Origin: a virus
Reading direction: 5' to 3' (one strand)
DNA: 47,520 nt
IMG/VR virus record: IMGVR_UViG_3300024262_000051
Location: 1 to 47,520 of that record
The position numbers and the translations under genes are program-made. Positions within the stretch are counted from its first letter, which is position 1, and each line of letters begins with the position of its first letter. Shown piece by piece: positions 1 to 47,520 of the stretch. The notes beneath the pieces were generated by a model, which saw nothing but the letters and a program-made list of their open reading frames with translations, was not told the origin of the DNA and made no database searches.

Positions 1-321
1 GGTAATTCAAACAAATATCACGTGTGCCTAAACAAGGGAAACGTTATTGAATTCCGCCTACCTGCCCGATTCCAATCAGTAAAACAAATGATGCGCAGAT
101 ACGAGATGATGTACGAATTGGTTGATTTCAGCGTAAACAATCCCAATGGAAGTTTCAAGACGTTTCTCAATAAAGTAGAACCTATCCTAATGGCGATGTA
201 CGACAGAGACCAAGCCAAGGTGACCGAGATAATGACCTTAGCAGTATCATTCCAAAAGCATATCAACACAGGCAGGGTGACCGAGGATATCCAAGGATGG
301 TTAGCACCAAGGGTATGGTAG
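1..321 (+). CDS. Hypothetical early protein, 5' end cut by the window
   Basis: The frame is open to the left edge, and the only in-frame start in view is a GTG at 22, so the true start probably lies outside the window. At least 99 residues are visible: a charged, helical protein with a Met/Arg-rich stretch (MMRRYEMMYE) and no motif I recognise. It stops at 321, ten bases before a palindrome copy and about 34 bases before a hammerhead ribozyme, so its mRNA would carry both elements just after the stop codon. Function unknown. Confidence 0.7.
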   Translation, partial: GNSNKYHVCLNKGNVIEFRLPARFQSVKQMMRRYEMMYELVDFSVNNPNGSFKTFLNKVEPILMAMYDRDQAKVTEIMTLAVSFQKHINTGRVTEDIQGWLAPRVW

Positions 322-330
322 AAAAGAGGG

Positions 331-350
331 TAGTGTCTTCAAGGACACTA
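331..350 (+). repeat. Dispersed palindrome copy 1 (20-bp form)
   Basis: TAGTGTCTTCAAGGACACTA. As RNA it forms a 7-bp stem (UAGUGUC/GACACUA) that can extend by a U-G pair to a UCAA loop. The same 20-mer occurs reverse-complemented at 14134-14153. It is not followed by a T-run, so it is not a classical terminator here. It sits just upstream of the hammerhead ribozyme. Confidence 0.9.
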
Positions 351-354
351 TCCT

Positions 355-405
355 CCTGTCCACAGGTGAGTGCCTGTGCTGATGAGTCCCAAAGGACGAA
401 ACAGG
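355..405 (+). ncRNA. Type III hammerhead ribozyme
   Basis: All conserved core parts are present in order. Stem III 5' strand is CCUG (355-358), followed by U359 and C360, giving a GUC cleavage site with cutting expected after 360. Stem I is CACAGG (361-366) with CCUGUG (373-378), loop UGAGUG. The core CUGAUGA is at 379-385. Stem II is GUCC (386-389) with GGAC (394-397), loop CAAA. The core GAAA is at 398-401 and stem III 3' strand is CAGG (402-405). The A401-U359 pair plus four further pairs close stem III. The open stem III makes it type III. It lies in the gap between two early genes. Cleavage would leave a 2',3'-cyclic phosphate about 10 nt after the 331-350 hairpin, and a 5'-OH leader of 67 nt before the next start codon. 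Activity is inferred from structure only. Confidence 0.87.
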
Positions 406-427
406 AAACCAAAAAAATCAAATCAAA

Positions 428-622
428 ATGAAAAAAGTAAGCAAAGTTTTAATGGCGTTAATGTTGGCAGTGGTAACATTCAACGCAGGTCGTTTCATCT
501 TGGCGTTATTCCAAGAAGTAAGTTCCGTACCACAATTCATCTCAGGATGTATCGTAATCGGATTCTTGGTGACCCTATTGTATTGTGTAGTAGTTCTAAT
601 GTTCGCAAAGGATGGAAAGTAA
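428..622 (+). CDS. Small membrane protein, two TM helices (holin candidate)
   Basis: A 64-aa protein with two hydrophobic segments, at about residues 7-27 and 37-59, a basic N-terminus (MKKVSK) and a short charged tail (AKDGK). The start is supported by the A-rich leader ATCAAATCAAAATG that precedes many genes in this block. Two helices, small size and a position about 500 bases before a transglycosylase-like gene would fit a holin. There is no family-specific motif, so that role is inference only. Its stop overlaps the next small gene by 11 bases. Confidence 0.7.
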   Translation: MKKVSKVLMALMLAVVTFNAGRFILALFQEVSSVPQFISGCIVIGFLVTLLYCVVVLMFAKDGK

Positions 623-773
623 GCAGTACTACAAAGTAAGATACGCAGGTAAAGATATCTGTAATATCTCTGCACATTCAAAATGGGAAGCCATTGACCG
701 AGTGTTCAACGACAACATCTCAAGGTATCCTTGGATAGTACGTCAGAAATTAACCGCAGTATTAACACGATAA
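612..773 (+). CDS. Hypothetical 53-aa protein
   Basis: A short frame starting at ATG 612 inside the end of the preceding membrane-protein gene, in another frame, and stopping with TAA at 771-773, twelve bases before the next start. The product is basic, with several aromatic residues (QYYKVRYAGKD near the N-terminus, YPWIVRQKL near the C-terminus). It fills what would otherwise be a 160-base gap in a tightly packed region, which is the main support. Function unknown. Confidence 0.6.
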   Translation: MESKQYYKVRYAGKDICNISAHSKWEAIDRVFNDNISRYPWIVRQKLTAVLTR

Positions 774-784
774 ATCAAATCATT

Positions 785-1111
785 ATGTATAAAGTAACAC
801 TACAATTCGAAACCTGTAAACCATCCTACAAAGGAAAGAGTTTATGGACACTAACAAAAGAGTTCAACGACCTTCGCCACTGCGACAATTTTATTGCGCA
901 TATGCACCGAACCAAGGGATATCTCCTTGACGAGTGTTGGTACGATTCAGGATTCCCATTCAATGAGGGAGACACGTACTACACGATAGAAGACAACGAG
1001 GTTGTGATGTCTTGTTGGGATGACATAAGCGAGGAATTATTTGACAAGAACAAACTATACTTTGTCAGTAAGACACAAGCACAGAAGTATATAACACAAA
1101 CAACTATTTAA
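785..1111 (+). CDS. Hypothetical 108-aa protein
   Basis: The start is placed at ATG 785 (MYKVTLQF), after the leader AAATCAAATCATT. A longer version from 731 would overlap the previous gene and adds an unconvincing N-terminus. The protein is acidic and rich in aromatic residues, with a central stretch around DECWYDSGFPFNEGDTYYTI. Near its end it contains FVSKTQ, reminiscent of the VSSKT peptide encoded by the palindrome repeat, but the DNA there is not palindromic. The next gene starts 2 bases after its stop. Function unknown. Confidence 0.75.
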   Translation: MYKVTLQFETCKPSYKGKSLWTLTKEFNDLRHCDNFIAHMHRTKGYLLDECWYDSGFPFNEGDTYYTIEDNEVVMSCWDDISEELFDKNKLYFVSKTQAQKYITQTTI

Positions 1112-1112
1112 G

Positions 1113-1625
1113 ATGAGACAGATTAAAATTTTAGCAGGAGTAGTCACGGTATCCGTGCTTGGGTTTGCATCATACGACAAGCCAACTGCAGATTCAGAAC
1201 AATGTGTTATAGAAGATACAATCTCACCCGAGATTGTGTCCTCAAAGACACAAACCGATTGGGAATTATTTGTTGAAGCAGTAATCCAAGTCGAGAGTAG
1301 CGGGAATGATTCTGCATACAACGAAAAAGAGAAAGCGGTAGGTTGCCTACAGATACGTCCTATTATGGTGCGTGAGGTGAACAGAGTGCTGAGAAGAAAC
1401 GACATTATGTTTCGTTACACAATGGAAGACCGATGGGACAGAGAGATGTCAATCGAGATGTTTGAAATTATGGCGGAGCAGGTTGAGTGTTGCGAGGGAT
1501 TGACTCAGGAAGAATTCTTTGAGGTGGTTGCCCGTAAATGGAATGGCGGAGGAAGAGGTCACAAGAAGCCATCAACTGAAGTGTATTGGGAACGAGTGAA
1601 AAATAAATTTGGTAGTTTAAATTAA
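1113..1625 (+). CDS. Lytic transglycosylase-like lysozyme (SLT type)
   Basis: A 170-aa protein with an N-terminal hydrophobic segment (about residues 5-20) that could be a signal or anchor. A linker follows, then a small transglycosylase-like domain from about residue 48: VIQVESSG with the candidate catalytic Glu, then AYNEKEKAVGCLQI, the usual N-terminal half of the SLT/lysozyme-like fold, and a later KWNGGGRGH segment. Enzymes of this kind cleave the glycan strands of peptidoglycan; here it would act in the periplasm for lysis. The linker at residues 42-46 (VSSKT) is encoded by a palindrome copy. It is small for an SLT domain, and endolysin versus another peptidoglycan role cannot be decided from sequence. 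Confidence 0.8.
   Translation: MRQIKILAGVVTVSVLGFASYDKPTADSEQCVIEDTISPEIVSSKTQTDWELFVEAVIQVESSGNDSAYNEKEKAVGCLQIRPIMVREVNRVLRRNDIMFRYTMEDRWDREMSIEMFEIMAEQVECCEGLTQEEFFEVVARKWNGGGRGHKKPSTEVYWERVKNKFGSLN
1236..1251 (+). repeat. Dispersed palindrome copy 2 (one-base variant)
   Basis: GTGTCCTCAAAGACAC, one substitution from the main form, with outer arms extended to TTGTGTC/GACACAA. It is read in frame as V-S-S-K-T, in the linker between the N-terminal hydrophobic segment and the catalytic domain of the transglycosylase-like protein. Confidence 0.85.
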
Positions 1626-1639
1626 TTAAACTATCTTTG
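1608..1639 (+). promoter_or_regulatory. Bacteroidetes-type promoter
   Basis: TTTG at 1608-1611, a 20-base gap, then TATCTTTG at 1632-1639, matching the Bacteroidetes -33 TTTG / -7 TAnnTTTG consensus. The start codon of the amidotransferase fusion gene lies 29 bases downstream, and the -33 box overlaps the end of the preceding gene. Confidence 0.72.
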
Positions 1640-1667
1640 TACAATAATTAAACAAAATCTAATCATT

Positions 1668-2747
1668 ATGTGTGTAATCATTATCAAACAACGAGGTCGC
1701 AAGGTATCGCAAGAAGTCCTAAAGAAATCATCAACTGTCAATCCTGATGGGTTGGGCATTGTTTGGTTGGACACCTTTGAGGTAACCTATCACGACTCTA
1801 AAGAGTACAAGAAACTATTAACTGACCGACCATACATTGCGCATTTCAGATACGCAACTGTCGGCAAGATTAACCGAGCGAACACACATCCATTTGTGTG
1901 CGGTAAGAACACAGACGAACTGCTGATGATGAACGGAACCATCAAAGGGTTGGGCAACGACAACAAGACAGATAGCAAGGTACTTGCTGAGATGTTAGGT
2001 GATATGCCAAGAGACCAATGGAAAACTGAACTTGAGAAGTATGAGTGCAGGTTTGTCAGCATCAACACCAAGACAAAATCGTATCAGGTATACAATCGTC
2101 ACCTGTACACCAACAGAGATGGCGTGTGGTTCTCAAAAGACAACGTCCTACTTGACAACGTGGTTGCAGTGTACGGAACATTAAAGAAAGGTTATAGCAA
2201 CTACTACGGTCACCTTTACAACTCTAACTTTGTTGGCTCAGGCAAGACCAAGGATAAGTATCCTCTAATCATTAAGGGGTTGCCTTTCTTGGTAAATCAA
2301 AAGGGAGTGGGACACAACGTGGCGGTAGACGTATTCAAAGTAAGTGACTCTACCTTAGCGAAGTTAGATATCCTTGAGGGTCATCCGAGGTGGTACAAGC
2401 GTGAACAGATTCAGGTAGTCATACAGGGTAAAGAAGTTACTGCGTGGACATACTTTAACCCAAAACAAATTGGAAGTGGGGAGGTAATGCACAAGACATT
2501 TCTTCAGAAGCCCATTCCAAAATCTTTTACACTATCCAAGTCCAAGACAGTGTCTTCAAAGACACAAAAAGAATGCACACAACTTTCTTATTTCGATGAG
2601 GTCTTTGATGAAAGGGAAGAGGTTTATGTAGAGAAGCCATCCTGCATTGATTGTTTCTCTGACTTGGAGTACGATGGGTTTAACCATTACCATTGTAGTG
2701 CTTGTGGTGGGTGGTTCACAGATAACGAAGTAGCACTATTTAATTAA
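1668..2747 (+). CDS. Class II glutamine amidotransferase / gamma-glutamylcyclotransferase fusion with C-terminal zinc ribbon
   Basis: A 359-aa three-part protein. Residues 1-160 look like a class II (Ntn-type) glutamine amidotransferase: it starts MC, so Cys2 would be the nucleophile after Met removal, followed by NPDGLGIVW, AHFRYATVG and MMNGTI, as in YafJ-type enzymes. Residues about 165-265 look like a gamma-glutamylcyclotransferase / AIG2-like domain, with the YGTLKKG signature, a conserved LDILEGHP acidic position and a closing AWTYF strand. After a Ser/Lys-rich linker, residues about 325-347 form a CxxC...CxxC zinc ribbon. The linker carries a palindrome copy read as VSSKT. It is preceded by its own promoter. 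Both domains act on glutamine or gamma-glutamyl groups, so modification or removal of such groups is a reasonable idea; the substrate is unknown. Confidence 0.8.
   Translation: MCVIIIKQRGRKVSQEVLKKSSTVNPDGLGIVWLDTFEVTYHDSKEYKKLLTDRPYIAHFRYATVGKINRANTHPFVCGKNTDELLMMNGTIKGLGNDNKTDSKVLAEMLGDMPRDQWKTELEKYECRFVSINTKTKSYQVYNRHLYTNRDGVWFSKDNVLLDNVVAVYGTLKKGYSNYYGHLYNSNFVGSGKTKDKYPLIIKGLPFLVNQKGVGHNVAVDVFKVSDSTLAKLDILEGHPRWYKREQIQVVIQGKEVTAWTYFNPKQIGSGEVMHKTFLQKPIPKSFTLSKSKTVSSKTQKECTQLSYFDEVFDEREEVYVEKPSCIDCFSDLEYDGFNHYHCSACGGWFTDNEVALFN
2548..2573 (+). repeat. Dispersed palindrome copy 3 with shared flanks
   Basis: The exact 16-mer GTGTCTTCAAAGACAC lies at 2550-2565. Together with CA before and AAAAAGAA after, this 26-base block is identical to 6966-6991. 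It is read as T-V-S-S-K-T-Q-K-E in the linker between the cyclotransferase and zinc-ribbon parts of its host gene. Confidence 0.92.
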
Positions 2748-2764
2748 CTTAAAATCAAAACAAA

Positions 2765-3061
2765 ATGAAAAAAATCACAAGAGATTCGGTTGATGCATTT
2801 ATGAATGCAAGACCTTTCCGCAAAGACAACACAGAGGTGACGGTATTAGACAACGTTACCATTTTAAAACTATTCGGTAACGAAATTGCCTACCGATACA
2901 ATGACCCTGAGAGAACTTTGTCCATCACCAATGCAGGGTGGTTCAGTAACACAACAAAAGAAAGGTTGAATGGAATTCCTAACGTGCGAATACATCAAAA
3001 GAATTTCAATTGGTATCTGAACGACAAAGAATGGGACGGAAGATTAATAGACGTAATATAA
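2765..3061 (+). CDS. Conserved phage protein of unknown function (GWFSNTTKERLN type)
   Basis: A 98-aa protein with the signature GWFSNTTKERLN followed by a WYLN..EWDG C-terminus. I recognise this pattern from small proteins found widely in phages and plasmids, with no assigned function. The start is fixed by the leader AAAATCAAAACAAAATG. It lies in a run of small early genes between the amidotransferase fusion and the replication genes. Confidence 0.8.
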   Translation: MKKITRDSVDAFMNARPFRKDNTEVTVLDNVTILKLFGNEIAYRYNDPERTLSITNAGWFSNTTKERLNGIPNVRIHQKNFNWYLNDKEWDGRLIDVI

Positions 3062-3085
3062 ACTAACAATTTAAACCAAAACAAA

Positions 3086-3367
3086 ATGAAAAAAGCAATT
3101 GTAACAACACGTGCAGTATACCACAAGACGGTATCAATTGAAGTAAGCGTTCCCTTAGAGGTGGAAGACGACAACGTAAGAGATTGGTTATTTGACAACG
3201 AGCATTTATTTATTGATGAACTTGATGACAAACTATCTAATGCCAAACTTGAATATGGATTCGGTGTCACGACAGACAACGGTATGGTTTGGAAAGAAGA
3301 AGAATCAGAAACCCGTTACGATGTCGTAGACCCTGATGGAAAGTTTACGTGGGGAGGACATTTATAA
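3086..3367 (+). CDS. Hypothetical acidic protein
   Basis: A 93-aa acidic protein. The N-terminal half is strand-rich (VSIEVSVPLEVEDD), followed by a DWLFDNEHLFIDELDDKL helix and a short GKFTWGGHL tail. It begins after the standard A-rich leader (AAACCAAAACAAAATG). No family recognised. Confidence 0.72.
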   Translation: MKKAIVTTRAVYHKTVSIEVSVPLEVEDDNVRDWLFDNEHLFIDELDDKLSNAKLEYGFGVTTDNGMVWKEEESETRYDVVDPDGKFTWGGHL

Positions 3368-3398
3368 AATTAATCACAATGAAAAAATCAAAACAATT

Positions 3399-3692
3399 AT
3401 GGACAACAGACTTATCATTACCAAACCTGACAATTTCGTATTCGTTGATATCACAGACCAAGCAGAACTCCTCTTCAACAACACGAACCTTGAACTATTT
3501 GCTTGGGACGGAATCGCAGAAGAACTTATGGACACTGTCTACCACATTCGCAGAGCAATCGAGCGAGGAGCAAGAATCGTTATCGAAGGAGGGAACATTC
3601 CCGCCAAGCGAGAAGTGAAGTGGACATCAGTAGACAAGGTGCTAATTAATGGACATTGGTACGGAAAATACGCAGATATCTTGCGTGGTTAA
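3399..3692 (+). CDS. Hypothetical 97-aa protein
   Basis: The start is chosen at ATG 3399 (MDNRLIIT), which sits after ATCAAAACAATT, the usual leader form. A start at 3336 would overlap the previous gene by 32 bases. A competing frame starting at 3379 gives a Ser/Thr-rich product unlike a folded protein and is not preferred. The chosen product mixes hydrophobic strands with helices (AWDGIAEELMDTVYHIRRAI). Function unknown. The putative promoter for the next gene overlaps its last codons. Confidence 0.7.
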   Translation: MDNRLIITKPDNFVFVDITDQAELLFNNTNLELFAWDGIAEELMDTVYHIRRAIERGARIVIEGGNIPAKREVKWTSVDKVLINGHWYGKYADILRG

Positions 3693-3711
3693 AATATTAA
3701 TACTATATTTG
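3680..3711 (+). promoter_or_regulatory. Bacteroidetes-type promoter
   Basis: CTTG at 3680-3683 (one mismatch to TTTG), a 20-base gap, then a full TATATTTG at 3704-3711. The DUF3846-like gene starts 33 bases downstream. It has the same geometry as the 1608-1639 promoter. Confidence 0.6.
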
Positions 3712-3743
3712 AACATAAGTTATACCAAATAAAATCAAATCAA

Positions 3744-3986
3744 ATGGCAACACTATTAAAATCAAACGGTAAGCGAGTAGAAGATGTGGACATCTCAACT
3801 CTTAAAGAAATGCAAGAACTCGTAGGCGGTTACATTGAAATCGTATACCTGCCCGAGGGAAAGTGTTTAATTATTAATGAAGAGGGGAACCTTTTCGGAC
3901 TCCCACTAAATCAACAAGCAACTGAACTGTATGGACATCCAATCGTGGGGGAAGTCATTTACGCACAGAGCAGTGAAATAAATTAA
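3744..3986 (+). CDS. DUF3846-like protein
   Basis: An 80-aa protein with the pattern of DUF3846: a VGGYIEIVYLP segment, then CLIINEEGNLFGLPLNQQAT and a closing IVGEVIY strand. This small domain is found in phage and plasmid proteins and has no established function. Preceded by a promoter-like element and the leader AAAATCAAATCAA. Confidence 0.72.
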   Translation: MATLLKSNGKRVEDVDISTLKEMQELVGGYIEIVYLPEGKCLIINEEGNLFGLPLNQQATELYGHPIVGEVIYAQSSEIN

Positions 3987-3992
3987 TTAAAG

Positions 3993-4346
3993 ATGAAACA
4001 TTTATTCAGACAACTTATCCTTGAGGAGAAACTCAAGGACGCACCGAACCTGAAGGTCATTCAGCAGATGCAACAGAAGGTAGATTCAGAACTTTCTATC
4101 AAAGACCTAACAGAAACAGGAATGATTATGACACGAGAGTCTTTCGAGAAATCGTATCGCAATCCACCTGCGTTAGACACCAAGTGCAAAGATGTGATGA
4201 CTTACATTGGCAAGAACTACATTCAAATGTTGAGTAACGGATTTTATTTATGGGACTATCCATCAACTAAACCGAAACGCTCAAAGAAGTTAGAGGTTGT
4301 AGAGGAAGCATTGTTCAATCACCTAATGGGAATCAATGTCAAGTAG
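3993..4346 (+). CDS. Hypothetical 117-aa protein
   Basis: A basic, mostly helical protein starting 6 bases after the previous stop. It has an N-terminal helical region rich in Gln and Lys and a Pro/Lys-rich segment (STKPKRSKK) near the end. Its 3' end overlaps the start of the Nmad1-like gene by 11 bases, suggesting co-translation. No family recognised. Confidence 0.72.
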   Translation: MKHLFRQLILEEKLKDAPNLKVIQQMQQKVDSELSIKDLTETGMIMTRESFEKSYRNPPALDTKCKDVMTYIGKNYIQMLSNGFYLWDYPSTKPKRSKKLEVVEEALFNHLMGINVK

Positions 4347-4608
4347 CAAGGAGCAGATAAAAGATGTGACAGGGAGAGTATACCGTATGCTTGCAGAAAA
4401 GAATGAGGCATACGGGAACTCAGCCCTTGAACCAATCAACATATTCTCCAAGGGGGATGCGGTTGAATCTTTACAAGCAAGGATAGACGACAAGTTAGCC
4501 CGAATAAAAAACAGAGGGGTGAATGACGAAACCGAAGACACTTTGTTTGACCTGTGCGGGTACTTAATTCTTTTAATTATTGCTAAAGAAAATTTGCACG
4601 AGAAATAA
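4336..4608 (+). CDS. Nmad1 / DUF1599-like protein
   Basis: A 90-aa helical protein with the family pattern: KNEAYGNSALEP near residue 22, then DAVESLQARIDDKLARIKN, and an acidic DETEDTLFDLCGYLILL helix. DUF1599 is also called nucleotide modification associated domain 1, a MazG-like helical fold found with nucleotide and base-modification genes in phages. Whether this phage modifies its DNA cannot be told, as no modification enzyme is recognised beside it. Confidence 0.75.
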   Translation: MSSSKEQIKDVTGRVYRMLAEKNEAYGNSALEPINIFSKGDAVESLQARIDDKLARIKNRGVNDETEDTLFDLCGYLILLIIAKENLHEK

Positions 4609-4624
4609 ACTATAATTATATTTA
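4593..4624 (+). promoter_or_regulatory. Bacteroidetes-type promoter
   Basis: TTTG at 4593-4596, a 20-base gap, then TATATTTA at 4617-4624 (one mismatch in the -7 box). The next start codon is at 4647. It overlaps the end of the preceding gene and repeats the geometry of the other two promoters. Confidence 0.55.
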
Positions 4625-4646
4625 CACATTATTAAAATCAAATCAT

Positions 4647-4865
4647 ATGTCAAAATCAAAACAGATGTTCACCGAAATGCGTGAGCAAGAAATCCAAGAC
4701 GAATTCCTTGATGATGAGTATCGCTTCAGGGAATTTCAATCAAGAGAGCGAGTGTCTTCAAAGACACCAATCGCAAACAACTCTTCAGTAGATATTTTAA
4801 AAGAACTGTTCGGGTACTTTGGAGAAATCTTTAAAGACTACGAAGCAAAAAATCAAATCAAATGA
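4647..4865 (+). CDS. Hypothetical 72-aa protein
   Basis: A highly charged protein. The N-terminal half is acidic and helical (EMREQEIQDEFLDDEYRF), residues 36-40 read VSSKT and are encoded by a palindrome copy, and the C-terminal half contains a hydrophobic helix (VDILKELFGYFGEIF). The palindrome falls at the join of the two halves. The stop overlaps the next ATG by 4 bases (ATGA). Function unknown. Confidence 0.7.
   Translation: MSKSKQMFTEMREQEIQDEFLDDEYRFREFQSRERVSSKTPIANNSSVDILKELFGYFGEIFKDYEAKNQIK
4752..4767 (+). repeat. Dispersed palindrome copy 4
   Basis: An exact GTGTCTTCAAAGACAC, read in frame as V-S-S-K-T between two helical halves of a small early protein. Confidence 0.92.
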
Positions 4866-5164
4866 AACAGAATATTTTCAATGAATATGCAACTCAATGT
4901 GCTGACCTATTCAGCATCAGCGAGGAACTCCTTTTCACTAAGAGCAAACGCAGAGATATTGTAGACGCACGTTACCTGCTATACTATATGTGTAGTGAAC
5001 GACCAATGCGTATCGTTTATATCCAAGAGTATATGTTCAGCAAAGGATACCTAATCAATCACTCATCTATTATCTACGGAATCAATCAGGTGAAGGAGCG
5101 ATTAGAAGGAGACGGAGACTACAGAAAAATAATTAAACAACTGAAGTCGTGCGTTACAGTTTAA
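4862..5164 (+). CDS. DnaA domain IV-like DNA-binding protein (first of two)
   Basis: A 100-aa protein resembling only the C-terminal DNA-binding domain of DnaA: a DLFSISEELLFTKSKRR start (the basic loop), VDARYLLYYM, then a helix-turn-helix region ending in NHSSIIYGINQVKERL, equivalent to the DnaA signature helix. There is no AAA+ ATPase part. Such stand-alone domains in phages are taken to bind the phage origin or promoters. It is translationally coupled to the previous gene (ATGA overlap) and overlaps the next by 16 bases. Confidence 0.75.
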   Translation: MKQNIFNEYATQCADLFSISEELLFTKSKRRDIVDARYLLYYMCSERPMRIVYIQEYMFSKGYLINHSSIIYGINQVKERLEGDGDYRKIIKQLKSCVTV

Positions 5165-5598
5165 AAGACATCTTTATTCAGGCATCTGATGACCCATCTT
5201 CATCTCCTCTTCACGGGAATGGATACGAGTCCTATCTTTTGTACGGGATAAAGATTGTCAAAGACAACGCAACTGAACAAATACAACTGTTGAATACTGC
5301 TAAGTCAGGAGATTTTTATCACTCTCTAAATCAGGAAGATATAAATTTATTTCACGATGGCGGTTGGAGATATGGAATATATGTTATATCTTTGTCTAAC
5401 TATCGTGCAAAACTCGATAGAATTGAGCAACAGATTAAGAAGTACGTAAACGAGAAGCCGACCTCATCTCAGAAGCAACTCGACTATTATCAATCATCAA
5501 GGCAAAACATCCTTGAGAAGTATACCGAGATGACAACTAAATTAAATCAATTAAAATCAAATCAAAATGAAAAATCAACAAGAGCAAACGACATTTGA
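5149..5598 (+). CDS. Hypothetical protein with C-terminal coiled coil
   Basis: A 149-aa protein from a GTG start that overlaps the preceding DnaA-like gene. A mixed N-terminal part contains YLLYGIKIV and FHDGGWRYGIYV. From about residue 85 there is a long helical, Gln/Lys-rich region (LDRIEQQIKKYVN, then YTEMTTKLNQLKSNQ) likely to form a coiled coil. The last 32 bases overlap the annealing-protein gene. Function unknown. Confidence 0.68.
   Translation: MRYSLKDIFIQASDDPSSSPLHGNGYESYLLYGIKIVKDNATEQIQLLNTAKSGDFYHSLNQEDINLFHDGGWRYGIYVISLSNYRAKLDRIEQQIKKYVNEKPTSSQKQLDYYQSSRQNILEKYTEMTTKLNQLKSNQNEKSTRANDI
5363..5394 (+). promoter_or_regulatory. Possible internal promoter for the recombination genes
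   Basis: GTTG at 5363-5366, a 20-base gap, then a full TATCTTTG at 5387-5394. It lies inside the preceding gene, 173 bases before the annealing-protein start. The -7 box is perfect and the -33 box has one mismatch. Confidence 0.4.
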
Positions 5599-6220
5599 AA
5601 AATTGTCAGCCATCAATGTCAATGACAAGGTGGAAAAGAAATCAAATCTAACGTACCTATCTTGGGCGTGGGCTTGGTCAGAAACAAAGAAGGTGTGTCC
5701 TGATGCGACATATCAAATCGGAATGACAGAGTATGACGAGCAACTTGGCTTTATGTGTCACACATCTGTAACTATTGGCGGAGAGACTTTAGAGATGTGG
5801 TTGCCTGTTATGGACGGAGCCAACAAGTCAATGCGTAAGGAATCATACGACTATGCAACTCGCTACGGAACTAAGACTTGTGAAGCAGCAACAACTTTCG
5901 ACATCAACAAAACATTGATGCGTTGTTTGGTTAAGAACTTGGCTATGTTCGGATTGGGAATCTACATCTATGCAGGTGAAGACTTGCCTGAATCAGAAAC
6001 TGTAACACCAACTCCCGCACCATCGACTCCCGCACAAACTCAAACGGCAGACGGAAAACTTTCGTTAAAGGTTGGTGATGAGAATTGGGATAAGGTTGTT
6101 AAGTACGTGACTGAGAACAAAGAGATGGGCATCAAGAAGATTGTCGATGCATTGTCTATCAAGTACACCATCACCAACTTGGTTAAGAATAATCTAACTA
6201 AAATCGTAACAGGAAAATGA
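5567..6220 (+). CDS. Single-strand annealing protein, DUF1071 / Sak3-like
   Basis: A 217-aa protein with the DUF1071 pattern: LSAINVNDKVEKK followed by LTYLSWAWAWSETKK near the start, an EMWLPVMDGANKSM segment, and the conserved NKTLMRCLVKNLAMFGLGIYIYAGEDLP block. A Thr/Pro/Ala linker (about residues 145-160) leads to a small helical C-terminal domain. These are phage recombinases that anneal complementary single strands during replication and repair. It is followed with a 4-base overlap by a PD-(D/E)XK exonuclease, the usual two-gene recombination module, and an SSB-like gene comes next. Confidence 0.8.
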   Translation: MKNQQEQTTFEKLSAINVNDKVEKKSNLTYLSWAWAWSETKKVCPDATYQIGMTEYDEQLGFMCHTSVTIGGETLEMWLPVMDGANKSMRKESYDYATRYGTKTCEAATTFDINKTLMRCLVKNLAMFGLGIYIYAGEDLPESETVTPTPAPSTPAQTQTADGKLSLKVGDENWDKVVKYVTENKEMGIKKIVDALSIKYTITNLVKNNLTKIVTGK

Positions 6221-6951
6221 ACAAAGAAACATTAGACCGCTTACGTAATGACGAGGATTATTACGGAGCATTTGGAAAACAATTCCTTAGCAACTCAGAC
6301 ATCGGAGCGTTACTTGGTAACCCAAAAGAATTTGGAAAGTCTTCTGAGGACAACGTGAACTATGCCAAGGGTAGATACTTTCACCAACTCATCCTTGAAC
6401 CTGAGAAGGCAGTGCATACAAAGTTTGTTGATGTGTCAACTCGAACTACTAAAGCATACAAGGAATACATCGAACAGAATAAGATTCCCTTTGCAATGTT
6501 AGAGAAGGAGGGCGAAGAGATTCGTGGGTGCGTGGACAATATGATTCAGAACCTTGCTTTCTTTGAAGGCATACGTGAGGAGGGTAATCAGTATGAGGTT
6601 CCTGCAGTCAAGGAGATTCACGGTATGATGTGGAAGGGTAAGGCAGACATCGTTTGCAAGGACAAACTCATTGACCTGAAAACAACAAGTAACATTTCTG
6701 ATTTTAAGTGGTCGGCTCGAAAGTATAATTATGACAGTCAGTGCTACATATATCAGGAACTGTTTGGACTTCCTCTAACATTCTACGTGGTGGACAAGAC
6801 CAACGGTATGCTTGGCATCTACAGACCAACAGAAGAATTTGTAAAGCGTGGTGAGGAAAAAGTAATCCGTGCCATTGATGTTTATAGAAAATTCTTTGGA
6901 GACAATCCGACTGAAAACATCGAGTACTATTACATAGATGAACTTCTTTAA
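6217..6951 (+). CDS. PD-(D/E)XK exonuclease (RecE/DUF3799-like)
   Basis: A 244-aa nuclease. Motif: D144 in WKGKADIV, then D153 and K155 in LIDLKTT, followed by a helix with YDSQCYIYQ, the Q-x-x-x-Y type motif of this family. An upstream GRYFHQLILEP segment carries the usual helical His. Enzymes of this group resect double-stranded ends and hand the single strand to the annealing protein encoded just before it. Its stop overlaps the start of a small ORF by 14 bases. Confidence 0.85.
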   Translation: MNKETLDRLRNDEDYYGAFGKQFLSNSDIGALLGNPKEFGKSSEDNVNYAKGRYFHQLILEPEKAVHTKFVDVSTRTTKAYKEYIEQNKIPFAMLEKEGEEIRGCVDNMIQNLAFFEGIREEGNQYEVPAVKEIHGMMWKGKADIVCKDKLIDLKTTSNISDFKWSARKYNYDSQCYIYQELFGLPLTFYVVDKTNGMLGIYRPTEEFVKRGEEKVIRAIDVYRKFFGDNPTENIEYYYIDELL

Positions 6952-7108
6952 AAGATTAACAGAAGCAGTGTCTTCAAAGACACAAAAAGAAAATGGGTGG
7001 ATGTGTCTGCGTGTTCCAATCAGATGCCAAAGCCCCGAGGAAAAACAAAATGTTATCCTCTCAACAACTAAACTATTGGAGCGTAAAATTAAAATCAAAA
7101 CAAAATGA
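6938..7108 (+). CDS. Small 56-aa protein carrying the palindrome-encoded peptide
   Basis: A frame from ATG 6938 (MNFFKRLTEA) to TGA 7106-7108, overlapping the exonuclease stop upstream and the next ATG downstream (ATGA). Residues 11-15 are VSSKT, encoded by a palindrome copy. The rest is basic with two Cys. It explains an otherwise empty 153-base gap, and its boundaries couple neatly to both neighbours. The composition is not strongly protein-like, so this could also be untranslated spacer. No family recognised. Confidence 0.5.
   Translation: MNFFKRLTEAVSSKTQKENGWMCLRVPIRCQSPEEKQNVILSTTKLLERKIKIKTK
6966..6991 (+). repeat. Dispersed palindrome copy 5 with shared flanks
   Basis: An exact 16-mer at 6968-6983. 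The surrounding 26 bases are identical to 2548-2573, longer than the palindrome itself, which suggests these two copies are related by recent copying. It is read as VSSKT in the small ORF here. Confidence 0.92.
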
Positions 7109-7389
7109 CAGACGAAAAAATTTTCGCAGACGGATTCTCTTTTAAGCGAAGAGAGAATGCACCCGACTTCGTAGTGGGTCGGCAATCAATTAAAGTGGAT
7201 GAAGCAATTGCTTTCCTTTCACAACACGCCAAGAATGGTTGGGTTAACTTGGATATCAAACAAGCCAAGAACGGGAACTACTATTGTGAACTCGATACTT
7301 GGGAAGCCAAGCCACAAGGAAACTCAGCGTCACCTAAACCTGCTCCTGCTCCTGTGGTAGCGAAAGCGGATGATGACCTGCCGTTTTAA
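7105..7389 (+). CDS. SSB-like single-stranded DNA-binding protein
   Basis: A 94-aa protein with a strand-rich body (about residues 1-68), a Pro/Ala/Ser-rich linker, and an acidic tip DDDLPF at the extreme C-terminus. That tip is the SSB-type interaction tail that recruits replication and repair proteins. The body does not show a canonical OB-fold motif I can point to, so SSB function is inferred from the tail, the size and the position beside the annealing protein and exonuclease. It is followed by a strong terminator. Confidence 0.7.
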   Translation: MTDEKIFADGFSFKRRENAPDFVVGRQSIKVDEAIAFLSQHAKNGWVNLDIKQAKNGNYYCELDTWEAKPQGNSASPKPAPAPVVAKADDDLPF

Positions 7390-7411
7390 CCTAAACCAAT
7401 TAGAAATAGTT

Positions 7412-7433
7412 AAGGGGAGGAGACTCCCCTTTT
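7412..7433 (+). terminator. Intrinsic terminator after the recombination genes
   Basis: Stem AAGGGGAG (7412-7419) with CTCCCCTT (7424-7431), loop GAGA, followed by a short T-run that starts inside the stem (TTTTC). It lies 23 bases after the SSB-like stop and ends the first half of the early block. Confidence 0.85.
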
Positions 7434-7440
7434 CTATCTC

Positions 7441-7604
7441 TAATAGTGTGCTGAATGCGAAAAATAAAAGCACCACTACTACTACTATAGATATATATAA
7501 TTACTTTTATTTCTTATATATGTATAATAAAATTAACATTTTCAACACTGAGTCTGATAATCAAGCAGTTAGAGTAATCAAATCAACATCAAATCAACAT
7601 ATCA
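7441..7604 (+). other. AT-rich gap with a CTA/ACT microsatellite; origin candidate
   Basis: No gene is seen between the terminator and the primase-helicase. The gap holds an (ACT)n run near 7475-7486, then very AT-rich DNA with an inverted repeat ATATATAA (7493-7500) / TTATATAT (7514-7521), and just before the gene a direct repeat AAATCAACAT (7580-7589, 7591-7600). Easily melted DNA directly upstream of a primase-helicase is a reasonable place for a replication origin, but no clear DnaA boxes are visible. A promoter for the next gene is expected here too; I do not see a good TAnnTTTG box. Confidence 0.4.
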
Positions 7605-10016
7605 ATGACACACACTGTAACAATATTCAAAAACATCAAGGAAACTGAGGCTCCGTTCCATAGAGATGTACAACTTGTCCTTAAAAGAATCAAGGATGGA
7701 GCGACAAAGGACTTAGTTAAGCGTATCCGACAAGAGAAAGTAAAGTCGGAGCGTAACGAACTAAAGAAACTTCTACCCGCTATTTGTTTTAGCGGAGTAT
7801 TTCACAAGCGTAATGACAATGCCCTACAGAATCACAGTGGATTGATTTGTTTGGACTTTGATGGTTACACCAAGACAAAAGAACTTCTTCAGGATAAAGA
7901 GAACCTATGCAAAGACAAGTACGTGATGAGCGTATTCATCTCTCCATCAGGTGATGGTCTCAAGGTGTTGGTTAAAATACCTGCTGATGTAGATAATCAC
8001 GTGAACTACTTCAACTCTTTACAGGAACACTTCAACTCTCCCAACTTTGACAAGGTAGTTAAGAACGTATCTCGTGTATGCTATGAGTCTTATGACCCTT
8101 TGACATACATCAATATGAACTCCTCAGTATGGGATAAGATTGTTGAACCTGAGTACGTAGAGGTTAATAAGCATAGAGATGCACCAACTATTCCAATCAC
8201 AGATGAGAACAAAGTCGTTGACATCCTTATCAAGTGGTGGTTAAAGAAATATCCAATGGTTGAAGGTCAGCGTAATCAGAACGTGTATGTTCTTGCGATG
8301 GCATTCAATGACTATGGTATCAGTAAGAGTCTTGCAGGTTATGTGCTAAGCCAATATCAAACTGCGGACTTCACCTTAACTGAAATCAACAGAACGATAG
8401 ACTCAGCGTATTCTCAGACAAGAAACTTCGGCACTAAGTACTACGAGGATGAGGAGCGTATCAATCAAATCAGAACTAAACTCAAGAGGGGTGTATCAAA
8501 AAAGGAAATCCGTCATCAGTTAGAAGAGTCTCGTATTGATGGCGATGTAATTGATTCAGTACTAAACAGAATTGAAGATGAGGCAACCAACCATACCTTT
8601 TGGACAAAGAATGAAAAGGGAACTATCAAGATAGTACACTACTTGTTCAAAGAATTCCTTGAGGACAATGGGTTCTACAAGTTTTGCCCTGAAGGGAGCA
8701 GAAACTATGTGTTCGTTAAGGTCACTAACAACTTGATAGACCACACATCAGAGAAGGAGATTAAGGATTTTATATTGGGATATCTACAGAACATAGATGA
8801 CCTAAGTATATACAACTACTTCGCTGACCAAACAAGATTCTTTAGAGAGGAATTTTTAACCCTGCTATCTACGATTGATATTTACTTCATCGAAGATTCC
8901 AAGGATACTTCTTACCTGTACTACAAGAACTGTGCGGTCAAGATAACGGAGAACAATATAGAACCTATCGACTACTTAGATTTAGGCGGTTACGTTTGGA
9001 AGGAACACGTGATTGATAGAAAGTTTAACCTGTGCGATGATGACTTGTGCGACTACAAAATTTTCATCGCTCGCATATGTGCAGACAATGAGTCACGTGT
9101 GCGGACAATGGAGTCTACAATTGGATTCTTAATGCACGGATACAAGAACCTATCATACTGCCCTGCGGTAATACTTAATGATGAGGTTATAAGTGACAAC
9201 CCTGAAGGTGGTACGGGAAAGGGATTATTTATGAATGCCCTGAACCAAATGAAAAAGTTAGTGGTGATTGACGGTAAGGCATTTGCTTTTGAGAAATCAT
9301 TTCCTTACCAACTTGTATCAGCAGATACGCAGGTGCTTTGCTTTGATGATGTCAAGAAGCACTTTGACTTCGAGCGTTTATTCTCTGTGGTTACAGAGGG
9401 TCTTACGTTGGAGAAGAAGAATAAAGATGCTATCAAGATTCCATTTGCTAAGTCACCTAAGATTGCTATCACTACCAACTATGCTATCAAGGGAAGCGGT
9501 AACTCTTTCGCAAGACGTAAGTGGGAGGTTGAACTTCATCAGCACTACAATAAGAACTATACACCGTTAGATGAATTTGGCAAACACTTCTTTGCGGATT
9601 GGGATGATGATGAGTGGTGTCAGTTTGATAACTATATGGTGTCGTGTCTTCAGATGTACCTAAGCCAAGGGCTAATCAAGTCTTCATTTGTAAACTTAGG
9701 AGTGAGACAACTATCTGCAGAAACATCACACGATTTTATCGAATGGTGTGGATTGATTGGAGATATGCGTGAGAACCCAAGTCTTGAGATAGGAATTAAG
9801 ATTCACCAACAAGACAGGTACTATGAATTTATTGCAGAGTATCCTGACTATGCACCAAAGTCACGTATGAGCATCAGCCGTATGAGATTCTATCAGTGGT
9901 TGGTTGCTTACGCAGTATACAAAACTCAGCAACAACCTGAAGAGGGAAGAGATGCAGCAGGAAAGTGGATGCGTATTAAACCAAAATTAAATCAACAACA
10001 AAATCTAAATCTTTAA
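7605..10016 (+). CDS. Primase-helicase: BT4734/VirE N-terminal domain with SF3-type helicase
   Basis: An 803-aa replication protein. The N-terminus (about residues 1-170) matches the BT4734-like/VirE N-terminal domain, a primase-polymerase relative: HSGLICLDFDG with its acidic pair and FISPSGDGLKVLVKIP. A middle helical region contains KKEIRHQLEES. The C-terminal half is a phage SF3-like helicase: Walker A GGTGKG (about residue 535), Walker B VLCFDDV (about 579), and the motif C-like KIAITTNY ending in Asn (about 620), followed by FARRKWEVEL. It would prime and unwind the phage genome. It is the largest replication gene in the window, in its own unit after a terminator, with a helix-turn-helix gene 6 bases downstream. 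Confidence 0.85.
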   Translation: MTHTVTIFKNIKETEAPFHRDVQLVLKRIKDGATKDLVKRIRQEKVKSERNELKKLLPAICFSGVFHKRNDNALQNHSGLICLDFDGYTKTKELLQDKENLCKDKYVMSVFISPSGDGLKVLVKIPADVDNHVNYFNSLQEHFNSPNFDKVVKNVSRVCYESYDPLTYINMNSSVWDKIVEPEYVEVNKHRDAPTIPITDENKVVDILIKWWLKKYPMVEGQRNQNVYVLAMAFNDYGISKSLAGYVLSQYQTADFTLTEINRTIDSAYSQTRNFGTKYYEDEERINQIRTKLKRGVSKKEIRHQLEESRIDGDVIDSVLNRIEDEATNHTFWTKNEKGTIKIVHYLFKEFLEDNGFYKFCPEGSRNYVFVKVTNNLIDHTSEKEIKDFILGYLQNIDDLSIYNYFADQTRFFREEFLTLLSTIDIYFIEDSKDTSYLYYKNCAVKITENNIEPIDYLDLGGYVWKEHVIDRKFNLCDDDLCDYKIFIARICADNESRVRTMESTIGFLMHGYKNLSYCPAVILNDEVISDNPEGGTGKGLFMNALNQMKKLVVIDGKAFAFEKSFPYQLVSADTQVLCFDDVKKHFDFERLFSVVTEGLTLEKKNKDAIKIPFAKSPKIAITTNYAIKGSGNSFARRKWEVELHQHYNKNYTPLDEFGKHFFADWDDDEWCQFDNYMVSCLQMYLSQGLIKSSFVNLGVRQLSAETSHDFIEWCGLIGDMRENPSLEIGIKIHQQDRYYEFIAEYPDYAPKSRMSISRMRFYQWLVAYAVYKTQQQPEEGRDAAGKWMRIKPKLNQQQNLNL

Positions 10017-10022
10017 TATCAA

Positions 10023-10418
10023 ATGAAAGTAAAAGTTAAAAATTGGCTCGAGCAACTCAACAACGGAGAAATAAAGAGCAAGACTACAAGAATCATCTAT
10101 GAGATTCACAAGCACACCTTTAAAGGAAAAGGTTTCACAACCATTGATGAGTTAAGAAAAGACCTTAGTATGGCTCACCAAACGCTTACGGCTATTGTAT
10201 CGAACATTCAAGACGAAGGATTGATTGCAACATACGGAGAAATTCAAAATGAATCAGGCGGCATTTTTCAACACATTCGATATGCAGGACACGAAGAGCG
10301 AGAATATTTAATCAGAGAAAGACGCAGAGAAAAACTTTCACAATGGATTAAAAGAGGCAGAGAAGAGTTTAACGACCTTTTACCCTACTCAATGATACAA
10401 GAACTTAATAACCTTTAA
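10023..10418 (+). CDS. Winged-helix-like DNA-binding protein
   Basis: A 131-aa protein. Residues 15-90 have the shape of a MarR/replication-type winged helix: helical KTTRIIYEIHKH, FTTIDELRKDLSMAHQTLTAIVSNIQDEG as the helix-turn-helix, and GLIATYGEI as the wing. The tail is strongly basic and Arg-rich (REYLIRERRREKL). It probably binds DNA as a replication accessory or regulator. It is one candidate for binding the dispersed palindrome; that is speculation. It starts after ATATCAAATG. Confidence 0.6.
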   Translation: MKVKVKNWLEQLNNGEIKSKTTRIIYEIHKHTFKGKGFTTIDELRKDLSMAHQTLTAIVSNIQDEGLIATYGEIQNESGGIFQHIRYAGHEEREYLIRERRREKLSQWIKRGREEFNDLLPYSMIQELNNL

Positions 10419-10429
10419 ATCAGAATAAG

Positions 10430-10657
10430 ATGAAAGTAACAATAGAGTTCGACAACGAGCAAGACGCAATCCAAGCATTGAACGCAGGGGCTTGGTATAA
10501 TGTAGCGTGGAGCCTTGACCAAGGGTTGCGAGGAATAGTAAAATACGGATGCATCGGAAACCGAGAGGCTACCGAATGTGAGATGGAAGTCTATGAGAAA
10601 TGCCGAGAGATGTTACGAGAAGCAATGAGCGAAAATGACTTGACATTCAACCTATGA
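10430..10657 (+). CDS. Hypothetical 75-aa acidic protein
   Basis: A small protein starting MKVTIEFDNEQDAIQAL, with a central AWSLDQGLRGIVKYG helix and an acidic helical end. It resembles small phage proteins of unknown role located beside replication genes. It overlaps the next small gene by 4 bases (ATGA type). Confidence 0.68.
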   Translation: MKVTIEFDNEQDAIQALNAGAWYNVAWSLDQGLRGIVKYGCIGNREATECEMEVYEKCREMLREAMSENDLTFNL

Positions 10658-10791
10658 GAGAACAATTTATGAGGATTGCTATGGCAAGGTTGCGTAGCAC
10701 CTACCCGTTCAAACCACAACGCAGAGCAATTGCTGCCAAGATGTGGATTAGATTCATTAACAAAAAAGAAATTGATGAATGGAAAACGTAG
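10654..10791 (+). CDS. Small basic 45-aa protein
   Basis: From ATG 10654 to TAG 10789-10791. It is strongly basic (MARLRSTYPFKPQRRAIAAKMW) with two aromatic-rich patches. It overlaps the previous stop by 4 bases and the helicase start by 13, so the spacing fits coupled translation. It fills the only gap between these genes. Function unknown. Confidence 0.6.
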   Translation: MREQFMRIAMARLRSTYPFKPQRRAIAAKMWIRFINKKEIDEWKT

Positions 10792-12236
10792 ACATATTAT
10801 CGAGAATCCCGGGGTACAGTAACAAGATGATGCACAAGCAGTGTATGATATTGGCATCAGTAGTTAACGCAAAGAAGGAAATTAAAGTCGGTAGAGGAAA
10901 GAGTGTAAAAATAGTAGAGGAGTATAAGCACAATACTCCAAAGGAAACAATAGACCGAATCAATCGAAGCGTTGATTATTATAAATATCAAATGGAAAAT
11001 CCGACAATAGAGTATAGAGATTATCAAAAAGAAATCATAGAGAAAGGCATTGATGTTCTAAAGAAGAAGAACTTTCTGTACTTAGCAATGGAGGTGCGTA
11101 CAGGGAAGACCCTCACAAGTCTCGGCATATGCAGAGAACTCGATGCAAAAAAGGTTTTGTTCTTAACAAAGAAGAAAGCAATAAGCAGCATAGAGTCCGA
11201 CTATAGTATGCTGAATCCTAACTACGAACTAACAGTAGTCAACTATGAAAGTTTGCACAAGGTTGAGATAGAAAGTCTTGATGTTTTAATTTGCGATGAG
11301 GCACACGGTATGGGTGCATTCCCTAAACCAAACAACAGAGCGAAGCAAGTCAGTGCAATCATAAAGAAGCACAATCCAATGGTAATTCTTTTATCAGGTA
11401 CACCAACTCCCGAGTCGTACTCTCAGATGTACCATCAGGTTTACGGTATACGCACCAATCCATTCAATCAATATGTAAACTTTTATAAGTTTTCTAAACA
11501 CTTCGTTAATGTTACGCAAAGAAAAATCAATTCTCTATACATAAACGATTACACGAATGGTCTTCCAACGATACTTGATGCAATGAAACCATACACTATA
11601 AACTATACGCAGAAGGAAGCAGGTTTTAAGGTGGACACAAGGGAACATATCCTTGAGGTAGAGATGTCTGATATAACATATAAGTTATGTTCGCAATTAA
11701 AAAAGAACTTGGTGGTCGAGGGTAAGAACGAAACCATATTGGCTGACACCCCCGTTAAACTAATGATGAAACTTCACCAATTGTATTCAGGAACTATCAA
11801 GTTTGAGTCAGGCAACTCAACCATTATTGACTTGTCGAAAGCAAGATATATCCACGACAACTTTGGCGATGCTAAGATTGGAATTTTTTACAAATTCAAA
11901 GAAGAGTACAACGCACTGAAGCAGGTGTACGGGGACCAACTGTGTACGGAACTTAGTGTCTTTGAAGACACAAGTAAGTCTATAGCCTTACAAATTGTAT
12001 CAGGACGTGAGGGTATATCCTTACGAAAAGCAGATGCTCTTGTGTATTACAACATAGACTTCAGTGCTACAAGTTATTGGCAGAGCAGAGACCGAATGAC
12101 AACCAAGGAAAGATTGGAGTCAGATGTTTATTGGGTGTTTGCTAAAGGGGGTATAGAAAAAGAAATATATAAAGCGGTATCAGACAAGAAAGACTATACT
12201 CTGAATCACTTTAAAAAGGATTTGCTAACTTTGTAA
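10779..12236 (+). CDS. SF2 DEAH-type (SNF2-like) helicase
   Basis: A 485-aa helicase. Motif I is MEVRTGKT (about residue 104), motif II is DEAH (173-176), motif III is SGTPTP (about 206), motif V is SGREGISL and motif VI is QSRDRM (about 435). A Q-motif-like YRDYQKEII lies near residue 80. This is the compact phage type of SNF2-family ATPase, which usually travels with a VRR-NUC nuclease; here that nuclease starts directly at the next base. Likely role: remodelling of branched DNA during replication or repair. Residues 393-398 (VFEDTS region), between motifs III and V, are encoded by a palindrome copy in reverse orientation. Confidence 0.85.
   Translation: MENVDILSRIPGYSNKMMHKQCMILASVVNAKKEIKVGRGKSVKIVEEYKHNTPKETIDRINRSVDYYKYQMENPTIEYRDYQKEIIEKGIDVLKKKNFLYLAMEVRTGKTLTSLGICRELDAKKVLFLTKKKAISSIESDYSMLNPNYELTVVNYESLHKVEIESLDVLICDEAHGMGAFPKPNNRAKQVSAIIKKHNPMVILLSGTPTPESYSQMYHQVYGIRTNPFNQYVNFYKFSKHFVNVTQRKINSLYINDYTNGLPTILDAMKPYTINYTQKEAGFKVDTREHILEVEMSDITYKLCSQLKKNLVVEGKNETILADTPVKLMMKLHQLYSGTIKFESGNSTIIDLSKARYIHDNFGDAKIGIFYKFKEEYNALKQVYGDQLCTELSVFEDTSKSIALQIVSGREGISLRKADALVYYNIDFSATSYWQSRDRMTTKERLESDVYWVFAKGGIEKEIYKAVSDKKDYTLNHFKKDLLTL
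11956..11971 (-). repeat. Dispersed palindrome copy 6, inverted, inside the helicase gene
   Basis: GTGTCTTTGAAGACAC on the + strand, the exact complement of the main form. It is read as S-V-F-E-D-T in the helicase, a different peptide from the forward copies. This shows the element is conserved as DNA and not only as a peptide. Confidence 0.92.
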
Positions 12237-12482
12237 ATGGCTACAGAACAACAGATACAGACTAAAAGGATAAAGGAACTTGAGGCTCAGGGTTACTATG
12301 TAATCAAACTAATCAAGACCAATAAGAATGGTATCCCTGATATCATTGCTATCCCGCCAAACGCTAATGTAATCTTCAGCGAAGTGAAGACGCTGAAGGG
12401 AAAGGTCTCTCCATTACAGGAGTATAGACTAAAAGAATTAGAACAATATGGATTCAAAACAGAGGTATACAGAGGAGAGTAG
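12237..12482 (+). CDS. VRR-NUC domain nuclease
   Basis: An 81-aa minimal VRR-NUC protein of the PD-(D/E)XK group. Active-site set: D35 in GIPDIIAI, E49 and K51 in SEVKTLKGKVSPLQ, with Q61 completing the pattern. It starts directly after the helicase stop with no gap. The VRR-NUC/SNF2 pair is common in phages and is thought to cut flap or branched DNA opened by the helicase. The small size is normal for phage members. Confidence 0.85.
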   Translation: MATEQQIQTKRIKELEAQGYYVIKLIKTNKNGIPDIIAIPPNANVIFSEVKTLKGKVSPLQEYRLKELEQYGFKTEVYRGE

Positions 12483-12816
12483 TAATGTAGGTATTTCGCT
12501 AACACAAGACTTTCATTTCACCCTTCACACATTTGATTGGGATATACGTGTGGACATAATGAAGCAACTCTCAAGCGTGTTGGAATGGATGACAGTATCA
12601 TTGGATGGTGAGACTTATTATGTTGGCGGAGTGTCTCTTGTTAAGGAACCTTTCTTCTTTGTTATTGAATACTATAACGACCCGTTAACCGCATACACAG
12701 ATACTCCTATGATAGACTTAGTGGACATCTTAGAGATAGACTGCGACCAATACTTAGACTTAATAAACGAATCAAATACAATCAAACAATATGGAAATAG
12801 ACGCAACAGTATTTAA
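12448..12816 (+). CDS. Hypothetical 122-aa acidic protein
   Basis: The start at ATG 12448 overlaps the nuclease gene by 35 bases; no better start lies downstream. The acidic product has strand-rich segments (FHFTLHTFDWDIRV, then FFFVIEYY) and an Asp-rich helix near the end. No family recognised. Its 3' end overlaps the next gene by 26 bases. Confidence 0.65.
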   Translation: MDSKQRYTEESSNVGISLTQDFHFTLHTFDWDIRVDIMKQLSSVLEWMTVSLDGETYYVGGVSLVKEPFFFVIEYYNDPLTAYTDTPMIDLVDILEIDCDQYLDLINESNTIKQYGNRRNSI

Positions 12817-13321
12817 TCCAACACAACACCTTCGTGATATAATCAGAATAGTGTTAGGTGTTGACGTAAGAAACGCAAAGTCGAGACACAGACACGTAGT
12901 AAACGCCCGTATGATATACGCTCACATCCTACATAAGGGAGGTTGGGGTTATAGTAGTATTGGCAGGGCTATGGTAAAACATCACGCAACTATTATACAC
13001 TACGTAAAAAACTTTGACAACTACCTGATGTCGGACCCTGAACTACGCAGGTCTTATACTGAAATCAAGAACTCATTCGATGGAGATATAACTGACCAAT
13101 TATATTTGTCAGAAGATGAACTAAAAAAAGAACTAATTCTTTTGCGTAAAGAAAACAAATCTTTATCTTTGCACATAACAAATCTTGAAGAAGAACTAAG
13201 GTCTGTTGTTTATAATAACAAACGGCTCAAGGACATCTATAAGATAGTAGAACAAAGAACCAATATCGGAACTGAAGAAGAAGTTAAATGGGCAATTAAT
13301 CGAATGTACAATGGGCTATAA
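12791..13321 (+). CDS. DnaA domain IV-like protein with coiled-coil tail (second of two)
   Basis: A 176-aa protein. Residues about 15-95 resemble DnaA domain IV: VDVRNAKSRHRHVVNARMIYAHIL, then a GWGYSSIGRAMVKHHATIIHYV helix-turn-helix matching the DnaA signature region, where a His/Thr cluster reads the DNA box. Residues 107-155 form a coiled coil (LSEDELKKELILLRKEN onward), so it may dimerise. There is no ATPase domain. With the shorter paralogue at 4862-5164, the phage has two stand-alone DnaA-type DNA-binding proteins, suggesting origin recognition or a regulatory pair. Confidence 0.75.
   Translation: MEIDATVFNPTQHLRDIIRIVLGVDVRNAKSRHRHVVNARMIYAHILHKGGWGYSSIGRAMVKHHATIIHYVKNFDNYLMSDPELRRSYTEIKNSFDGDITDQLYLSEDELKKELILLRKENKSLSLHITNLEEELRSVVYNNKRLKDIYKIVEQRTNIGTEEEVKWAINRMYNGL
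13141..13171 (+). promoter_or_regulatory. Possible internal Bacteroidetes-type promoter
   Basis: TTTG at 13141-13144, a 19-base gap, then TATCTTTG at 13164-13171; both boxes are perfect. It lies inside the DnaA-like gene, 140 bases before the next start, and could drive the last three early genes. Confidence 0.5.
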
Positions 13322-13550
13322 CATCAACGACATAGATAAGATTGCGGAATTCAAAACTTGGACCACCAAGCAGAAGACCGATGAACTGCTGAAGATTGAT
13401 TGCTTTATGTATTGTAATATCGGCAAGGACTCTACCAACAAAGAAAGAGAGCAGGTTAAAAGAAATTCTAAAAGAATCTATACATTAATAAAAAAAATAG
13501 ACCCACCTATGGGCAATGCATTTCTTGCAACCATAGATAGAAAGGAATAG
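13311..13550 (+). CDS. Conserved small phage protein (KTWTTKQKTDELL type)
   Basis: A 79-aa basic, helical protein with FKTWTTKQKTDELL, then CFMYCNIGKDSTNKEREQVKR. I recognise this general pattern from small proteins of Bacteroidetes phages with no known function. It overlaps the previous gene by 11 bases. Confidence 0.7.
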   Translation: MGYNINDIDKIAEFKTWTTKQKTDELLKIDCFMYCNIGKDSTNKEREQVKRNSKRIYTLIKKIDPPMGNAFLATIDRKE

Positions 13551-13553
13551 CCA

Positions 13554-13760
13554 ATGCCAAAACCGTCCGCATACGATACTGAGCGACTTGCTTACATCAA
13601 CCAACTGATGGACGGATTACACGACTCTCTTAACTCGATATACGAACACTTAGTAGACCGAGATTTTGACAGTATGAACAAAGAACTAACTGCACTTATG
13701 TCTTCGCTTAAAGACATAAAAGAAAGTACGGAGGATGACTACGGAGAAGGGATTATTTAA
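13554..13760 (+). CDS. Hypothetical 68-aa acidic protein
   Basis: A helical acidic protein (NSIYEHLVDRDFDSM, then LMSSLKDIKESTEDD), of a type found beside the preceding gene in related phages as I recall them. It starts 4 bases after the previous stop and overlaps the next gene by 26 bases. Its codons for LMSSLKDIK include a 9-bp inverted repeat that looks like a worn palindrome copy. Confidence 0.68.
   Translation: MPKPSAYDTERLAYINQLMDGLHDSLNSIYEHLVDRDFDSMNKELTALMSSLKDIKESTEDDYGEGII
13696..13719 (+). repeat. Inverted repeat, possible degenerate palindrome copy
   Basis: TTATGTCTT (13696-13704) and AAGACATAA (13711-13719) are perfect 9-base arms around CGCTTA. The GTCTT/AAGAC core is shared with the dispersed palindrome, but the spacer is 6 instead of 2 bases. 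Confidence 0.5.
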
Positions 13761-14136
13761 TTGGATAAAGAAAAATTTCATAAGTGACTTAAAAGAATCT
13801 GAGAAGCCAACTTCCCGGCACGACTGCTTCTCTAAGCGGCATAACTTAGATATAGAACTCAAGTGCAGACGCACACACTATTCTGATTTAATAATCGAAA
13901 AGAAAAAATACGATGCCTTAATGCTTAGGAGTAAAGAACACGGAACAATACCTGTGTACGTGAACTCTACTCCTAACGGTGTGTGGGCTTTCTATATTGC
14001 CGACATCAAAATAAAATGGCAGAACAAACTGTTACCAAAGCAAACAGACTTTTCAGACAATACGTTTATTGAAAAGAAGATAGGATACCTAACCTTAGAA
14101 TCGGGTATAGAACTCACATCTAAGTTAAAGGAGTAG
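13735..14136 (+). CDS. Putative PD-(D/E)XK nuclease-like protein, last early gene
   Basis: A 133-aa basic protein. LDIELKCR near residues 38-45 has the D-x-E-x-K spacing of PD-(D/E)XK nucleases, followed by THYSDLIIEKKKYDAL, and a later strand-rich part (GVWAFYIADIKIKW). A resolvase-like or small nuclease role is possible but rests on one short motif. Its TAG stop is the first three bases of the 14134-14153 palindrome. Confidence 0.6.
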   Translation: MTTEKGLFNWIKKNFISDLKESEKPTSRHDCFSKRHNLDIELKCRRTHYSDLIIEKKKYDALMLRSKEHGTIPVYVNSTPNGVWAFYIADIKIKWQNKLLPKQTDFSDNTFIEKKIGYLTLESGIELTSKLKE

Positions 14137-14153
14137 TGTCCTTGAAGACACTA
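14134..14153. terminator. Palindrome copy 7 at the convergent junction; shared stops and likely terminator
   Basis: TAGTGTCCTTGAAGACACTA, the reverse complement of 331-350. Its first TAG is the stop of the + strand gene, and its last three bases (CTA) are the TAG stop of the facing - strand gene. As + strand RNA it forms a 7-bp stem followed by UCUUUUUCU, so it can terminate the early operon. On the - strand no T-run follows, so termination there is less sure. Confidence 0.75.
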
Positions 14154-14312
14154 TCTTTTTCTATCTCGTCTTTTCCAATATCCTTTGGGAGCAAGACGCT
14201 CGGGTAGACTCTTCGTTGTCTTGTCCCACTTCTCTTCCTGCTCCCACTTCTTTGCTATATCAGGATGGTTCTTATACATAAACCTCCTTTGTGCTTCACT
14301 TTTAAAAGGCAT
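14151..14312 (-). CDS. Small MPFKSEAQRRFMY-type phage protein
   Basis: A 53-aa frame starting MPFKSEAQRRFMYKNHPDI and ending in a basic RRDRKR tail. This N-terminal pattern (P-F-K-S-E-A-Q-R-R-F-M-Y, then HP-x-IA) recurs in very small proteins of many phages, where its role is unknown. It lies 3 bases after the giant virion gene and is the last gene of the late block. The middle is Trp/Glu/Lys-rich. Its stop codon is inside the convergent palindrome. Confidence 0.82.
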   Translation of the reverse strand: MPFKSEAQRRFMYKNHPDIAKKWEQEEKWDKTTKSLPERLAPKGYWKRRDRKR

Positions 14313-14315
14313 AGT

Positions 14316-17300
14316 TTATTTGTTTTCCCAATTGTTTTCCCAATTTTTTTCCGATTTTTTACGCCATTCCGCTTCCCAATCTTTGTCCCACTTGGCTTCT
14401 GATGAAGGAGTGTAGTCGTATAGTTCGTCTTTCATCTGTTGTTTTAATTTTCTTTCTGCAGCCTTCAGTTTCTTTTCTGCTTGAGTAACGTCATAATCAG
14501 GAGCGTTAGGACCGAATGTGTTCTGCCATAATGGATAGTTATAACGCTTCATATCGCCTTCGCTATCGTATCCCTGAAGCATTTCCTCCTTAGTCTTCTT
14601 AGCGTTCTTTAGGTTTGCCTGTGCTTTTCTAAGGTCACTATAGATTTGGTCTAACACAACCTTACGAACATCTTTATACAAAGGAATGAATCCAAGGTTA
14701 CCAAGAATCTCCATAGGTACTCTGTAGTACATCTCGTCTTCGCTTCTCTTGATTGCATCAGCCTCTTTCTTGGCAGGCTCTGTAATCTTTTTGATAACCA
14801 AGTCTGTCGTCTTTAAGATTGGACCATAGGCAGCACCCATCTTCATAAGGTAGTCACCCAAGCCTGAGCCTCCTCCATCCTTTGATTTTGGAGTAACAGT
14901 ATATTGTATAGCATCCCTGTACGCATCGTAATCTCCTTCTCTAAGGAAATCTAAATGCTCTTTATTAAACTCTTCGATACCTGAGTTTAGGATTGACTTG
15001 GTAGCATTACCAAAGTCACGACCAAAAAGAAGAGATGTAAACGTTGAAGCAAATGCTTGACCCAAAGCCTTGTCAAAAGACTTCATCTCGTCTTCCTTAG
15101 ATTCTCCCGCCAACCTTGTGATTGGTTCATCATCAAACAAGTCTGTAAGTGCGTGTGAAAGGTATTGACCAATCAAGGTATACAGAACCATACGAGATGT
15201 AACCCCGGCAATCAATGCTGCTCCCTGTCTCTTATTCAATTCTCCTTTGCCAATCATATTCATAATACCTGTACGTGCAGTCACGTATTCAAATATTAAG
15301 AAGCGTGTCATAAAGCCATTAAAAGCATTGAAACCTTTTAGCATTGCGCTTTGATTTGGCTTAGACGTTCCTTTAAGGATACCCATAAAAGCGTTGTCTG
15401 TTGCACCTGCTAATACAGAACGGTTGTCTGCGTGTTTTGTAGAAGCACTTAACGCTTCCTTATACTTTGACATATAAGCCTCATCATTCGCTGCTATCTT
15501 ATCAAAGTCAGGAGACTTGCCTGTAATCTCTTTGAACTTAGAGTCAAAGGTTCCAAACCAAATAGGTCTCATCACCATTTTATCAGGTGTGGATATCATT
15601 GCATCAGCAACAAACTCAACCCCTTTAACATATCGCTGACCTGTCTTGTCCCAATACTTACGAAGGAAGTTCGCTGCTTTAGTTGAAGCACCACGTGTTT
15701 TTGTTCCTGTTGCTTGGCTTAGAATATTGGTGTCTACCATTCTTCCGCTAAGACCATCGCTATACATTCGTGTGGTCTGACCACTGTTTAGATTGCTTAG
15801 GATGTTTGGTCCTTGGTCGTTACTAATCTTGCGAACTATTTTAGTTCCATTAGTAAATCCAACAGGGTCAACGAGCAACGCAAAACTCACGTTAGAAGTT
15901 AATTCAGCAACGAACCTTCCGCTTCCTGCAAGAATAGTTCTGTATCCCGTCTTCTTCAAGAACTCTAATGCCTCATCCAACACTGTGTTCTCAGCATATG
16001 AATTAGTCAATAAGTTTTCTACAGTCTCTTCAAACGCAGACTTAATTGCGTTAAAAGTTTTACGCTTGCTTGAAGACATTCTTTCTCCATCAGCCTGAAG
16101 GTTCTTCTCAGCCTGATTCATTGTGCGTCTTGCAGTTCTGATTGGCTCAGTAAGATGGAAGTCCATAAGCGTTTGCTTAGACCCCTTTAGTACCGAAGCG
16201 TAAACATCAAAGTTTAACGCAGATACCTTACCTGTTCTTTCAATTAAAGTCTTGGCTCTTGTACTTGGTCTCAATGAATTATTAAACGACTCCACAAAAG
16301 AAGGTCCGTTCATCATATCACTTGGCTGAGTCTCGTGCATCACATTCAAATGCACATAGTTATTTAGTGGATTAAATTTATCTCCACGAATCACAGACGA
16401 AGTGAACTCTGCTTTAGAACCGAGACCACTATTAATCTCTTGGATTGTTTTGATAGATTCCTTTTCGGCATTATTAAACGAATCAAACAAGGCATCGTTA
16501 TCAAAATTACCATCAGCATCAGTAAAATCATTTAAGATAGATTGAAGCATTTCAGCGTCACGCTCACTAAACTGAGTAGTCCCATCGTCAATCCTTTTTA
16601 TAGTTGCTTTAAGGAATCCTGTAACGGAATTTACTTGTGGGCTTTGCGGGTTGCTCAAGAACTCTTGCTGAATCAGGTAAGCCATCTGCTTATACTTTGA
16701 CATAGTATATTTCAGAGAGTCTCTTCCAAGAGATTTCTGTACCGCATTCTGTGCCTTCTCAATTTTGCCTTGAATAACACTGTACTCATTAGTATACTTT
16801 GCTACCGCCCTTGACGCAGCACCAAATACCGATTCAAAGATGTCCTTAGTTTTAAAATCACCGAAGACTTGGTCGATGTTGAACAATGGGTTGCGTCTTA
16901 TCATCTCAACAATAGAATCCTTTCGAGTCACTAATGATTTTAGTTTTGCATAAATCTTAGTAAGTGGCAAAGGCTTAGACCTATTGATTGCAGAGGCAAG
17001 GTTCTTCCCGTCATTGACCGCATTCAACTTCTCTACCATTACCTCAGCAAAATGAGGAAGGTATCCGTTGTTGATGTTGTCTATAACCTTTGAAAGGTTT
17101 TGCAAATCAGGAAGGGATAGACCATCAATTGCACCGCTTCGGATTAAACGCTTCAAACTTGTGGCTAAATCACGCTCTTCTCTACTCGGCAACTCACTGA
17201 ATTCAAGTTCAGTTTGGTTTACTTCGTTTATAATATCCTGTCGTCTCTCTTCAATCTCGGCTTCTGACATTGGGGCAGCCGCCTTTTCAGGGACGATAGA

Positions 17301-20300
17301 GGACTTATATTTCTTCATAAGTTCGTACTCCTCATCCGTGATGACATCGTCCTTTAGCATCGACTTAATGGTGGCTGCGTAGTCTACCTTGCCCTCATCG
17401 TTCATTACCTTATCGTAGTCATTGTATCTTTCCTGTAGTTCAGGAACCAATGATTGCTCTTCATTGATAGCAGTCAGTACATCTTCTGTAAGTTGAGTCA
17501 CCTCTTCAATAGAAGGTAGCGTCAAGACTCGCTCTCTCTTACCAAACATCTCAACAAGTGATACGTACTTATCTAATACCGCATCAGGGATAAGAGTTGG
17601 GTTGATAGAAAACAATCGCTGCAACTGAGGACTTAAAGCCTGAGCAATACCAATCTTAGTAGCGGCATTCGCCTTAGCAACTTTACGTTTCTGATTTGCT
17701 TGTGATATAATCTCAGCGTACTCTGCATTAGCAAATACCTTTGACATATAGTCAACAAACCTTTCGATAGATACATCGCTCAGTAGATTAACCTTACTGA
17801 ATCGAGAAAGAACATTAGCCATTTGTTGCGTACTAATCTGTCCGCTTTTTACTAAGTCATTTATCTCCTCGTTCAACAACTTAGATGCCTTAGACATAGC
17901 CGTAATTACATTCTTCGCTCCCTCATTAAGAGCCTTTAAGCGAAGCATATATAATTCTTTTTCAGCAATGGTAATCTTCTTGATATCCTTGATAGTACCA
18001 AGTATTCTTCCAACAGATGGAGCCGACTTCTCTTTGATACCAAACTTCTTTCTGATATCTCTAATCATTCGCTCTCTCTGAACATCGGTTGCATTCTCAT
18101 ATAACTTTGTTCCCTCTAAGTATGCAATTACATTCTTAGGAATCTGAGAATATGTACGTCCACGCTTCTTAGATTTTTCAATGATACCGTCAATCTCTTT
18201 CATTACACGGTCATACCCTTGGGCAAACTCCTCGCTAACCTTAGTACGAACTGCAGCCTTGCCCTTGGTTTTTTCTATGGCTGATGCAATAACATCGGTG
18301 TCAACGCCTCGTCTTTTCAGTGCAGTTTTAATTGCAGCCTCTGATATTCCCTGACCTCTTGCTTGCTTTATGAATGCAGCAACATCTTCATTAATTTTTT
18401 GGATAGATTTATTGTATTCCGCTTGCAGGCTTTTCGCTGCATCCCATTCTTTTACATAAGGAGTTTTTTCTAACTCAGGTTTTACATCATCAAATGTACC
18501 TACTCTTTCAGCAATAGTATTTCTATCACCTCCATCATAAACCATTGCAACAACATCAGGCTCTCCTTTATTGAATGCCCAAAAAACTTTTTTAACCCAA
18601 CCATCAGGAGCATACTTGTCATTCCATTTTACTTTCGCTACAGGTTTGAACCCAAAGTCAGCATAGTACTGTGTAAGTACAGTATCGTAATGGTCTAATG
18701 AAACTGCTCCTTCTTTAATAGCATTAACTATTAACTGAGGAACTCTTCCCTTTCCATTCTCATAAGAGAATACAGAAATGATATCACCATCTTCAGTAAT
18801 AGCAAGACCTGCTTTTCCATCAGGCGTTAAGAATAATCTTGAGTTTGCGTATTCTTTTACAGAGTATACAAATACACTTGCCGCATACTTGTTACTCTTT
18901 TTAGACTCACTTATTTGTTTGTGGAATAATTTAGGGTCGTTAACTTCGTAGAACTCAGAGTCTGCTACTACCCTACCCGGCATTGCCTCAAGTAAAGACG
19001 ACTCTTCTTTATCGTTAAGTTTAAACTTTTTTACTATGGAAGCATCTCCAACAACTCTATCGCTTCTTCCAACGTCATATCGGGGTTCTGCTTTAGTTGC
19101 GACTGCGCCACCCTTTCGTGAACCGACAGGTTTTCTCTTGGTGCTTCTATTAGTTCCTTTCTTGTCTTGTATTTCATCTTGCAAATTTAGTTTATTATTT
19201 TTTAATTCTGTCTTTTTTGTTGTTGGTCGCCCTTCTTCAAGTTCAAACCTCGGCATCATCCCTTTGGATTCTTTAGCAGCATCGAATGATGTACTTACCG
19301 CTTTCCCTTGAAACAAGTCAGCAAGACCTGTATTAATAAAATCATCAAGAGACATTTTCTTAATGGCATTAGAAGTCAATCCTTCCGAGGTAGTAAACTT
19401 CTCTTTAATGTATTTAAAAGTGGCATTCATCCACTCCTTGAACTGAGACTTCTTAGAGGCTTCGATAATTGTATTACCCTTAGTTGCCATAAGTTCTACT
19501 AACGCCTCTTCTCTTGCAAGTTTAGTGTCTCCGTATTTTGCAATGGCATCCTTTAATGCTTGAGTATTTTCAACCAACTTTAAACCTCTATTCAACAAGG
19601 CAGTTCCCCTTTCTCCACTCGCCTTTGAACGTAGGTAGTCAATCCAAATGTGACCATACTCGTGAATAGGAGTAGCCAATGATTCTCTCTCAGGGTTTAG
19701 GAATATCTTTCCATCCTTGGTCATACCAAGAATAACCTTGCCCTCAGAAACCTTTGTTCTTACACCGGGCTGCTGAAGGATATCATTGAACTCTTCAATA
19801 GAGGTTGCAACGGCAACATCAGGGAATGCAAACTTCAACTTGCCTAACAAGATTTGAAGGTCTGTCATCACTGTAGTTGGTCTATCTCCTTGGAACGCCA
19901 AGTCTGATGCAGCAGTACCCATAGTCTGACCCGCAACTTGTAAATCACTTGGTCGTTTGCCCGCTTTATTCGGTTTAAATACCCTGCTTGCTTTAGCCCT
20001 CCAAGTGGGAAACACATTTATACCATTAGTTGGATTTTTCACTAAGGCAATTAATCTACCCTTTGGTCCTGTACCATAGTTTTGGTGGTCGATATCAATC
20101 ACTCCTCCATTTATTACATCAATACCAACGATAGAAACAATGTCTCCCTTCTTAGTCTTCATCATTGAAGGTTCTCCAATGGCGTTGTAAATATTGTCAG
20201 CAGTAAAAAGTGTTGAGTTATTTTTAGGCGCACCTTCATAAAGTGATTTTAAGTACGCCTTGTTAGGAGTCTTTACACCCGGAGCAGTGGATAATTCTGA

Positions 20301-22868
20301 GAACATTGCTGCTCTTTCGTCTAATGTAAGTGTGCTTTTAACATCGCCTTTTGCACGAAGATTTGCATCCTGAACAATAGCGTCAAGCAACTGCCCCAAT
20401 GTGGAGATGTCTTTCTTTGCTATGAAATCTAATAGGCGTTTATTTTGTGGAGCCTTTTTATTTTGTAGATTGGATACGACATCATTTAACGCTGCCTTTT
20501 GATTTGCCTCGGGCTGAGCCTTTACTTCAGGAGATAAGTATCTAAATACAATCTCGTTAGAGTTTACTGCGTCATCAGACATACGGACAATCGCCATAGG
20601 TACGTGACCGTTAGGGATTCTTCCTTCCTCCCAAAGTCTTTTAAATAAACCTTTGTTTTTATTGTATAGTTCTACTGCTTTTTTATATTGAGTCTCTGAC
20701 TTTGCACGCTCTACACCTGCCCAAGCAGCCTTAACCTTAGCCAATGCATTAAACATAACACCACCCTTAGCATTCATAGGCTGACCTGTTGCATCAGAAA
20801 TAGTTCCCCCTGCAGCAATGTCACTAATACCTGTAATCATTGGTATACCTTCAAAAGACTCTAATGGTTGTACCATTTCATCGGTGCTTTCGAATCCTAA
20901 CTCTCTTACGTCCTCATCAGTTAATGTCTCTAAAGAATTACTTTCCTCTATTGGGTTAACAACAACTGTCTCGCCTTCAGGAGCAACAAAGTTTACCTCA
21001 TCAGCATCCATTAAATTCATTTCCTCTGCAATGGCATTTACATCCTGCTCATCTGCCTGAACTAATCCATCTTCTTCTTCAGTCAAACTAAATCTGCTTT
21101 CAGATTCTAAGTCTTGCTCCAATGAAGCCACATCGTCAGCAAAAGATTGTATTGCAACCTCTTGGTCTCCATCTGCTGCCTCTAAGTAGGATGCCTTCTC
21201 TTCGTCCTCAAGAAGGTCGAACTCTTCTTGTGCGTTAAACTCAGGGACTCCTGACACCACGGCTTCTTCAACCTCAGCCACCACCTCTTCTTCAAGTTGG
21301 TTTTCCTGAAGGTCTTTAATTTTTTCTCTGAGGTCTGCAGCCTTTGCCTTTCCAACCTCAGTTTTATTTCCCTCTAACTTATCTAACTCTATTTGAAGTT
21401 TAGTCAACTCGTTTAGTGTAGCATTATTTAGTTCGGGGTTTGCTTTTATCAACTCATCTTTAATGGACAACTCTACAATTCTATCTTGAAGTCTTCCGCC
21501 TCTTCCATCATAGTCGTTATCAATCTGTATTTTAGTCGCCTGAATTTCTTCAAGCGTCATCGTTTCAATAAGGTTGTCAATAAATGCAGCGTCTACATTG
21601 CTTCCATTTACCTTGTACTTTGGACTACTGAATCTCGCTGAAACAAAATCTTTCACACCACCGGGAAGTTCTGCAATACCTTCAAGAGCAATCTCTGATA
21701 CGTCCATATCTTGACCAATTACCCCTCTTGCAGTAGCCTCTCCAACAGAGCCACCCACTGCCTCAATACCTGATGCTGCGGCTACAGACTTAGCAACAGT
21801 TGTTTTAGTGGCTTCTTTTGCTGCTTGCTTACCACCCTTGGTGACAATGCTACCCGCAACCTTTCCACCAATTTTCCCGGTTAAGGCATCAATAGCACCG
21901 ATAGTTATACCACGAGCCAACGCTTTGTTTCTAATCCTCGTGTATTTCTCTTCGTTGTTAAGAACCTCTCGGATATTCTCAGCAGTTAGTTCTTCGTCTC
22001 CTATTTCTTCTTGTAAAAGTTCAGCAAATGTTGCACCCATTTCAACTGCAGTTCCTGCTGCTGCGAATGCATAAGGAATTGCGGCTGCCGCACCTGCTAA
22101 AGCACCCGGGGCTGCTCCAACACCACCTGCTACCGCACCTGCTGCTGCTCCATATCCTGCGCCTGTCGCAATGGCTGCCCCACCTGCTGCTAATGCATCT
22201 GTGTTTGTAGCCATACCCGTCATTGAACTAAGTATAAGTTCAGGAATGACTGTTGGGTTTTTAGCAATGCCTAATATTACGCCTAAGATTCCTTTGCCGT
22301 TCTCTTCGTAAGTCTTCTGATAGTCCATCATCTCATCTGATGGACCTAACATTTGAGCATCTTTATTTGCGGCAATAAAACTTTGAAGGTCTTCATCAGT
22401 AGCCATAGAACCACGCAACAATAAGTCAGATGCGTTTTCAGATAACTGACCTTGGCGATATCCACTCGCTACAGAGCGTGATAAGTCATCAATAAAGTCA
22501 CCGATTCCAAGAGGAATCACTGCATCCATACCTCTTAGGAAATCACCAAATCCTCCTGTGAAATAATCTTCTTCAGTCGGCTGCTGATAGTTTGATTGTA
22601 ATGTGGTATCCAAAGATGACGATATCCCATCTTCTTTTTTTTTTACAGGAAATTCTGCTCCCGGGGTTACACCCAAAGATTCAGTGGCTCCCATTAAAGC
22701 AGAAAAATCATCTATAGATTTTTTATACCCATCATTAACAAATAAATTATACGCTACTTCTCTTCCGTTCGGATTTTCACGCATTAACTTTTTAAACTCA
22801 TCAATACTTTTTGTGTATCCATCAGCGACAAATAAATCGTATGCTAATTTTATTGCTTCTTCGTTCAT
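14316..22868 (-). CDS. Giant 2850-aa virion protein with zincin (HEYGH) domain; probable ejection/polyvalent protein
   Basis: The largest gene in the window. Visible parts: an N-terminal tandem pair of a ~28-residue repeat (AYDLFVADGYTKSIDEF and AYNLFVNDGYKKSIDDF, residues 8-60); a Gly/Ala-rich hydrophobic stretch of glycine-zipper type around 220-285 that could enter a membrane; acidic linkers (about 510-640); a metallopeptidase site HEYGH at 1069-1073 with a downstream EEALVE acidic segment near 1121-1125; a region about 1290-1460 with a GNAT-like ending (YYADFGF); and long helical regions to the C-terminus, which is Lys/Trp-rich. It follows two internal-protein-like genes, the position of T7 gp16. 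I infer a packaged protein ejected into the host. No RNA polymerase DxDGD-type motif was seen, so it is not an N4-type virion polymerase. Confidence 0.8.
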   Translation of the reverse strand: MNEEAIKLAYDLFVADGYTKSIDEFKKLMRENPNGREVAYNLFVNDGYKKSIDDFSALMGATESLGVTPGAEFPVKKKEDGISSSLDTTLQSNYQQPTEEDYFTGGFGDFLRGMDAVIPLGIGDFIDDLSRSVASGYRQGQLSENASDLLLRGSMATDEDLQSFIAANKDAQMLGPSDEMMDYQKTYEENGKGILGVILGIAKNPTVIPELILSSMTGMATNTDALAAGGAAIATGAGYGAAAGAVAGGVGAAPGALAGAAAAIPYAFAAAGTAVEMGATFAELLQEEIGDEELTAENIREVLNNEEKYTRIRNKALARGITIGAIDALTGKIGGKVAGSIVTKGGKQAAKEATKTTVAKSVAAASGIEAVGGSVGEATARGVIGQDMDVSEIALEGIAELPGGVKDFVSARFSSPKYKVNGSNVDAAFIDNLIETMTLEEIQATKIQIDNDYDGRGGRLQDRIVELSIKDELIKANPELNNATLNELTKLQIELDKLEGNKTEVGKAKAADLREKIKDLQENQLEEEVVAEVEEAVVSGVPEFNAQEEFDLLEDEEKASYLEAADGDQEVAIQSFADDVASLEQDLESESRFSLTEEEDGLVQADEQDVNAIAEEMNLMDADEVNFVAPEGETVVVNPIEESNSLETLTDEDVRELGFESTDEMVQPLESFEGIPMITGISDIAAGGTISDATGQPMNAKGGVMFNALAKVKAAWAGVERAKSETQYKKAVELYNKNKGLFKRLWEEGRIPNGHVPMAIVRMSDDAVNSNEIVFRYLSPEVKAQPEANQKAALNDVVSNLQNKKAPQNKRLLDFIAKKDISTLGQLLDAIVQDANLRAKGDVKSTLTLDERAAMFSELSTAPGVKTPNKAYLKSLYEGAPKNNSTLFTADNIYNAIGEPSMMKTKKGDIVSIVGIDVINGGVIDIDHQNYGTGPKGRLIALVKNPTNGINVFPTWRAKASRVFKPNKAGKRPSDLQVAGQTMGTAASDLAFQGDRPTTVMTDLQILLGKLKFAFPDVAVATSIEEFNDILQQPGVRTKVSEGKVILGMTKDGKIFLNPERESLATPIHEYGHIWIDYLRSKASGERGTALLNRGLKLVENTQALKDAIAKYGDTKLAREEALVELMATKGNTIIEASKKSQFKEWMNATFKYIKEKFTTSEGLTSNAIKKMSLDDFINTGLADLFQGKAVSTSFDAAKESKGMMPRFELEEGRPTTKKTELKNNKLNLQDEIQDKKGTNRSTKRKPVGSRKGGAVATKAEPRYDVGRSDRVVGDASIVKKFKLNDKEESSLLEAMPGRVVADSEFYEVNDPKLFHKQISESKKSNKYAASVFVYSVKEYANSRLFLTPDGKAGLAITEDGDIISVFSYENGKGRVPQLIVNAIKEGAVSLDHYDTVLTQYYADFGFKPVAKVKWNDKYAPDGWVKKVFWAFNKGEPDVVAMVYDGGDRNTIAERVGTFDDVKPELEKTPYVKEWDAAKSLQAEYNKSIQKINEDVAAFIKQARGQGISEAAIKTALKRRGVDTDVIASAIEKTKGKAAVRTKVSEEFAQGYDRVMKEIDGIIEKSKKRGRTYSQIPKNVIAYLEGTKLYENATDVQRERMIRDIRKKFGIKEKSAPSVGRILGTIKDIKKITIAEKELYMLRLKALNEGAKNVITAMSKASKLLNEEINDLVKSGQISTQQMANVLSRFSKVNLLSDVSIERFVDYMSKVFANAEYAEIISQANQKRKVAKANAATKIGIAQALSPQLQRLFSINPTLIPDAVLDKYVSLVEMFGKRERVLTLPSIEEVTQLTEDVLTAINEEQSLVPELQERYNDYDKVMNDEGKVDYAATIKSMLKDDVITDEEYELMKKYKSSIVPEKAAAPMSEAEIEERRQDIINEVNQTELEFSELPSREERDLATSLKRLIRSGAIDGLSLPDLQNLSKVIDNINNGYLPHFAEVMVEKLNAVNDGKNLASAINRSKPLPLTKIYAKLKSLVTRKDSIVEMIRRNPLFNIDQVFGDFKTKDIFESVFGAASRAVAKYTNEYSVIQGKIEKAQNAVQKSLGRDSLKYTMSKYKQMAYLIQQEFLSNPQSPQVNSVTGFLKATIKRIDDGTTQFSERDAEMLQSILNDFTDADGNFDNDALFDSFNNAEKESIKTIQEINSGLGSKAEFTSSVIRGDKFNPLNNYVHLNVMHETQPSDMMNGPSFVESFNNSLRPSTRAKTLIERTGKVSALNFDVYASVLKGSKQTLMDFHLTEPIRTARRTMNQAEKNLQADGERMSSSKRKTFNAIKSAFEETVENLLTNSYAENTVLDEALEFLKKTGYRTILAGSGRFVAELTSNVSFALLVDPVGFTNGTKIVRKISNDQGPNILSNLNSGQTTRMYSDGLSGRMVDTNILSQATGTKTRGASTKAANFLRKYWDKTGQRYVKGVEFVADAMISTPDKMVMRPIWFGTFDSKFKEITGKSPDFDKIAANDEAYMSKYKEALSASTKHADNRSVLAGATDNAFMGILKGTSKPNQSAMLKGFNAFNGFMTRFLIFEYVTARTGIMNMIGKGELNKRQGAALIAGVTSRMVLYTLIGQYLSHALTDLFDDEPITRLAGESKEDEMKSFDKALGQAFASTFTSLLFGRDFGNATKSILNSGIEEFNKEHLDFLREGDYDAYRDAIQYTVTPKSKDGGGSGLGDYLMKMGAAYGPILKTTDLVIKKITEPAKKEADAIKRSEDEMYYRVPMEILGNLGFIPLYKDVRKVVLDQIYSDLRKAQANLKNAKKTKEEMLQGYDSEGDMKRYNYPLWQNTFGPNAPDYDVTQAEKKLKAAERKLKQQMKDELYDYTPSSEAKWDKDWEAEWRKKSEKNWENNWENK

Positions 22869-22887
22869 ATACTTTTAATTGTCAGTG

Positions 22888-24861
22888 TTAAAATTTAGAA
22901 GCCGCACCGCTACCTTGACCCCCGCTTGAACTTGTTGTGCTTTTCCATTTTAATTGTTTTCCAAGTGCATCAACTTTAGACTTCGGAGTATTATCTTGAA
23001 TATAATCCATAAGGTCAGATATAGCCTTTCCTTGATTTGCATTTAGATAAAGGTCTACCTCTAATATTAAAGGAGAAGTTTTTGAGCCGGGTATTTTCAC
23101 TTGGATTCTTTTATTGTCATACTTCGTAACAACTAATCCTAATTCAGGGAATGCTTTCTGTATTTGAGGAATTACTATATCAGGTCCATAGTAAAGGTTA
23201 ATCTTATCCGAATCAGCCTTTTTATAACCACCACCATCTGTTCCTGCCGGAGCAAACTTATCTAAATAGTTAGCGAATGGTGCAGAATAATCAGCAGCCC
23301 CGTCTCGTTGTGAAACTGCGCCTATACCTCCATTGTAAGGTCTTTTACCATCACTACCTGATGCTTTAACTGCTTCTTTTACATCGTCAACACCGTGTAT
23401 TTCATTTCCTGATTGAGCAAATTCCTCAAAAGGTATAGGGACCATTTTCCCATTTCCATCATCACGCACCATAGGTATCTCTCTTGTGCTTGGTTTAATA
23501 GTGCCTGTACCATCGTATGTAATAATAACATATCCCGGTTTTGATTTTGTGTCAATTGAACTGACACCTTGTTTCTTAGATAACTCAGTTCCCAATAAGG
23601 TGTTTGCTGCAGACTCTACTTGTTCAGGAGTTCCGTTGTACAACTGACCCCAAGTACCCACCATACTTACTTCTTTCTTCTTCTCATCTCCTCTCGCTGC
23701 TTGCCATTGTTGTTGTTGCGGTGGTGTTGCGCCACTAATCGCTTGACCTGCAACCGTAACATCCAATGCTCCTCTTGTTGCCGCAAGTAGTCCGTCTTTA
23801 GCAGTTTGCTTATGTACCTTACCTACTTCACTATCAAAGTTAGGAACGACTGCGCCATCTACCTGTTGTAGTAGAATGGTGTTATCGTCCTCTTCATCCG
23901 CTTTAAATGTGAATTTATATGGCTGACCGTTAGGAGCCATACCACCTAAATTATTTGTCAATAAAGACGTAACATTATAAGTGTTTGATAATTGGCTTTC
24001 TGCCCAAAGGTCCTCAGTCTTGGCTTGCATACCAATCAACTTGCCTTCCTCTGCAGTAATATATCCCTTTGATACCATATCAGCAATATTTGATTCGCTT
24101 CTAAAAGCAGGACCACTGATAGTGGCAATCAATCCTTTTTGATATAGCGTTCCTAACTTAGCATCAATCTGTTGAAACTGTCCAAAGGTTTCTGCCTTGG
24201 CTTTTGTGATTGCCCCCTGCATATCATACAGGTCAAACTTCCCTTTTATTCTGTTTCGTAGGTTATTGATACCAACTAACTTGTTTGGGTCAGATTCAAT
24301 TTCTCCGTTCTCATTACGGAATCCAACCATCACATTCCCTGATGTTGGATTAATAACAAGTTCAGATGCATTAAAGTTTCCAAACCCTTCAGCAGTACCC
24401 ATAAGGAACTGTTCTAATTCTTGAGACGGAACGATAGGTTTACCATCAGGACCAACATCTCCAAACTTAGCCTTCATTCGAGCCATCTTGTCGGAGTATT
24501 CATTTTGGTATTCCTGAACCAATGTAAATGCTTGGTCTGTACCGTCAGCCAAGTTCTGACGAATAACAGTATAGTCTTTTGGTTTTAATTGACCGCTTTT
24601 TAAAAGCGTATTAACCATTAGCAATTGTTGTTGAGCGTCAGAAGCGTACTTCAAAGACCACTCATTCATATTCTTGGAATCCCCCATAGGAGAATCCTTG
24701 AGCACTCGTTCCATTTCACGAGTTGCTCTATCTATCTCTGCCTTTTTTTCCTCTCTTACACGAGCCTCTTCTTTTAGAATGCCCGAAAAGTTTGCGCCTA
24801 CTTCAGCCCAATTAATTGCTTCAGTAGGGTCTTGTCTTATGTATCCAACTTTTGTTGCCAT
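22888..24861 (-). CDS. Probable internal virion (ejection) protein
   Basis: A 657-aa protein, hydrophilic and Gln/Lys-rich, helical at the N-terminus (ILKEEARVREEKKAEIDRAT) with a Gly/Ser-rich C-terminal tail. It lies between a gp14-like protein and the giant protein, the order seen for internal core proteins in T7-type phages (gp14-gp15-gp16). No enzymatic motif is visible. The role is inferred from position, size and composition. Confidence 0.62.
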   Translation of the reverse strand: MATKVGYIRQDPTEAINWAEVGANFSGILKEEARVREEKKAEIDRATREMERVLKDSPMGDSKNMNEWSLKYASDAQQQLLMVNTLLKSGQLKPKDYTVIRQNLADGTDQAFTLVQEYQNEYSDKMARMKAKFGDVGPDGKPIVPSQELEQFLMGTAEGFGNFNASELVINPTSGNVMVGFRNENGEIESDPNKLVGINNLRNRIKGKFDLYDMQGAITKAKAETFGQFQQIDAKLGTLYQKGLIATISGPAFRSESNIADMVSKGYITAEEGKLIGMQAKTEDLWAESQLSNTYNVTSLLTNNLGGMAPNGQPYKFTFKADEEDDNTILLQQVDGAVVPNFDSEVGKVHKQTAKDGLLAATRGALDVTVAGQAISGATPPQQQQWQAARGDEKKKEVSMVGTWGQLYNGTPEQVESAANTLLGTELSKKQGVSSIDTKSKPGYVIITYDGTGTIKPSTREIPMVRDDGNGKMVPIPFEEFAQSGNEIHGVDDVKEAVKASGSDGKRPYNGGIGAVSQRDGAADYSAPFANYLDKFAPAGTDGGGYKKADSDKINLYYGPDIVIPQIQKAFPELGLVVTKYDNKRIQVKIPGSKTSPLILEVDLYLNANQGKAISDLMDYIQDNTPKSKVDALGKQLKWKSTTSSSGGQGSGAASKF

Positions 24862-24862
24862 C

Positions 24863-25690
24863 TTATCTGATTATTGGATTAAATACATTTTGATAATTGG
24901 CAGTATACTGAGGGTTCTGAAATAACATTTGACGTTGTTGTGGTGTCAACTCTCTTTTGAATTGTCTAAACTGTTTATTCGTTAAGTCTCCAACCGCACC
25001 TAAATCAAGATTTGTAAACCCATCTGTTCCTGCAGCACCCATAATCTTGCTCCCTGCATCACCACCAACGTTTCCAATTTGTTGAAATTGGTCTGAAGAC
25101 AAGTTAACACCACCGAGAGCCTGCTTTTGTGCTGCCGTATTTTGTGAGTATAATGGAATCATACTAAGTCCTGCCTGAGCAGTGTTTGCGATTCCTTGAA
25201 TTCCTTGTTGTGTCTGTTGTGCAGCCTGTGTTCTCATATCTGCTGCTGCTGCCATTTGTCCTTCAACCTCTTGCATATCCAAGTCGACATTGATATCTCT
25301 CAAACGAGACTCTTCTTCTAAGATTGCGTTCTCTATATTCTGAAGGTCAGTTACTTGACGATTTGTGATATCTGCCTGTTGTACTTGTTGTCCCATTAAA
25401 ACCTGTCCTGCTGCAGACGCTGCGCCCCTGTCACTTTCAGAGGCTGCATTAACAACCTGCTGACCTTGACTAAGCATAGCCAAACGCTCTTGAGCATACG
25501 GTTCTTTTTTAATGGACATCTGCTTGGCATAATTAACCTGCAATTGTCTGCGTGCCTCAGCCATAGCCTTATCTGCTTCAGCCTCGTATTCCTGTTGCTT
25601 TCTTTTTGATTTGCCCGCCTGTATAAAGGAGGTAGCCGTTGTTCCTGCTGAAATCGCAAGACCTGCAATGCCTACTATTAATCCTGACAT
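24863..25690 (-). CDS. gp14-like internal virion protein
   Basis: A 275-aa protein with an N-terminal hydrophobic helix (LIVGIAGLAISAGTTATSF), then a long Ala/Gln-rich helical region (KQQEYEAEADKAMAEARRQL; QQVQQADITNRQV). This hydrophobic start plus a coiled-coil body is typical of the small ejection protein of podoviruses, which inserts in the outer membrane in T7. One base separates it from the next gene, and it overlaps the cupin-like gene by 13 bases. Confidence 0.68.
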   Translation of the reverse strand: MSGLIVGIAGLAISAGTTATSFIQAGKSKRKQQEYEAEADKAMAEARRQLQVNYAKQMSIKKEPYAQERLAMLSQGQQVVNAASESDRGAASAAGQVLMGQQVQQADITNRQVTDLQNIENAILEEESRLRDINVDLDMQEVEGQMAAAADMRTQAAQQTQQGIQGIANTAQAGLSMIPLYSQNTAAQKQALGGVNLSSDQFQQIGNVGGDAGSKIMGAAGTDGFTNLDLGAVGDLTNKQFRQFKRELTPQQRQMLFQNPQYTANYQNVFNPIIR

Positions 25691-26202
25691 AGTAATTGTT
25701 TATTTAAAATAATGTGTTTAGGCAAATCCATATAGTTCTCTGTGTAAACATCTTTCTCTGCCTCTTCTACTGTTTTTTTATCAGTCCTATAGACGCAAGC
25801 CCAAACACAGTCCTCGTGCATATATGCAACTCTTTGTGTTCCCACTTCCGTTTGTACTACCATAGGTGCTTTGATTCTTTTTATCTCTCCGTTATCCATC
25901 AGTATGGACATCTCGCCCTTCATAAAAAACGAAGGATGATTTGTCAAGTGTATAAAACTTACCACTAATGAATCCTTTGGCATAAATAATTCCCGTGTAT
26001 ATAAACCATCTTTTAGGTGGTGTGTTACAGGGAACACTTCTTGCATCTCATCAGTATGATGAGTCACGGTCCCGTTAATGGCTTGTAAGTTCTCTTTAAA
26101 ATCAGCAATTGCCTCCCATAGAAGTCCCCGGTTAACATCAATTAACTCGAGAAAATGTTCAGCAGACTTTTGCTTTTTCTTAAATAAACTTAATATACTC
26201 AT
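25678..26202 (-). CDS. Cupin-like protein
   Basis: A 174-aa protein. Residues about 65-140 read as a series of beta strands with a cupin-like pattern: YTRELFMPKDSLVVSFIHL, HPSFFMKGEMSILMDNG, then VVQTEVGTQRVAYMHEDCVW, where His residues could bind a metal. Cupin-like genes occur in tail regions of other phages. Its exact role (structural, or small-molecule binding) is unknown. A -7-like box (TATCTTTG) lies 9 bases upstream. Confidence 0.6.
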   Translation of the reverse strand: MSILSLFKKKQKSAEHFLELIDVNRGLLWEAIADFKENLQAINGTVTHHTDEMQEVFPVTHHLKDGLYTRELFMPKDSLVVSFIHLTNHPSFFMKGEMSILMDNGEIKRIKAPMVVQTEVGTQRVAYMHEDCVWACVYRTDKKTVEEAEKDVYTENYMDLPKHIILNKQLLCQD

Positions 26203-26210
26203 ACATTATA

Positions 26211-26218
26211 CAAAGATA
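26211..26218 (-). promoter_or_regulatory. Possible -7 promoter box
   Basis: TATCTTTG on the - strand between two virion genes, 9 bases before the cupin-like start. No good TTTG lies at the expected distance, so this is a weak call. Confidence 0.28.
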
Positions 26219-26224
26219 ATAATT

Positions 26225-27052
26225 TTATGGGAAGGATTTCATTACTTCCGACTCAACTGCAAACAGTTCTGTTTTATTAGTATTGCCGTTTTCAATATCA
26301 AAAACACAGTAGTGACCAAGCACTCCGTGAGACTCAGAAATGGCGTTCTTGATATACAAAAAGTAAGCATCCTGTATAGGAATTGGAATTGTTACAGGAG
26401 GAGGAACAATAGCAGGTATAAAGGTAGAACCCACCGTGTTTATTACGACCTGATTAACTCCTGCTCTTAGATTAATGTTCACTTGCGTAACCTGTCCTGC
26501 AAGTTGCGGACTGCTATATGCGGGAGGTAACGCAAAGTAGAACATATCTCCAACGCTTAATATGTGACCTACGTTTACAGTTAATGGAAAATCAATAGTG
26601 GCTATACCCGCCCCAATTGTAACAACAGAACTTCTACCAATACCATTTAATGAACGCAAAGCATATTCTCCTGTTCCCGCAGGAACGTTGCCTAAGTTCC
26701 TTACAAAAGCAAACCAAGACCCCTCCTTCTTTTCAAACCAAGCATCATCAATGTATCCCGAGTTTTGAATATCTGTACGCATATACGCCTCCCAAGAGTG
26801 GTCTCCTTCTAAGTTCAACGTTTTAAATAACTTGTTCTCTAATGGCAAGTCGTTAAATACACTCTGAACTTTCGATGTATACTGTACACCATAGAAGTTG
26901 TTTCTACTCTCGTTTACATTATGACGGTAAAGGTTACCTCCGTTGAATGTATAGAAGTAGTTGTTCATCCCAATCATAAAATCGGGATAGTAAGAGTAAA
27001 AGGACGGAAATCCCTGAACTCCTTCATCGTATGTTAATGTATAGTTTGGCAT
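26225..27052 (-). CDS. Tail-associated virion protein
   Basis: A 275-aa, strand-rich protein starting MPNYTLTYDEGVQGFPSFYSYYPDF, with many aromatic residues in the first third and a Val/Ile/Pro-rich later part (VPPPVTIPIPIQ). This kind of start is familiar from structural proteins in Bacteroidetes phage tails. It sits between a Cys-rich tail protein and the cupin-like protein. I infer a tail spike or tail accessory role. Confidence 0.6.
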   Translation of the reverse strand: MPNYTLTYDEGVQGFPSFYSYYPDFMIGMNNYFYTFNGGNLYRHNVNESRNNFYGVQYTSKVQSVFNDLPLENKLFKTLNLEGDHSWEAYMRTDIQNSGYIDDAWFEKKEGSWFAFVRNLGNVPAGTGEYALRSLNGIGRSSVVTIGAGIATIDFPLTVNVGHILSVGDMFYFALPPAYSSPQLAGQVTQVNINLRAGVNQVVINTVGSTFIPAIVPPPVTIPIPIQDAYFLYIKNAISESHGVLGHYCVFDIENGNTNKTELFAVESEVMKSFP

Positions 27053-27067
27053 ATTATATTTTTATTA

Positions 27068-27083
27068 GTTTCTTCAAAGACAC
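27068..27083 (+). repeat. Dispersed palindrome copy 8 (one-base variant)
   Basis: GTTTCTTCAAAGACAC, differing from the main form at position 3. It lies in the 37-base gap between two tail genes. The mismatch breaks one pair of the hairpin, and no T-run follows it on the - strand, so terminator function is doubtful. Confidence 0.8.
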
Positions 27084-27089
27084 GCTTTT

Positions 27090-28280
27090 TTACAACGGCA
27101 CACATTGCCCGGCTCCACACAATAATATACTCATAACCTCATTGTTTTCGACCTGCATAATTCTATATACTCCCGTTGCGGTGTCTGTTTGTGAACCCGC
27201 ATAAGCATAGAATCCATCAACAATAACAGACCCAAAAATATTATCTCCAAGAGTAATATTTGCATAACTATGGTTCTGTACTGTGGTTTTCTGAGTAACA
27301 ATAGTGTAGTTTGTTCCCTCACAGAAATCATAACATAAACTTCTAACTGTAGACAAGTAAATGTATTCAGTAGGCGGAGGGGGGCTGCTGCAAGTGCTTA
27401 TTGCCACTATAATTCCGTTTTGAACAGTCATACACTTACCTCCTGTAAATCCATAAAAACCATCAGTTAAAATAAACTGACCATTAGCATCACTAAATAC
27501 CCAATCATACAAAGCAGGTGAGCCTGCAGTTCCTGTTACAGGAGCATTGTAATATGTTTCAGTTAAGGGATGTCCACACGCTTCGGTGCAAGCAGGATGT
27601 CGGGTTGTTGAACTGTAACCTGTTAGTGCTACAGGACAAGCGATATTTAAACTCCAAGCAGTACCACTACAAGGACCAACCGCTTCAACTTGAATTAAAC
27701 TTGGAGTTGCACTTATCTTAGGTATCACCATAACGCAATCGCCCGGTGCTGCCCCCAAAGAGACATCACCCGCAGCGACAAAAACAGATACCGTATTCCC
27801 TGAAGCAACAAATGAAGCACCATTATAAACATATTCTACAAGTGCAGGATATGTAGTTCCTGATATTCCACAATCAGAAGTAGTCGCTCCAACATATGTG
27901 TATCCGTTAGGGTCTGTACTTGCGTGGTATCCATCAACAGGAGAACTTAGTTGATTGTAAACGCCACCGTTATAAAGTACTCTTATTCCATCGGGAACGC
28001 TTGCAGGATTGAATGTTACAATCATAGCACCAATAGAGTTCCCCGCATCTAAATCAACCTTATAGATTCCTTGACCTCCACTTGCTGCAATAGGCTTCCC
28101 GCAAGGAGTGGCACAACTACCGCAAGCCTGAGCAGGAAGCAATATACACCCTACCAATTCTCTTGAATTTATTCCGTCAGAGTAAAATCCGTCAGGTGCA
28201 CAGGTAGTCAACCCTGCGTCAGTGTAAACTGCCGTAGAGTTGAGTAGTGTTGACCCGTCTATGTAATATGTTTGTGGCAT
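27090..28280 (-). CDS. Cys-rich tail protein with DGFY repeats
   Basis: A 396-aa, secreted-looking, Gly/Ser/Thr-rich protein with about 20 Cys. It contains recurrent blocks centred on DGFY: PDGFYSDGINSRELVGC, DGYHASTDP, TDGFYGFTGGKCMTVQNG and VDGFYAYAG, each followed by a strand and often ending in Cys. The C-terminal region of the neighbouring 1623-aa protein has a similar Cys-rich style. It is likely an adhesin-like tail protein that contacts the host surface. Confidence 0.65.
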   Translation of the reverse strand: MPQTYYIDGSTLLNSTAVYTDAGLTTCAPDGFYSDGINSRELVGCILLPAQACGSCATPCGKPIAASGGQGIYKVDLDAGNSIGAMIVTFNPASVPDGIRVLYNGGVYNQLSSPVDGYHASTDPNGYTYVGATTSDCGISGTTYPALVEYVYNGASFVASGNTVSVFVAAGDVSLGAAPGDCVMVIPKISATPSLIQVEAVGPCSGTAWSLNIACPVALTGYSSTTRHPACTEACGHPLTETYYNAPVTGTAGSPALYDWVFSDANGQFILTDGFYGFTGGKCMTVQNGIIVAISTCSSPPPPTEYIYLSTVRSLCYDFCEGTNYTIVTQKTTVQNHSYANITLGDNIFGSVIVDGFYAYAGSQTDTATGVYRIMQVENNEVMSILLCGAGQCVPL

Positions 28281-28295
28281 TTTATTATATTTTAT

Positions 28296-31200
28296 TTATA
28301 GTGAACAAGGTCCATATTCGATTAGTGTTAATCCTGATGCATTTACACTTCCTCGTTTAGCACAGAATGTATCCGAGTCATATCCACTTGCTCCGCCAAT
28401 AGCACCTCCTGCTTCAAGACCGTCACAATCAATATAACTATATCCTATACCGGAAGGACTATACGTTGATACTTGATACTCATAACATTGGAAGCAGTCT
28501 TCCTGATTATTACAGTTATATGTACCTGCATCTTGAATACTTGCGTTAGCAGTTGTTTGACCTGCAGATTGAATGGTAGCACAAAGCGTAACACCATAAC
28601 CTCCACTGATTCCCACCTTATAATGAATCACATCCCCAACATTAAAGGAGTAAGACCCAATATCAGCCACGTAATCAAACCCTGTACCGCAGTCACGAAT
28701 AACATACGTGGACGGGATTGGAACACCGCCCCCTCCTTCGCAATCACAACAAGCAATTGTTGGGGAATCTGTATCGTAACACAAATCAATAGGCGTACTG
28801 TTTCTGTAATCCCAAACCAAATACAAGTATTGACCTGTGGAAGGCATAGGGAACTGTGCGTAAAAAGCAGTGTTTCCGTTTACAGGTGGGTTAATTGGTG
28901 TAGCCATAGTTGACGCAGCCAACAACCCCTGAATGTCTACGGTGTTGTTTTGATAAAGAGTATTGGTTCTTAAATATCTAAACTCGTCACTTCCAATTTC
29001 AAATACAAAATCATCAGGAACAATAGTGTTGTTGAACATCGTAACAGTCGCATTGTTAGATGGTATTACACCACCTCCCTGAAGACCTGTTATAGATTGA
29101 TATTGAGACACAATAGGATTGACACCTCCGCCTGATTGAAACTCTATTCCTTGAGTGTGAAGAGGAGACAAGAAAGCCCCATCATTCCATCTGTATTGGT
29201 TAGTGGTAAACAGCCCTGCCTCGTTAGCACTTGTTACCGTCACTAAGAATATTGTGATTGATTCTGCAGCAGGACAATTTACAGTCAGGTCTAATGAAAC
29301 AGAACCTGTGGTATTAATCTCTATAACTGCCGTATCAATATTAACAACGTTTTTAGCAAACGTAAGAGAACCACTTGTGCTCGTTGGTCCAACCACTGTG
29401 GTGTTACCGTTGTAAGTAGCGGAAACAGTAAACGTTCCCGTTACTGCCGTAACTATAAAATCTACTTGGACATCCCCAACCAAGTCTCCAAGTTCGTAGC
29501 AATTAGTGTAGCCACTTCTTTCTCCAACCTGAATAGACGTAGTGATACCACACTCATCACACACAACGGGTGCGGGTAAAAGGGTATCATTACTTGTGAG
29601 TACATACTCATTCATATATGGGTCGTACCCTCCAATTTTTTGGGTATTAAACGAGGTGTTAAACAAATCCCTAAACCAAGTTCTCATACCTTGCTGAGAA
29701 ATAGCAGTTAAGTTTTCCGCTTCCTGTCCTTTTAATTGAATCACCGCACCACGCTTAGCGTCAGTAAAGTATTTATCGGGACCCCATTGAACAAAACTTT
29801 CAGGATTGTTTGAGATACCAAACTCTTCCGCACGTGCCACCTGAGTCCCTAAGACCTTCGGTATTGACACAACTACTCCTTGACCACCCGCAGCATCAGA
29901 TAAAAGATTTACGTCCGTTAGAACGTAAGAAATTCTATCCTCCTGTAGGTTCAAAATATCTCGTTGTCTTGACACTAATCTTTGGATTGGTCCAAAAGAC
30001 TGCTCACAAGACTTAAAGTTTAAAAGCCCAAGATTGAACTCGTTAAGTTTATTGATGTTTGACTCTTCGTTGTATACACCACTGTAAGTAATATCAGCAA
30101 ACCTTCTGCTTTCTCTGTACTCTGTAGTAGTAGTGATAAATGCTCTGTTGCCAAGTTGCAGTTTCTTTCCGTCAATAGCATCCTGAACCTTATAACTTTC
30201 TACACCATTACCAAATGAATAACAGTTGTAAAAGTCAGTAAGAATAATTGCAGGAGTGTTAGACGCAGTAACTTGGTTTTGAACGTTACCTTGGTGCTCA
30301 CCTTGTGCGTTGATATCATAAACCTCAGAAGACTCATACCATAAATTAGGAGCAGCATCAAGTGGTTTTGTTTCAAACACAACAAGACTATTGCTACGCT
30401 GAATAACAACCTCTAATTTATTATTAGTTCTTGCTCTTCTTCCTGAGTAGCCTTTGATACCACTGTATCTTAAATATTGTTTTGACGTAGCAGAGGCTTG
30501 AACAAATTGAATTTCGACACCAAGAGTACACGGTAATGTAGCCGAGGTTACAATCCCCGGATAAAAAGTAGCCTCGGGTTCTCCTTGACCACACTCAGAT
30601 TCTCTTTGAACAAAAGAAGCGTTAAGCGTTCCCGCTACGTTATCTCCAATCCACCACTCATAAAAACTCGTATAGTTTTGAGAAGATGTAAAGTTATTCT
30701 CATATCTATACAGTCTCTTTTCTAAACTACAAGAACGACCTATTCTATAACTTTCATATTTAATTAAAATACGACTACCTGCAGGAATAGGAAGGTCAGT
30801 ATATGTCCCCGGGCTTATGGGGTTTTCAACGTTTACTTGATAATTAATAGGAGCACAATTTGTAGAGTCTTTAGAGTTGTTTTTCTTCTCTCCCTGTGTC
30901 CAAGTTTGAGGAAGACCGTCACCAATATCAGTAGTTGTGCTAAAGTTGTTTGCTCTGAGTTTCATATAAACTCCTTGAGGAACTGCAATGTCGTTTCCTT
31001 GGTCATCGACAGGAGCAGGGTCTAAGAATTTTGCAGGTTGTGCTTCTTTTTCCAATACAGTTGTATAAACACAATTAGTGCTTGGTCCTGATGTGTCAGC
31101 CTTAACGATTAACTCATCACCGACCTCAACCTTCTGAGAGTTTTGTCCATCTAACAAAAAGAAATCAGCACCTGATGTTGGGTCTCTAAAAAAGAAACTT

Positions 31201-33167
31201 GAGTATACAGTTTCGTATGTGTCTTTGTCTGCTTTAACACAGAACTTATATTTCTTTGCCCAATAAGGTGCTCGTTGTCCTGTTGGTATAGTTACCTGAA
31301 TTTTATTTTGGAGTTCTGAGTTACCACAAGGAATATGTAGAGAGTTAAATGGACTAACTAAAGAAGTTGACGCTCTGTTAAATTCATCCATATATACGAT
31401 ACCAACCTCATACCCACGGTTACTATGCAAACTTGTTGGGTTTCCAATCTCTGCGTATGTTACTTCATTGGCTTCAATCTTATAGTAGGCGTATACGTTT
31501 TGAGTAATAGTTGCAAACGTAGGGTCATCTACATACCTCATCGTTGGAAACTGAAACCCTATCTCACTTGAAGCCGGAGATGAAATAACATTTATAGGCT
31601 GACCTGCTGCAGAGATACCACTCTCATATTTATAAAGGGTAATACTTCCCGGAGCCTCAAGAGTTTGTTCAACAGAACAGTTAAACACATCCGTAAATGT
31701 TGTCCCGCTACAAGAATTTGCTACAGTCTCAATAGTTCCCGAAGGAAGTGCAGTTCCAATTTTCTCTAAGAAATCAGTATCAATTGATAGGTCGTAAACA
31801 CTATTAAATGGCTGCTGAAGTACGTATGTAAATGAAATGGTAGTCGCTGCCTGTTCGTCTGTAGGATATGGTGTATCTCCACTATAGGCAGTATACGAAT
31901 ACCTAATGTCTATAGTTAACAATGCACCTGCAACTAAGTCTACATCTGTAAAGTCAACATAACTTACTGCCTGTGCGATTGTATTGCTTCCACCAAAAGA
32001 GTATGTTCCACTATCAAGTCTACTTTCCAAATCGGTAGCACCCACGTCAGTTGACTGTGCAGCAATACTATATTCTAACCTCACAGGACTACCTGCTAAG
32101 TCTTCCATATCGTATCCATCTACATAGTTTCCAAACATAAGTCTATTACCCATCATTGTTTGGGCTTTAGCAAGTCGTGGTACGTTGTCGTATAGTCTTA
32201 ATATTTCAGTGTCTGCAAGAATCGTAAAGATTTGGCTATTCTGAAATTCATATGTGTAATTGGTATTGTCTGCAAGACCCTGATTAGACTTGTTTATTTT
32301 TTCAATAACTCTAATGGTAGGGAATTCCATTTCCTTAAACAACAACTCTACAGATTTTACAAGTGGTCCGCCTGAGTTATAAGACACCACTGCCATATTT
32401 GCAGACCCTATCATACCACTATTTAGTGCAGTTGAAAAATCGTATCTAAAAGTGTTTGGCAAGAAAGCAGGTTTACTCCACTGAGAAGTTGCTGAGTATT
32501 CACCATCAGCGTATCTATATCTGTAAGCAAAGCAAATAAATCTTTCCTCTAAAAAATCATCTTGAGAAGAGGTAGGGGTTGGAGTCACGTTAGGAGCAGC
32601 CAAAGGAGGCTGCTTAATAACAAGAATAGACTCAGCACTAAACCCGTCAGCGTTTGCCGCAGGATTAGGATAGTTTCTTGTTACATTAATAAATCTTGGC
32701 TGATTGTAATTGTCAGTCCAAAACAATAAATCTTCTTTTTTATTCACCCCCGTGATTAAATACTCGTAATCAAAATTCAGGGTGGTATTTGCGGTAGCAC
32801 CTTCTCTGATGCTAATCAAATGGTATGTAGTCGTATTAGAGTTGTCGTCATACGAAACCACTAAATCTATCTTTCCTGTAGGAGAAGTTGGGTAGTTGTC
32901 ATCGTGTACAAACCAATAAATAGTTTCCTCTGAGCCGTCTTCAAACGCTCCAATACATTTGGCATTGCTACTTAAAGGAACACCATTGTAAGATAGAGTG
33001 GTTAAAGGAATGTTTCCTTTTGCGTTTTCAATAACACCAACCTCAGAGTTCTCTGTGGAACCCATACGAATGTTAAGAGCATCAATGTACTCACCATTGG
33101 GAATAATCCGTTCATCAACGGTTTTATTCATCCTGCCTGCGATAAAATTTCTTGTCAGGTTTGCCAT
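28296..33167 (-). CDS. 1623-aa tail protein (tubular / stabilisation type)
   Basis: The N-terminus MANLTRNFIAGRMNKTVDER then IPNGEYIDALNIRMGSTENSEVGVIENAKG matches the start of gp12-like tail tubular or stabilisation proteins, which begin with an 'R-N-F-x-x-G-x-M-N-K' and a propeller-like repeat. The body is strand-rich, as expected of a nozzle protein. The C-terminal 150 residues become Cys/Gly-rich (CCDCEGGGG) with DGFY-style composition, suggesting an added adhesin part. It lies next to the neck protein, as in podoviruses. At 1623 aa it is about twice the size of T7 gp12. Confidence 0.72.
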   Translation of the reverse strand: MANLTRNFIAGRMNKTVDERIIPNGEYIDALNIRMGSTENSEVGVIENAKGNIPLTTLSYNGVPLSSNAKCIGAFEDGSEETIYWFVHDDNYPTSPTGKIDLVVSYDDNSNTTTYHLISIREGATANTTLNFDYEYLITGVNKKEDLLFWTDNYNQPRFINVTRNYPNPAANADGFSAESILVIKQPPLAAPNVTPTPTSSQDDFLEERFICFAYRYRYADGEYSATSQWSKPAFLPNTFRYDFSTALNSGMIGSANMAVVSYNSGGPLVKSVELLFKEMEFPTIRVIEKINKSNQGLADNTNYTYEFQNSQIFTILADTEILRLYDNVPRLAKAQTMMGNRLMFGNYVDGYDMEDLAGSPVRLEYSIAAQSTDVGATDLESRLDSGTYSFGGSNTIAQAVSYVDFTDVDLVAGALLTIDIRYSYTAYSGDTPYPTDEQAATTISFTYVLQQPFNSVYDLSIDTDFLEKIGTALPSGTIETVANSCSGTTFTDVFNCSVEQTLEAPGSITLYKYESGISAAGQPINVISSPASSEIGFQFPTMRYVDDPTFATITQNVYAYYKIEANEVTYAEIGNPTSLHSNRGYEVGIVYMDEFNRASTSLVSPFNSLHIPCGNSELQNKIQVTIPTGQRAPYWAKKYKFCVKADKDTYETVYSSFFFRDPTSGADFFLLDGQNSQKVEVGDELIVKADTSGPSTNCVYTTVLEKEAQPAKFLDPAPVDDQGNDIAVPQGVYMKLRANNFSTTTDIGDGLPQTWTQGEKKNNSKDSTNCAPINYQVNVENPISPGTYTDLPIPAGSRILIKYESYRIGRSCSLEKRLYRYENNFTSSQNYTSFYEWWIGDNVAGTLNASFVQRESECGQGEPEATFYPGIVTSATLPCTLGVEIQFVQASATSKQYLRYSGIKGYSGRRARTNNKLEVVIQRSNSLVVFETKPLDAAPNLWYESSEVYDINAQGEHQGNVQNQVTASNTPAIILTDFYNCYSFGNGVESYKVQDAIDGKKLQLGNRAFITTTTEYRESRRFADITYSGVYNEESNINKLNEFNLGLLNFKSCEQSFGPIQRLVSRQRDILNLQEDRISYVLTDVNLLSDAAGGQGVVVSIPKVLGTQVARAEEFGISNNPESFVQWGPDKYFTDAKRGAVIQLKGQEAENLTAISQQGMRTWFRDLFNTSFNTQKIGGYDPYMNEYVLTSNDTLLPAPVVCDECGITTSIQVGERSGYTNCYELGDLVGDVQVDFIVTAVTGTFTVSATYNGNTTVVGPTSTSGSLTFAKNVVNIDTAVIEINTTGSVSLDLTVNCPAAESITIFLVTVTSANEAGLFTTNQYRWNDGAFLSPLHTQGIEFQSGGGVNPIVSQYQSITGLQGGGVIPSNNATVTMFNNTIVPDDFVFEIGSDEFRYLRTNTLYQNNTVDIQGLLAASTMATPINPPVNGNTAFYAQFPMPSTGQYLYLVWDYRNSTPIDLCYDTDSPTIACCDCEGGGGVPIPSTYVIRDCGTGFDYVADIGSYSFNVGDVIHYKVGISGGYGVTLCATIQSAGQTTANASIQDAGTYNCNNQEDCFQCYEYQVSTYSPSGIGYSYIDCDGLEAGGAIGGASGYDSDTFCAKRGSVNASGLTLIEYGPCSL

Positions 33168-33168
33168 A

Positions 33169-34092
33169 TTACTTGAGCCACTTGTTTTGTCCTCTCAGAT
33201 TCATCAACAATCTTCCCGGATGAATATTACTAATCCTAATCTTTGCGTTCCTAAGCAAAGCGGATTTTCTCTTTCTTGCTCTATTAACAACGTACTCTTG
33301 TACTCCGAACTTAGAGTTTAAAATAGCAAATTCAATGGCTGCGTAAACATAGTCTTCAAATAGTTTGTTGACAGTTACGTAACTGTCATTGCCGTTTTCC
33401 ATACCGTCCGACACATATTCAAGAACTACCAATTCATTTTGTATTCCTGAACTAAAATTAATTACTCCGCCCTTTGAATTAATCTTAAACGTAGGATTTG
33501 CGTTTGCGGTTTCGGTATTTAAACCAAACCTCGCCCCTACACCTCTTGTAAAATACCAATTCCCATCATCATTATACCCCATACTTCCGTTGAAAGGAGA
33601 TAGGGAATTTAGATAGATGGTTGGTTGTATAGAAAATATTCTTCTGTAGTCTAATTCAGAGTATTGAGGAGACAAAGCGTTTCCGTCTTGGTCAAACAAA
33701 ATCTGCCCTGTATTATCTTGAAGATAAGCAGAAGACCAATTGGTTTGAATGTTTTCACTTAAAGGGTATAGTATGCCATCTCTTTGTATAGATATACGAA
33801 CCCAATTGACGTAGTCTGAGGGAAGGATATATCTTAGTTGGTCATCCACACTAAGTTCTAAAACTTTAATCTCTTTAAACGCATCATAGTTTAGTTCTTG
33901 AATAGCACGTTTTGCGTGAAACAAAACCTTAAACCTTTCTTCGTTATTGATTAGACTATGATTTCCCGCATACATTAACATAAAATTGTTAACGATGTCG
34001 TATAGAGATACATATTGGTACGAACCCCAATTAGCGTCTTGAGGGGGATTCCCTCCGTTTTCGTAATACTGATATTGAGATATATATGCCAT
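33169..34092 (-). CDS. Head-tail adaptor / tail tubular A-like protein
   Basis: A 307-aa protein with the adaptor pattern: an N-terminal helical segment, LFHAKRAIQELNYDAFKEIKVLEL, then DQLRYILPSDYVNWVRIS, and a C-terminal helical and basic region (YAAIEFAILNSKFGVQEYVVNRARKRK). This fits gp11/gp4-like ring proteins that join portal and tail. It is followed 1 base later by the long tail protein. Confidence 0.7.
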   Translation of the reverse strand: MAYISQYQYYENGGNPPQDANWGSYQYVSLYDIVNNFMLMYAGNHSLINNEERFKVLFHAKRAIQELNYDAFKEIKVLELSVDDQLRYILPSDYVNWVRISIQRDGILYPLSENIQTNWSSAYLQDNTGQILFDQDGNALSPQYSELDYRRIFSIQPTIYLNSLSPFNGSMGYNDDGNWYFTRGVGARFGLNTETANANPTFKINSKGGVINFSSGIQNELVVLEYVSDGMENGNDSYVTVNKLFEDYVYAAIEFAILNSKFGVQEYVVNRARKRKSALLRNAKIRISNIHPGRLLMNLRGQNKWLK

Positions 34093-34098
34093 TGCCTA

Positions 34099-35082
34099 TT
34101 ATTGTTGTTGTTGGTTATCCATTTGTTCAAGACCCTGTCCAAACTGAACCGCAGCAATCTCACGTATAGACATACCTGCGTACTGAAGTATCTTATTAAT
34201 CAAATCAGATTCACAATCAAGTGGCAATTCAAAATCCTGATAATCAGGTTGTGATTGGTCAAATGCAGGTTCTCCACTAACCAAAGTAATGAATGTCCAC
34301 TTAGGGTCTTTTGGATACCTGATGTACTGAGATGATACCTGCCCTACATTGGTAATGGTATTAGGGTAAGCAAACAACGTATTACCTTCTTGCGTATAAG
34401 CAGGGAAGGTTAAATTCGGTTTAGTTAAAAGCGAGTTGTTTAGCATAGTTATTTTACTATGAGATACCTTCTCAGCCTCTTCTTGTTTTGAATCGTAGAT
34501 TACATAAGCAATTCCGATTGCATTCCAAGGGTTCGAAAACACAACACTTTGTGTAGTCGTAATACTTGTCTGACTGTTTACACTAACAACGGTCACATAT
34601 TGAGTGATTCCACTGCTAACAAATCCAACAACATCTCCTGCCGAAACACCATCAGTAATAAATGTAGCGTTAGAATCTATAATGTTTTGACCACCACCTA
34701 CAGTACCTGTAGTTGTTCCGCTTGTAACTATTTCAGGGAACACTAATACTTTATTCAATAAATAGTAATCATCACCTGTAGTTGTAGGTGATGGAAGACT
34801 GTATATATTTGATACCGTTGGTGGTACAGTAGTTCTTGATAATGGATTGTAAACAGAGAATATCTCAATCAACTCCTCCATTGCCTTTCTAATGTCGGCA
34901 TAGCCCGTACCTGATTGGCGGGCATTTTCTTTATTTATCTGATAATTGTACTGATAGAAATAAGTCTCAAATAAATCTAACTGTGCCTGCTTTGCAAATA
35001 AATTGAAATCAGAAGGCGAAATATATCCGTAATTATTTTTATTCAGTACAGACAGAACCGTGTTTCTAACTGAGTTAATCAT
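34099..35082 (-). CDS. Neck / virion structural protein
   Basis: A 327-aa protein. The N-terminal 60 residues are helical (NTVLSVLNKNNYGYISPSDFNLFAKQAQLDLFE), with a Thr/Gly/Val-rich strand insert at about 115-190 and a helical C-terminus ending in QQQQ. It is placed between the capsid-side gene and the adaptor, so it is probably a neck or connector component. Preceded by a terminator and a -7-like box. Confidence 0.6.
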   Translation of the reverse strand: MINSVRNTVLSVLNKNNYGYISPSDFNLFAKQAQLDLFETYFYQYNYQINKENARQSGTGYADIRKAMEELIEIFSVYNPLSRTTVPPTVSNIYSLPSPTTTGDDYYLLNKVLVFPEIVTSGTTTGTVGGGQNIIDSNATFITDGVSAGDVVGFVSSGITQYVTVVSVNSQTSITTTQSVVFSNPWNAIGIAYVIYDSKQEEAEKVSHSKITMLNNSLLTKPNLTFPAYTQEGNTLFAYPNTITNVGQVSSQYIRYPKDPKWTFITLVSGEPAFDQSQPDYQDFELPLDCESDLINKILQYAGMSIREIAAVQFGQGLEQMDNQQQQ

Positions 35083-35097
35083 CTGTAAACCTTTTTA

Positions 35098-35105
35098 CAA
35101 AGATA
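35098..35105 (-). promoter_or_regulatory. Possible -7 promoter box after the terminator
   Basis: TATCTTTG on the - strand directly after the terminator T-run and 16 bases before the neck-protein start. No clear TTTG is seen at the usual distance. The position makes it plausible, the sequence alone less so. Confidence 0.35.
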
Positions 35106-35107
35106 AT

Positions 35108-35141
35108 AAAAAAAAAGAACCCCTTCTTTTTGGGAAGGGGT
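35108..35141 (-). terminator. Intrinsic terminator between virion genes
   Basis: On the - strand, ACCCCTTC pairs with GAAGGGGT (stem at 35134-35141 and 35119-35126, 7-nt loop), followed by a T9 run (35108-35116). It follows the 248-aa gene and splits the structural block into transcription units. Confidence 0.88.
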
Positions 35142-35148
35142 CTTAGAC

Positions 35149-35895
35149 TTACAAGAGTTTCTCAAGTAACTTATAGTTTTCTATGCCTTCGTCTGACTGT
35201 AGGAACGAGGAAACAATAAACATTGGGTCCTCCCCATAAGGGACATTTAGCATCTTGGTCTTGTTCGTATTTGTATTAAACCAAACTTCTTTTTGGTTTT
35301 TTCTAAAGGCTAAAAATCCTTTCTCAAATAGCAAGGAAACTGTTGCTTGCAATTTTAGTGTAGGGTCGTTAACGATATCAAGGAATTCCTCGGGACGATT
35401 CTTAGCATAAACTAAAATGTCTCTACGCAATTCAGATGTCGAAACCTTAGTAACGTCTCTATTAAATAGTACTCGTGAAATCATTTCAACTTGTTCTACT
35501 TTCAAGTCACGGGCTGCAAGTAACGCATCAACCTCAGCATTAAGTCTGTCGACTTCAGCAGTTGCATCACGTTCCTCGTTAACCTCTTGAAATGCCATAC
35601 CATTAGATGGATGGTAGAAAAGGAATTGTTGGAGTACAGGATTTGTTCTTGGAACACTAAGGAACCCATCTTCAAAGATGATTGGTTCCAATACCACGTT
35701 ACCATCTTGCTCATCCTCGAAAGGTGATTTTTGGTTTCGTGCATAACGAAGAGCACGATTCACTCCTGCTTCTTCATCAAAATACAATAATGGAAATTGT
35801 GATGTGTGACGTGTAGGCAGCATATAAGACAATGGAGCCGAGTCTTTTACGAGTTTGTAGACCTTGTCGGTTGCTACGTTTACTTTCTGTTTCAT
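35149..35895 (-). CDS. Hypothetical virion-region protein
   Basis: A 248-aa protein with a mixed start (MKQKVNVATDKVYKLV) and FPLLYFDEEAGVNRALRYARNQ, a helical, acidic middle (about residues 105-150) and a Phe/Asn-rich C-terminal region. It lies directly after the major capsid gene and between two intrinsic terminators, so it is its own short unit. It may be a capsid-associated protein; no family recognised with confidence. Confidence 0.6.
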   Translation of the reverse strand: MKQKVNVATDKVYKLVKDSAPLSYMLPTRHTSQFPLLYFDEEAGVNRALRYARNQKSPFEDEQDGNVVLEPIIFEDGFLSVPRTNPVLQQFLFYHPSNGMAFQEVNEERDATAEVDRLNAEVDALLAARDLKVEQVEMISRVLFNRDVTKVSTSELRRDILVYAKNRPEEFLDIVNDPTLKLQATVSLLFEKGFLAFRKNQKEVWFNTNTNKTKMLNVPYGEDPMFIVSSFLQSDEGIENYKLLEKLL

Positions 35896-35927
35896 TTTTA
35901 GATATAATTAGAATTAGATTTATTAAG

Positions 35928-35963
35928 AAAAAAAAGGGAGAGTGTCTTCAAAGACACCCCCCC
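35928..35963 (-). terminator. Intrinsic terminator after the major capsid gene, built around palindrome copy 9
   Basis: The exact 16-mer lies at 35942-35957. On the - strand it is flanked by a G-run (35958-35963) that pairs with UCUCCC (35941-35936, two G-U pairs), giving a long stem, followed by a T8 run (35935-35928). This is the clearest case of the dispersed palindrome acting as a terminator hairpin. Confidence 0.85.
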
Positions 35964-35978
35964 GATTTTGTTTTCCTC

Positions 35979-37412
35979 TTAGTTTTGGAACAAGAAGAAG
36001 TTGTTAGCACCTAAAGTACATACTGCTCTTTCAGACAAGAAGTTTACCTCCATTGCGTCAAGGTCAGAAGTTTCAGCACCACCTGCAGAACCTGTAATCC
36101 AAGTTTTGTAACGTCTGTCTTCAGTTTCAGAAGCACGGTAACGCACGTGTAGGAAAGGACGCTTAGCGTTCTTACCAAGGATTTGGTCATATACAGTAGT
36201 AGAACCCGCAGGAACCAACAAACCGCTTACTTTACCTGAACCTGCAACAGAAGGAAGACCTCCACGCATAGTTGGGTCGTTCAAGTATTTCCAATCAGAC
36301 TTGTAGAAATCATAACCTCTACGGAATCCGGTGAAGCCCAAGTTAAGAGCCATATCCTTATCGTTTTCAAATAGACCATAAGAAGTACCACCTGCTCCAT
36401 AAGAGTTTTGTTCTGCTAACATATCATCAATAGAGAAACTAAAGTTTCTGTCAACGAAGATTACGTTTTCTTCAATAGAACCCTGCTTGTCCAAACGAGA
36501 TACAATAGTATCGAAGTCAGCAAGAGTTACAGGGAAGCCACCGCCCCATACGTTACCACGCAAGTTAACAACATAGAAGACACCTTGTGAACCTTTGTTA
36601 CCAACGTCTCCGGCTGCAGATGCTGCACCTGAACCTGCTTCAGCAGGAACTGCTTCAATCATAGAAGTCTCCAAGTAGTCATCAAAACGAAGACGAGTCT
36701 CGTGCTCAGACTTCAAATACCAAAGGTAACCTGAAGCACCATTCTCAGTGGTCACTTCTACCCATCCGATTTGAGCCATATCAGAACCTGATACTGCATA
36801 CTTATCTTTGATGATGATAGGAGAGTTCTCGAAGATTTCATCGTCAGATTCCAAAGAACCAACCATTCCATTAGTTCCTTTTTTGAATTCAGAACCATAG
36901 ATGAATACTGTCCACTTATCAGTATTAGCAGCGTTAGTGATACCTGCAGCATCGTAGAACGCTACGTCAAACGTTTTAAGAGCAGTATCAACTGCAGTAA
37001 CGATTGCTTTGTGGTTTGCACCACCTGCATTAGCGGTAATCATAAGCGTCTGCCCTACACGGATAGCGATAGAACCTGAAGCAGCATTTACAAATGCAGG
37101 AATCAAGGTATCATTAACAGTGAAAGTTGCTACTGCAGAACCTGCAAGAATTGTAGTGGTACAATCAACATACTTAGTATGAAGACGACCTTGCTCTGCC
37201 CATTTGATAAGGTCAGAATTAGAAGGCATCTCTGCTCCTACCATACGTAGGAAAGATGCAACTGTACGATTACCGTAACGCTCGAATTCTTTCTCATAGG
37301 TATCAGGAAGATACTGATTCAAGAAATCAAAGTTGGTAATGTAGTTTGATTTTAAAGGGACCTGTTGTGCACTCGGCTGCAACTGAAATCCCGGAACGGA
37401 TTGAACTGCCAT
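35979..37412 (-). CDS. Major capsid protein
   Basis: A 477-aa protein with Ala/Gly-rich, strand-heavy composition. The N-terminal QSVPGFQLQPSAQQVPLKSN and central ALNLGFTGFRRGYDFYKSDW are typical of a HK97-like capsid subunit in this type of phage, as far as I can judge without alignment. Support is mostly positional: directly after a scaffold-like gene and portal, and followed by a strong terminator as expected for the most abundant virion protein. Confidence 0.8.
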   Translation of the reverse strand: MAVQSVPGFQLQPSAQQVPLKSNYITNFDFLNQYLPDTYEKEFERYGNRTVASFLRMVGAEMPSNSDLIKWAEQGRLHTKYVDCTTTILAGSAVATFTVNDTLIPAFVNAASGSIAIRVGQTLMITANAGGANHKAIVTAVDTALKTFDVAFYDAAGITNAANTDKWTVFIYGSEFKKGTNGMVGSLESDDEIFENSPIIIKDKYAVSGSDMAQIGWVEVTTENGASGYLWYLKSEHETRLRFDDYLETSMIEAVPAEAGSGAASAAGDVGNKGSQGVFYVVNLRGNVWGGGFPVTLADFDTIVSRLDKQGSIEENVIFVDRNFSFSIDDMLAEQNSYGAGGTSYGLFENDKDMALNLGFTGFRRGYDFYKSDWKYLNDPTMRGGLPSVAGSGKVSGLLVPAGSTTVYDQILGKNAKRPFLHVRYRASETEDRRYKTWITGSAGGAETSDLDAMEVNFLSERAVCTLGANNFFLFQN

Positions 37413-37430
37413 TTTTTTAGTTTTTTAGTT

Positions 37431-38540
37431 TTAGTTTTTGTTACTTTTAATTCGTAAACCTCGACCTGAGTCTTGGCTTACTGCTCGAATGGTTGTTCCT
37501 CCTGTGTTGAGGTTTTGTGGGACATTACGAGTAGACATATCAATATTTTTTGTCTTTCTCATAACATCATCAACCGCCTCCGACTTGCCTTGCTCATAAA
37601 AGAACTTAGCAAATTTTTCAGGATTCATTGCAACCGCCAACGCCTTGTGATAACCAACAGGGTCTGTTAGAAGACCATCTTCACCAATAAACTTTTTTGT
37701 AAAGTTTGTAGGGTCTTGATGCACTTTTAACATTTCCTTTCCATCTCCGGGAACATAAACAAGTTTTTTATCGTCTAATGCGAACTCAAAACCTTTGAAC
37801 TCACTACCGAATACTTCACCTGTCTTGTCTTTAAACCACTGCTCTCGTTTTTGGAGTTGCTCACTTAATGACACTGACTCTTGAACATATTGTCTATAAT
37901 CCTCCAAGGCTTCTGAATCTTCTTTGGAAATAGAACTACCTGCAGACTCTGCAGGGATTCTGTATTTTTCCTTTTGGGATTCAAAATACTCTTTGGCTTT
38001 TGCGACCATTTTCTTTTTAGCCAACTTCGCTTTCTTAATAGTTGACTCATCATCTAACTCTTCGTCATATGAATAGTCTTCCATTAAAGATTGAATATCC
38101 TCCTCGTCAAGACCTTTCTCTGTCTCGGTAAGATAATCACGAAGCAACTTATCAGGATTTACTTCATCAAGGTCTCTATTAAGTTTAATAAAGTCTTCAA
38201 TGTTTCTTCCTGTTTCTTTTTTATACTTAAAGTAAGCAGCCACGTCTTCGGGAAGAGGTTCTGACTCTTCTCTCTCACGGGTTAACTCCTCAAGGGAATT
38301 AATTTGCTTACCGTATTTTTTTCCTATAAATGAAAGAACGTCTTCCTCACTTAACTCTGAGGGTTCTGCTTTGTTAACCTGTAGGTTTACTTCTTCTTGC
38401 GAATTATCAACCTGTGGGTTTACTTCTTCTTTTATTTTAGGCTCGTTAAAAGAGGACTCGTGTTTTTCAAGTAGTTCTTGTTCTACTTCTTGAACCGATT
38501 TCTCTTTCGCTTCGCCTACTGCTTTTACTGTAAATTCCAT
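37431..38540 (-). CDS. Scaffold-like protein
   Basis: A 369-aa very acidic, Glu/Lys-rich protein with long helices (ESTIKKAKLAKKKMVAKAKEY; EDYRQYVQESVSLSEQLQKR) and a basic C-terminal tail ending IKSNKN. This is the classic look of a capsid-assembly scaffold. It lies between portal and capsid, where scaffold genes usually are. No protease domain seen. Confidence 0.75.
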   Translation of the reverse strand: MEFTVKAVGEAKEKSVQEVEQELLEKHESSFNEPKIKEEVNPQVDNSQEEVNLQVNKAEPSELSEEDVLSFIGKKYGKQINSLEELTREREESEPLPEDVAAYFKYKKETGRNIEDFIKLNRDLDEVNPDKLLRDYLTETEKGLDEEDIQSLMEDYSYDEELDDESTIKKAKLAKKKMVAKAKEYFESQKEKYRIPAESAGSSISKEDSEALEDYRQYVQESVSLSEQLQKREQWFKDKTGEVFGSEFKGFEFALDDKKLVYVPGDGKEMLKVHQDPTNFTKKFIGEDGLLTDPVGYHKALAVAMNPEKFAKFFYEQGKSEAVDDVMRKTKNIDMSTRNVPQNLNTGGTTIRAVSQDSGRGLRIKSNKN

Positions 38541-38596
38541 ATTAGATTTAATTTAAGTTACAAAGTTAATCAAAAATTGTTATAGTTTTAGACCGT

Positions 38597-41032
38597 TTAT
38601 CGTGGGTTAAATTCCGCAAAATCAAAACCATCTAAACTATCTTCATTAGATTCAAAGTTCAAAGGAGGTAAATTATTTTTCCTTTGGTTTATCAATTTGG
38701 ATTGCTGAGTATTTTGAATACCAATTCTATCTGCCTTGGCTTTCTCTCTCTCCTTTTCTCTTTGCGCTAACCCTTGAACCTCAATTCCTTTTAACTGCAT
38801 ATTCAAATCAAACTCCTGTTGCATTAATTGAGATTTAAGCATAGCCTCATTCTTCATCTTCTCAATATCAAAAGCAATCTCAGCCTGCTTCAATTGTATC
38901 TTACCTTGAAGTTCCATCTGAGATTTTTGCATAGACATTTCAGAAGCCATCTGTTGTGATTGAACCTGAGCCTGCTGCTGCATTGCTTGTTGCTGCATTT
39001 GCATTTTCTCTTCTCTGTCTTGCTTAGCCTTACGCTTAGCCTTCAGTAATTGATTAGCAAGTTTGATATTTTTAATCTCCCTGATATCAATAGCGTCTTC
39101 GAGATTAATGTCTCCCTTGGATAATGCCATTTGAATATTCTGCTCAAGTTGTGCTCTTTGCTCTTCATCAGGAGCGACTTCAATAAAAATACCAAAGTCA
39201 TAAATATAGAGGTCATTAATACTATGTAAGATATTAATGTTGTATTTACCAATTTGATTAGTAAACTCTTCTCTAAAATCAGAGTACTCAAGAATATCTG
39301 CAACTCTATAAGTTAAACACTCAGCCATTGTTCTATACATATACAGACTTGAATCAAGAATATGTCGTGTAGCAGTGTTAGAGTTTAACGCAGCCAACTT
39401 CTGTAGACCAACTAAAGAGTTAGGGTCAGGCATACTTGCATCTCTTGCTTCATTCAAACCTGTAACCTGTCTGATTTGATTCAGGTAGTGGTTATAGTTT
39501 CCGAGTAGCATTTGTGTTTTAGCAGCACCTGAGTTAGCAGTTAGTTGAGTAATTGGAACCCTTGCATTGTTATAGTCACCATCCTGAGTAAAACTTCTGC
39601 CGATTACACTACCTGTTTGGAAGTATAGTCTCAATGCGTCTTCAGGATTATATGCTTGACCTGTACCAAGGTCCACCTCGTTTAGACCATCAGCATCAAT
39701 AAAGACACCGTCAGGAACCACACGAGAAATAACTTGTTGCAGTTTTAAGTGCGTAATTTGAATTAAGTCTGCAAACGGAATCATTCTCCGTGTCAACGAT
39801 TCTATAACACCCTTATACATTCTTGGAGCACAGGCTACGTAATTAGGCATAGCGTGTTGTGTCGCAGACTTAGGTCGAACCATATTCTTTGACATCTCCC
39901 ATTTTAAAAGGAAGTTGGTTCCCATAACCATAACACCCTCATACCAAACGTCAATAGTTTTTGAAACTCTTTCAAAGTTTCCTTCTTGCATCATTTCGGC
40001 AGGAGGGTTGAATGAATCATCCTTCTCTACCATTTTTACATTACCCGAATCAGAAACCTTCTTTTTATATACGATTTCTTTTGTGGTCTTATAGTTGAAG
40101 TACATCAACGTAGCAGTGTCTCTATAGAAAATATCATTCTGATAAAACTGTGCTACATTATAATAATCCCACCAACTTTGGCTATACTTAGATATCTCTT
40201 CTAAGTCTTCGTTAGTTAGTGATGGGTCAATCTTTTTTAAGTCAATAATAGGAACCGTCTTAATCTCACCCCAATAGAAACAATCTTTGAAGTAAGGGCT
40301 TTCTGTGTAACTATACACCACATTTGCGGGGTCTACATACGACAACTTAACACCATCTCCTTTTAGAAATTCGTGTTTAGCCATAGCAACACCAAGTACA
40401 GTCATATCATAATCAAGTTGTTTTCTGATATCATCGTAATGATTGGCATCAAAAATCGTATTGATTGCAGTCTCTTCCGCAATTTCAATTGCAGGTTTGT
40501 AGTTGAGTTGCATATACAATGCTAACTCTTCGTCATTATTAGGAAGTTCTTCAGGTTCAGTAACAAAAGGATTGGCTCCTGTTTTATCCATAATAGTCTG
40601 AAGGATTGGTTTAGCAACCATCTGTCCTTCAATCATATCTTGATAAGCACTTCTTTTTTCTTGAGACATAGCATCTTGTGCGTATGCCTTTACTTTGAAA
40701 AGTCTATCAGACATTCCATTTACAACGATGTCAATAAACTTTGGTATAACAGGGACGGGAGTCCAATCTATATTCAAATAAGACAGGTCTCCATCAACGG
40801 CTAATTCGTTTTTATATTTTGCTACTGATTGTTCTCCACGAGCGTACAATCTAAGTCTATGGAAGTCTCTCCATTGACCATAGTATCTGCACCCGTTACC
40901 ATCTTTTCTAAACCACTCATACTGAATGGCTTGCCCAATCTGTAAACCGAATTCTTCCGTAGCCTTTTCTTTGTCTGAAACAAACTGACTCGGGAAGCCT
41001 GCAGATGTGATATTTATCTTAACATCCTTCAT
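38597..41032 (-). CDS. Portal protein
   Basis: An 811-aa protein. It has a helical N-terminal region (YYGQWRDFHRLRLYARGEQS), mixed central regions, and a very long Gln/Met-rich helical C-terminal arm from about residue 655 (MQMQQQAMQQQAQVQSQQM). The arm resembles the long barrel helix of podovirus portals. Its position right after the terminase (a 4-base overlap) supports the call. It would form the 12-fold ring for DNA packaging. Confidence 0.82.
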   Translation of the reverse strand: MKDVKINITSAGFPSQFVSDKEKATEEFGLQIGQAIQYEWFRKDGNGCRYYGQWRDFHRLRLYARGEQSVAKYKNELAVDGDLSYLNIDWTPVPVIPKFIDIVVNGMSDRLFKVKAYAQDAMSQEKRSAYQDMIEGQMVAKPILQTIMDKTGANPFVTEPEELPNNDEELALYMQLNYKPAIEIAEETAINTIFDANHYDDIRKQLDYDMTVLGVAMAKHEFLKGDGVKLSYVDPANVVYSYTESPYFKDCFYWGEIKTVPIIDLKKIDPSLTNEDLEEISKYSQSWWDYYNVAQFYQNDIFYRDTATLMYFNYKTTKEIVYKKKVSDSGNVKMVEKDDSFNPPAEMMQEGNFERVSKTIDVWYEGVMVMGTNFLLKWEMSKNMVRPKSATQHAMPNYVACAPRMYKGVIESLTRRMIPFADLIQITHLKLQQVISRVVPDGVFIDADGLNEVDLGTGQAYNPEDALRLYFQTGSVIGRSFTQDGDYNNARVPITQLTANSGAAKTQMLLGNYNHYLNQIRQVTGLNEARDASMPDPNSLVGLQKLAALNSNTATRHILDSSLYMYRTMAECLTYRVADILEYSDFREEFTNQIGKYNINILHSINDLYIYDFGIFIEVAPDEEQRAQLEQNIQMALSKGDINLEDAIDIREIKNIKLANQLLKAKRKAKQDREEKMQMQQQAMQQQAQVQSQQMASEMSMQKSQMELQGKIQLKQAEIAFDIEKMKNEAMLKSQLMQQEFDLNMQLKGIEVQGLAQREKEREKAKADRIGIQNTQQSKLINQRKNNLPPLNFESNEDSLDGFDFAEFNPR

Positions 41033-43281
41033 CTAATAATTTCGCTTATTGTTCCTTTATTACTATACCTTGCAAAGTTAATCTTTATTTTTGATTGTTT
41101 TTTCTCGCCTAAATACATAGCCTTCTGAGTTGCCATAATAGCCAACCCTGAACTAATAGAAGCATCGTGCTTGGTTCTGTTTGATATATCAAACCTTGCC
41201 CAATCCTCCAAGGTCCGGGTAAAAATCATATCACCCATATCACCTGCATCTCTATAACTTCCATCTAAGTCTAATCCAACATACTTCTCAATATAAGATT
41301 CTATCGCAGCAGCGTGTGCCTGTTTAATATCTTCACTCGTATTCGGAATACCTCCGAGTTCTTTTTCTGTTTTTGACAGGTTTGTATATATTTTATCAGG
41401 TCTGTTCATACAGAATCCTCGGTAGCCTCTATTCTTAAAATGATAAAGCAATCGTGGTTTGTTGTTCTCGATTAGAATTGGCATACCATAAAATACACAA
41501 GCCATAAGAACCTCTTCGTAAAATATCTCTGCAGTTTGAGGACGAGCAATATATTCTAAGAAAAAAGTATTGACAGGTGCTTCTTCCATATGGTATGTAG
41601 TTAATCCGTGAAGAGAACCATTAGAACCCCCACCGCCAACAACACCCGAAATATCATAACTGTCACATCCGAATGCACCTATGTGCTCATTGCCCGGGTA
41701 TTTAATACCATTCCTTATAATTACATTATTCTGAAGATGTGCTTTTGGATTCCAACCAATCGAAAACCTTCCGTTATTGTTTGGACTAAAAATAACCTTT
41801 GAATCTTTTATACCATCCTTCCAAGAAAAAGACCCACGAGTCATATGGTGTTCTTTTATTAATGAATCATTGTAGTCTATCTGCTGATATATCTTAGTTA
41901 GATTAAACAATGACATCTTGCTTTCGTCACGGAAGGCGTGAGACGTTGTGCGAGGAAACTGACGATAGAATTCATTAAGTGCATCGGCATCGTTCTTTAA
42001 AGACTCAACCTCGTTCTCCCAATAGTCAACTGCACCTTGATAGATATTTCCACCATCAACTCCAATTATGGGGTTATTGGTGGGTTTATGCATCACGGGC
42101 ATACCATACCTGTCAATAAATCCTTCCATATTCCATTCCATAGGAATGAAAAGAGAATACATACCGCTTTTAGTTTGACCGTTAGAGTTTCTTTTTAATG
42201 CATTAGAATCCTCGTATAGTTGTTTGAAGTTGTCACCACCTTTTGATAATGCATTAGATGTAGAACCCATCATACACTTTCCAATAATCCTACTACCCAA
42301 ACGCAAACAAGTCTTTGTTACTCGCCAATTGTTTTGAATGTTATTTGGTCTAATCCATTTCCCGCTTTCATCGTGAACCAATAACAATAACTTCTCACCG
42401 TCATAACTGTTGTCGTCTGTGTTCTTCCAATCTATAGTGGTATCTAATCCGTACAACTCATTAGTGTCCGCATTGTACATATTCTTTTTTGTAATTTTTG
42501 CTGCAGGAATCCTAAACGCCAATTCAGTTTTAGGTTTATCCATACCATCCATAATCGGCTTAAAGAAAAATGGCAATCTGCTATTGATTGGAACCACCTT
42601 GTCCGTAAACATCTTCTTAGCATCAGCACCCGTCTTTGACAAGATACCAACCCTCGCATCTTTTGCGAGAGTTCCTGTATTCACGCACTCTGATGAGGAC
42701 ATAAATGAAAACCCTGACCGTCTAATCTTTAGATATATCTGCCCAAAACTTCTACTGTCAGCCTTGCAAGCCTCCCAATGTAAGTATAGTATTCGGTTGG
42801 CTTCACGATAATCCGGGTATCCCACATCAATACTTGTCCATTGAAGGTACATATAGTGAGAACCCGTTATATATGTTGGGGTTCCATTATTCATAAACCA
42901 CACCCCATTCTCTCTTCTATCAAACTCTTCTTCAATATAGTCAACCCATCTGTCTTTGAATTCAGAAGGCTTTTCGTTCCATTGAAATATTGTTTGAATT
43001 TTATTTAACTCGTTTGGGATTTCAAAACGTTCCCAATACTGCTCCTCTTTTTTTTTGTGTCTTTGAAGACACTCCTTTGGAGCAATTGGTAGTCCTATTT
43101 TTAATCCTTCAATCTCAATAACTTCACCAACGGTTCCATCTTTAGATATTACGATAAGGTCATTTTTAAAATCATAGCCATAGGTCCAACTCTTCGCTTT
43201 GTTTTTATTAGCGAGGACGGTTGGTTGTACATAATTATGTAAAACTCTATACAGGGTATTATCTTGACCTTCTTTCTGCAA
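41029..43281 (-). CDS. Terminase large subunit
   Basis: A 750-aa packaging motor. The ATPase part has a Walker A-like KIRRSGFSFMSSS (about residues 185-197) and Walker B LLLLVHDE (298-305, with D304-E305 as the catalytic pair). The nuclease part shows an acidic strand FGCDSYD, a later ILIENN with Glu, and a final GDMIF Asp region, the RNase H-like triad expected of TerL. The Arg-rich Walker A replaces the classic GKT, as in many terminases. Residues 70-75 are encoded by a palindrome copy. It is longer than most TerL. Confidence 0.85.
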   Translation of the reverse strand: MQKEGQDNTLYRVLHNYVQPTVLANKNKAKSWTYGYDFKNDLIVISKDGTVGEVIEIEGLKIGLPIAPKECLQRHKKKEEQYWERFEIPNELNKIQTIFQWNEKPSEFKDRWVDYIEEEFDRRENGVWFMNNGTPTYITGSHYMYLQWTSIDVGYPDYREANRILYLHWEACKADSRSFGQIYLKIRRSGFSFMSSSECVNTGTLAKDARVGILSKTGADAKKMFTDKVVPINSRLPFFFKPIMDGMDKPKTELAFRIPAAKITKKNMYNADTNELYGLDTTIDWKNTDDNSYDGEKLLLLVHDESGKWIRPNNIQNNWRVTKTCLRLGSRIIGKCMMGSTSNALSKGGDNFKQLYEDSNALKRNSNGQTKSGMYSLFIPMEWNMEGFIDRYGMPVMHKPTNNPIIGVDGGNIYQGAVDYWENEVESLKNDADALNEFYRQFPRTTSHAFRDESKMSLFNLTKIYQQIDYNDSLIKEHHMTRGSFSWKDGIKDSKVIFSPNNNGRFSIGWNPKAHLQNNVIIRNGIKYPGNEHIGAFGCDSYDISGVVGGGGSNGSLHGLTTYHMEEAPVNTFFLEYIARPQTAEIFYEEVLMACVFYGMPILIENNKPRLLYHFKNRGYRGFCMNRPDKIYTNLSKTEKELGGIPNTSEDIKQAHAAAIESYIEKYVGLDLDGSYRDAGDMGDMIFTRTLEDWARFDISNRTKHDASISSGLAIMATQKAMYLGEKKQSKIKINFARYSNKGTISEIIR
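43057..43072 (-). repeat. Dispersed palindrome copy 10, inside the terminase gene
   Basis: GTGTCTTTGAAGACAC on the + strand, so the - strand coding sequence carries the main orientation. It is read as E-C-L-Q-R-H, a third reading frame. An A-run follows on the coding strand, as in copies 3 and 5. Confidence 0.92.
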
Positions 43282-43540
43282 AACCTTGCTTTGTGTCTGT
43301 TTTACTTGCGCCTTTCTCTAAGGACTCTATTGCTTCTTGTTCTGCGTCTATTCTATTTAAGATTTCAAACGCATCGAATATTGCTAACTTCTTTGTTGCC
43401 GCAGCATTCTTTAACCTGTCTGCAGACAACTCATCTTCGGGGTCGTGCTTAATAATGTCTTCCTTAGCAACCTTAATTAGTTGCTCCACCGCCCTGTGAC
43501 CCGCTTCGATTATTTTTAATTTTGTTTCTTTTGAATTCAT
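43259..43540 (-). CDS. Putative small terminase subunit
   Basis: A 93-aa helical, charged protein (LKIIEAGHRAVEQLIKVAKEDI; LKNAAATKKLAIFDAFEILNRI). It directly precedes and overlaps the large terminase gene by 23 bases, which is where a small subunit belongs. No helix-turn-helix is obvious, so this is a position-based call. Confidence 0.5.
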   Translation of the reverse strand: MNSKETKLKIIEAGHRAVEQLIKVAKEDIIKHDPEDELSADRLKNAAATKKLAIFDAFEILNRIDAEQEAIESLEKGASKTDTKQGFAERRSR

Positions 43541-43625
43541 TTCTTATTCTTTTTTCTTTTCTAATTGGAATCTCATTATGTTCATTCCAACTGTCTTCAA
43601 AAAAAATCCACTTGTCTTTGCTCAC
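43473..43625 (-). CDS. Possible 50-aa protein, overlapping
   Basis: A GTG start at 43625 overlaps the TGA of the preceding gene (GTGA), giving VSKDKWIFFEDSWNEHNEIP followed by a basic IRKEKRIRNE helix. The frame ends with TAA at 43475-43473, which overlaps the putative small terminase gene by 68 bases. The amino-acid pattern looks real in its first 35 residues. The long overlap is unusual, hence the low confidence. Confidence 0.42.
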   Translation of the reverse strand: MSKDKWIFFEDSWNEHNEIPIRKEKRIRNEFKRNKIKNNRSGSQGGGATN

Positions 43626-44185
43626 AACACCATACTTATGTGATGGTCATACATCCTGTATAGTTTTTCGCCATCAATATTAAACTCGTATTCAGTTTCA
43701 GGTAGAAAGGTAACTAAATCTCCTTCTTTAACACCTTTACTTTTTAAATACTCGTTAGGATATTTCATCTCTCCAATGAGTGGCTCTTCACTAAAAGGTT
43801 TATATATGTATGACTCCATAACAGGAACGGGTTTTATAAAACAAAACCTGTCATAAGCATTCCATTGTGTGCCGTCATAGTGCATAAAAAACTGCTCGGC
43901 ATCAACAAAGAAAAGGTCGTCTTTAAAGTAACTCCTGCCACTTCTCTGACGACCCTTCATATCATTATAAAACTTGAACACATTGTGGTGAACAAGCAAT
44001 ACGTCTCCGATTTTAATTGGACCACTGTAACCAATAGGCGTTTCAACAACCTCGGCAAATCTATTTGCAGCCTTTACATCTTCTTCAGATGTGCTAACAA
44101 TCAAATCAATACTACCAATCTTTTTAATATTATTATAACGCTTTCCGTCTAATGGTCTTACTATAAAATCAAATGGGGATTTCAT
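43622..44185 (-). CDS. GroES-like / virion accessory protein
   Basis: A 187-aa protein. The start is placed at ATG 44185 (MKSPFDFIVRPLDGKRY), since a longer form would overlap the previous gene. The order IVRPLDGKRYN, then IKIGDVLLVHHNVFKFYND, and a later GDLVTFLP resembles a co-chaperonin (GroES)-type beta fold, with the ring-forming strand pair and mobile loop. Phages do carry GroES analogues (T4 gp31), but the similarity here is only to a general pattern. It sits just before the terminase genes. Confidence 0.45.
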   Translation of the reverse strand: MKSPFDFIVRPLDGKRYNNIKKIGSIDLIVSTSEEDVKAANRFAEVVETPIGYSGPIKIGDVLLVHHNVFKFYNDMKGRQRSGRSYFKDDLFFVDAEQFFMHYDGTQWNAYDRFCFIKPVPVMESYIYKPFSEEPLIGEMKYPNEYLKSKGVKEGDLVTFLPETEYEFNIDGEKLYRMYDHHISMVL

Positions 44186-44193
44186 ATGGTTTT

Positions 44194-44376
44194 TTATGAA
44201 CCACAACCAATGCAATCAACAAACGTGTCCTGTGGCTTAACACCATCAAGTTTCATTTGAAGGTTATGAATCTTGTCAGCAATCTCCATCTCCTTTTCAA
44301 ACGAAGAAGCAAGAGCCTTTGATGCTTTTAAAGATTCAATCTCTGATGAAATGTTTATATAATCTTGCTCGGTCAT
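44194..44376 (-). CDS. Hypothetical 60-aa helical protein
   Basis: The start is placed at ATG 44376 (MTEQDYINISSEIE), 4 bases after the preceding stop; an upstream extension is only a shadow of that gene. The protein is helical and charged and ends in a CIGCGS motif, a short CxxC that might bind metal. Function unknown. Confidence 0.62.
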   Translation of the reverse strand: MTEQDYINISSEIESLKASKALASSFEKEMEIADKIHNLQMKLDGVKPQDTFVDCIGCGS

Positions 44377-44380
44377 AGTG

Positions 44381-44611
44381 TTAGAAATTAATGTTGTACT
44401 CAATGGATATAGGCATAGTAGATGTGAATTCTTTCCAAAGAAAAACCTCACTCCCCTTTGACTTCTCAATCCAAATCTTTATTGATTCGATATTGGAATC
44501 AAAACGTATTAGGTGAATAACATAGTTACCACCTAACACTTCTTGACCTACTATATAATGCATCGCTCCCGACTTATAATCAGGTCCGATAGATATTTTT
44601 CTTATATCCAT
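44381..44611 (-). CDS. Conserved small phage protein (MDIRKISIGPDYK type)
   Basis: A 76-aa strand-rich protein starting MDIRKISIGPDYKSGAMHY and then VGQEVLGGNYVIHLI. The N-terminus is familiar from small proteins near the terminase in other Bacteroidetes phages, with no known function. Confidence 0.68.
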   Translation of the reverse strand: MDIRKISIGPDYKSGAMHYIVGQEVLGGNYVIHLIRFDSNIESIKIWIEKSKGSEVFLWKEFTSTMPISIEYNINF

Positions 44612-44623
44612 TTTTGTGGTGTC

Positions 44624-44881
44624 TTAATAGACAACGCACACAACGCTTGAACTTCCGGCTACTCCTGCCGTTCTGTATAGATTCCCTACAATAAGACCTC
44701 CTGCCAAAGCAGAAGTATTGTCAGCATATATGGGCAATACAACAACTGCTTTATTTAATAAAGAAAGGATTTGAGAGACTTCAAAGTTCTTAGTTACATT
44801 TTCATTTTCAATGTCTGTACCAATAACCTTGTCATCTATCGTAGGTGTGGAGGCATTGCCATATGTGCTTATCTGTCCCAT
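44624..44881 (-). CDS. Small virion surface protein (fibre-type)
   Basis: An 85-aa protein with the segments TPTIDDKVIGTD, ALAGGLIVGNLYRT and VVCVVY at the C-terminus. These are typical of the N-terminal or repeat modules of phage head and tail fibres, so it may decorate the virion. Its stop lies in a degenerate palindrome (GTGTCTTAATAGACAA on the + strand). Confidence 0.58.
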   Translation of the reverse strand: MGQISTYGNASTPTIDDKVIGTDIENENVTKNFEVSQILSLLNKAVVVLPIYADNTSALAGGLIVGNLYRTAGVAGSSSVVCVVY

Positions 44882-45136
44882 TTATTTCTCTACTTTCATT
44901 TCAGGGGCTTCCGGCTTTTCTGTGACTTCTCCTGTCTCTAAATTAATAGCCGCATCAGACCCATAAGTCTCCATAAGTTCTTGCTCAACCAAAGCGTATT
45001 CAGCCTTAACCTCTTCAATCTTTTTCAAAAGATTTTGTTGATTAAGATAAGTGTCTCCAAGTTGGAGTTTTAAGTTGTTGAACTGAGATATCAACGATGT
45101 GATTTTCTCTTTTTCTACTTCTGTTAATTGTGCCAT
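44882..45136 (-). CDS. Coiled-coil protein
   Basis: An 84-aa protein with a heptad-like helical region over most of its length (ITSLISQFNNLKLQLGDTYLNQ; LLKKIEEVKAEYALVEQEL) and a Pro/Glu-rich tail. It is the first gene after a promoter-like element. It directly abuts the next small virion gene. Probably structural or assembly-related, by position only. Confidence 0.62.
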   Translation of the reverse strand: MAQLTEVEKEKITSLISQFNNLKLQLGDTYLNQQNLLKKIEEVKAEYALVEQELMETYGSDAAINLETGEVTEKPEAPEMKVEK

Positions 45137-45162
45137 TTTATTTGATTTTAATTGTTTAAGTG

Positions 45163-45195
45163 CAAATATACAAATTATTTTTTATCATCCACAAG
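45163..45195 (-). promoter_or_regulatory. Bacteroidetes-type promoter in front of the head-gene cluster
   Basis: On the - strand, CTTG (45195-45192), a 21-base gap, then TATATTTG (45170-45163), 26 bases before the next start codon. The -33 box has one mismatch. Confidence 0.5.
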
Positions 45196-45658
45196 GCATC
45201 ACATTTTCCCACGCTCCTCCGTCAAAAAACGCAACCTCTTCACCATTTGAGTACCACCCGACCGATACCGGACCTGAACACGTATCTACAGAAAATACCG
45301 GAGAATCATCCTGCCAAGGAGCAACCGGAAATGCTGATTGTGTGTAAAAAGTCAACGGGTTTTTAGAAAAACAAGCCGCAAAAGGGTCGCCATCAGCATC
45401 TTCAAACCCTAAAAAAGTATCAGTACAACCGCCACCACAAGATGCGGTTTGATTATATCCATACCATCCTGACATACTATATGAAGGCACATTAGGTTGT
45501 GGGCAAGAATTTAAAGACGGGAATGCATTAGCACCCCCACCGTTAAGCAAGTCAAACATTGTTATTGGAGAACTTATAGTTCCAAAACCATACGAGCCAT
45601 ACTTTCTTTCTTGAGCAATGCCCAACATAGTTATCGCTCCTGAATCCGGTACTGCCAT
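45185..45658 (-). CDS. Tail-tip protein, Cys-rich
   Basis: A 157-aa protein starting MAVPDSGAITMLGIAQERKYG, a start shared with tail-end proteins of related phages as I recall them. It has several Cys (CGGGC and others), many aromatic residues and little charge. It lies directly after the tail fibre gene, as expected of a receptor-binding accessory. Confidence 0.65.
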   Translation of the reverse strand: MAVPDSGAITMLGIAQERKYGSYGFGTISSPITMFDLLNGGGANAFPSLNSCPQPNVPSYSMSGWYGYNQTASCGGGCTDTFLGFEDADGDPFAACFSKNPLTFYTQSAFPVAPWQDDSPVFSVDTCSGPVSVGWYSNGEEVAFFDGGAWENVMPCG

Positions 45659-45659
45659 A

Positions 45660-47520
45660 TTAATTTAATTTTCTTTTCAATTCTTCAACCTCGTTAGTCA
45701 GTTCCTTTATTGCCTCGATTAATACACCGACAATGTTCCCGTAAGCGACTGACTTGTATTCTTCACCCTCTATCACTACTTCAGGTAAAATCTTCTCTAC
45801 CTCTTGTGCGATGACTCCTAAGCCACGTACTCCGTCTTTATCGAAGGTAACACCTCTAAGTGAATTAACCTTCTCTAAGGCGTTAGGAATAGTCTCTATG
45901 TTTGTTTTAAGTCTCTCGTCAGAGTACGCAGTAATGTTTCCTGTTGCAGTGAAGTTTCCTGTATAAGTACCTGACATAGAAACAGTAACCGCACCTGAAG
46001 TTCCCCCACCTGTTAAACCATTACCTACTCCTACTGATGTAATATCCCCGGTATTTGTGGTATACCCACTATCGTTTGTCCATTGAGATATTTTGCCTGA
46101 TTTGTTAGTGAATGTTTGAGTATTAGAAGCAGTTGTTGTACCTGTGTTAGTAGTGTATCCCGCACCATTAGTTAATTGGTTGTTGTTCGTTACGTTAGTT
46201 GCTCCATCTTCAATATCATCTAACTTCTTTTTATCGGCAGAAGTCATAACACCTGCAGCACTTAGTGTGGCTGCAGGAATAGTAGCGTTAGTTCCATCAG
46301 AACTATTAATTGTAACTGTAGTAGTGGCAGTAGTTGTTGTAAGGTTGGTGCTTACGTTGGGAGCAGCATTCGTTAGAGTAACTGTGCCCGTTGTCCCACC
46401 CCCACTAAGACCTGTGCCTGCAATAACACCTGTGATGTCTCCTGCTGAGGTTAGATAACCTGCGTCATTAGTCCACTGTGAAATAGCACCACTCTTATTT
46501 GTAAATGTCTGAGTATTAGAAGCAGTTGTTGTTCCTGTATTGGTAGTATACCCGGCTCCGTTAGTTAATTGGTTGTTGTTAGTTACCTTAGTTGCACCTG
46601 CTGCAATCCCGTCTAACTTAGCCTTATCAGCACCTGTCATTACGCCCGCAACAGTTGTTGTAGCCGCAGGAATAGCAGCATCAGTACCATCTGAACTAAC
46701 GATAGTTACAGTGGTAGCCGCAGTAGTAGTAGAAAGGTTTGTGGTTACATTAGGGGCGGCATTGGTCAAGGTAACAGTTCCTGAAGTTCCACCTCCACTT
46801 AAACCCGTTCCTGCAGTTACTCCCGTAATATCACCCGGATTAGATGTAGCACTAATGGTCACAGTTTTAGTCGCAGGGTCTGTCGCAAAACTTACATTAG
46901 AACCCGGATTAATAGTAATACTATCAGCATTGTTTTCTGCCTCAATTAAAACACCTTCAAAAGTAAACTTTTTAAAAATTGTTTGTGATGAACCTTTGTC
47001 ACTGTTAGTTATAGTAACAGTCCCTGAAGTTCCGCCACCGCTAATACCCGCACCTGCGGTTACTCCTGTGATGTCACCTACATTAGTAGTATATCCACTA
47101 TCGTTTGTCCATTGAGATATATTCCCCGACTTGTTTGTAAATGTCTGAGTATTAGAAGCAGTTGTTGTACCTGTGTTAGTAGTGTATCCCGCACCATTAG
47201 TTAATTGGTTGTTATTCGTTACGTTGGTTGCTCCCGTAGCGATGCCATCTAATTTAGCCTTGTCCACACCTGTCATTACACCCGCAACAGAAGCCGTGGC
47301 TGCAGGCAATAAAGCATTTGTTCCGTCAGAACTATTAACTGTAACTGTAGTCGCAGCAGTAGTAGTGGAAAGGTTTGTACTTACGTTTGGTGCGGCATTC
47401 GTTAGGGTAACTGTACCTGACGTACCACCACCGCTTAAACCTGTGCCTGCAGTAACGCCTGTGATGTCTCCAACATTAGTAGTATATCCACTATCATTTG
47501 TCCATTGAGATATTTTGCCT
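45660..47520 (-). CDS. Tail fibre with C-terminal S74 intramolecular chaperone, 5' part beyond the window
   Basis: The frame is open through the right edge. The visible 619 residues are near-repeat modules of Thr/Asn/Gly-rich beta structure (NQLTNGAGYTTNTG; SGGGTSGTVTLTN), typical of a trimeric fibre. The last 110 residues are a peptidase S74 chaperone: SDERLKTNIE with the autocleavage Ser before Asp, then GVTFDKDGVRGLGVIAQEVE and a final helix. S74 domains trimerise and then cut themselves off the mature fibre. Confidence 0.82.
   Translation of the reverse strand, partial: GKISQWTNDSGYTTNVGDITGVTAGTGLSGGGTSGTVTLTNAAPNVSTNLSTTTAATTVTVNSSDGTNALLPAATASVAGVMTGVDKAKLDGIATGATNVTNNNQLTNGAGYTTNTGTTTASNTQTFTNKSGNISQWTNDSGYTTNVGDITGVTAGAGISGGGTSGTVTITNSDKGSSQTIFKKFTFEGVLIEAENNADSITINPGSNVSFATDPATKTVTISATSNPGDITGVTAGTGLSGGGTSGTVTLTNAAPNVTTNLSTTTAATTVTIVSSDGTDAAIPAATTTVAGVMTGADKAKLDGIAAGATKVTNNNQLTNGAGYTTNTGTTTASNTQTFTNKSGAISQWTNDAGYLTSAGDITGVIAGTGLSGGGTTGTVTLTNAAPNVSTNLTTTTATTTVTINSSDGTNATIPAATLSAAGVMTSADKKKLDDIEDGATNVTNNNQLTNGAGYTTNTGTTTASNTQTFTNKSGKISQWTNDSGYTTNTGDITSVGVGNGLTGGGTSGAVTVSMSGTYTGNFTATGNITAYSDERLKTNIETIPNALEKVNSLRGVTFDKDGVRGLGVIAQEVEKILPEVVIEGEEYKSVAYGNIVGVLIEAIKELTNEVEELKRKLN
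46121..47520 (-). repeat. Tandem modules within the fibre gene
   Basis: The anchor TATTAGAAGC recurs at 46121, 46514 and 47150. The first two are 393 bases apart (131 codons) and the second pair 636 bases apart (212 codons), so the middle unit carries an in-frame insert of 243 bases. The modules share long stretches with only scattered changes, and the right edge cuts the next one. Confidence 0.8.

Follow-up and report, generated by a model that had tools for sequence, protein, structure and literature searches.

A type III hammerhead ribozyme with an abutting hairpin at gene ends in a clade of uncultured phages

Phages carry hammerhead ribozymes, and in 2011 it was proposed that these cut long phage transcripts into gene-size mRNAs (PMC3088659). 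In HF1/HF2, 13 nt separate a hammerhead from the following start codon, a 5' end has been mapped close to the cut, and successive cleavage and ligation were raised as a further possibility; matches mispaired at positions 10.1/11.1 were rejected in that census, and its text mentions neither terminators nor any hairpin beside the ribozyme (PMC3088659). In a 2017 review, the role of hammerheads in phages and bacteria is regarded as unsettled (PMC6155905). Theta (HDV-like) ribozymes of gut phages apparently infecting Bacteroidota and Bacillota have also been proposed to act in RNA processing (PMC10879173). Here we describe a hammerhead from an uncultured phage and its relatives, together with a hairpin that adjoins it.

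The hammerhead and its phage

The window, i.e., the whole stretch of DNA analysed here, is a virus record of 47,520 bases and represents a fragment of a phage genome. Its plus-strand block (1-14136) contains the replication genes, up to about 14.1 kb, including a primase-helicase with BT4734-like and DUF5906 domains (7605-10016) and a helicase (10779-12236), and the portal, the terminase, and one virion structural protein are encoded on the minus strand; from this arrangement, the genes around the hammerhead are presumably early. Primase relatives in IMG/VR number 394 and many of the contigs fetched are 50-64 kb long, the phage being a member of a large uncultured clade with genomes of about 60 kb. 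Among named records, the closest is MW202828, from an uncultured podovirus-like member of the clade, and no hammerhead was found in it. The terminase shares about 46% identity with that of Elemovirus (Flavobacterium phages) and about 38-39% with those of Callevirus and Baltivirus (Cellulophaga phages), which suggests that the host is likely a member of the Bacteroidota.

The sequence-only reading had claimed a complete type III hammerhead at 355-405 (+), and this is borne out by RF00008, the clade model R1 (see below), covariation, the fold, and direct reading. The canonical element, with all of its parts in the correct order, extends over 353-407 (+), where the full RF00008 (Hammerhead_3) model is matched at 47.1 bits; the E-value is 2.4e-7 for 4227 families and 47.5 kb, and 2e-9 when the local stretch was searched. 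The bit score is 1.4 bits under the Rfam gathering score of 48.5, which is a rule for database inclusion and not a structural definition of the hammerhead, and a default Rfam scan therefore returns nothing for this element. The lack of any match to hammerhead models had been named beforehand as a refutation; what was obtained is a match with the above E-value, yet below the Rfam cut-off. Model R1 scores the window hammerhead, which belongs to its training set, at 74.5 bits, and a search of all 47,520 bases with R1 gave no second hammerhead.

The core boxes CUGANGA and GAAA occur at 379-385 and 398-401, and three stems join at the core, stem III being open-ended, as indicated by the fold, the model alignment, and covariation in 57 sequences. 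Stem III pairs TCCTGT (UCCUGU; 354-359, model alignment and fold) with ACAGGA (401-406, which follows the GAA of the core box at 398-400; direct reading and fold). The cleavage triplet GUC, of the NUH type, is read directly at 358-360, and cleavage is expected between C360 and C361. Stem I is formed by CACAGGTG (361-368) and TGCCTGTG (371-378), from direct reading and the fold, and the loop in this region (361-378), of the UGAGUG type, is nearly invariant among relatives. It is followed by the core box CTGATGA (CUGAUGA; 379-385, direct reading) and by stem II (386-397), in which GTCC (386-389) pairs with GGAC (394-397) around a CAAA loop, according to the fold and covariation. Both loop I (UGNGUR type) and loop II (NAAA) are strongly conserved in the clade. 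The boxes, stems, and GUC site thus stand in the order that had been read from the letters. The isolated 53-nt segment 354-406 folds exactly as a hammerhead (-19.6 kcal/mol, z=-2.9), and none of 200 shuffles is as stable.

The hammerhead is intergenic and in the same sense as its flanking plus-strand genes, between a TAG at 319-321 and an ATG at 428, so the earlier placement outside any coding frame holds; the sole overlapping plus-strand ORF (370-639, GTG start) uses a different frame from the gene at 428 and is not credible as a gene. Upstream lies the 3' end of a gene of an amidoligase-like family, family 0 (1-321, +; the 5' part is beyond the window), whose C-terminus is orthologous in 24 hammerhead loci; for a full-length relative, the PHROG match to amidoligase is no more than weak (E=0.026). 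Downstream, an A-rich leader without obvious Shine-Dalgarno sequence (407-427, +) precedes a gene for a small membrane protein of 64 aa (428-622, +), which resembles small membrane proteins of relatives and has no Pfam or PHROG match. Similar leaders precede other genes of the window, at 2751, 3073, 4847, and 5553. No other RNA family exceeded its threshold in the window; weak sub-threshold matches on the minus strand, to a lysine riboswitch, a CRISPR repeat, and others, are taken as chance. A DNA search for the element in a phage collection gave nothing useful.

Hammerheads and their variants across the clade

RF00008 gave 48 matches in 29 of 49 clade records, none of them above the Rfam cut-off, and a single match in a further related set passes it, with 48.7 bits; the default threshold misses nearly all hammerheads of this clade. 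Model R1, built from 57 clade hammerheads, gave 57 strong matches in 32 of 50 clade records (1-4 each, all at least 49.8 bits), many of which, the window included, are in its training set, and no strong match in the remaining 18. The clade sets overlap, with several loci per record, and the relatives are not independent; P values given here ignore kinship, and gene calls in the relatives are simple ORFs.

A structural search of 1.45 Mb of reversed clade sequence gave no match. Sites picked by the core boxes at fixed geometry, ignoring pairing, fall nearly all into two groups, those with complete or nearly complete pairing and UH ahead of stem I, and those with hardly any pairing. In the alignment of the 57 hammerheads, 95.9% of the stem cells are paired, against a mean of 69.4% after shuffling. 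Covariation in the stems scores 0.761, compared to 0.237 after shuffling and no more than 0.133 with slid structures; from this alignment, we regard the covariation of the stems as overwhelming. A chance match or a dead relic could be suspected from the score 1.4 bits below the Rfam gathering threshold and from the repeated gain or loss of the trait described below, but the E-value, the intact core, the covariation, and the empty reversed sequence make this explanation negligible in our estimate; chance origin is rejected on the RF00008 E-value, the fold, the reversed sequence, the core-box sites, and the covariation.

On a primase tree, the hammerhead label needs 12 changes, at least 9 of which are forced by well-supported branches, so the hammerhead was often gained or lost. 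No hammerhead was found in the examined locus of L130, the closest neighbour of the window on this tree. In the phage arrays of the 2011 type, several hammerheads flank genes or blocks of genes; the window, a fragment, has one hammerhead, and relatives have 1-4. In the 92.7-kb record IMGVR_UViG_3300041956_000313 (L063), we observe six RF00008 matches, mostly weak, four of them within about 2.5 kb. The finding of up to four hammerheads in one region, together with the cleavage and ligation raised in 2011 (PMC3088659), would be consistent with a ribozyme that frees RNA pieces for ligation into circles or for joining, rather than for mRNA processing. Against this, the window has a single hammerhead and single copies are common in relatives, and we consider this explanation extremely improbable.

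The window hammerhead is canonical at positions 10.1/11.1. Among the 57 aligned hammerheads, G10.1-C11.1 is replaced by U.U in 12 and by A.A in 4, e.g., in L133:2916-2966, L148:3195-3245, L157:3789-3839, L157:6556-6606, L180:4887-4937, L176:5019-5069, L194:4975-5025, and L204:4997-5047; of these, L157:3789-3839 is a U.U form and L176:5019-5069 an A.A form. The residue at the cleavage position is A in 11 of the 12 U.U forms vs 5 of the 45 others (Fisher p=2.6e-7, ignoring kinship). This variant class is outside the rules of the 2011 census. A separate hammerhead, L156:2539-2589, has U for A at core position 9 (CTGATGT) with all of its stems intact, and is possibly inactive.

Cultured relatives were also searched. 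The Elemovirus phages MT497072 and MT497017, which infect Flavobacterium, carry a full type III hammerhead (18097-18153 and 19083-19139, respectively, both on the minus strand) that is absent from the deposited annotation. A weak match (24.6 bits) occurs in phi19:3, and none was found in phi38:1, phi13:2, phi18:3, Calle_2, Gundel_1, or Panino.

The abutting hairpin and the dispersed 16-mer

Adjoining stem III, we observe a GC-rich 13-bp hairpin (326-355, +) that the sequence-only reading had left out; it was identified from the fold and a hairpin scan and recurs in relatives. It lies 4 nt behind the TAG at 319-321 and is followed by CTGTCCAC, without an immediate U-tract; the first two bases of the 5' strand of stem III can pair in this hairpin instead. 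The hairpin played no part in finding the hammerhead relatives. With a criterion of at least 7 net base pairs, an abutting hairpin is present beside 36 of 47 hammerheads (46 found with Rfam in relatives, plus that of the window), compared to 4.2% of random positions, and the median energy of the 45 nt upstream is -18.7 kcal/mol vs -4.6 at random positions and -5.4 in gaps without hammerhead. A set obtained independently by a DNA-pattern search, which favours GUCC stems, agrees with this: among the matches listed, the hairpin occurs in 22 of 25 (control 9.4%) where the locus has proteins in common with the window and, at loci without such similarity, in 9 of 20 by the strict criterion (control 9.8%) or 16 of 20 by energy (control 20.6%). 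A minority of hammerheads is without hairpin, e.g., in L148 and L151, and the hairpin is imperfect in L194.

The summed Vienna energy of hairpin and hammerhead is -36.6 to -36.8 kcal/mol, tertiary contacts not being counted. The best Vienna fold of 315-440 (-41.3 kcal/mol) pairs the stem III bases otherwise, which counts against a unit of hairpin and hammerhead, as does the minority of hammerheads lacking the hairpin.

The 3' end of the hairpin is typically 4-6 nt ahead of the cut, and the hairpin therefore directly adjoins the stem III of 4-6 bp. Such an arrangement is what would be expected if the hairpin were a folding aid, stacked on the short stem III and keeping upstream RNA away from the ribozyme, with no role at the mRNA end. 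However, hairpins of this type, some with a U-tract and some without, also stand at certain gene ends that have no hammerhead, and we judge a folding aid alone to be improbable; a folding role and an mRNA-end role do not exclude each other.

The core of the hairpin (333-348) is a 16-mer, GTGTCTTCAAGGACAC. The window contains about ten copies of the near-palindromic GTGTCTTYRAAGACAC or of close variants, within and between genes (333, 1236, 2550, 4752, 6968, 11956, 14136, 27068, 35942, and 43057), and 273 copies are found in 1.45 Mb of clade loci vs none in one Markov-shuffled control. At least three copies are present in 28 of 30 loci with hammerhead vs 7 of 45 loci without. This scattering through the window and the clade, genes included, and the co-occurrence with hammerheads by locus would be accounted for if the hairpin were a mere copy of a dispersed site of 16 bp, such as an operator acting at the DNA level, that stands beside hammerheads by chance. 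Nevertheless, copies beside hammerheads differ from the others: flanking bases add a median of 5 further pairs to them, compared to 0 elsewhere, and in one set their loop is only CA (21) or TA (7) in the transcript sense, whereas intragenic copies show both orientations (CA 54, TG 45); one hammerhead-linked TG copy lies outside that set (G019, 50235). Moreover, abutting hairpins of unrelated sequence occur at several hammerheads, e.g., in L172, L181, L187, and L196, and chance placement is thus very improbable in our view. The data fit a scattered DNA-level site, possibly regulatory, which was incorporated into an RNA hairpin where it adjoins a hammerhead. Since the 16-bp core is dispersed through the genomes, genes included, we rejected the hairpin as a hammerhead-specific marker, only its extension and loop orientation being special at hammerheads.

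At 14130-14165 of the window, a copy of the hairpin is followed by the T-rich TATCTTTTTCT at the junction of convergent gene blocks, and looks like the terminator of the plus-strand block.

Gene ends, proposed function, and known systems

The gene upstream of the clade hammerheads usually belongs to family 0 or to family 1, the latter encoding a protein with amidotransferase-like and gamma-glutamylcyclotransferase domains (1668-2747 in the window). By clustering, family 0 precedes 24 hammerheads and family 1 precedes 14; counted by gene ends, a hammerhead follows 25 of the 32 ends of family 0 and 14 of the 40 of family 1. At these 39 hammerhead-bearing ends, the hairpin is never followed by a U-tract. 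Among the ends without hammerhead, a hairpin with U-tract is present in L143 (by eye), L183, L131, L132, L148, and L151, and others show a hairpin alone. Behind some family 1 genes, where others have the hammerhead, we observe acceptor/T-arm-like pieces with the canonical GGTTCGANTCC (L186 behind 5384, L195 behind 4985, L198 behind 3098, L177 behind 5951, and L169 behind 6108). These pieces are not called as tRNAs by ARAGORN or Rfam, and we rejected a tRNA gene at this place; they are possibly RNase P substrates. Terminator-like or tRNA-like elements thus occupy these gene ends in some relatives that have no ribozyme there. Many ends without hammerhead, including the family 1 end of the window itself, show nothing recognisable in its place, and the exchange with terminators is therefore suggestive only.

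The hammerhead could instead serve mainly the downstream genes, its cut trimming the leader and leaving a 5'-OH and the stem I hairpin that would stabilise the mRNA or tune translation, the upstream hairpin being incidental or a leaky terminator. The start codon is about 63-75 nt after the cut in most relatives, and the HF1/HF2 arrangement cited above points in the same direction. So does Elemovirus, whose hammerhead is found a short distance ahead of the ATG of a leftward gene at the junction of divergent gene blocks, with no gene just upstream on its strand; no abutting hairpin is evident there, and this hammerhead may therefore serve another use. However, the upstream gene is the constant neighbour in the clade and the downstream genes are more varied, and the hairpin adjoining stem III would be left unexplained. 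A link to the downstream gene appears less supported by these comparisons, and we consider such a role unlikely, although less so than the other alternatives.

We find it fairly probable that this canonical type III hammerhead is half of a two-part intercistronic RNA-processing element, which would cut a continuing transcript behind a protective hairpin. RNA polymerase would read through from the amidoligase-like upstream gene into the downstream genes, the hairpin (326-355) folding first in the nascent RNA and the hammerhead second. The hammerhead would then cut itself after C360, so that the upstream mRNA would keep a hairpin about 5 nt from its 2',3'-cyclic-phosphate end, similar to the hairpin-capped end made by an intrinsic terminator, and the downstream mRNA would begin with a 5'-OH and the stem I hairpin. 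All results given here come from sequence analysis, which shows the ribozyme structure and how it is conserved, the adjoining hairpin and how often it recurs, the association with the 3' ends of two genes, and, in some relatives lacking the ribozyme, terminator-like or tRNA-like elements at those ends. Self-cleavage, both as such and in infected cells, and a protective effect of the hairpin on the new end are our inferences. In our reading, hairpin and hammerhead do the job of hairpin and U-tract, yet the polymerase continues, which suggests a way to clean, protected phage message ends without halting transcription.

More tentatively, and with somewhat less confidence than doubt, we hypothesize that hairpin and hammerhead form a recurrent mRNA-punctuation module of Bacteroidota phages, whose place at fixed gene ends would be taken in the course of evolution by intrinsic terminators or tRNA-like processing signals, and vice versa, and which would make hairpin-capped 3' ends without stopping transcription, and that the U.U variants (nearly always with a GUA site) or A.A variants, of the kind filtered from the earlier census, are active, perhaps at other rates. 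As the element is repeatedly present or absent at orthologous ends, with terminator-like or tRNA-like elements instead in some, the ribozyme-made, hairpin-capped 3' end is testable; as the cultured Elemovirus phages carry a hammerhead, so is self-cleavage in infected cells. A literature search covering few subscription journals gave no account of an abutting hairpin or of an exchange with terminators, which is weak evidence of novelty, and nothing relevant on prophage hammerheads with terminators, on the 16-mer, or on Elemovirus phages.

Compared to RF00008, the element shares the core boxes, the GUC site, three stems with stem III open, and loops on stems I and II, but differs in its score just below the cut-off, its short 4-bp stem II with NAAA-type loop, its abutting hairpin, and the U.U or A.A found at 10.1/11.1 in relatives. 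Similar to the phage and prophage hammerheads of Perreault et al. 2011 (PMC3088659), it is intergenic and can be present several times per phage in some genomes, whereas here its association is with the 3' ends of two gene families within a single clade. An intrinsic (Rho-independent) terminator also has a strong hairpin soon after the stop codon, and the same hairpin type with a U-tract occurs at some orthologous ends, but here the hairpin is followed by a ribozyme and not by a U-tract. Theta ribozymes are likewise small ribozymes with a proposed function in RNA processing in phages, although they have a different fold and a postulated role in processing tRNA 3' trailers (PMC10879173). As far as could be checked, the ribozyme adds a new member to a known family, and the compound element, together with the 10.1/11.1 variants, is a new variant.
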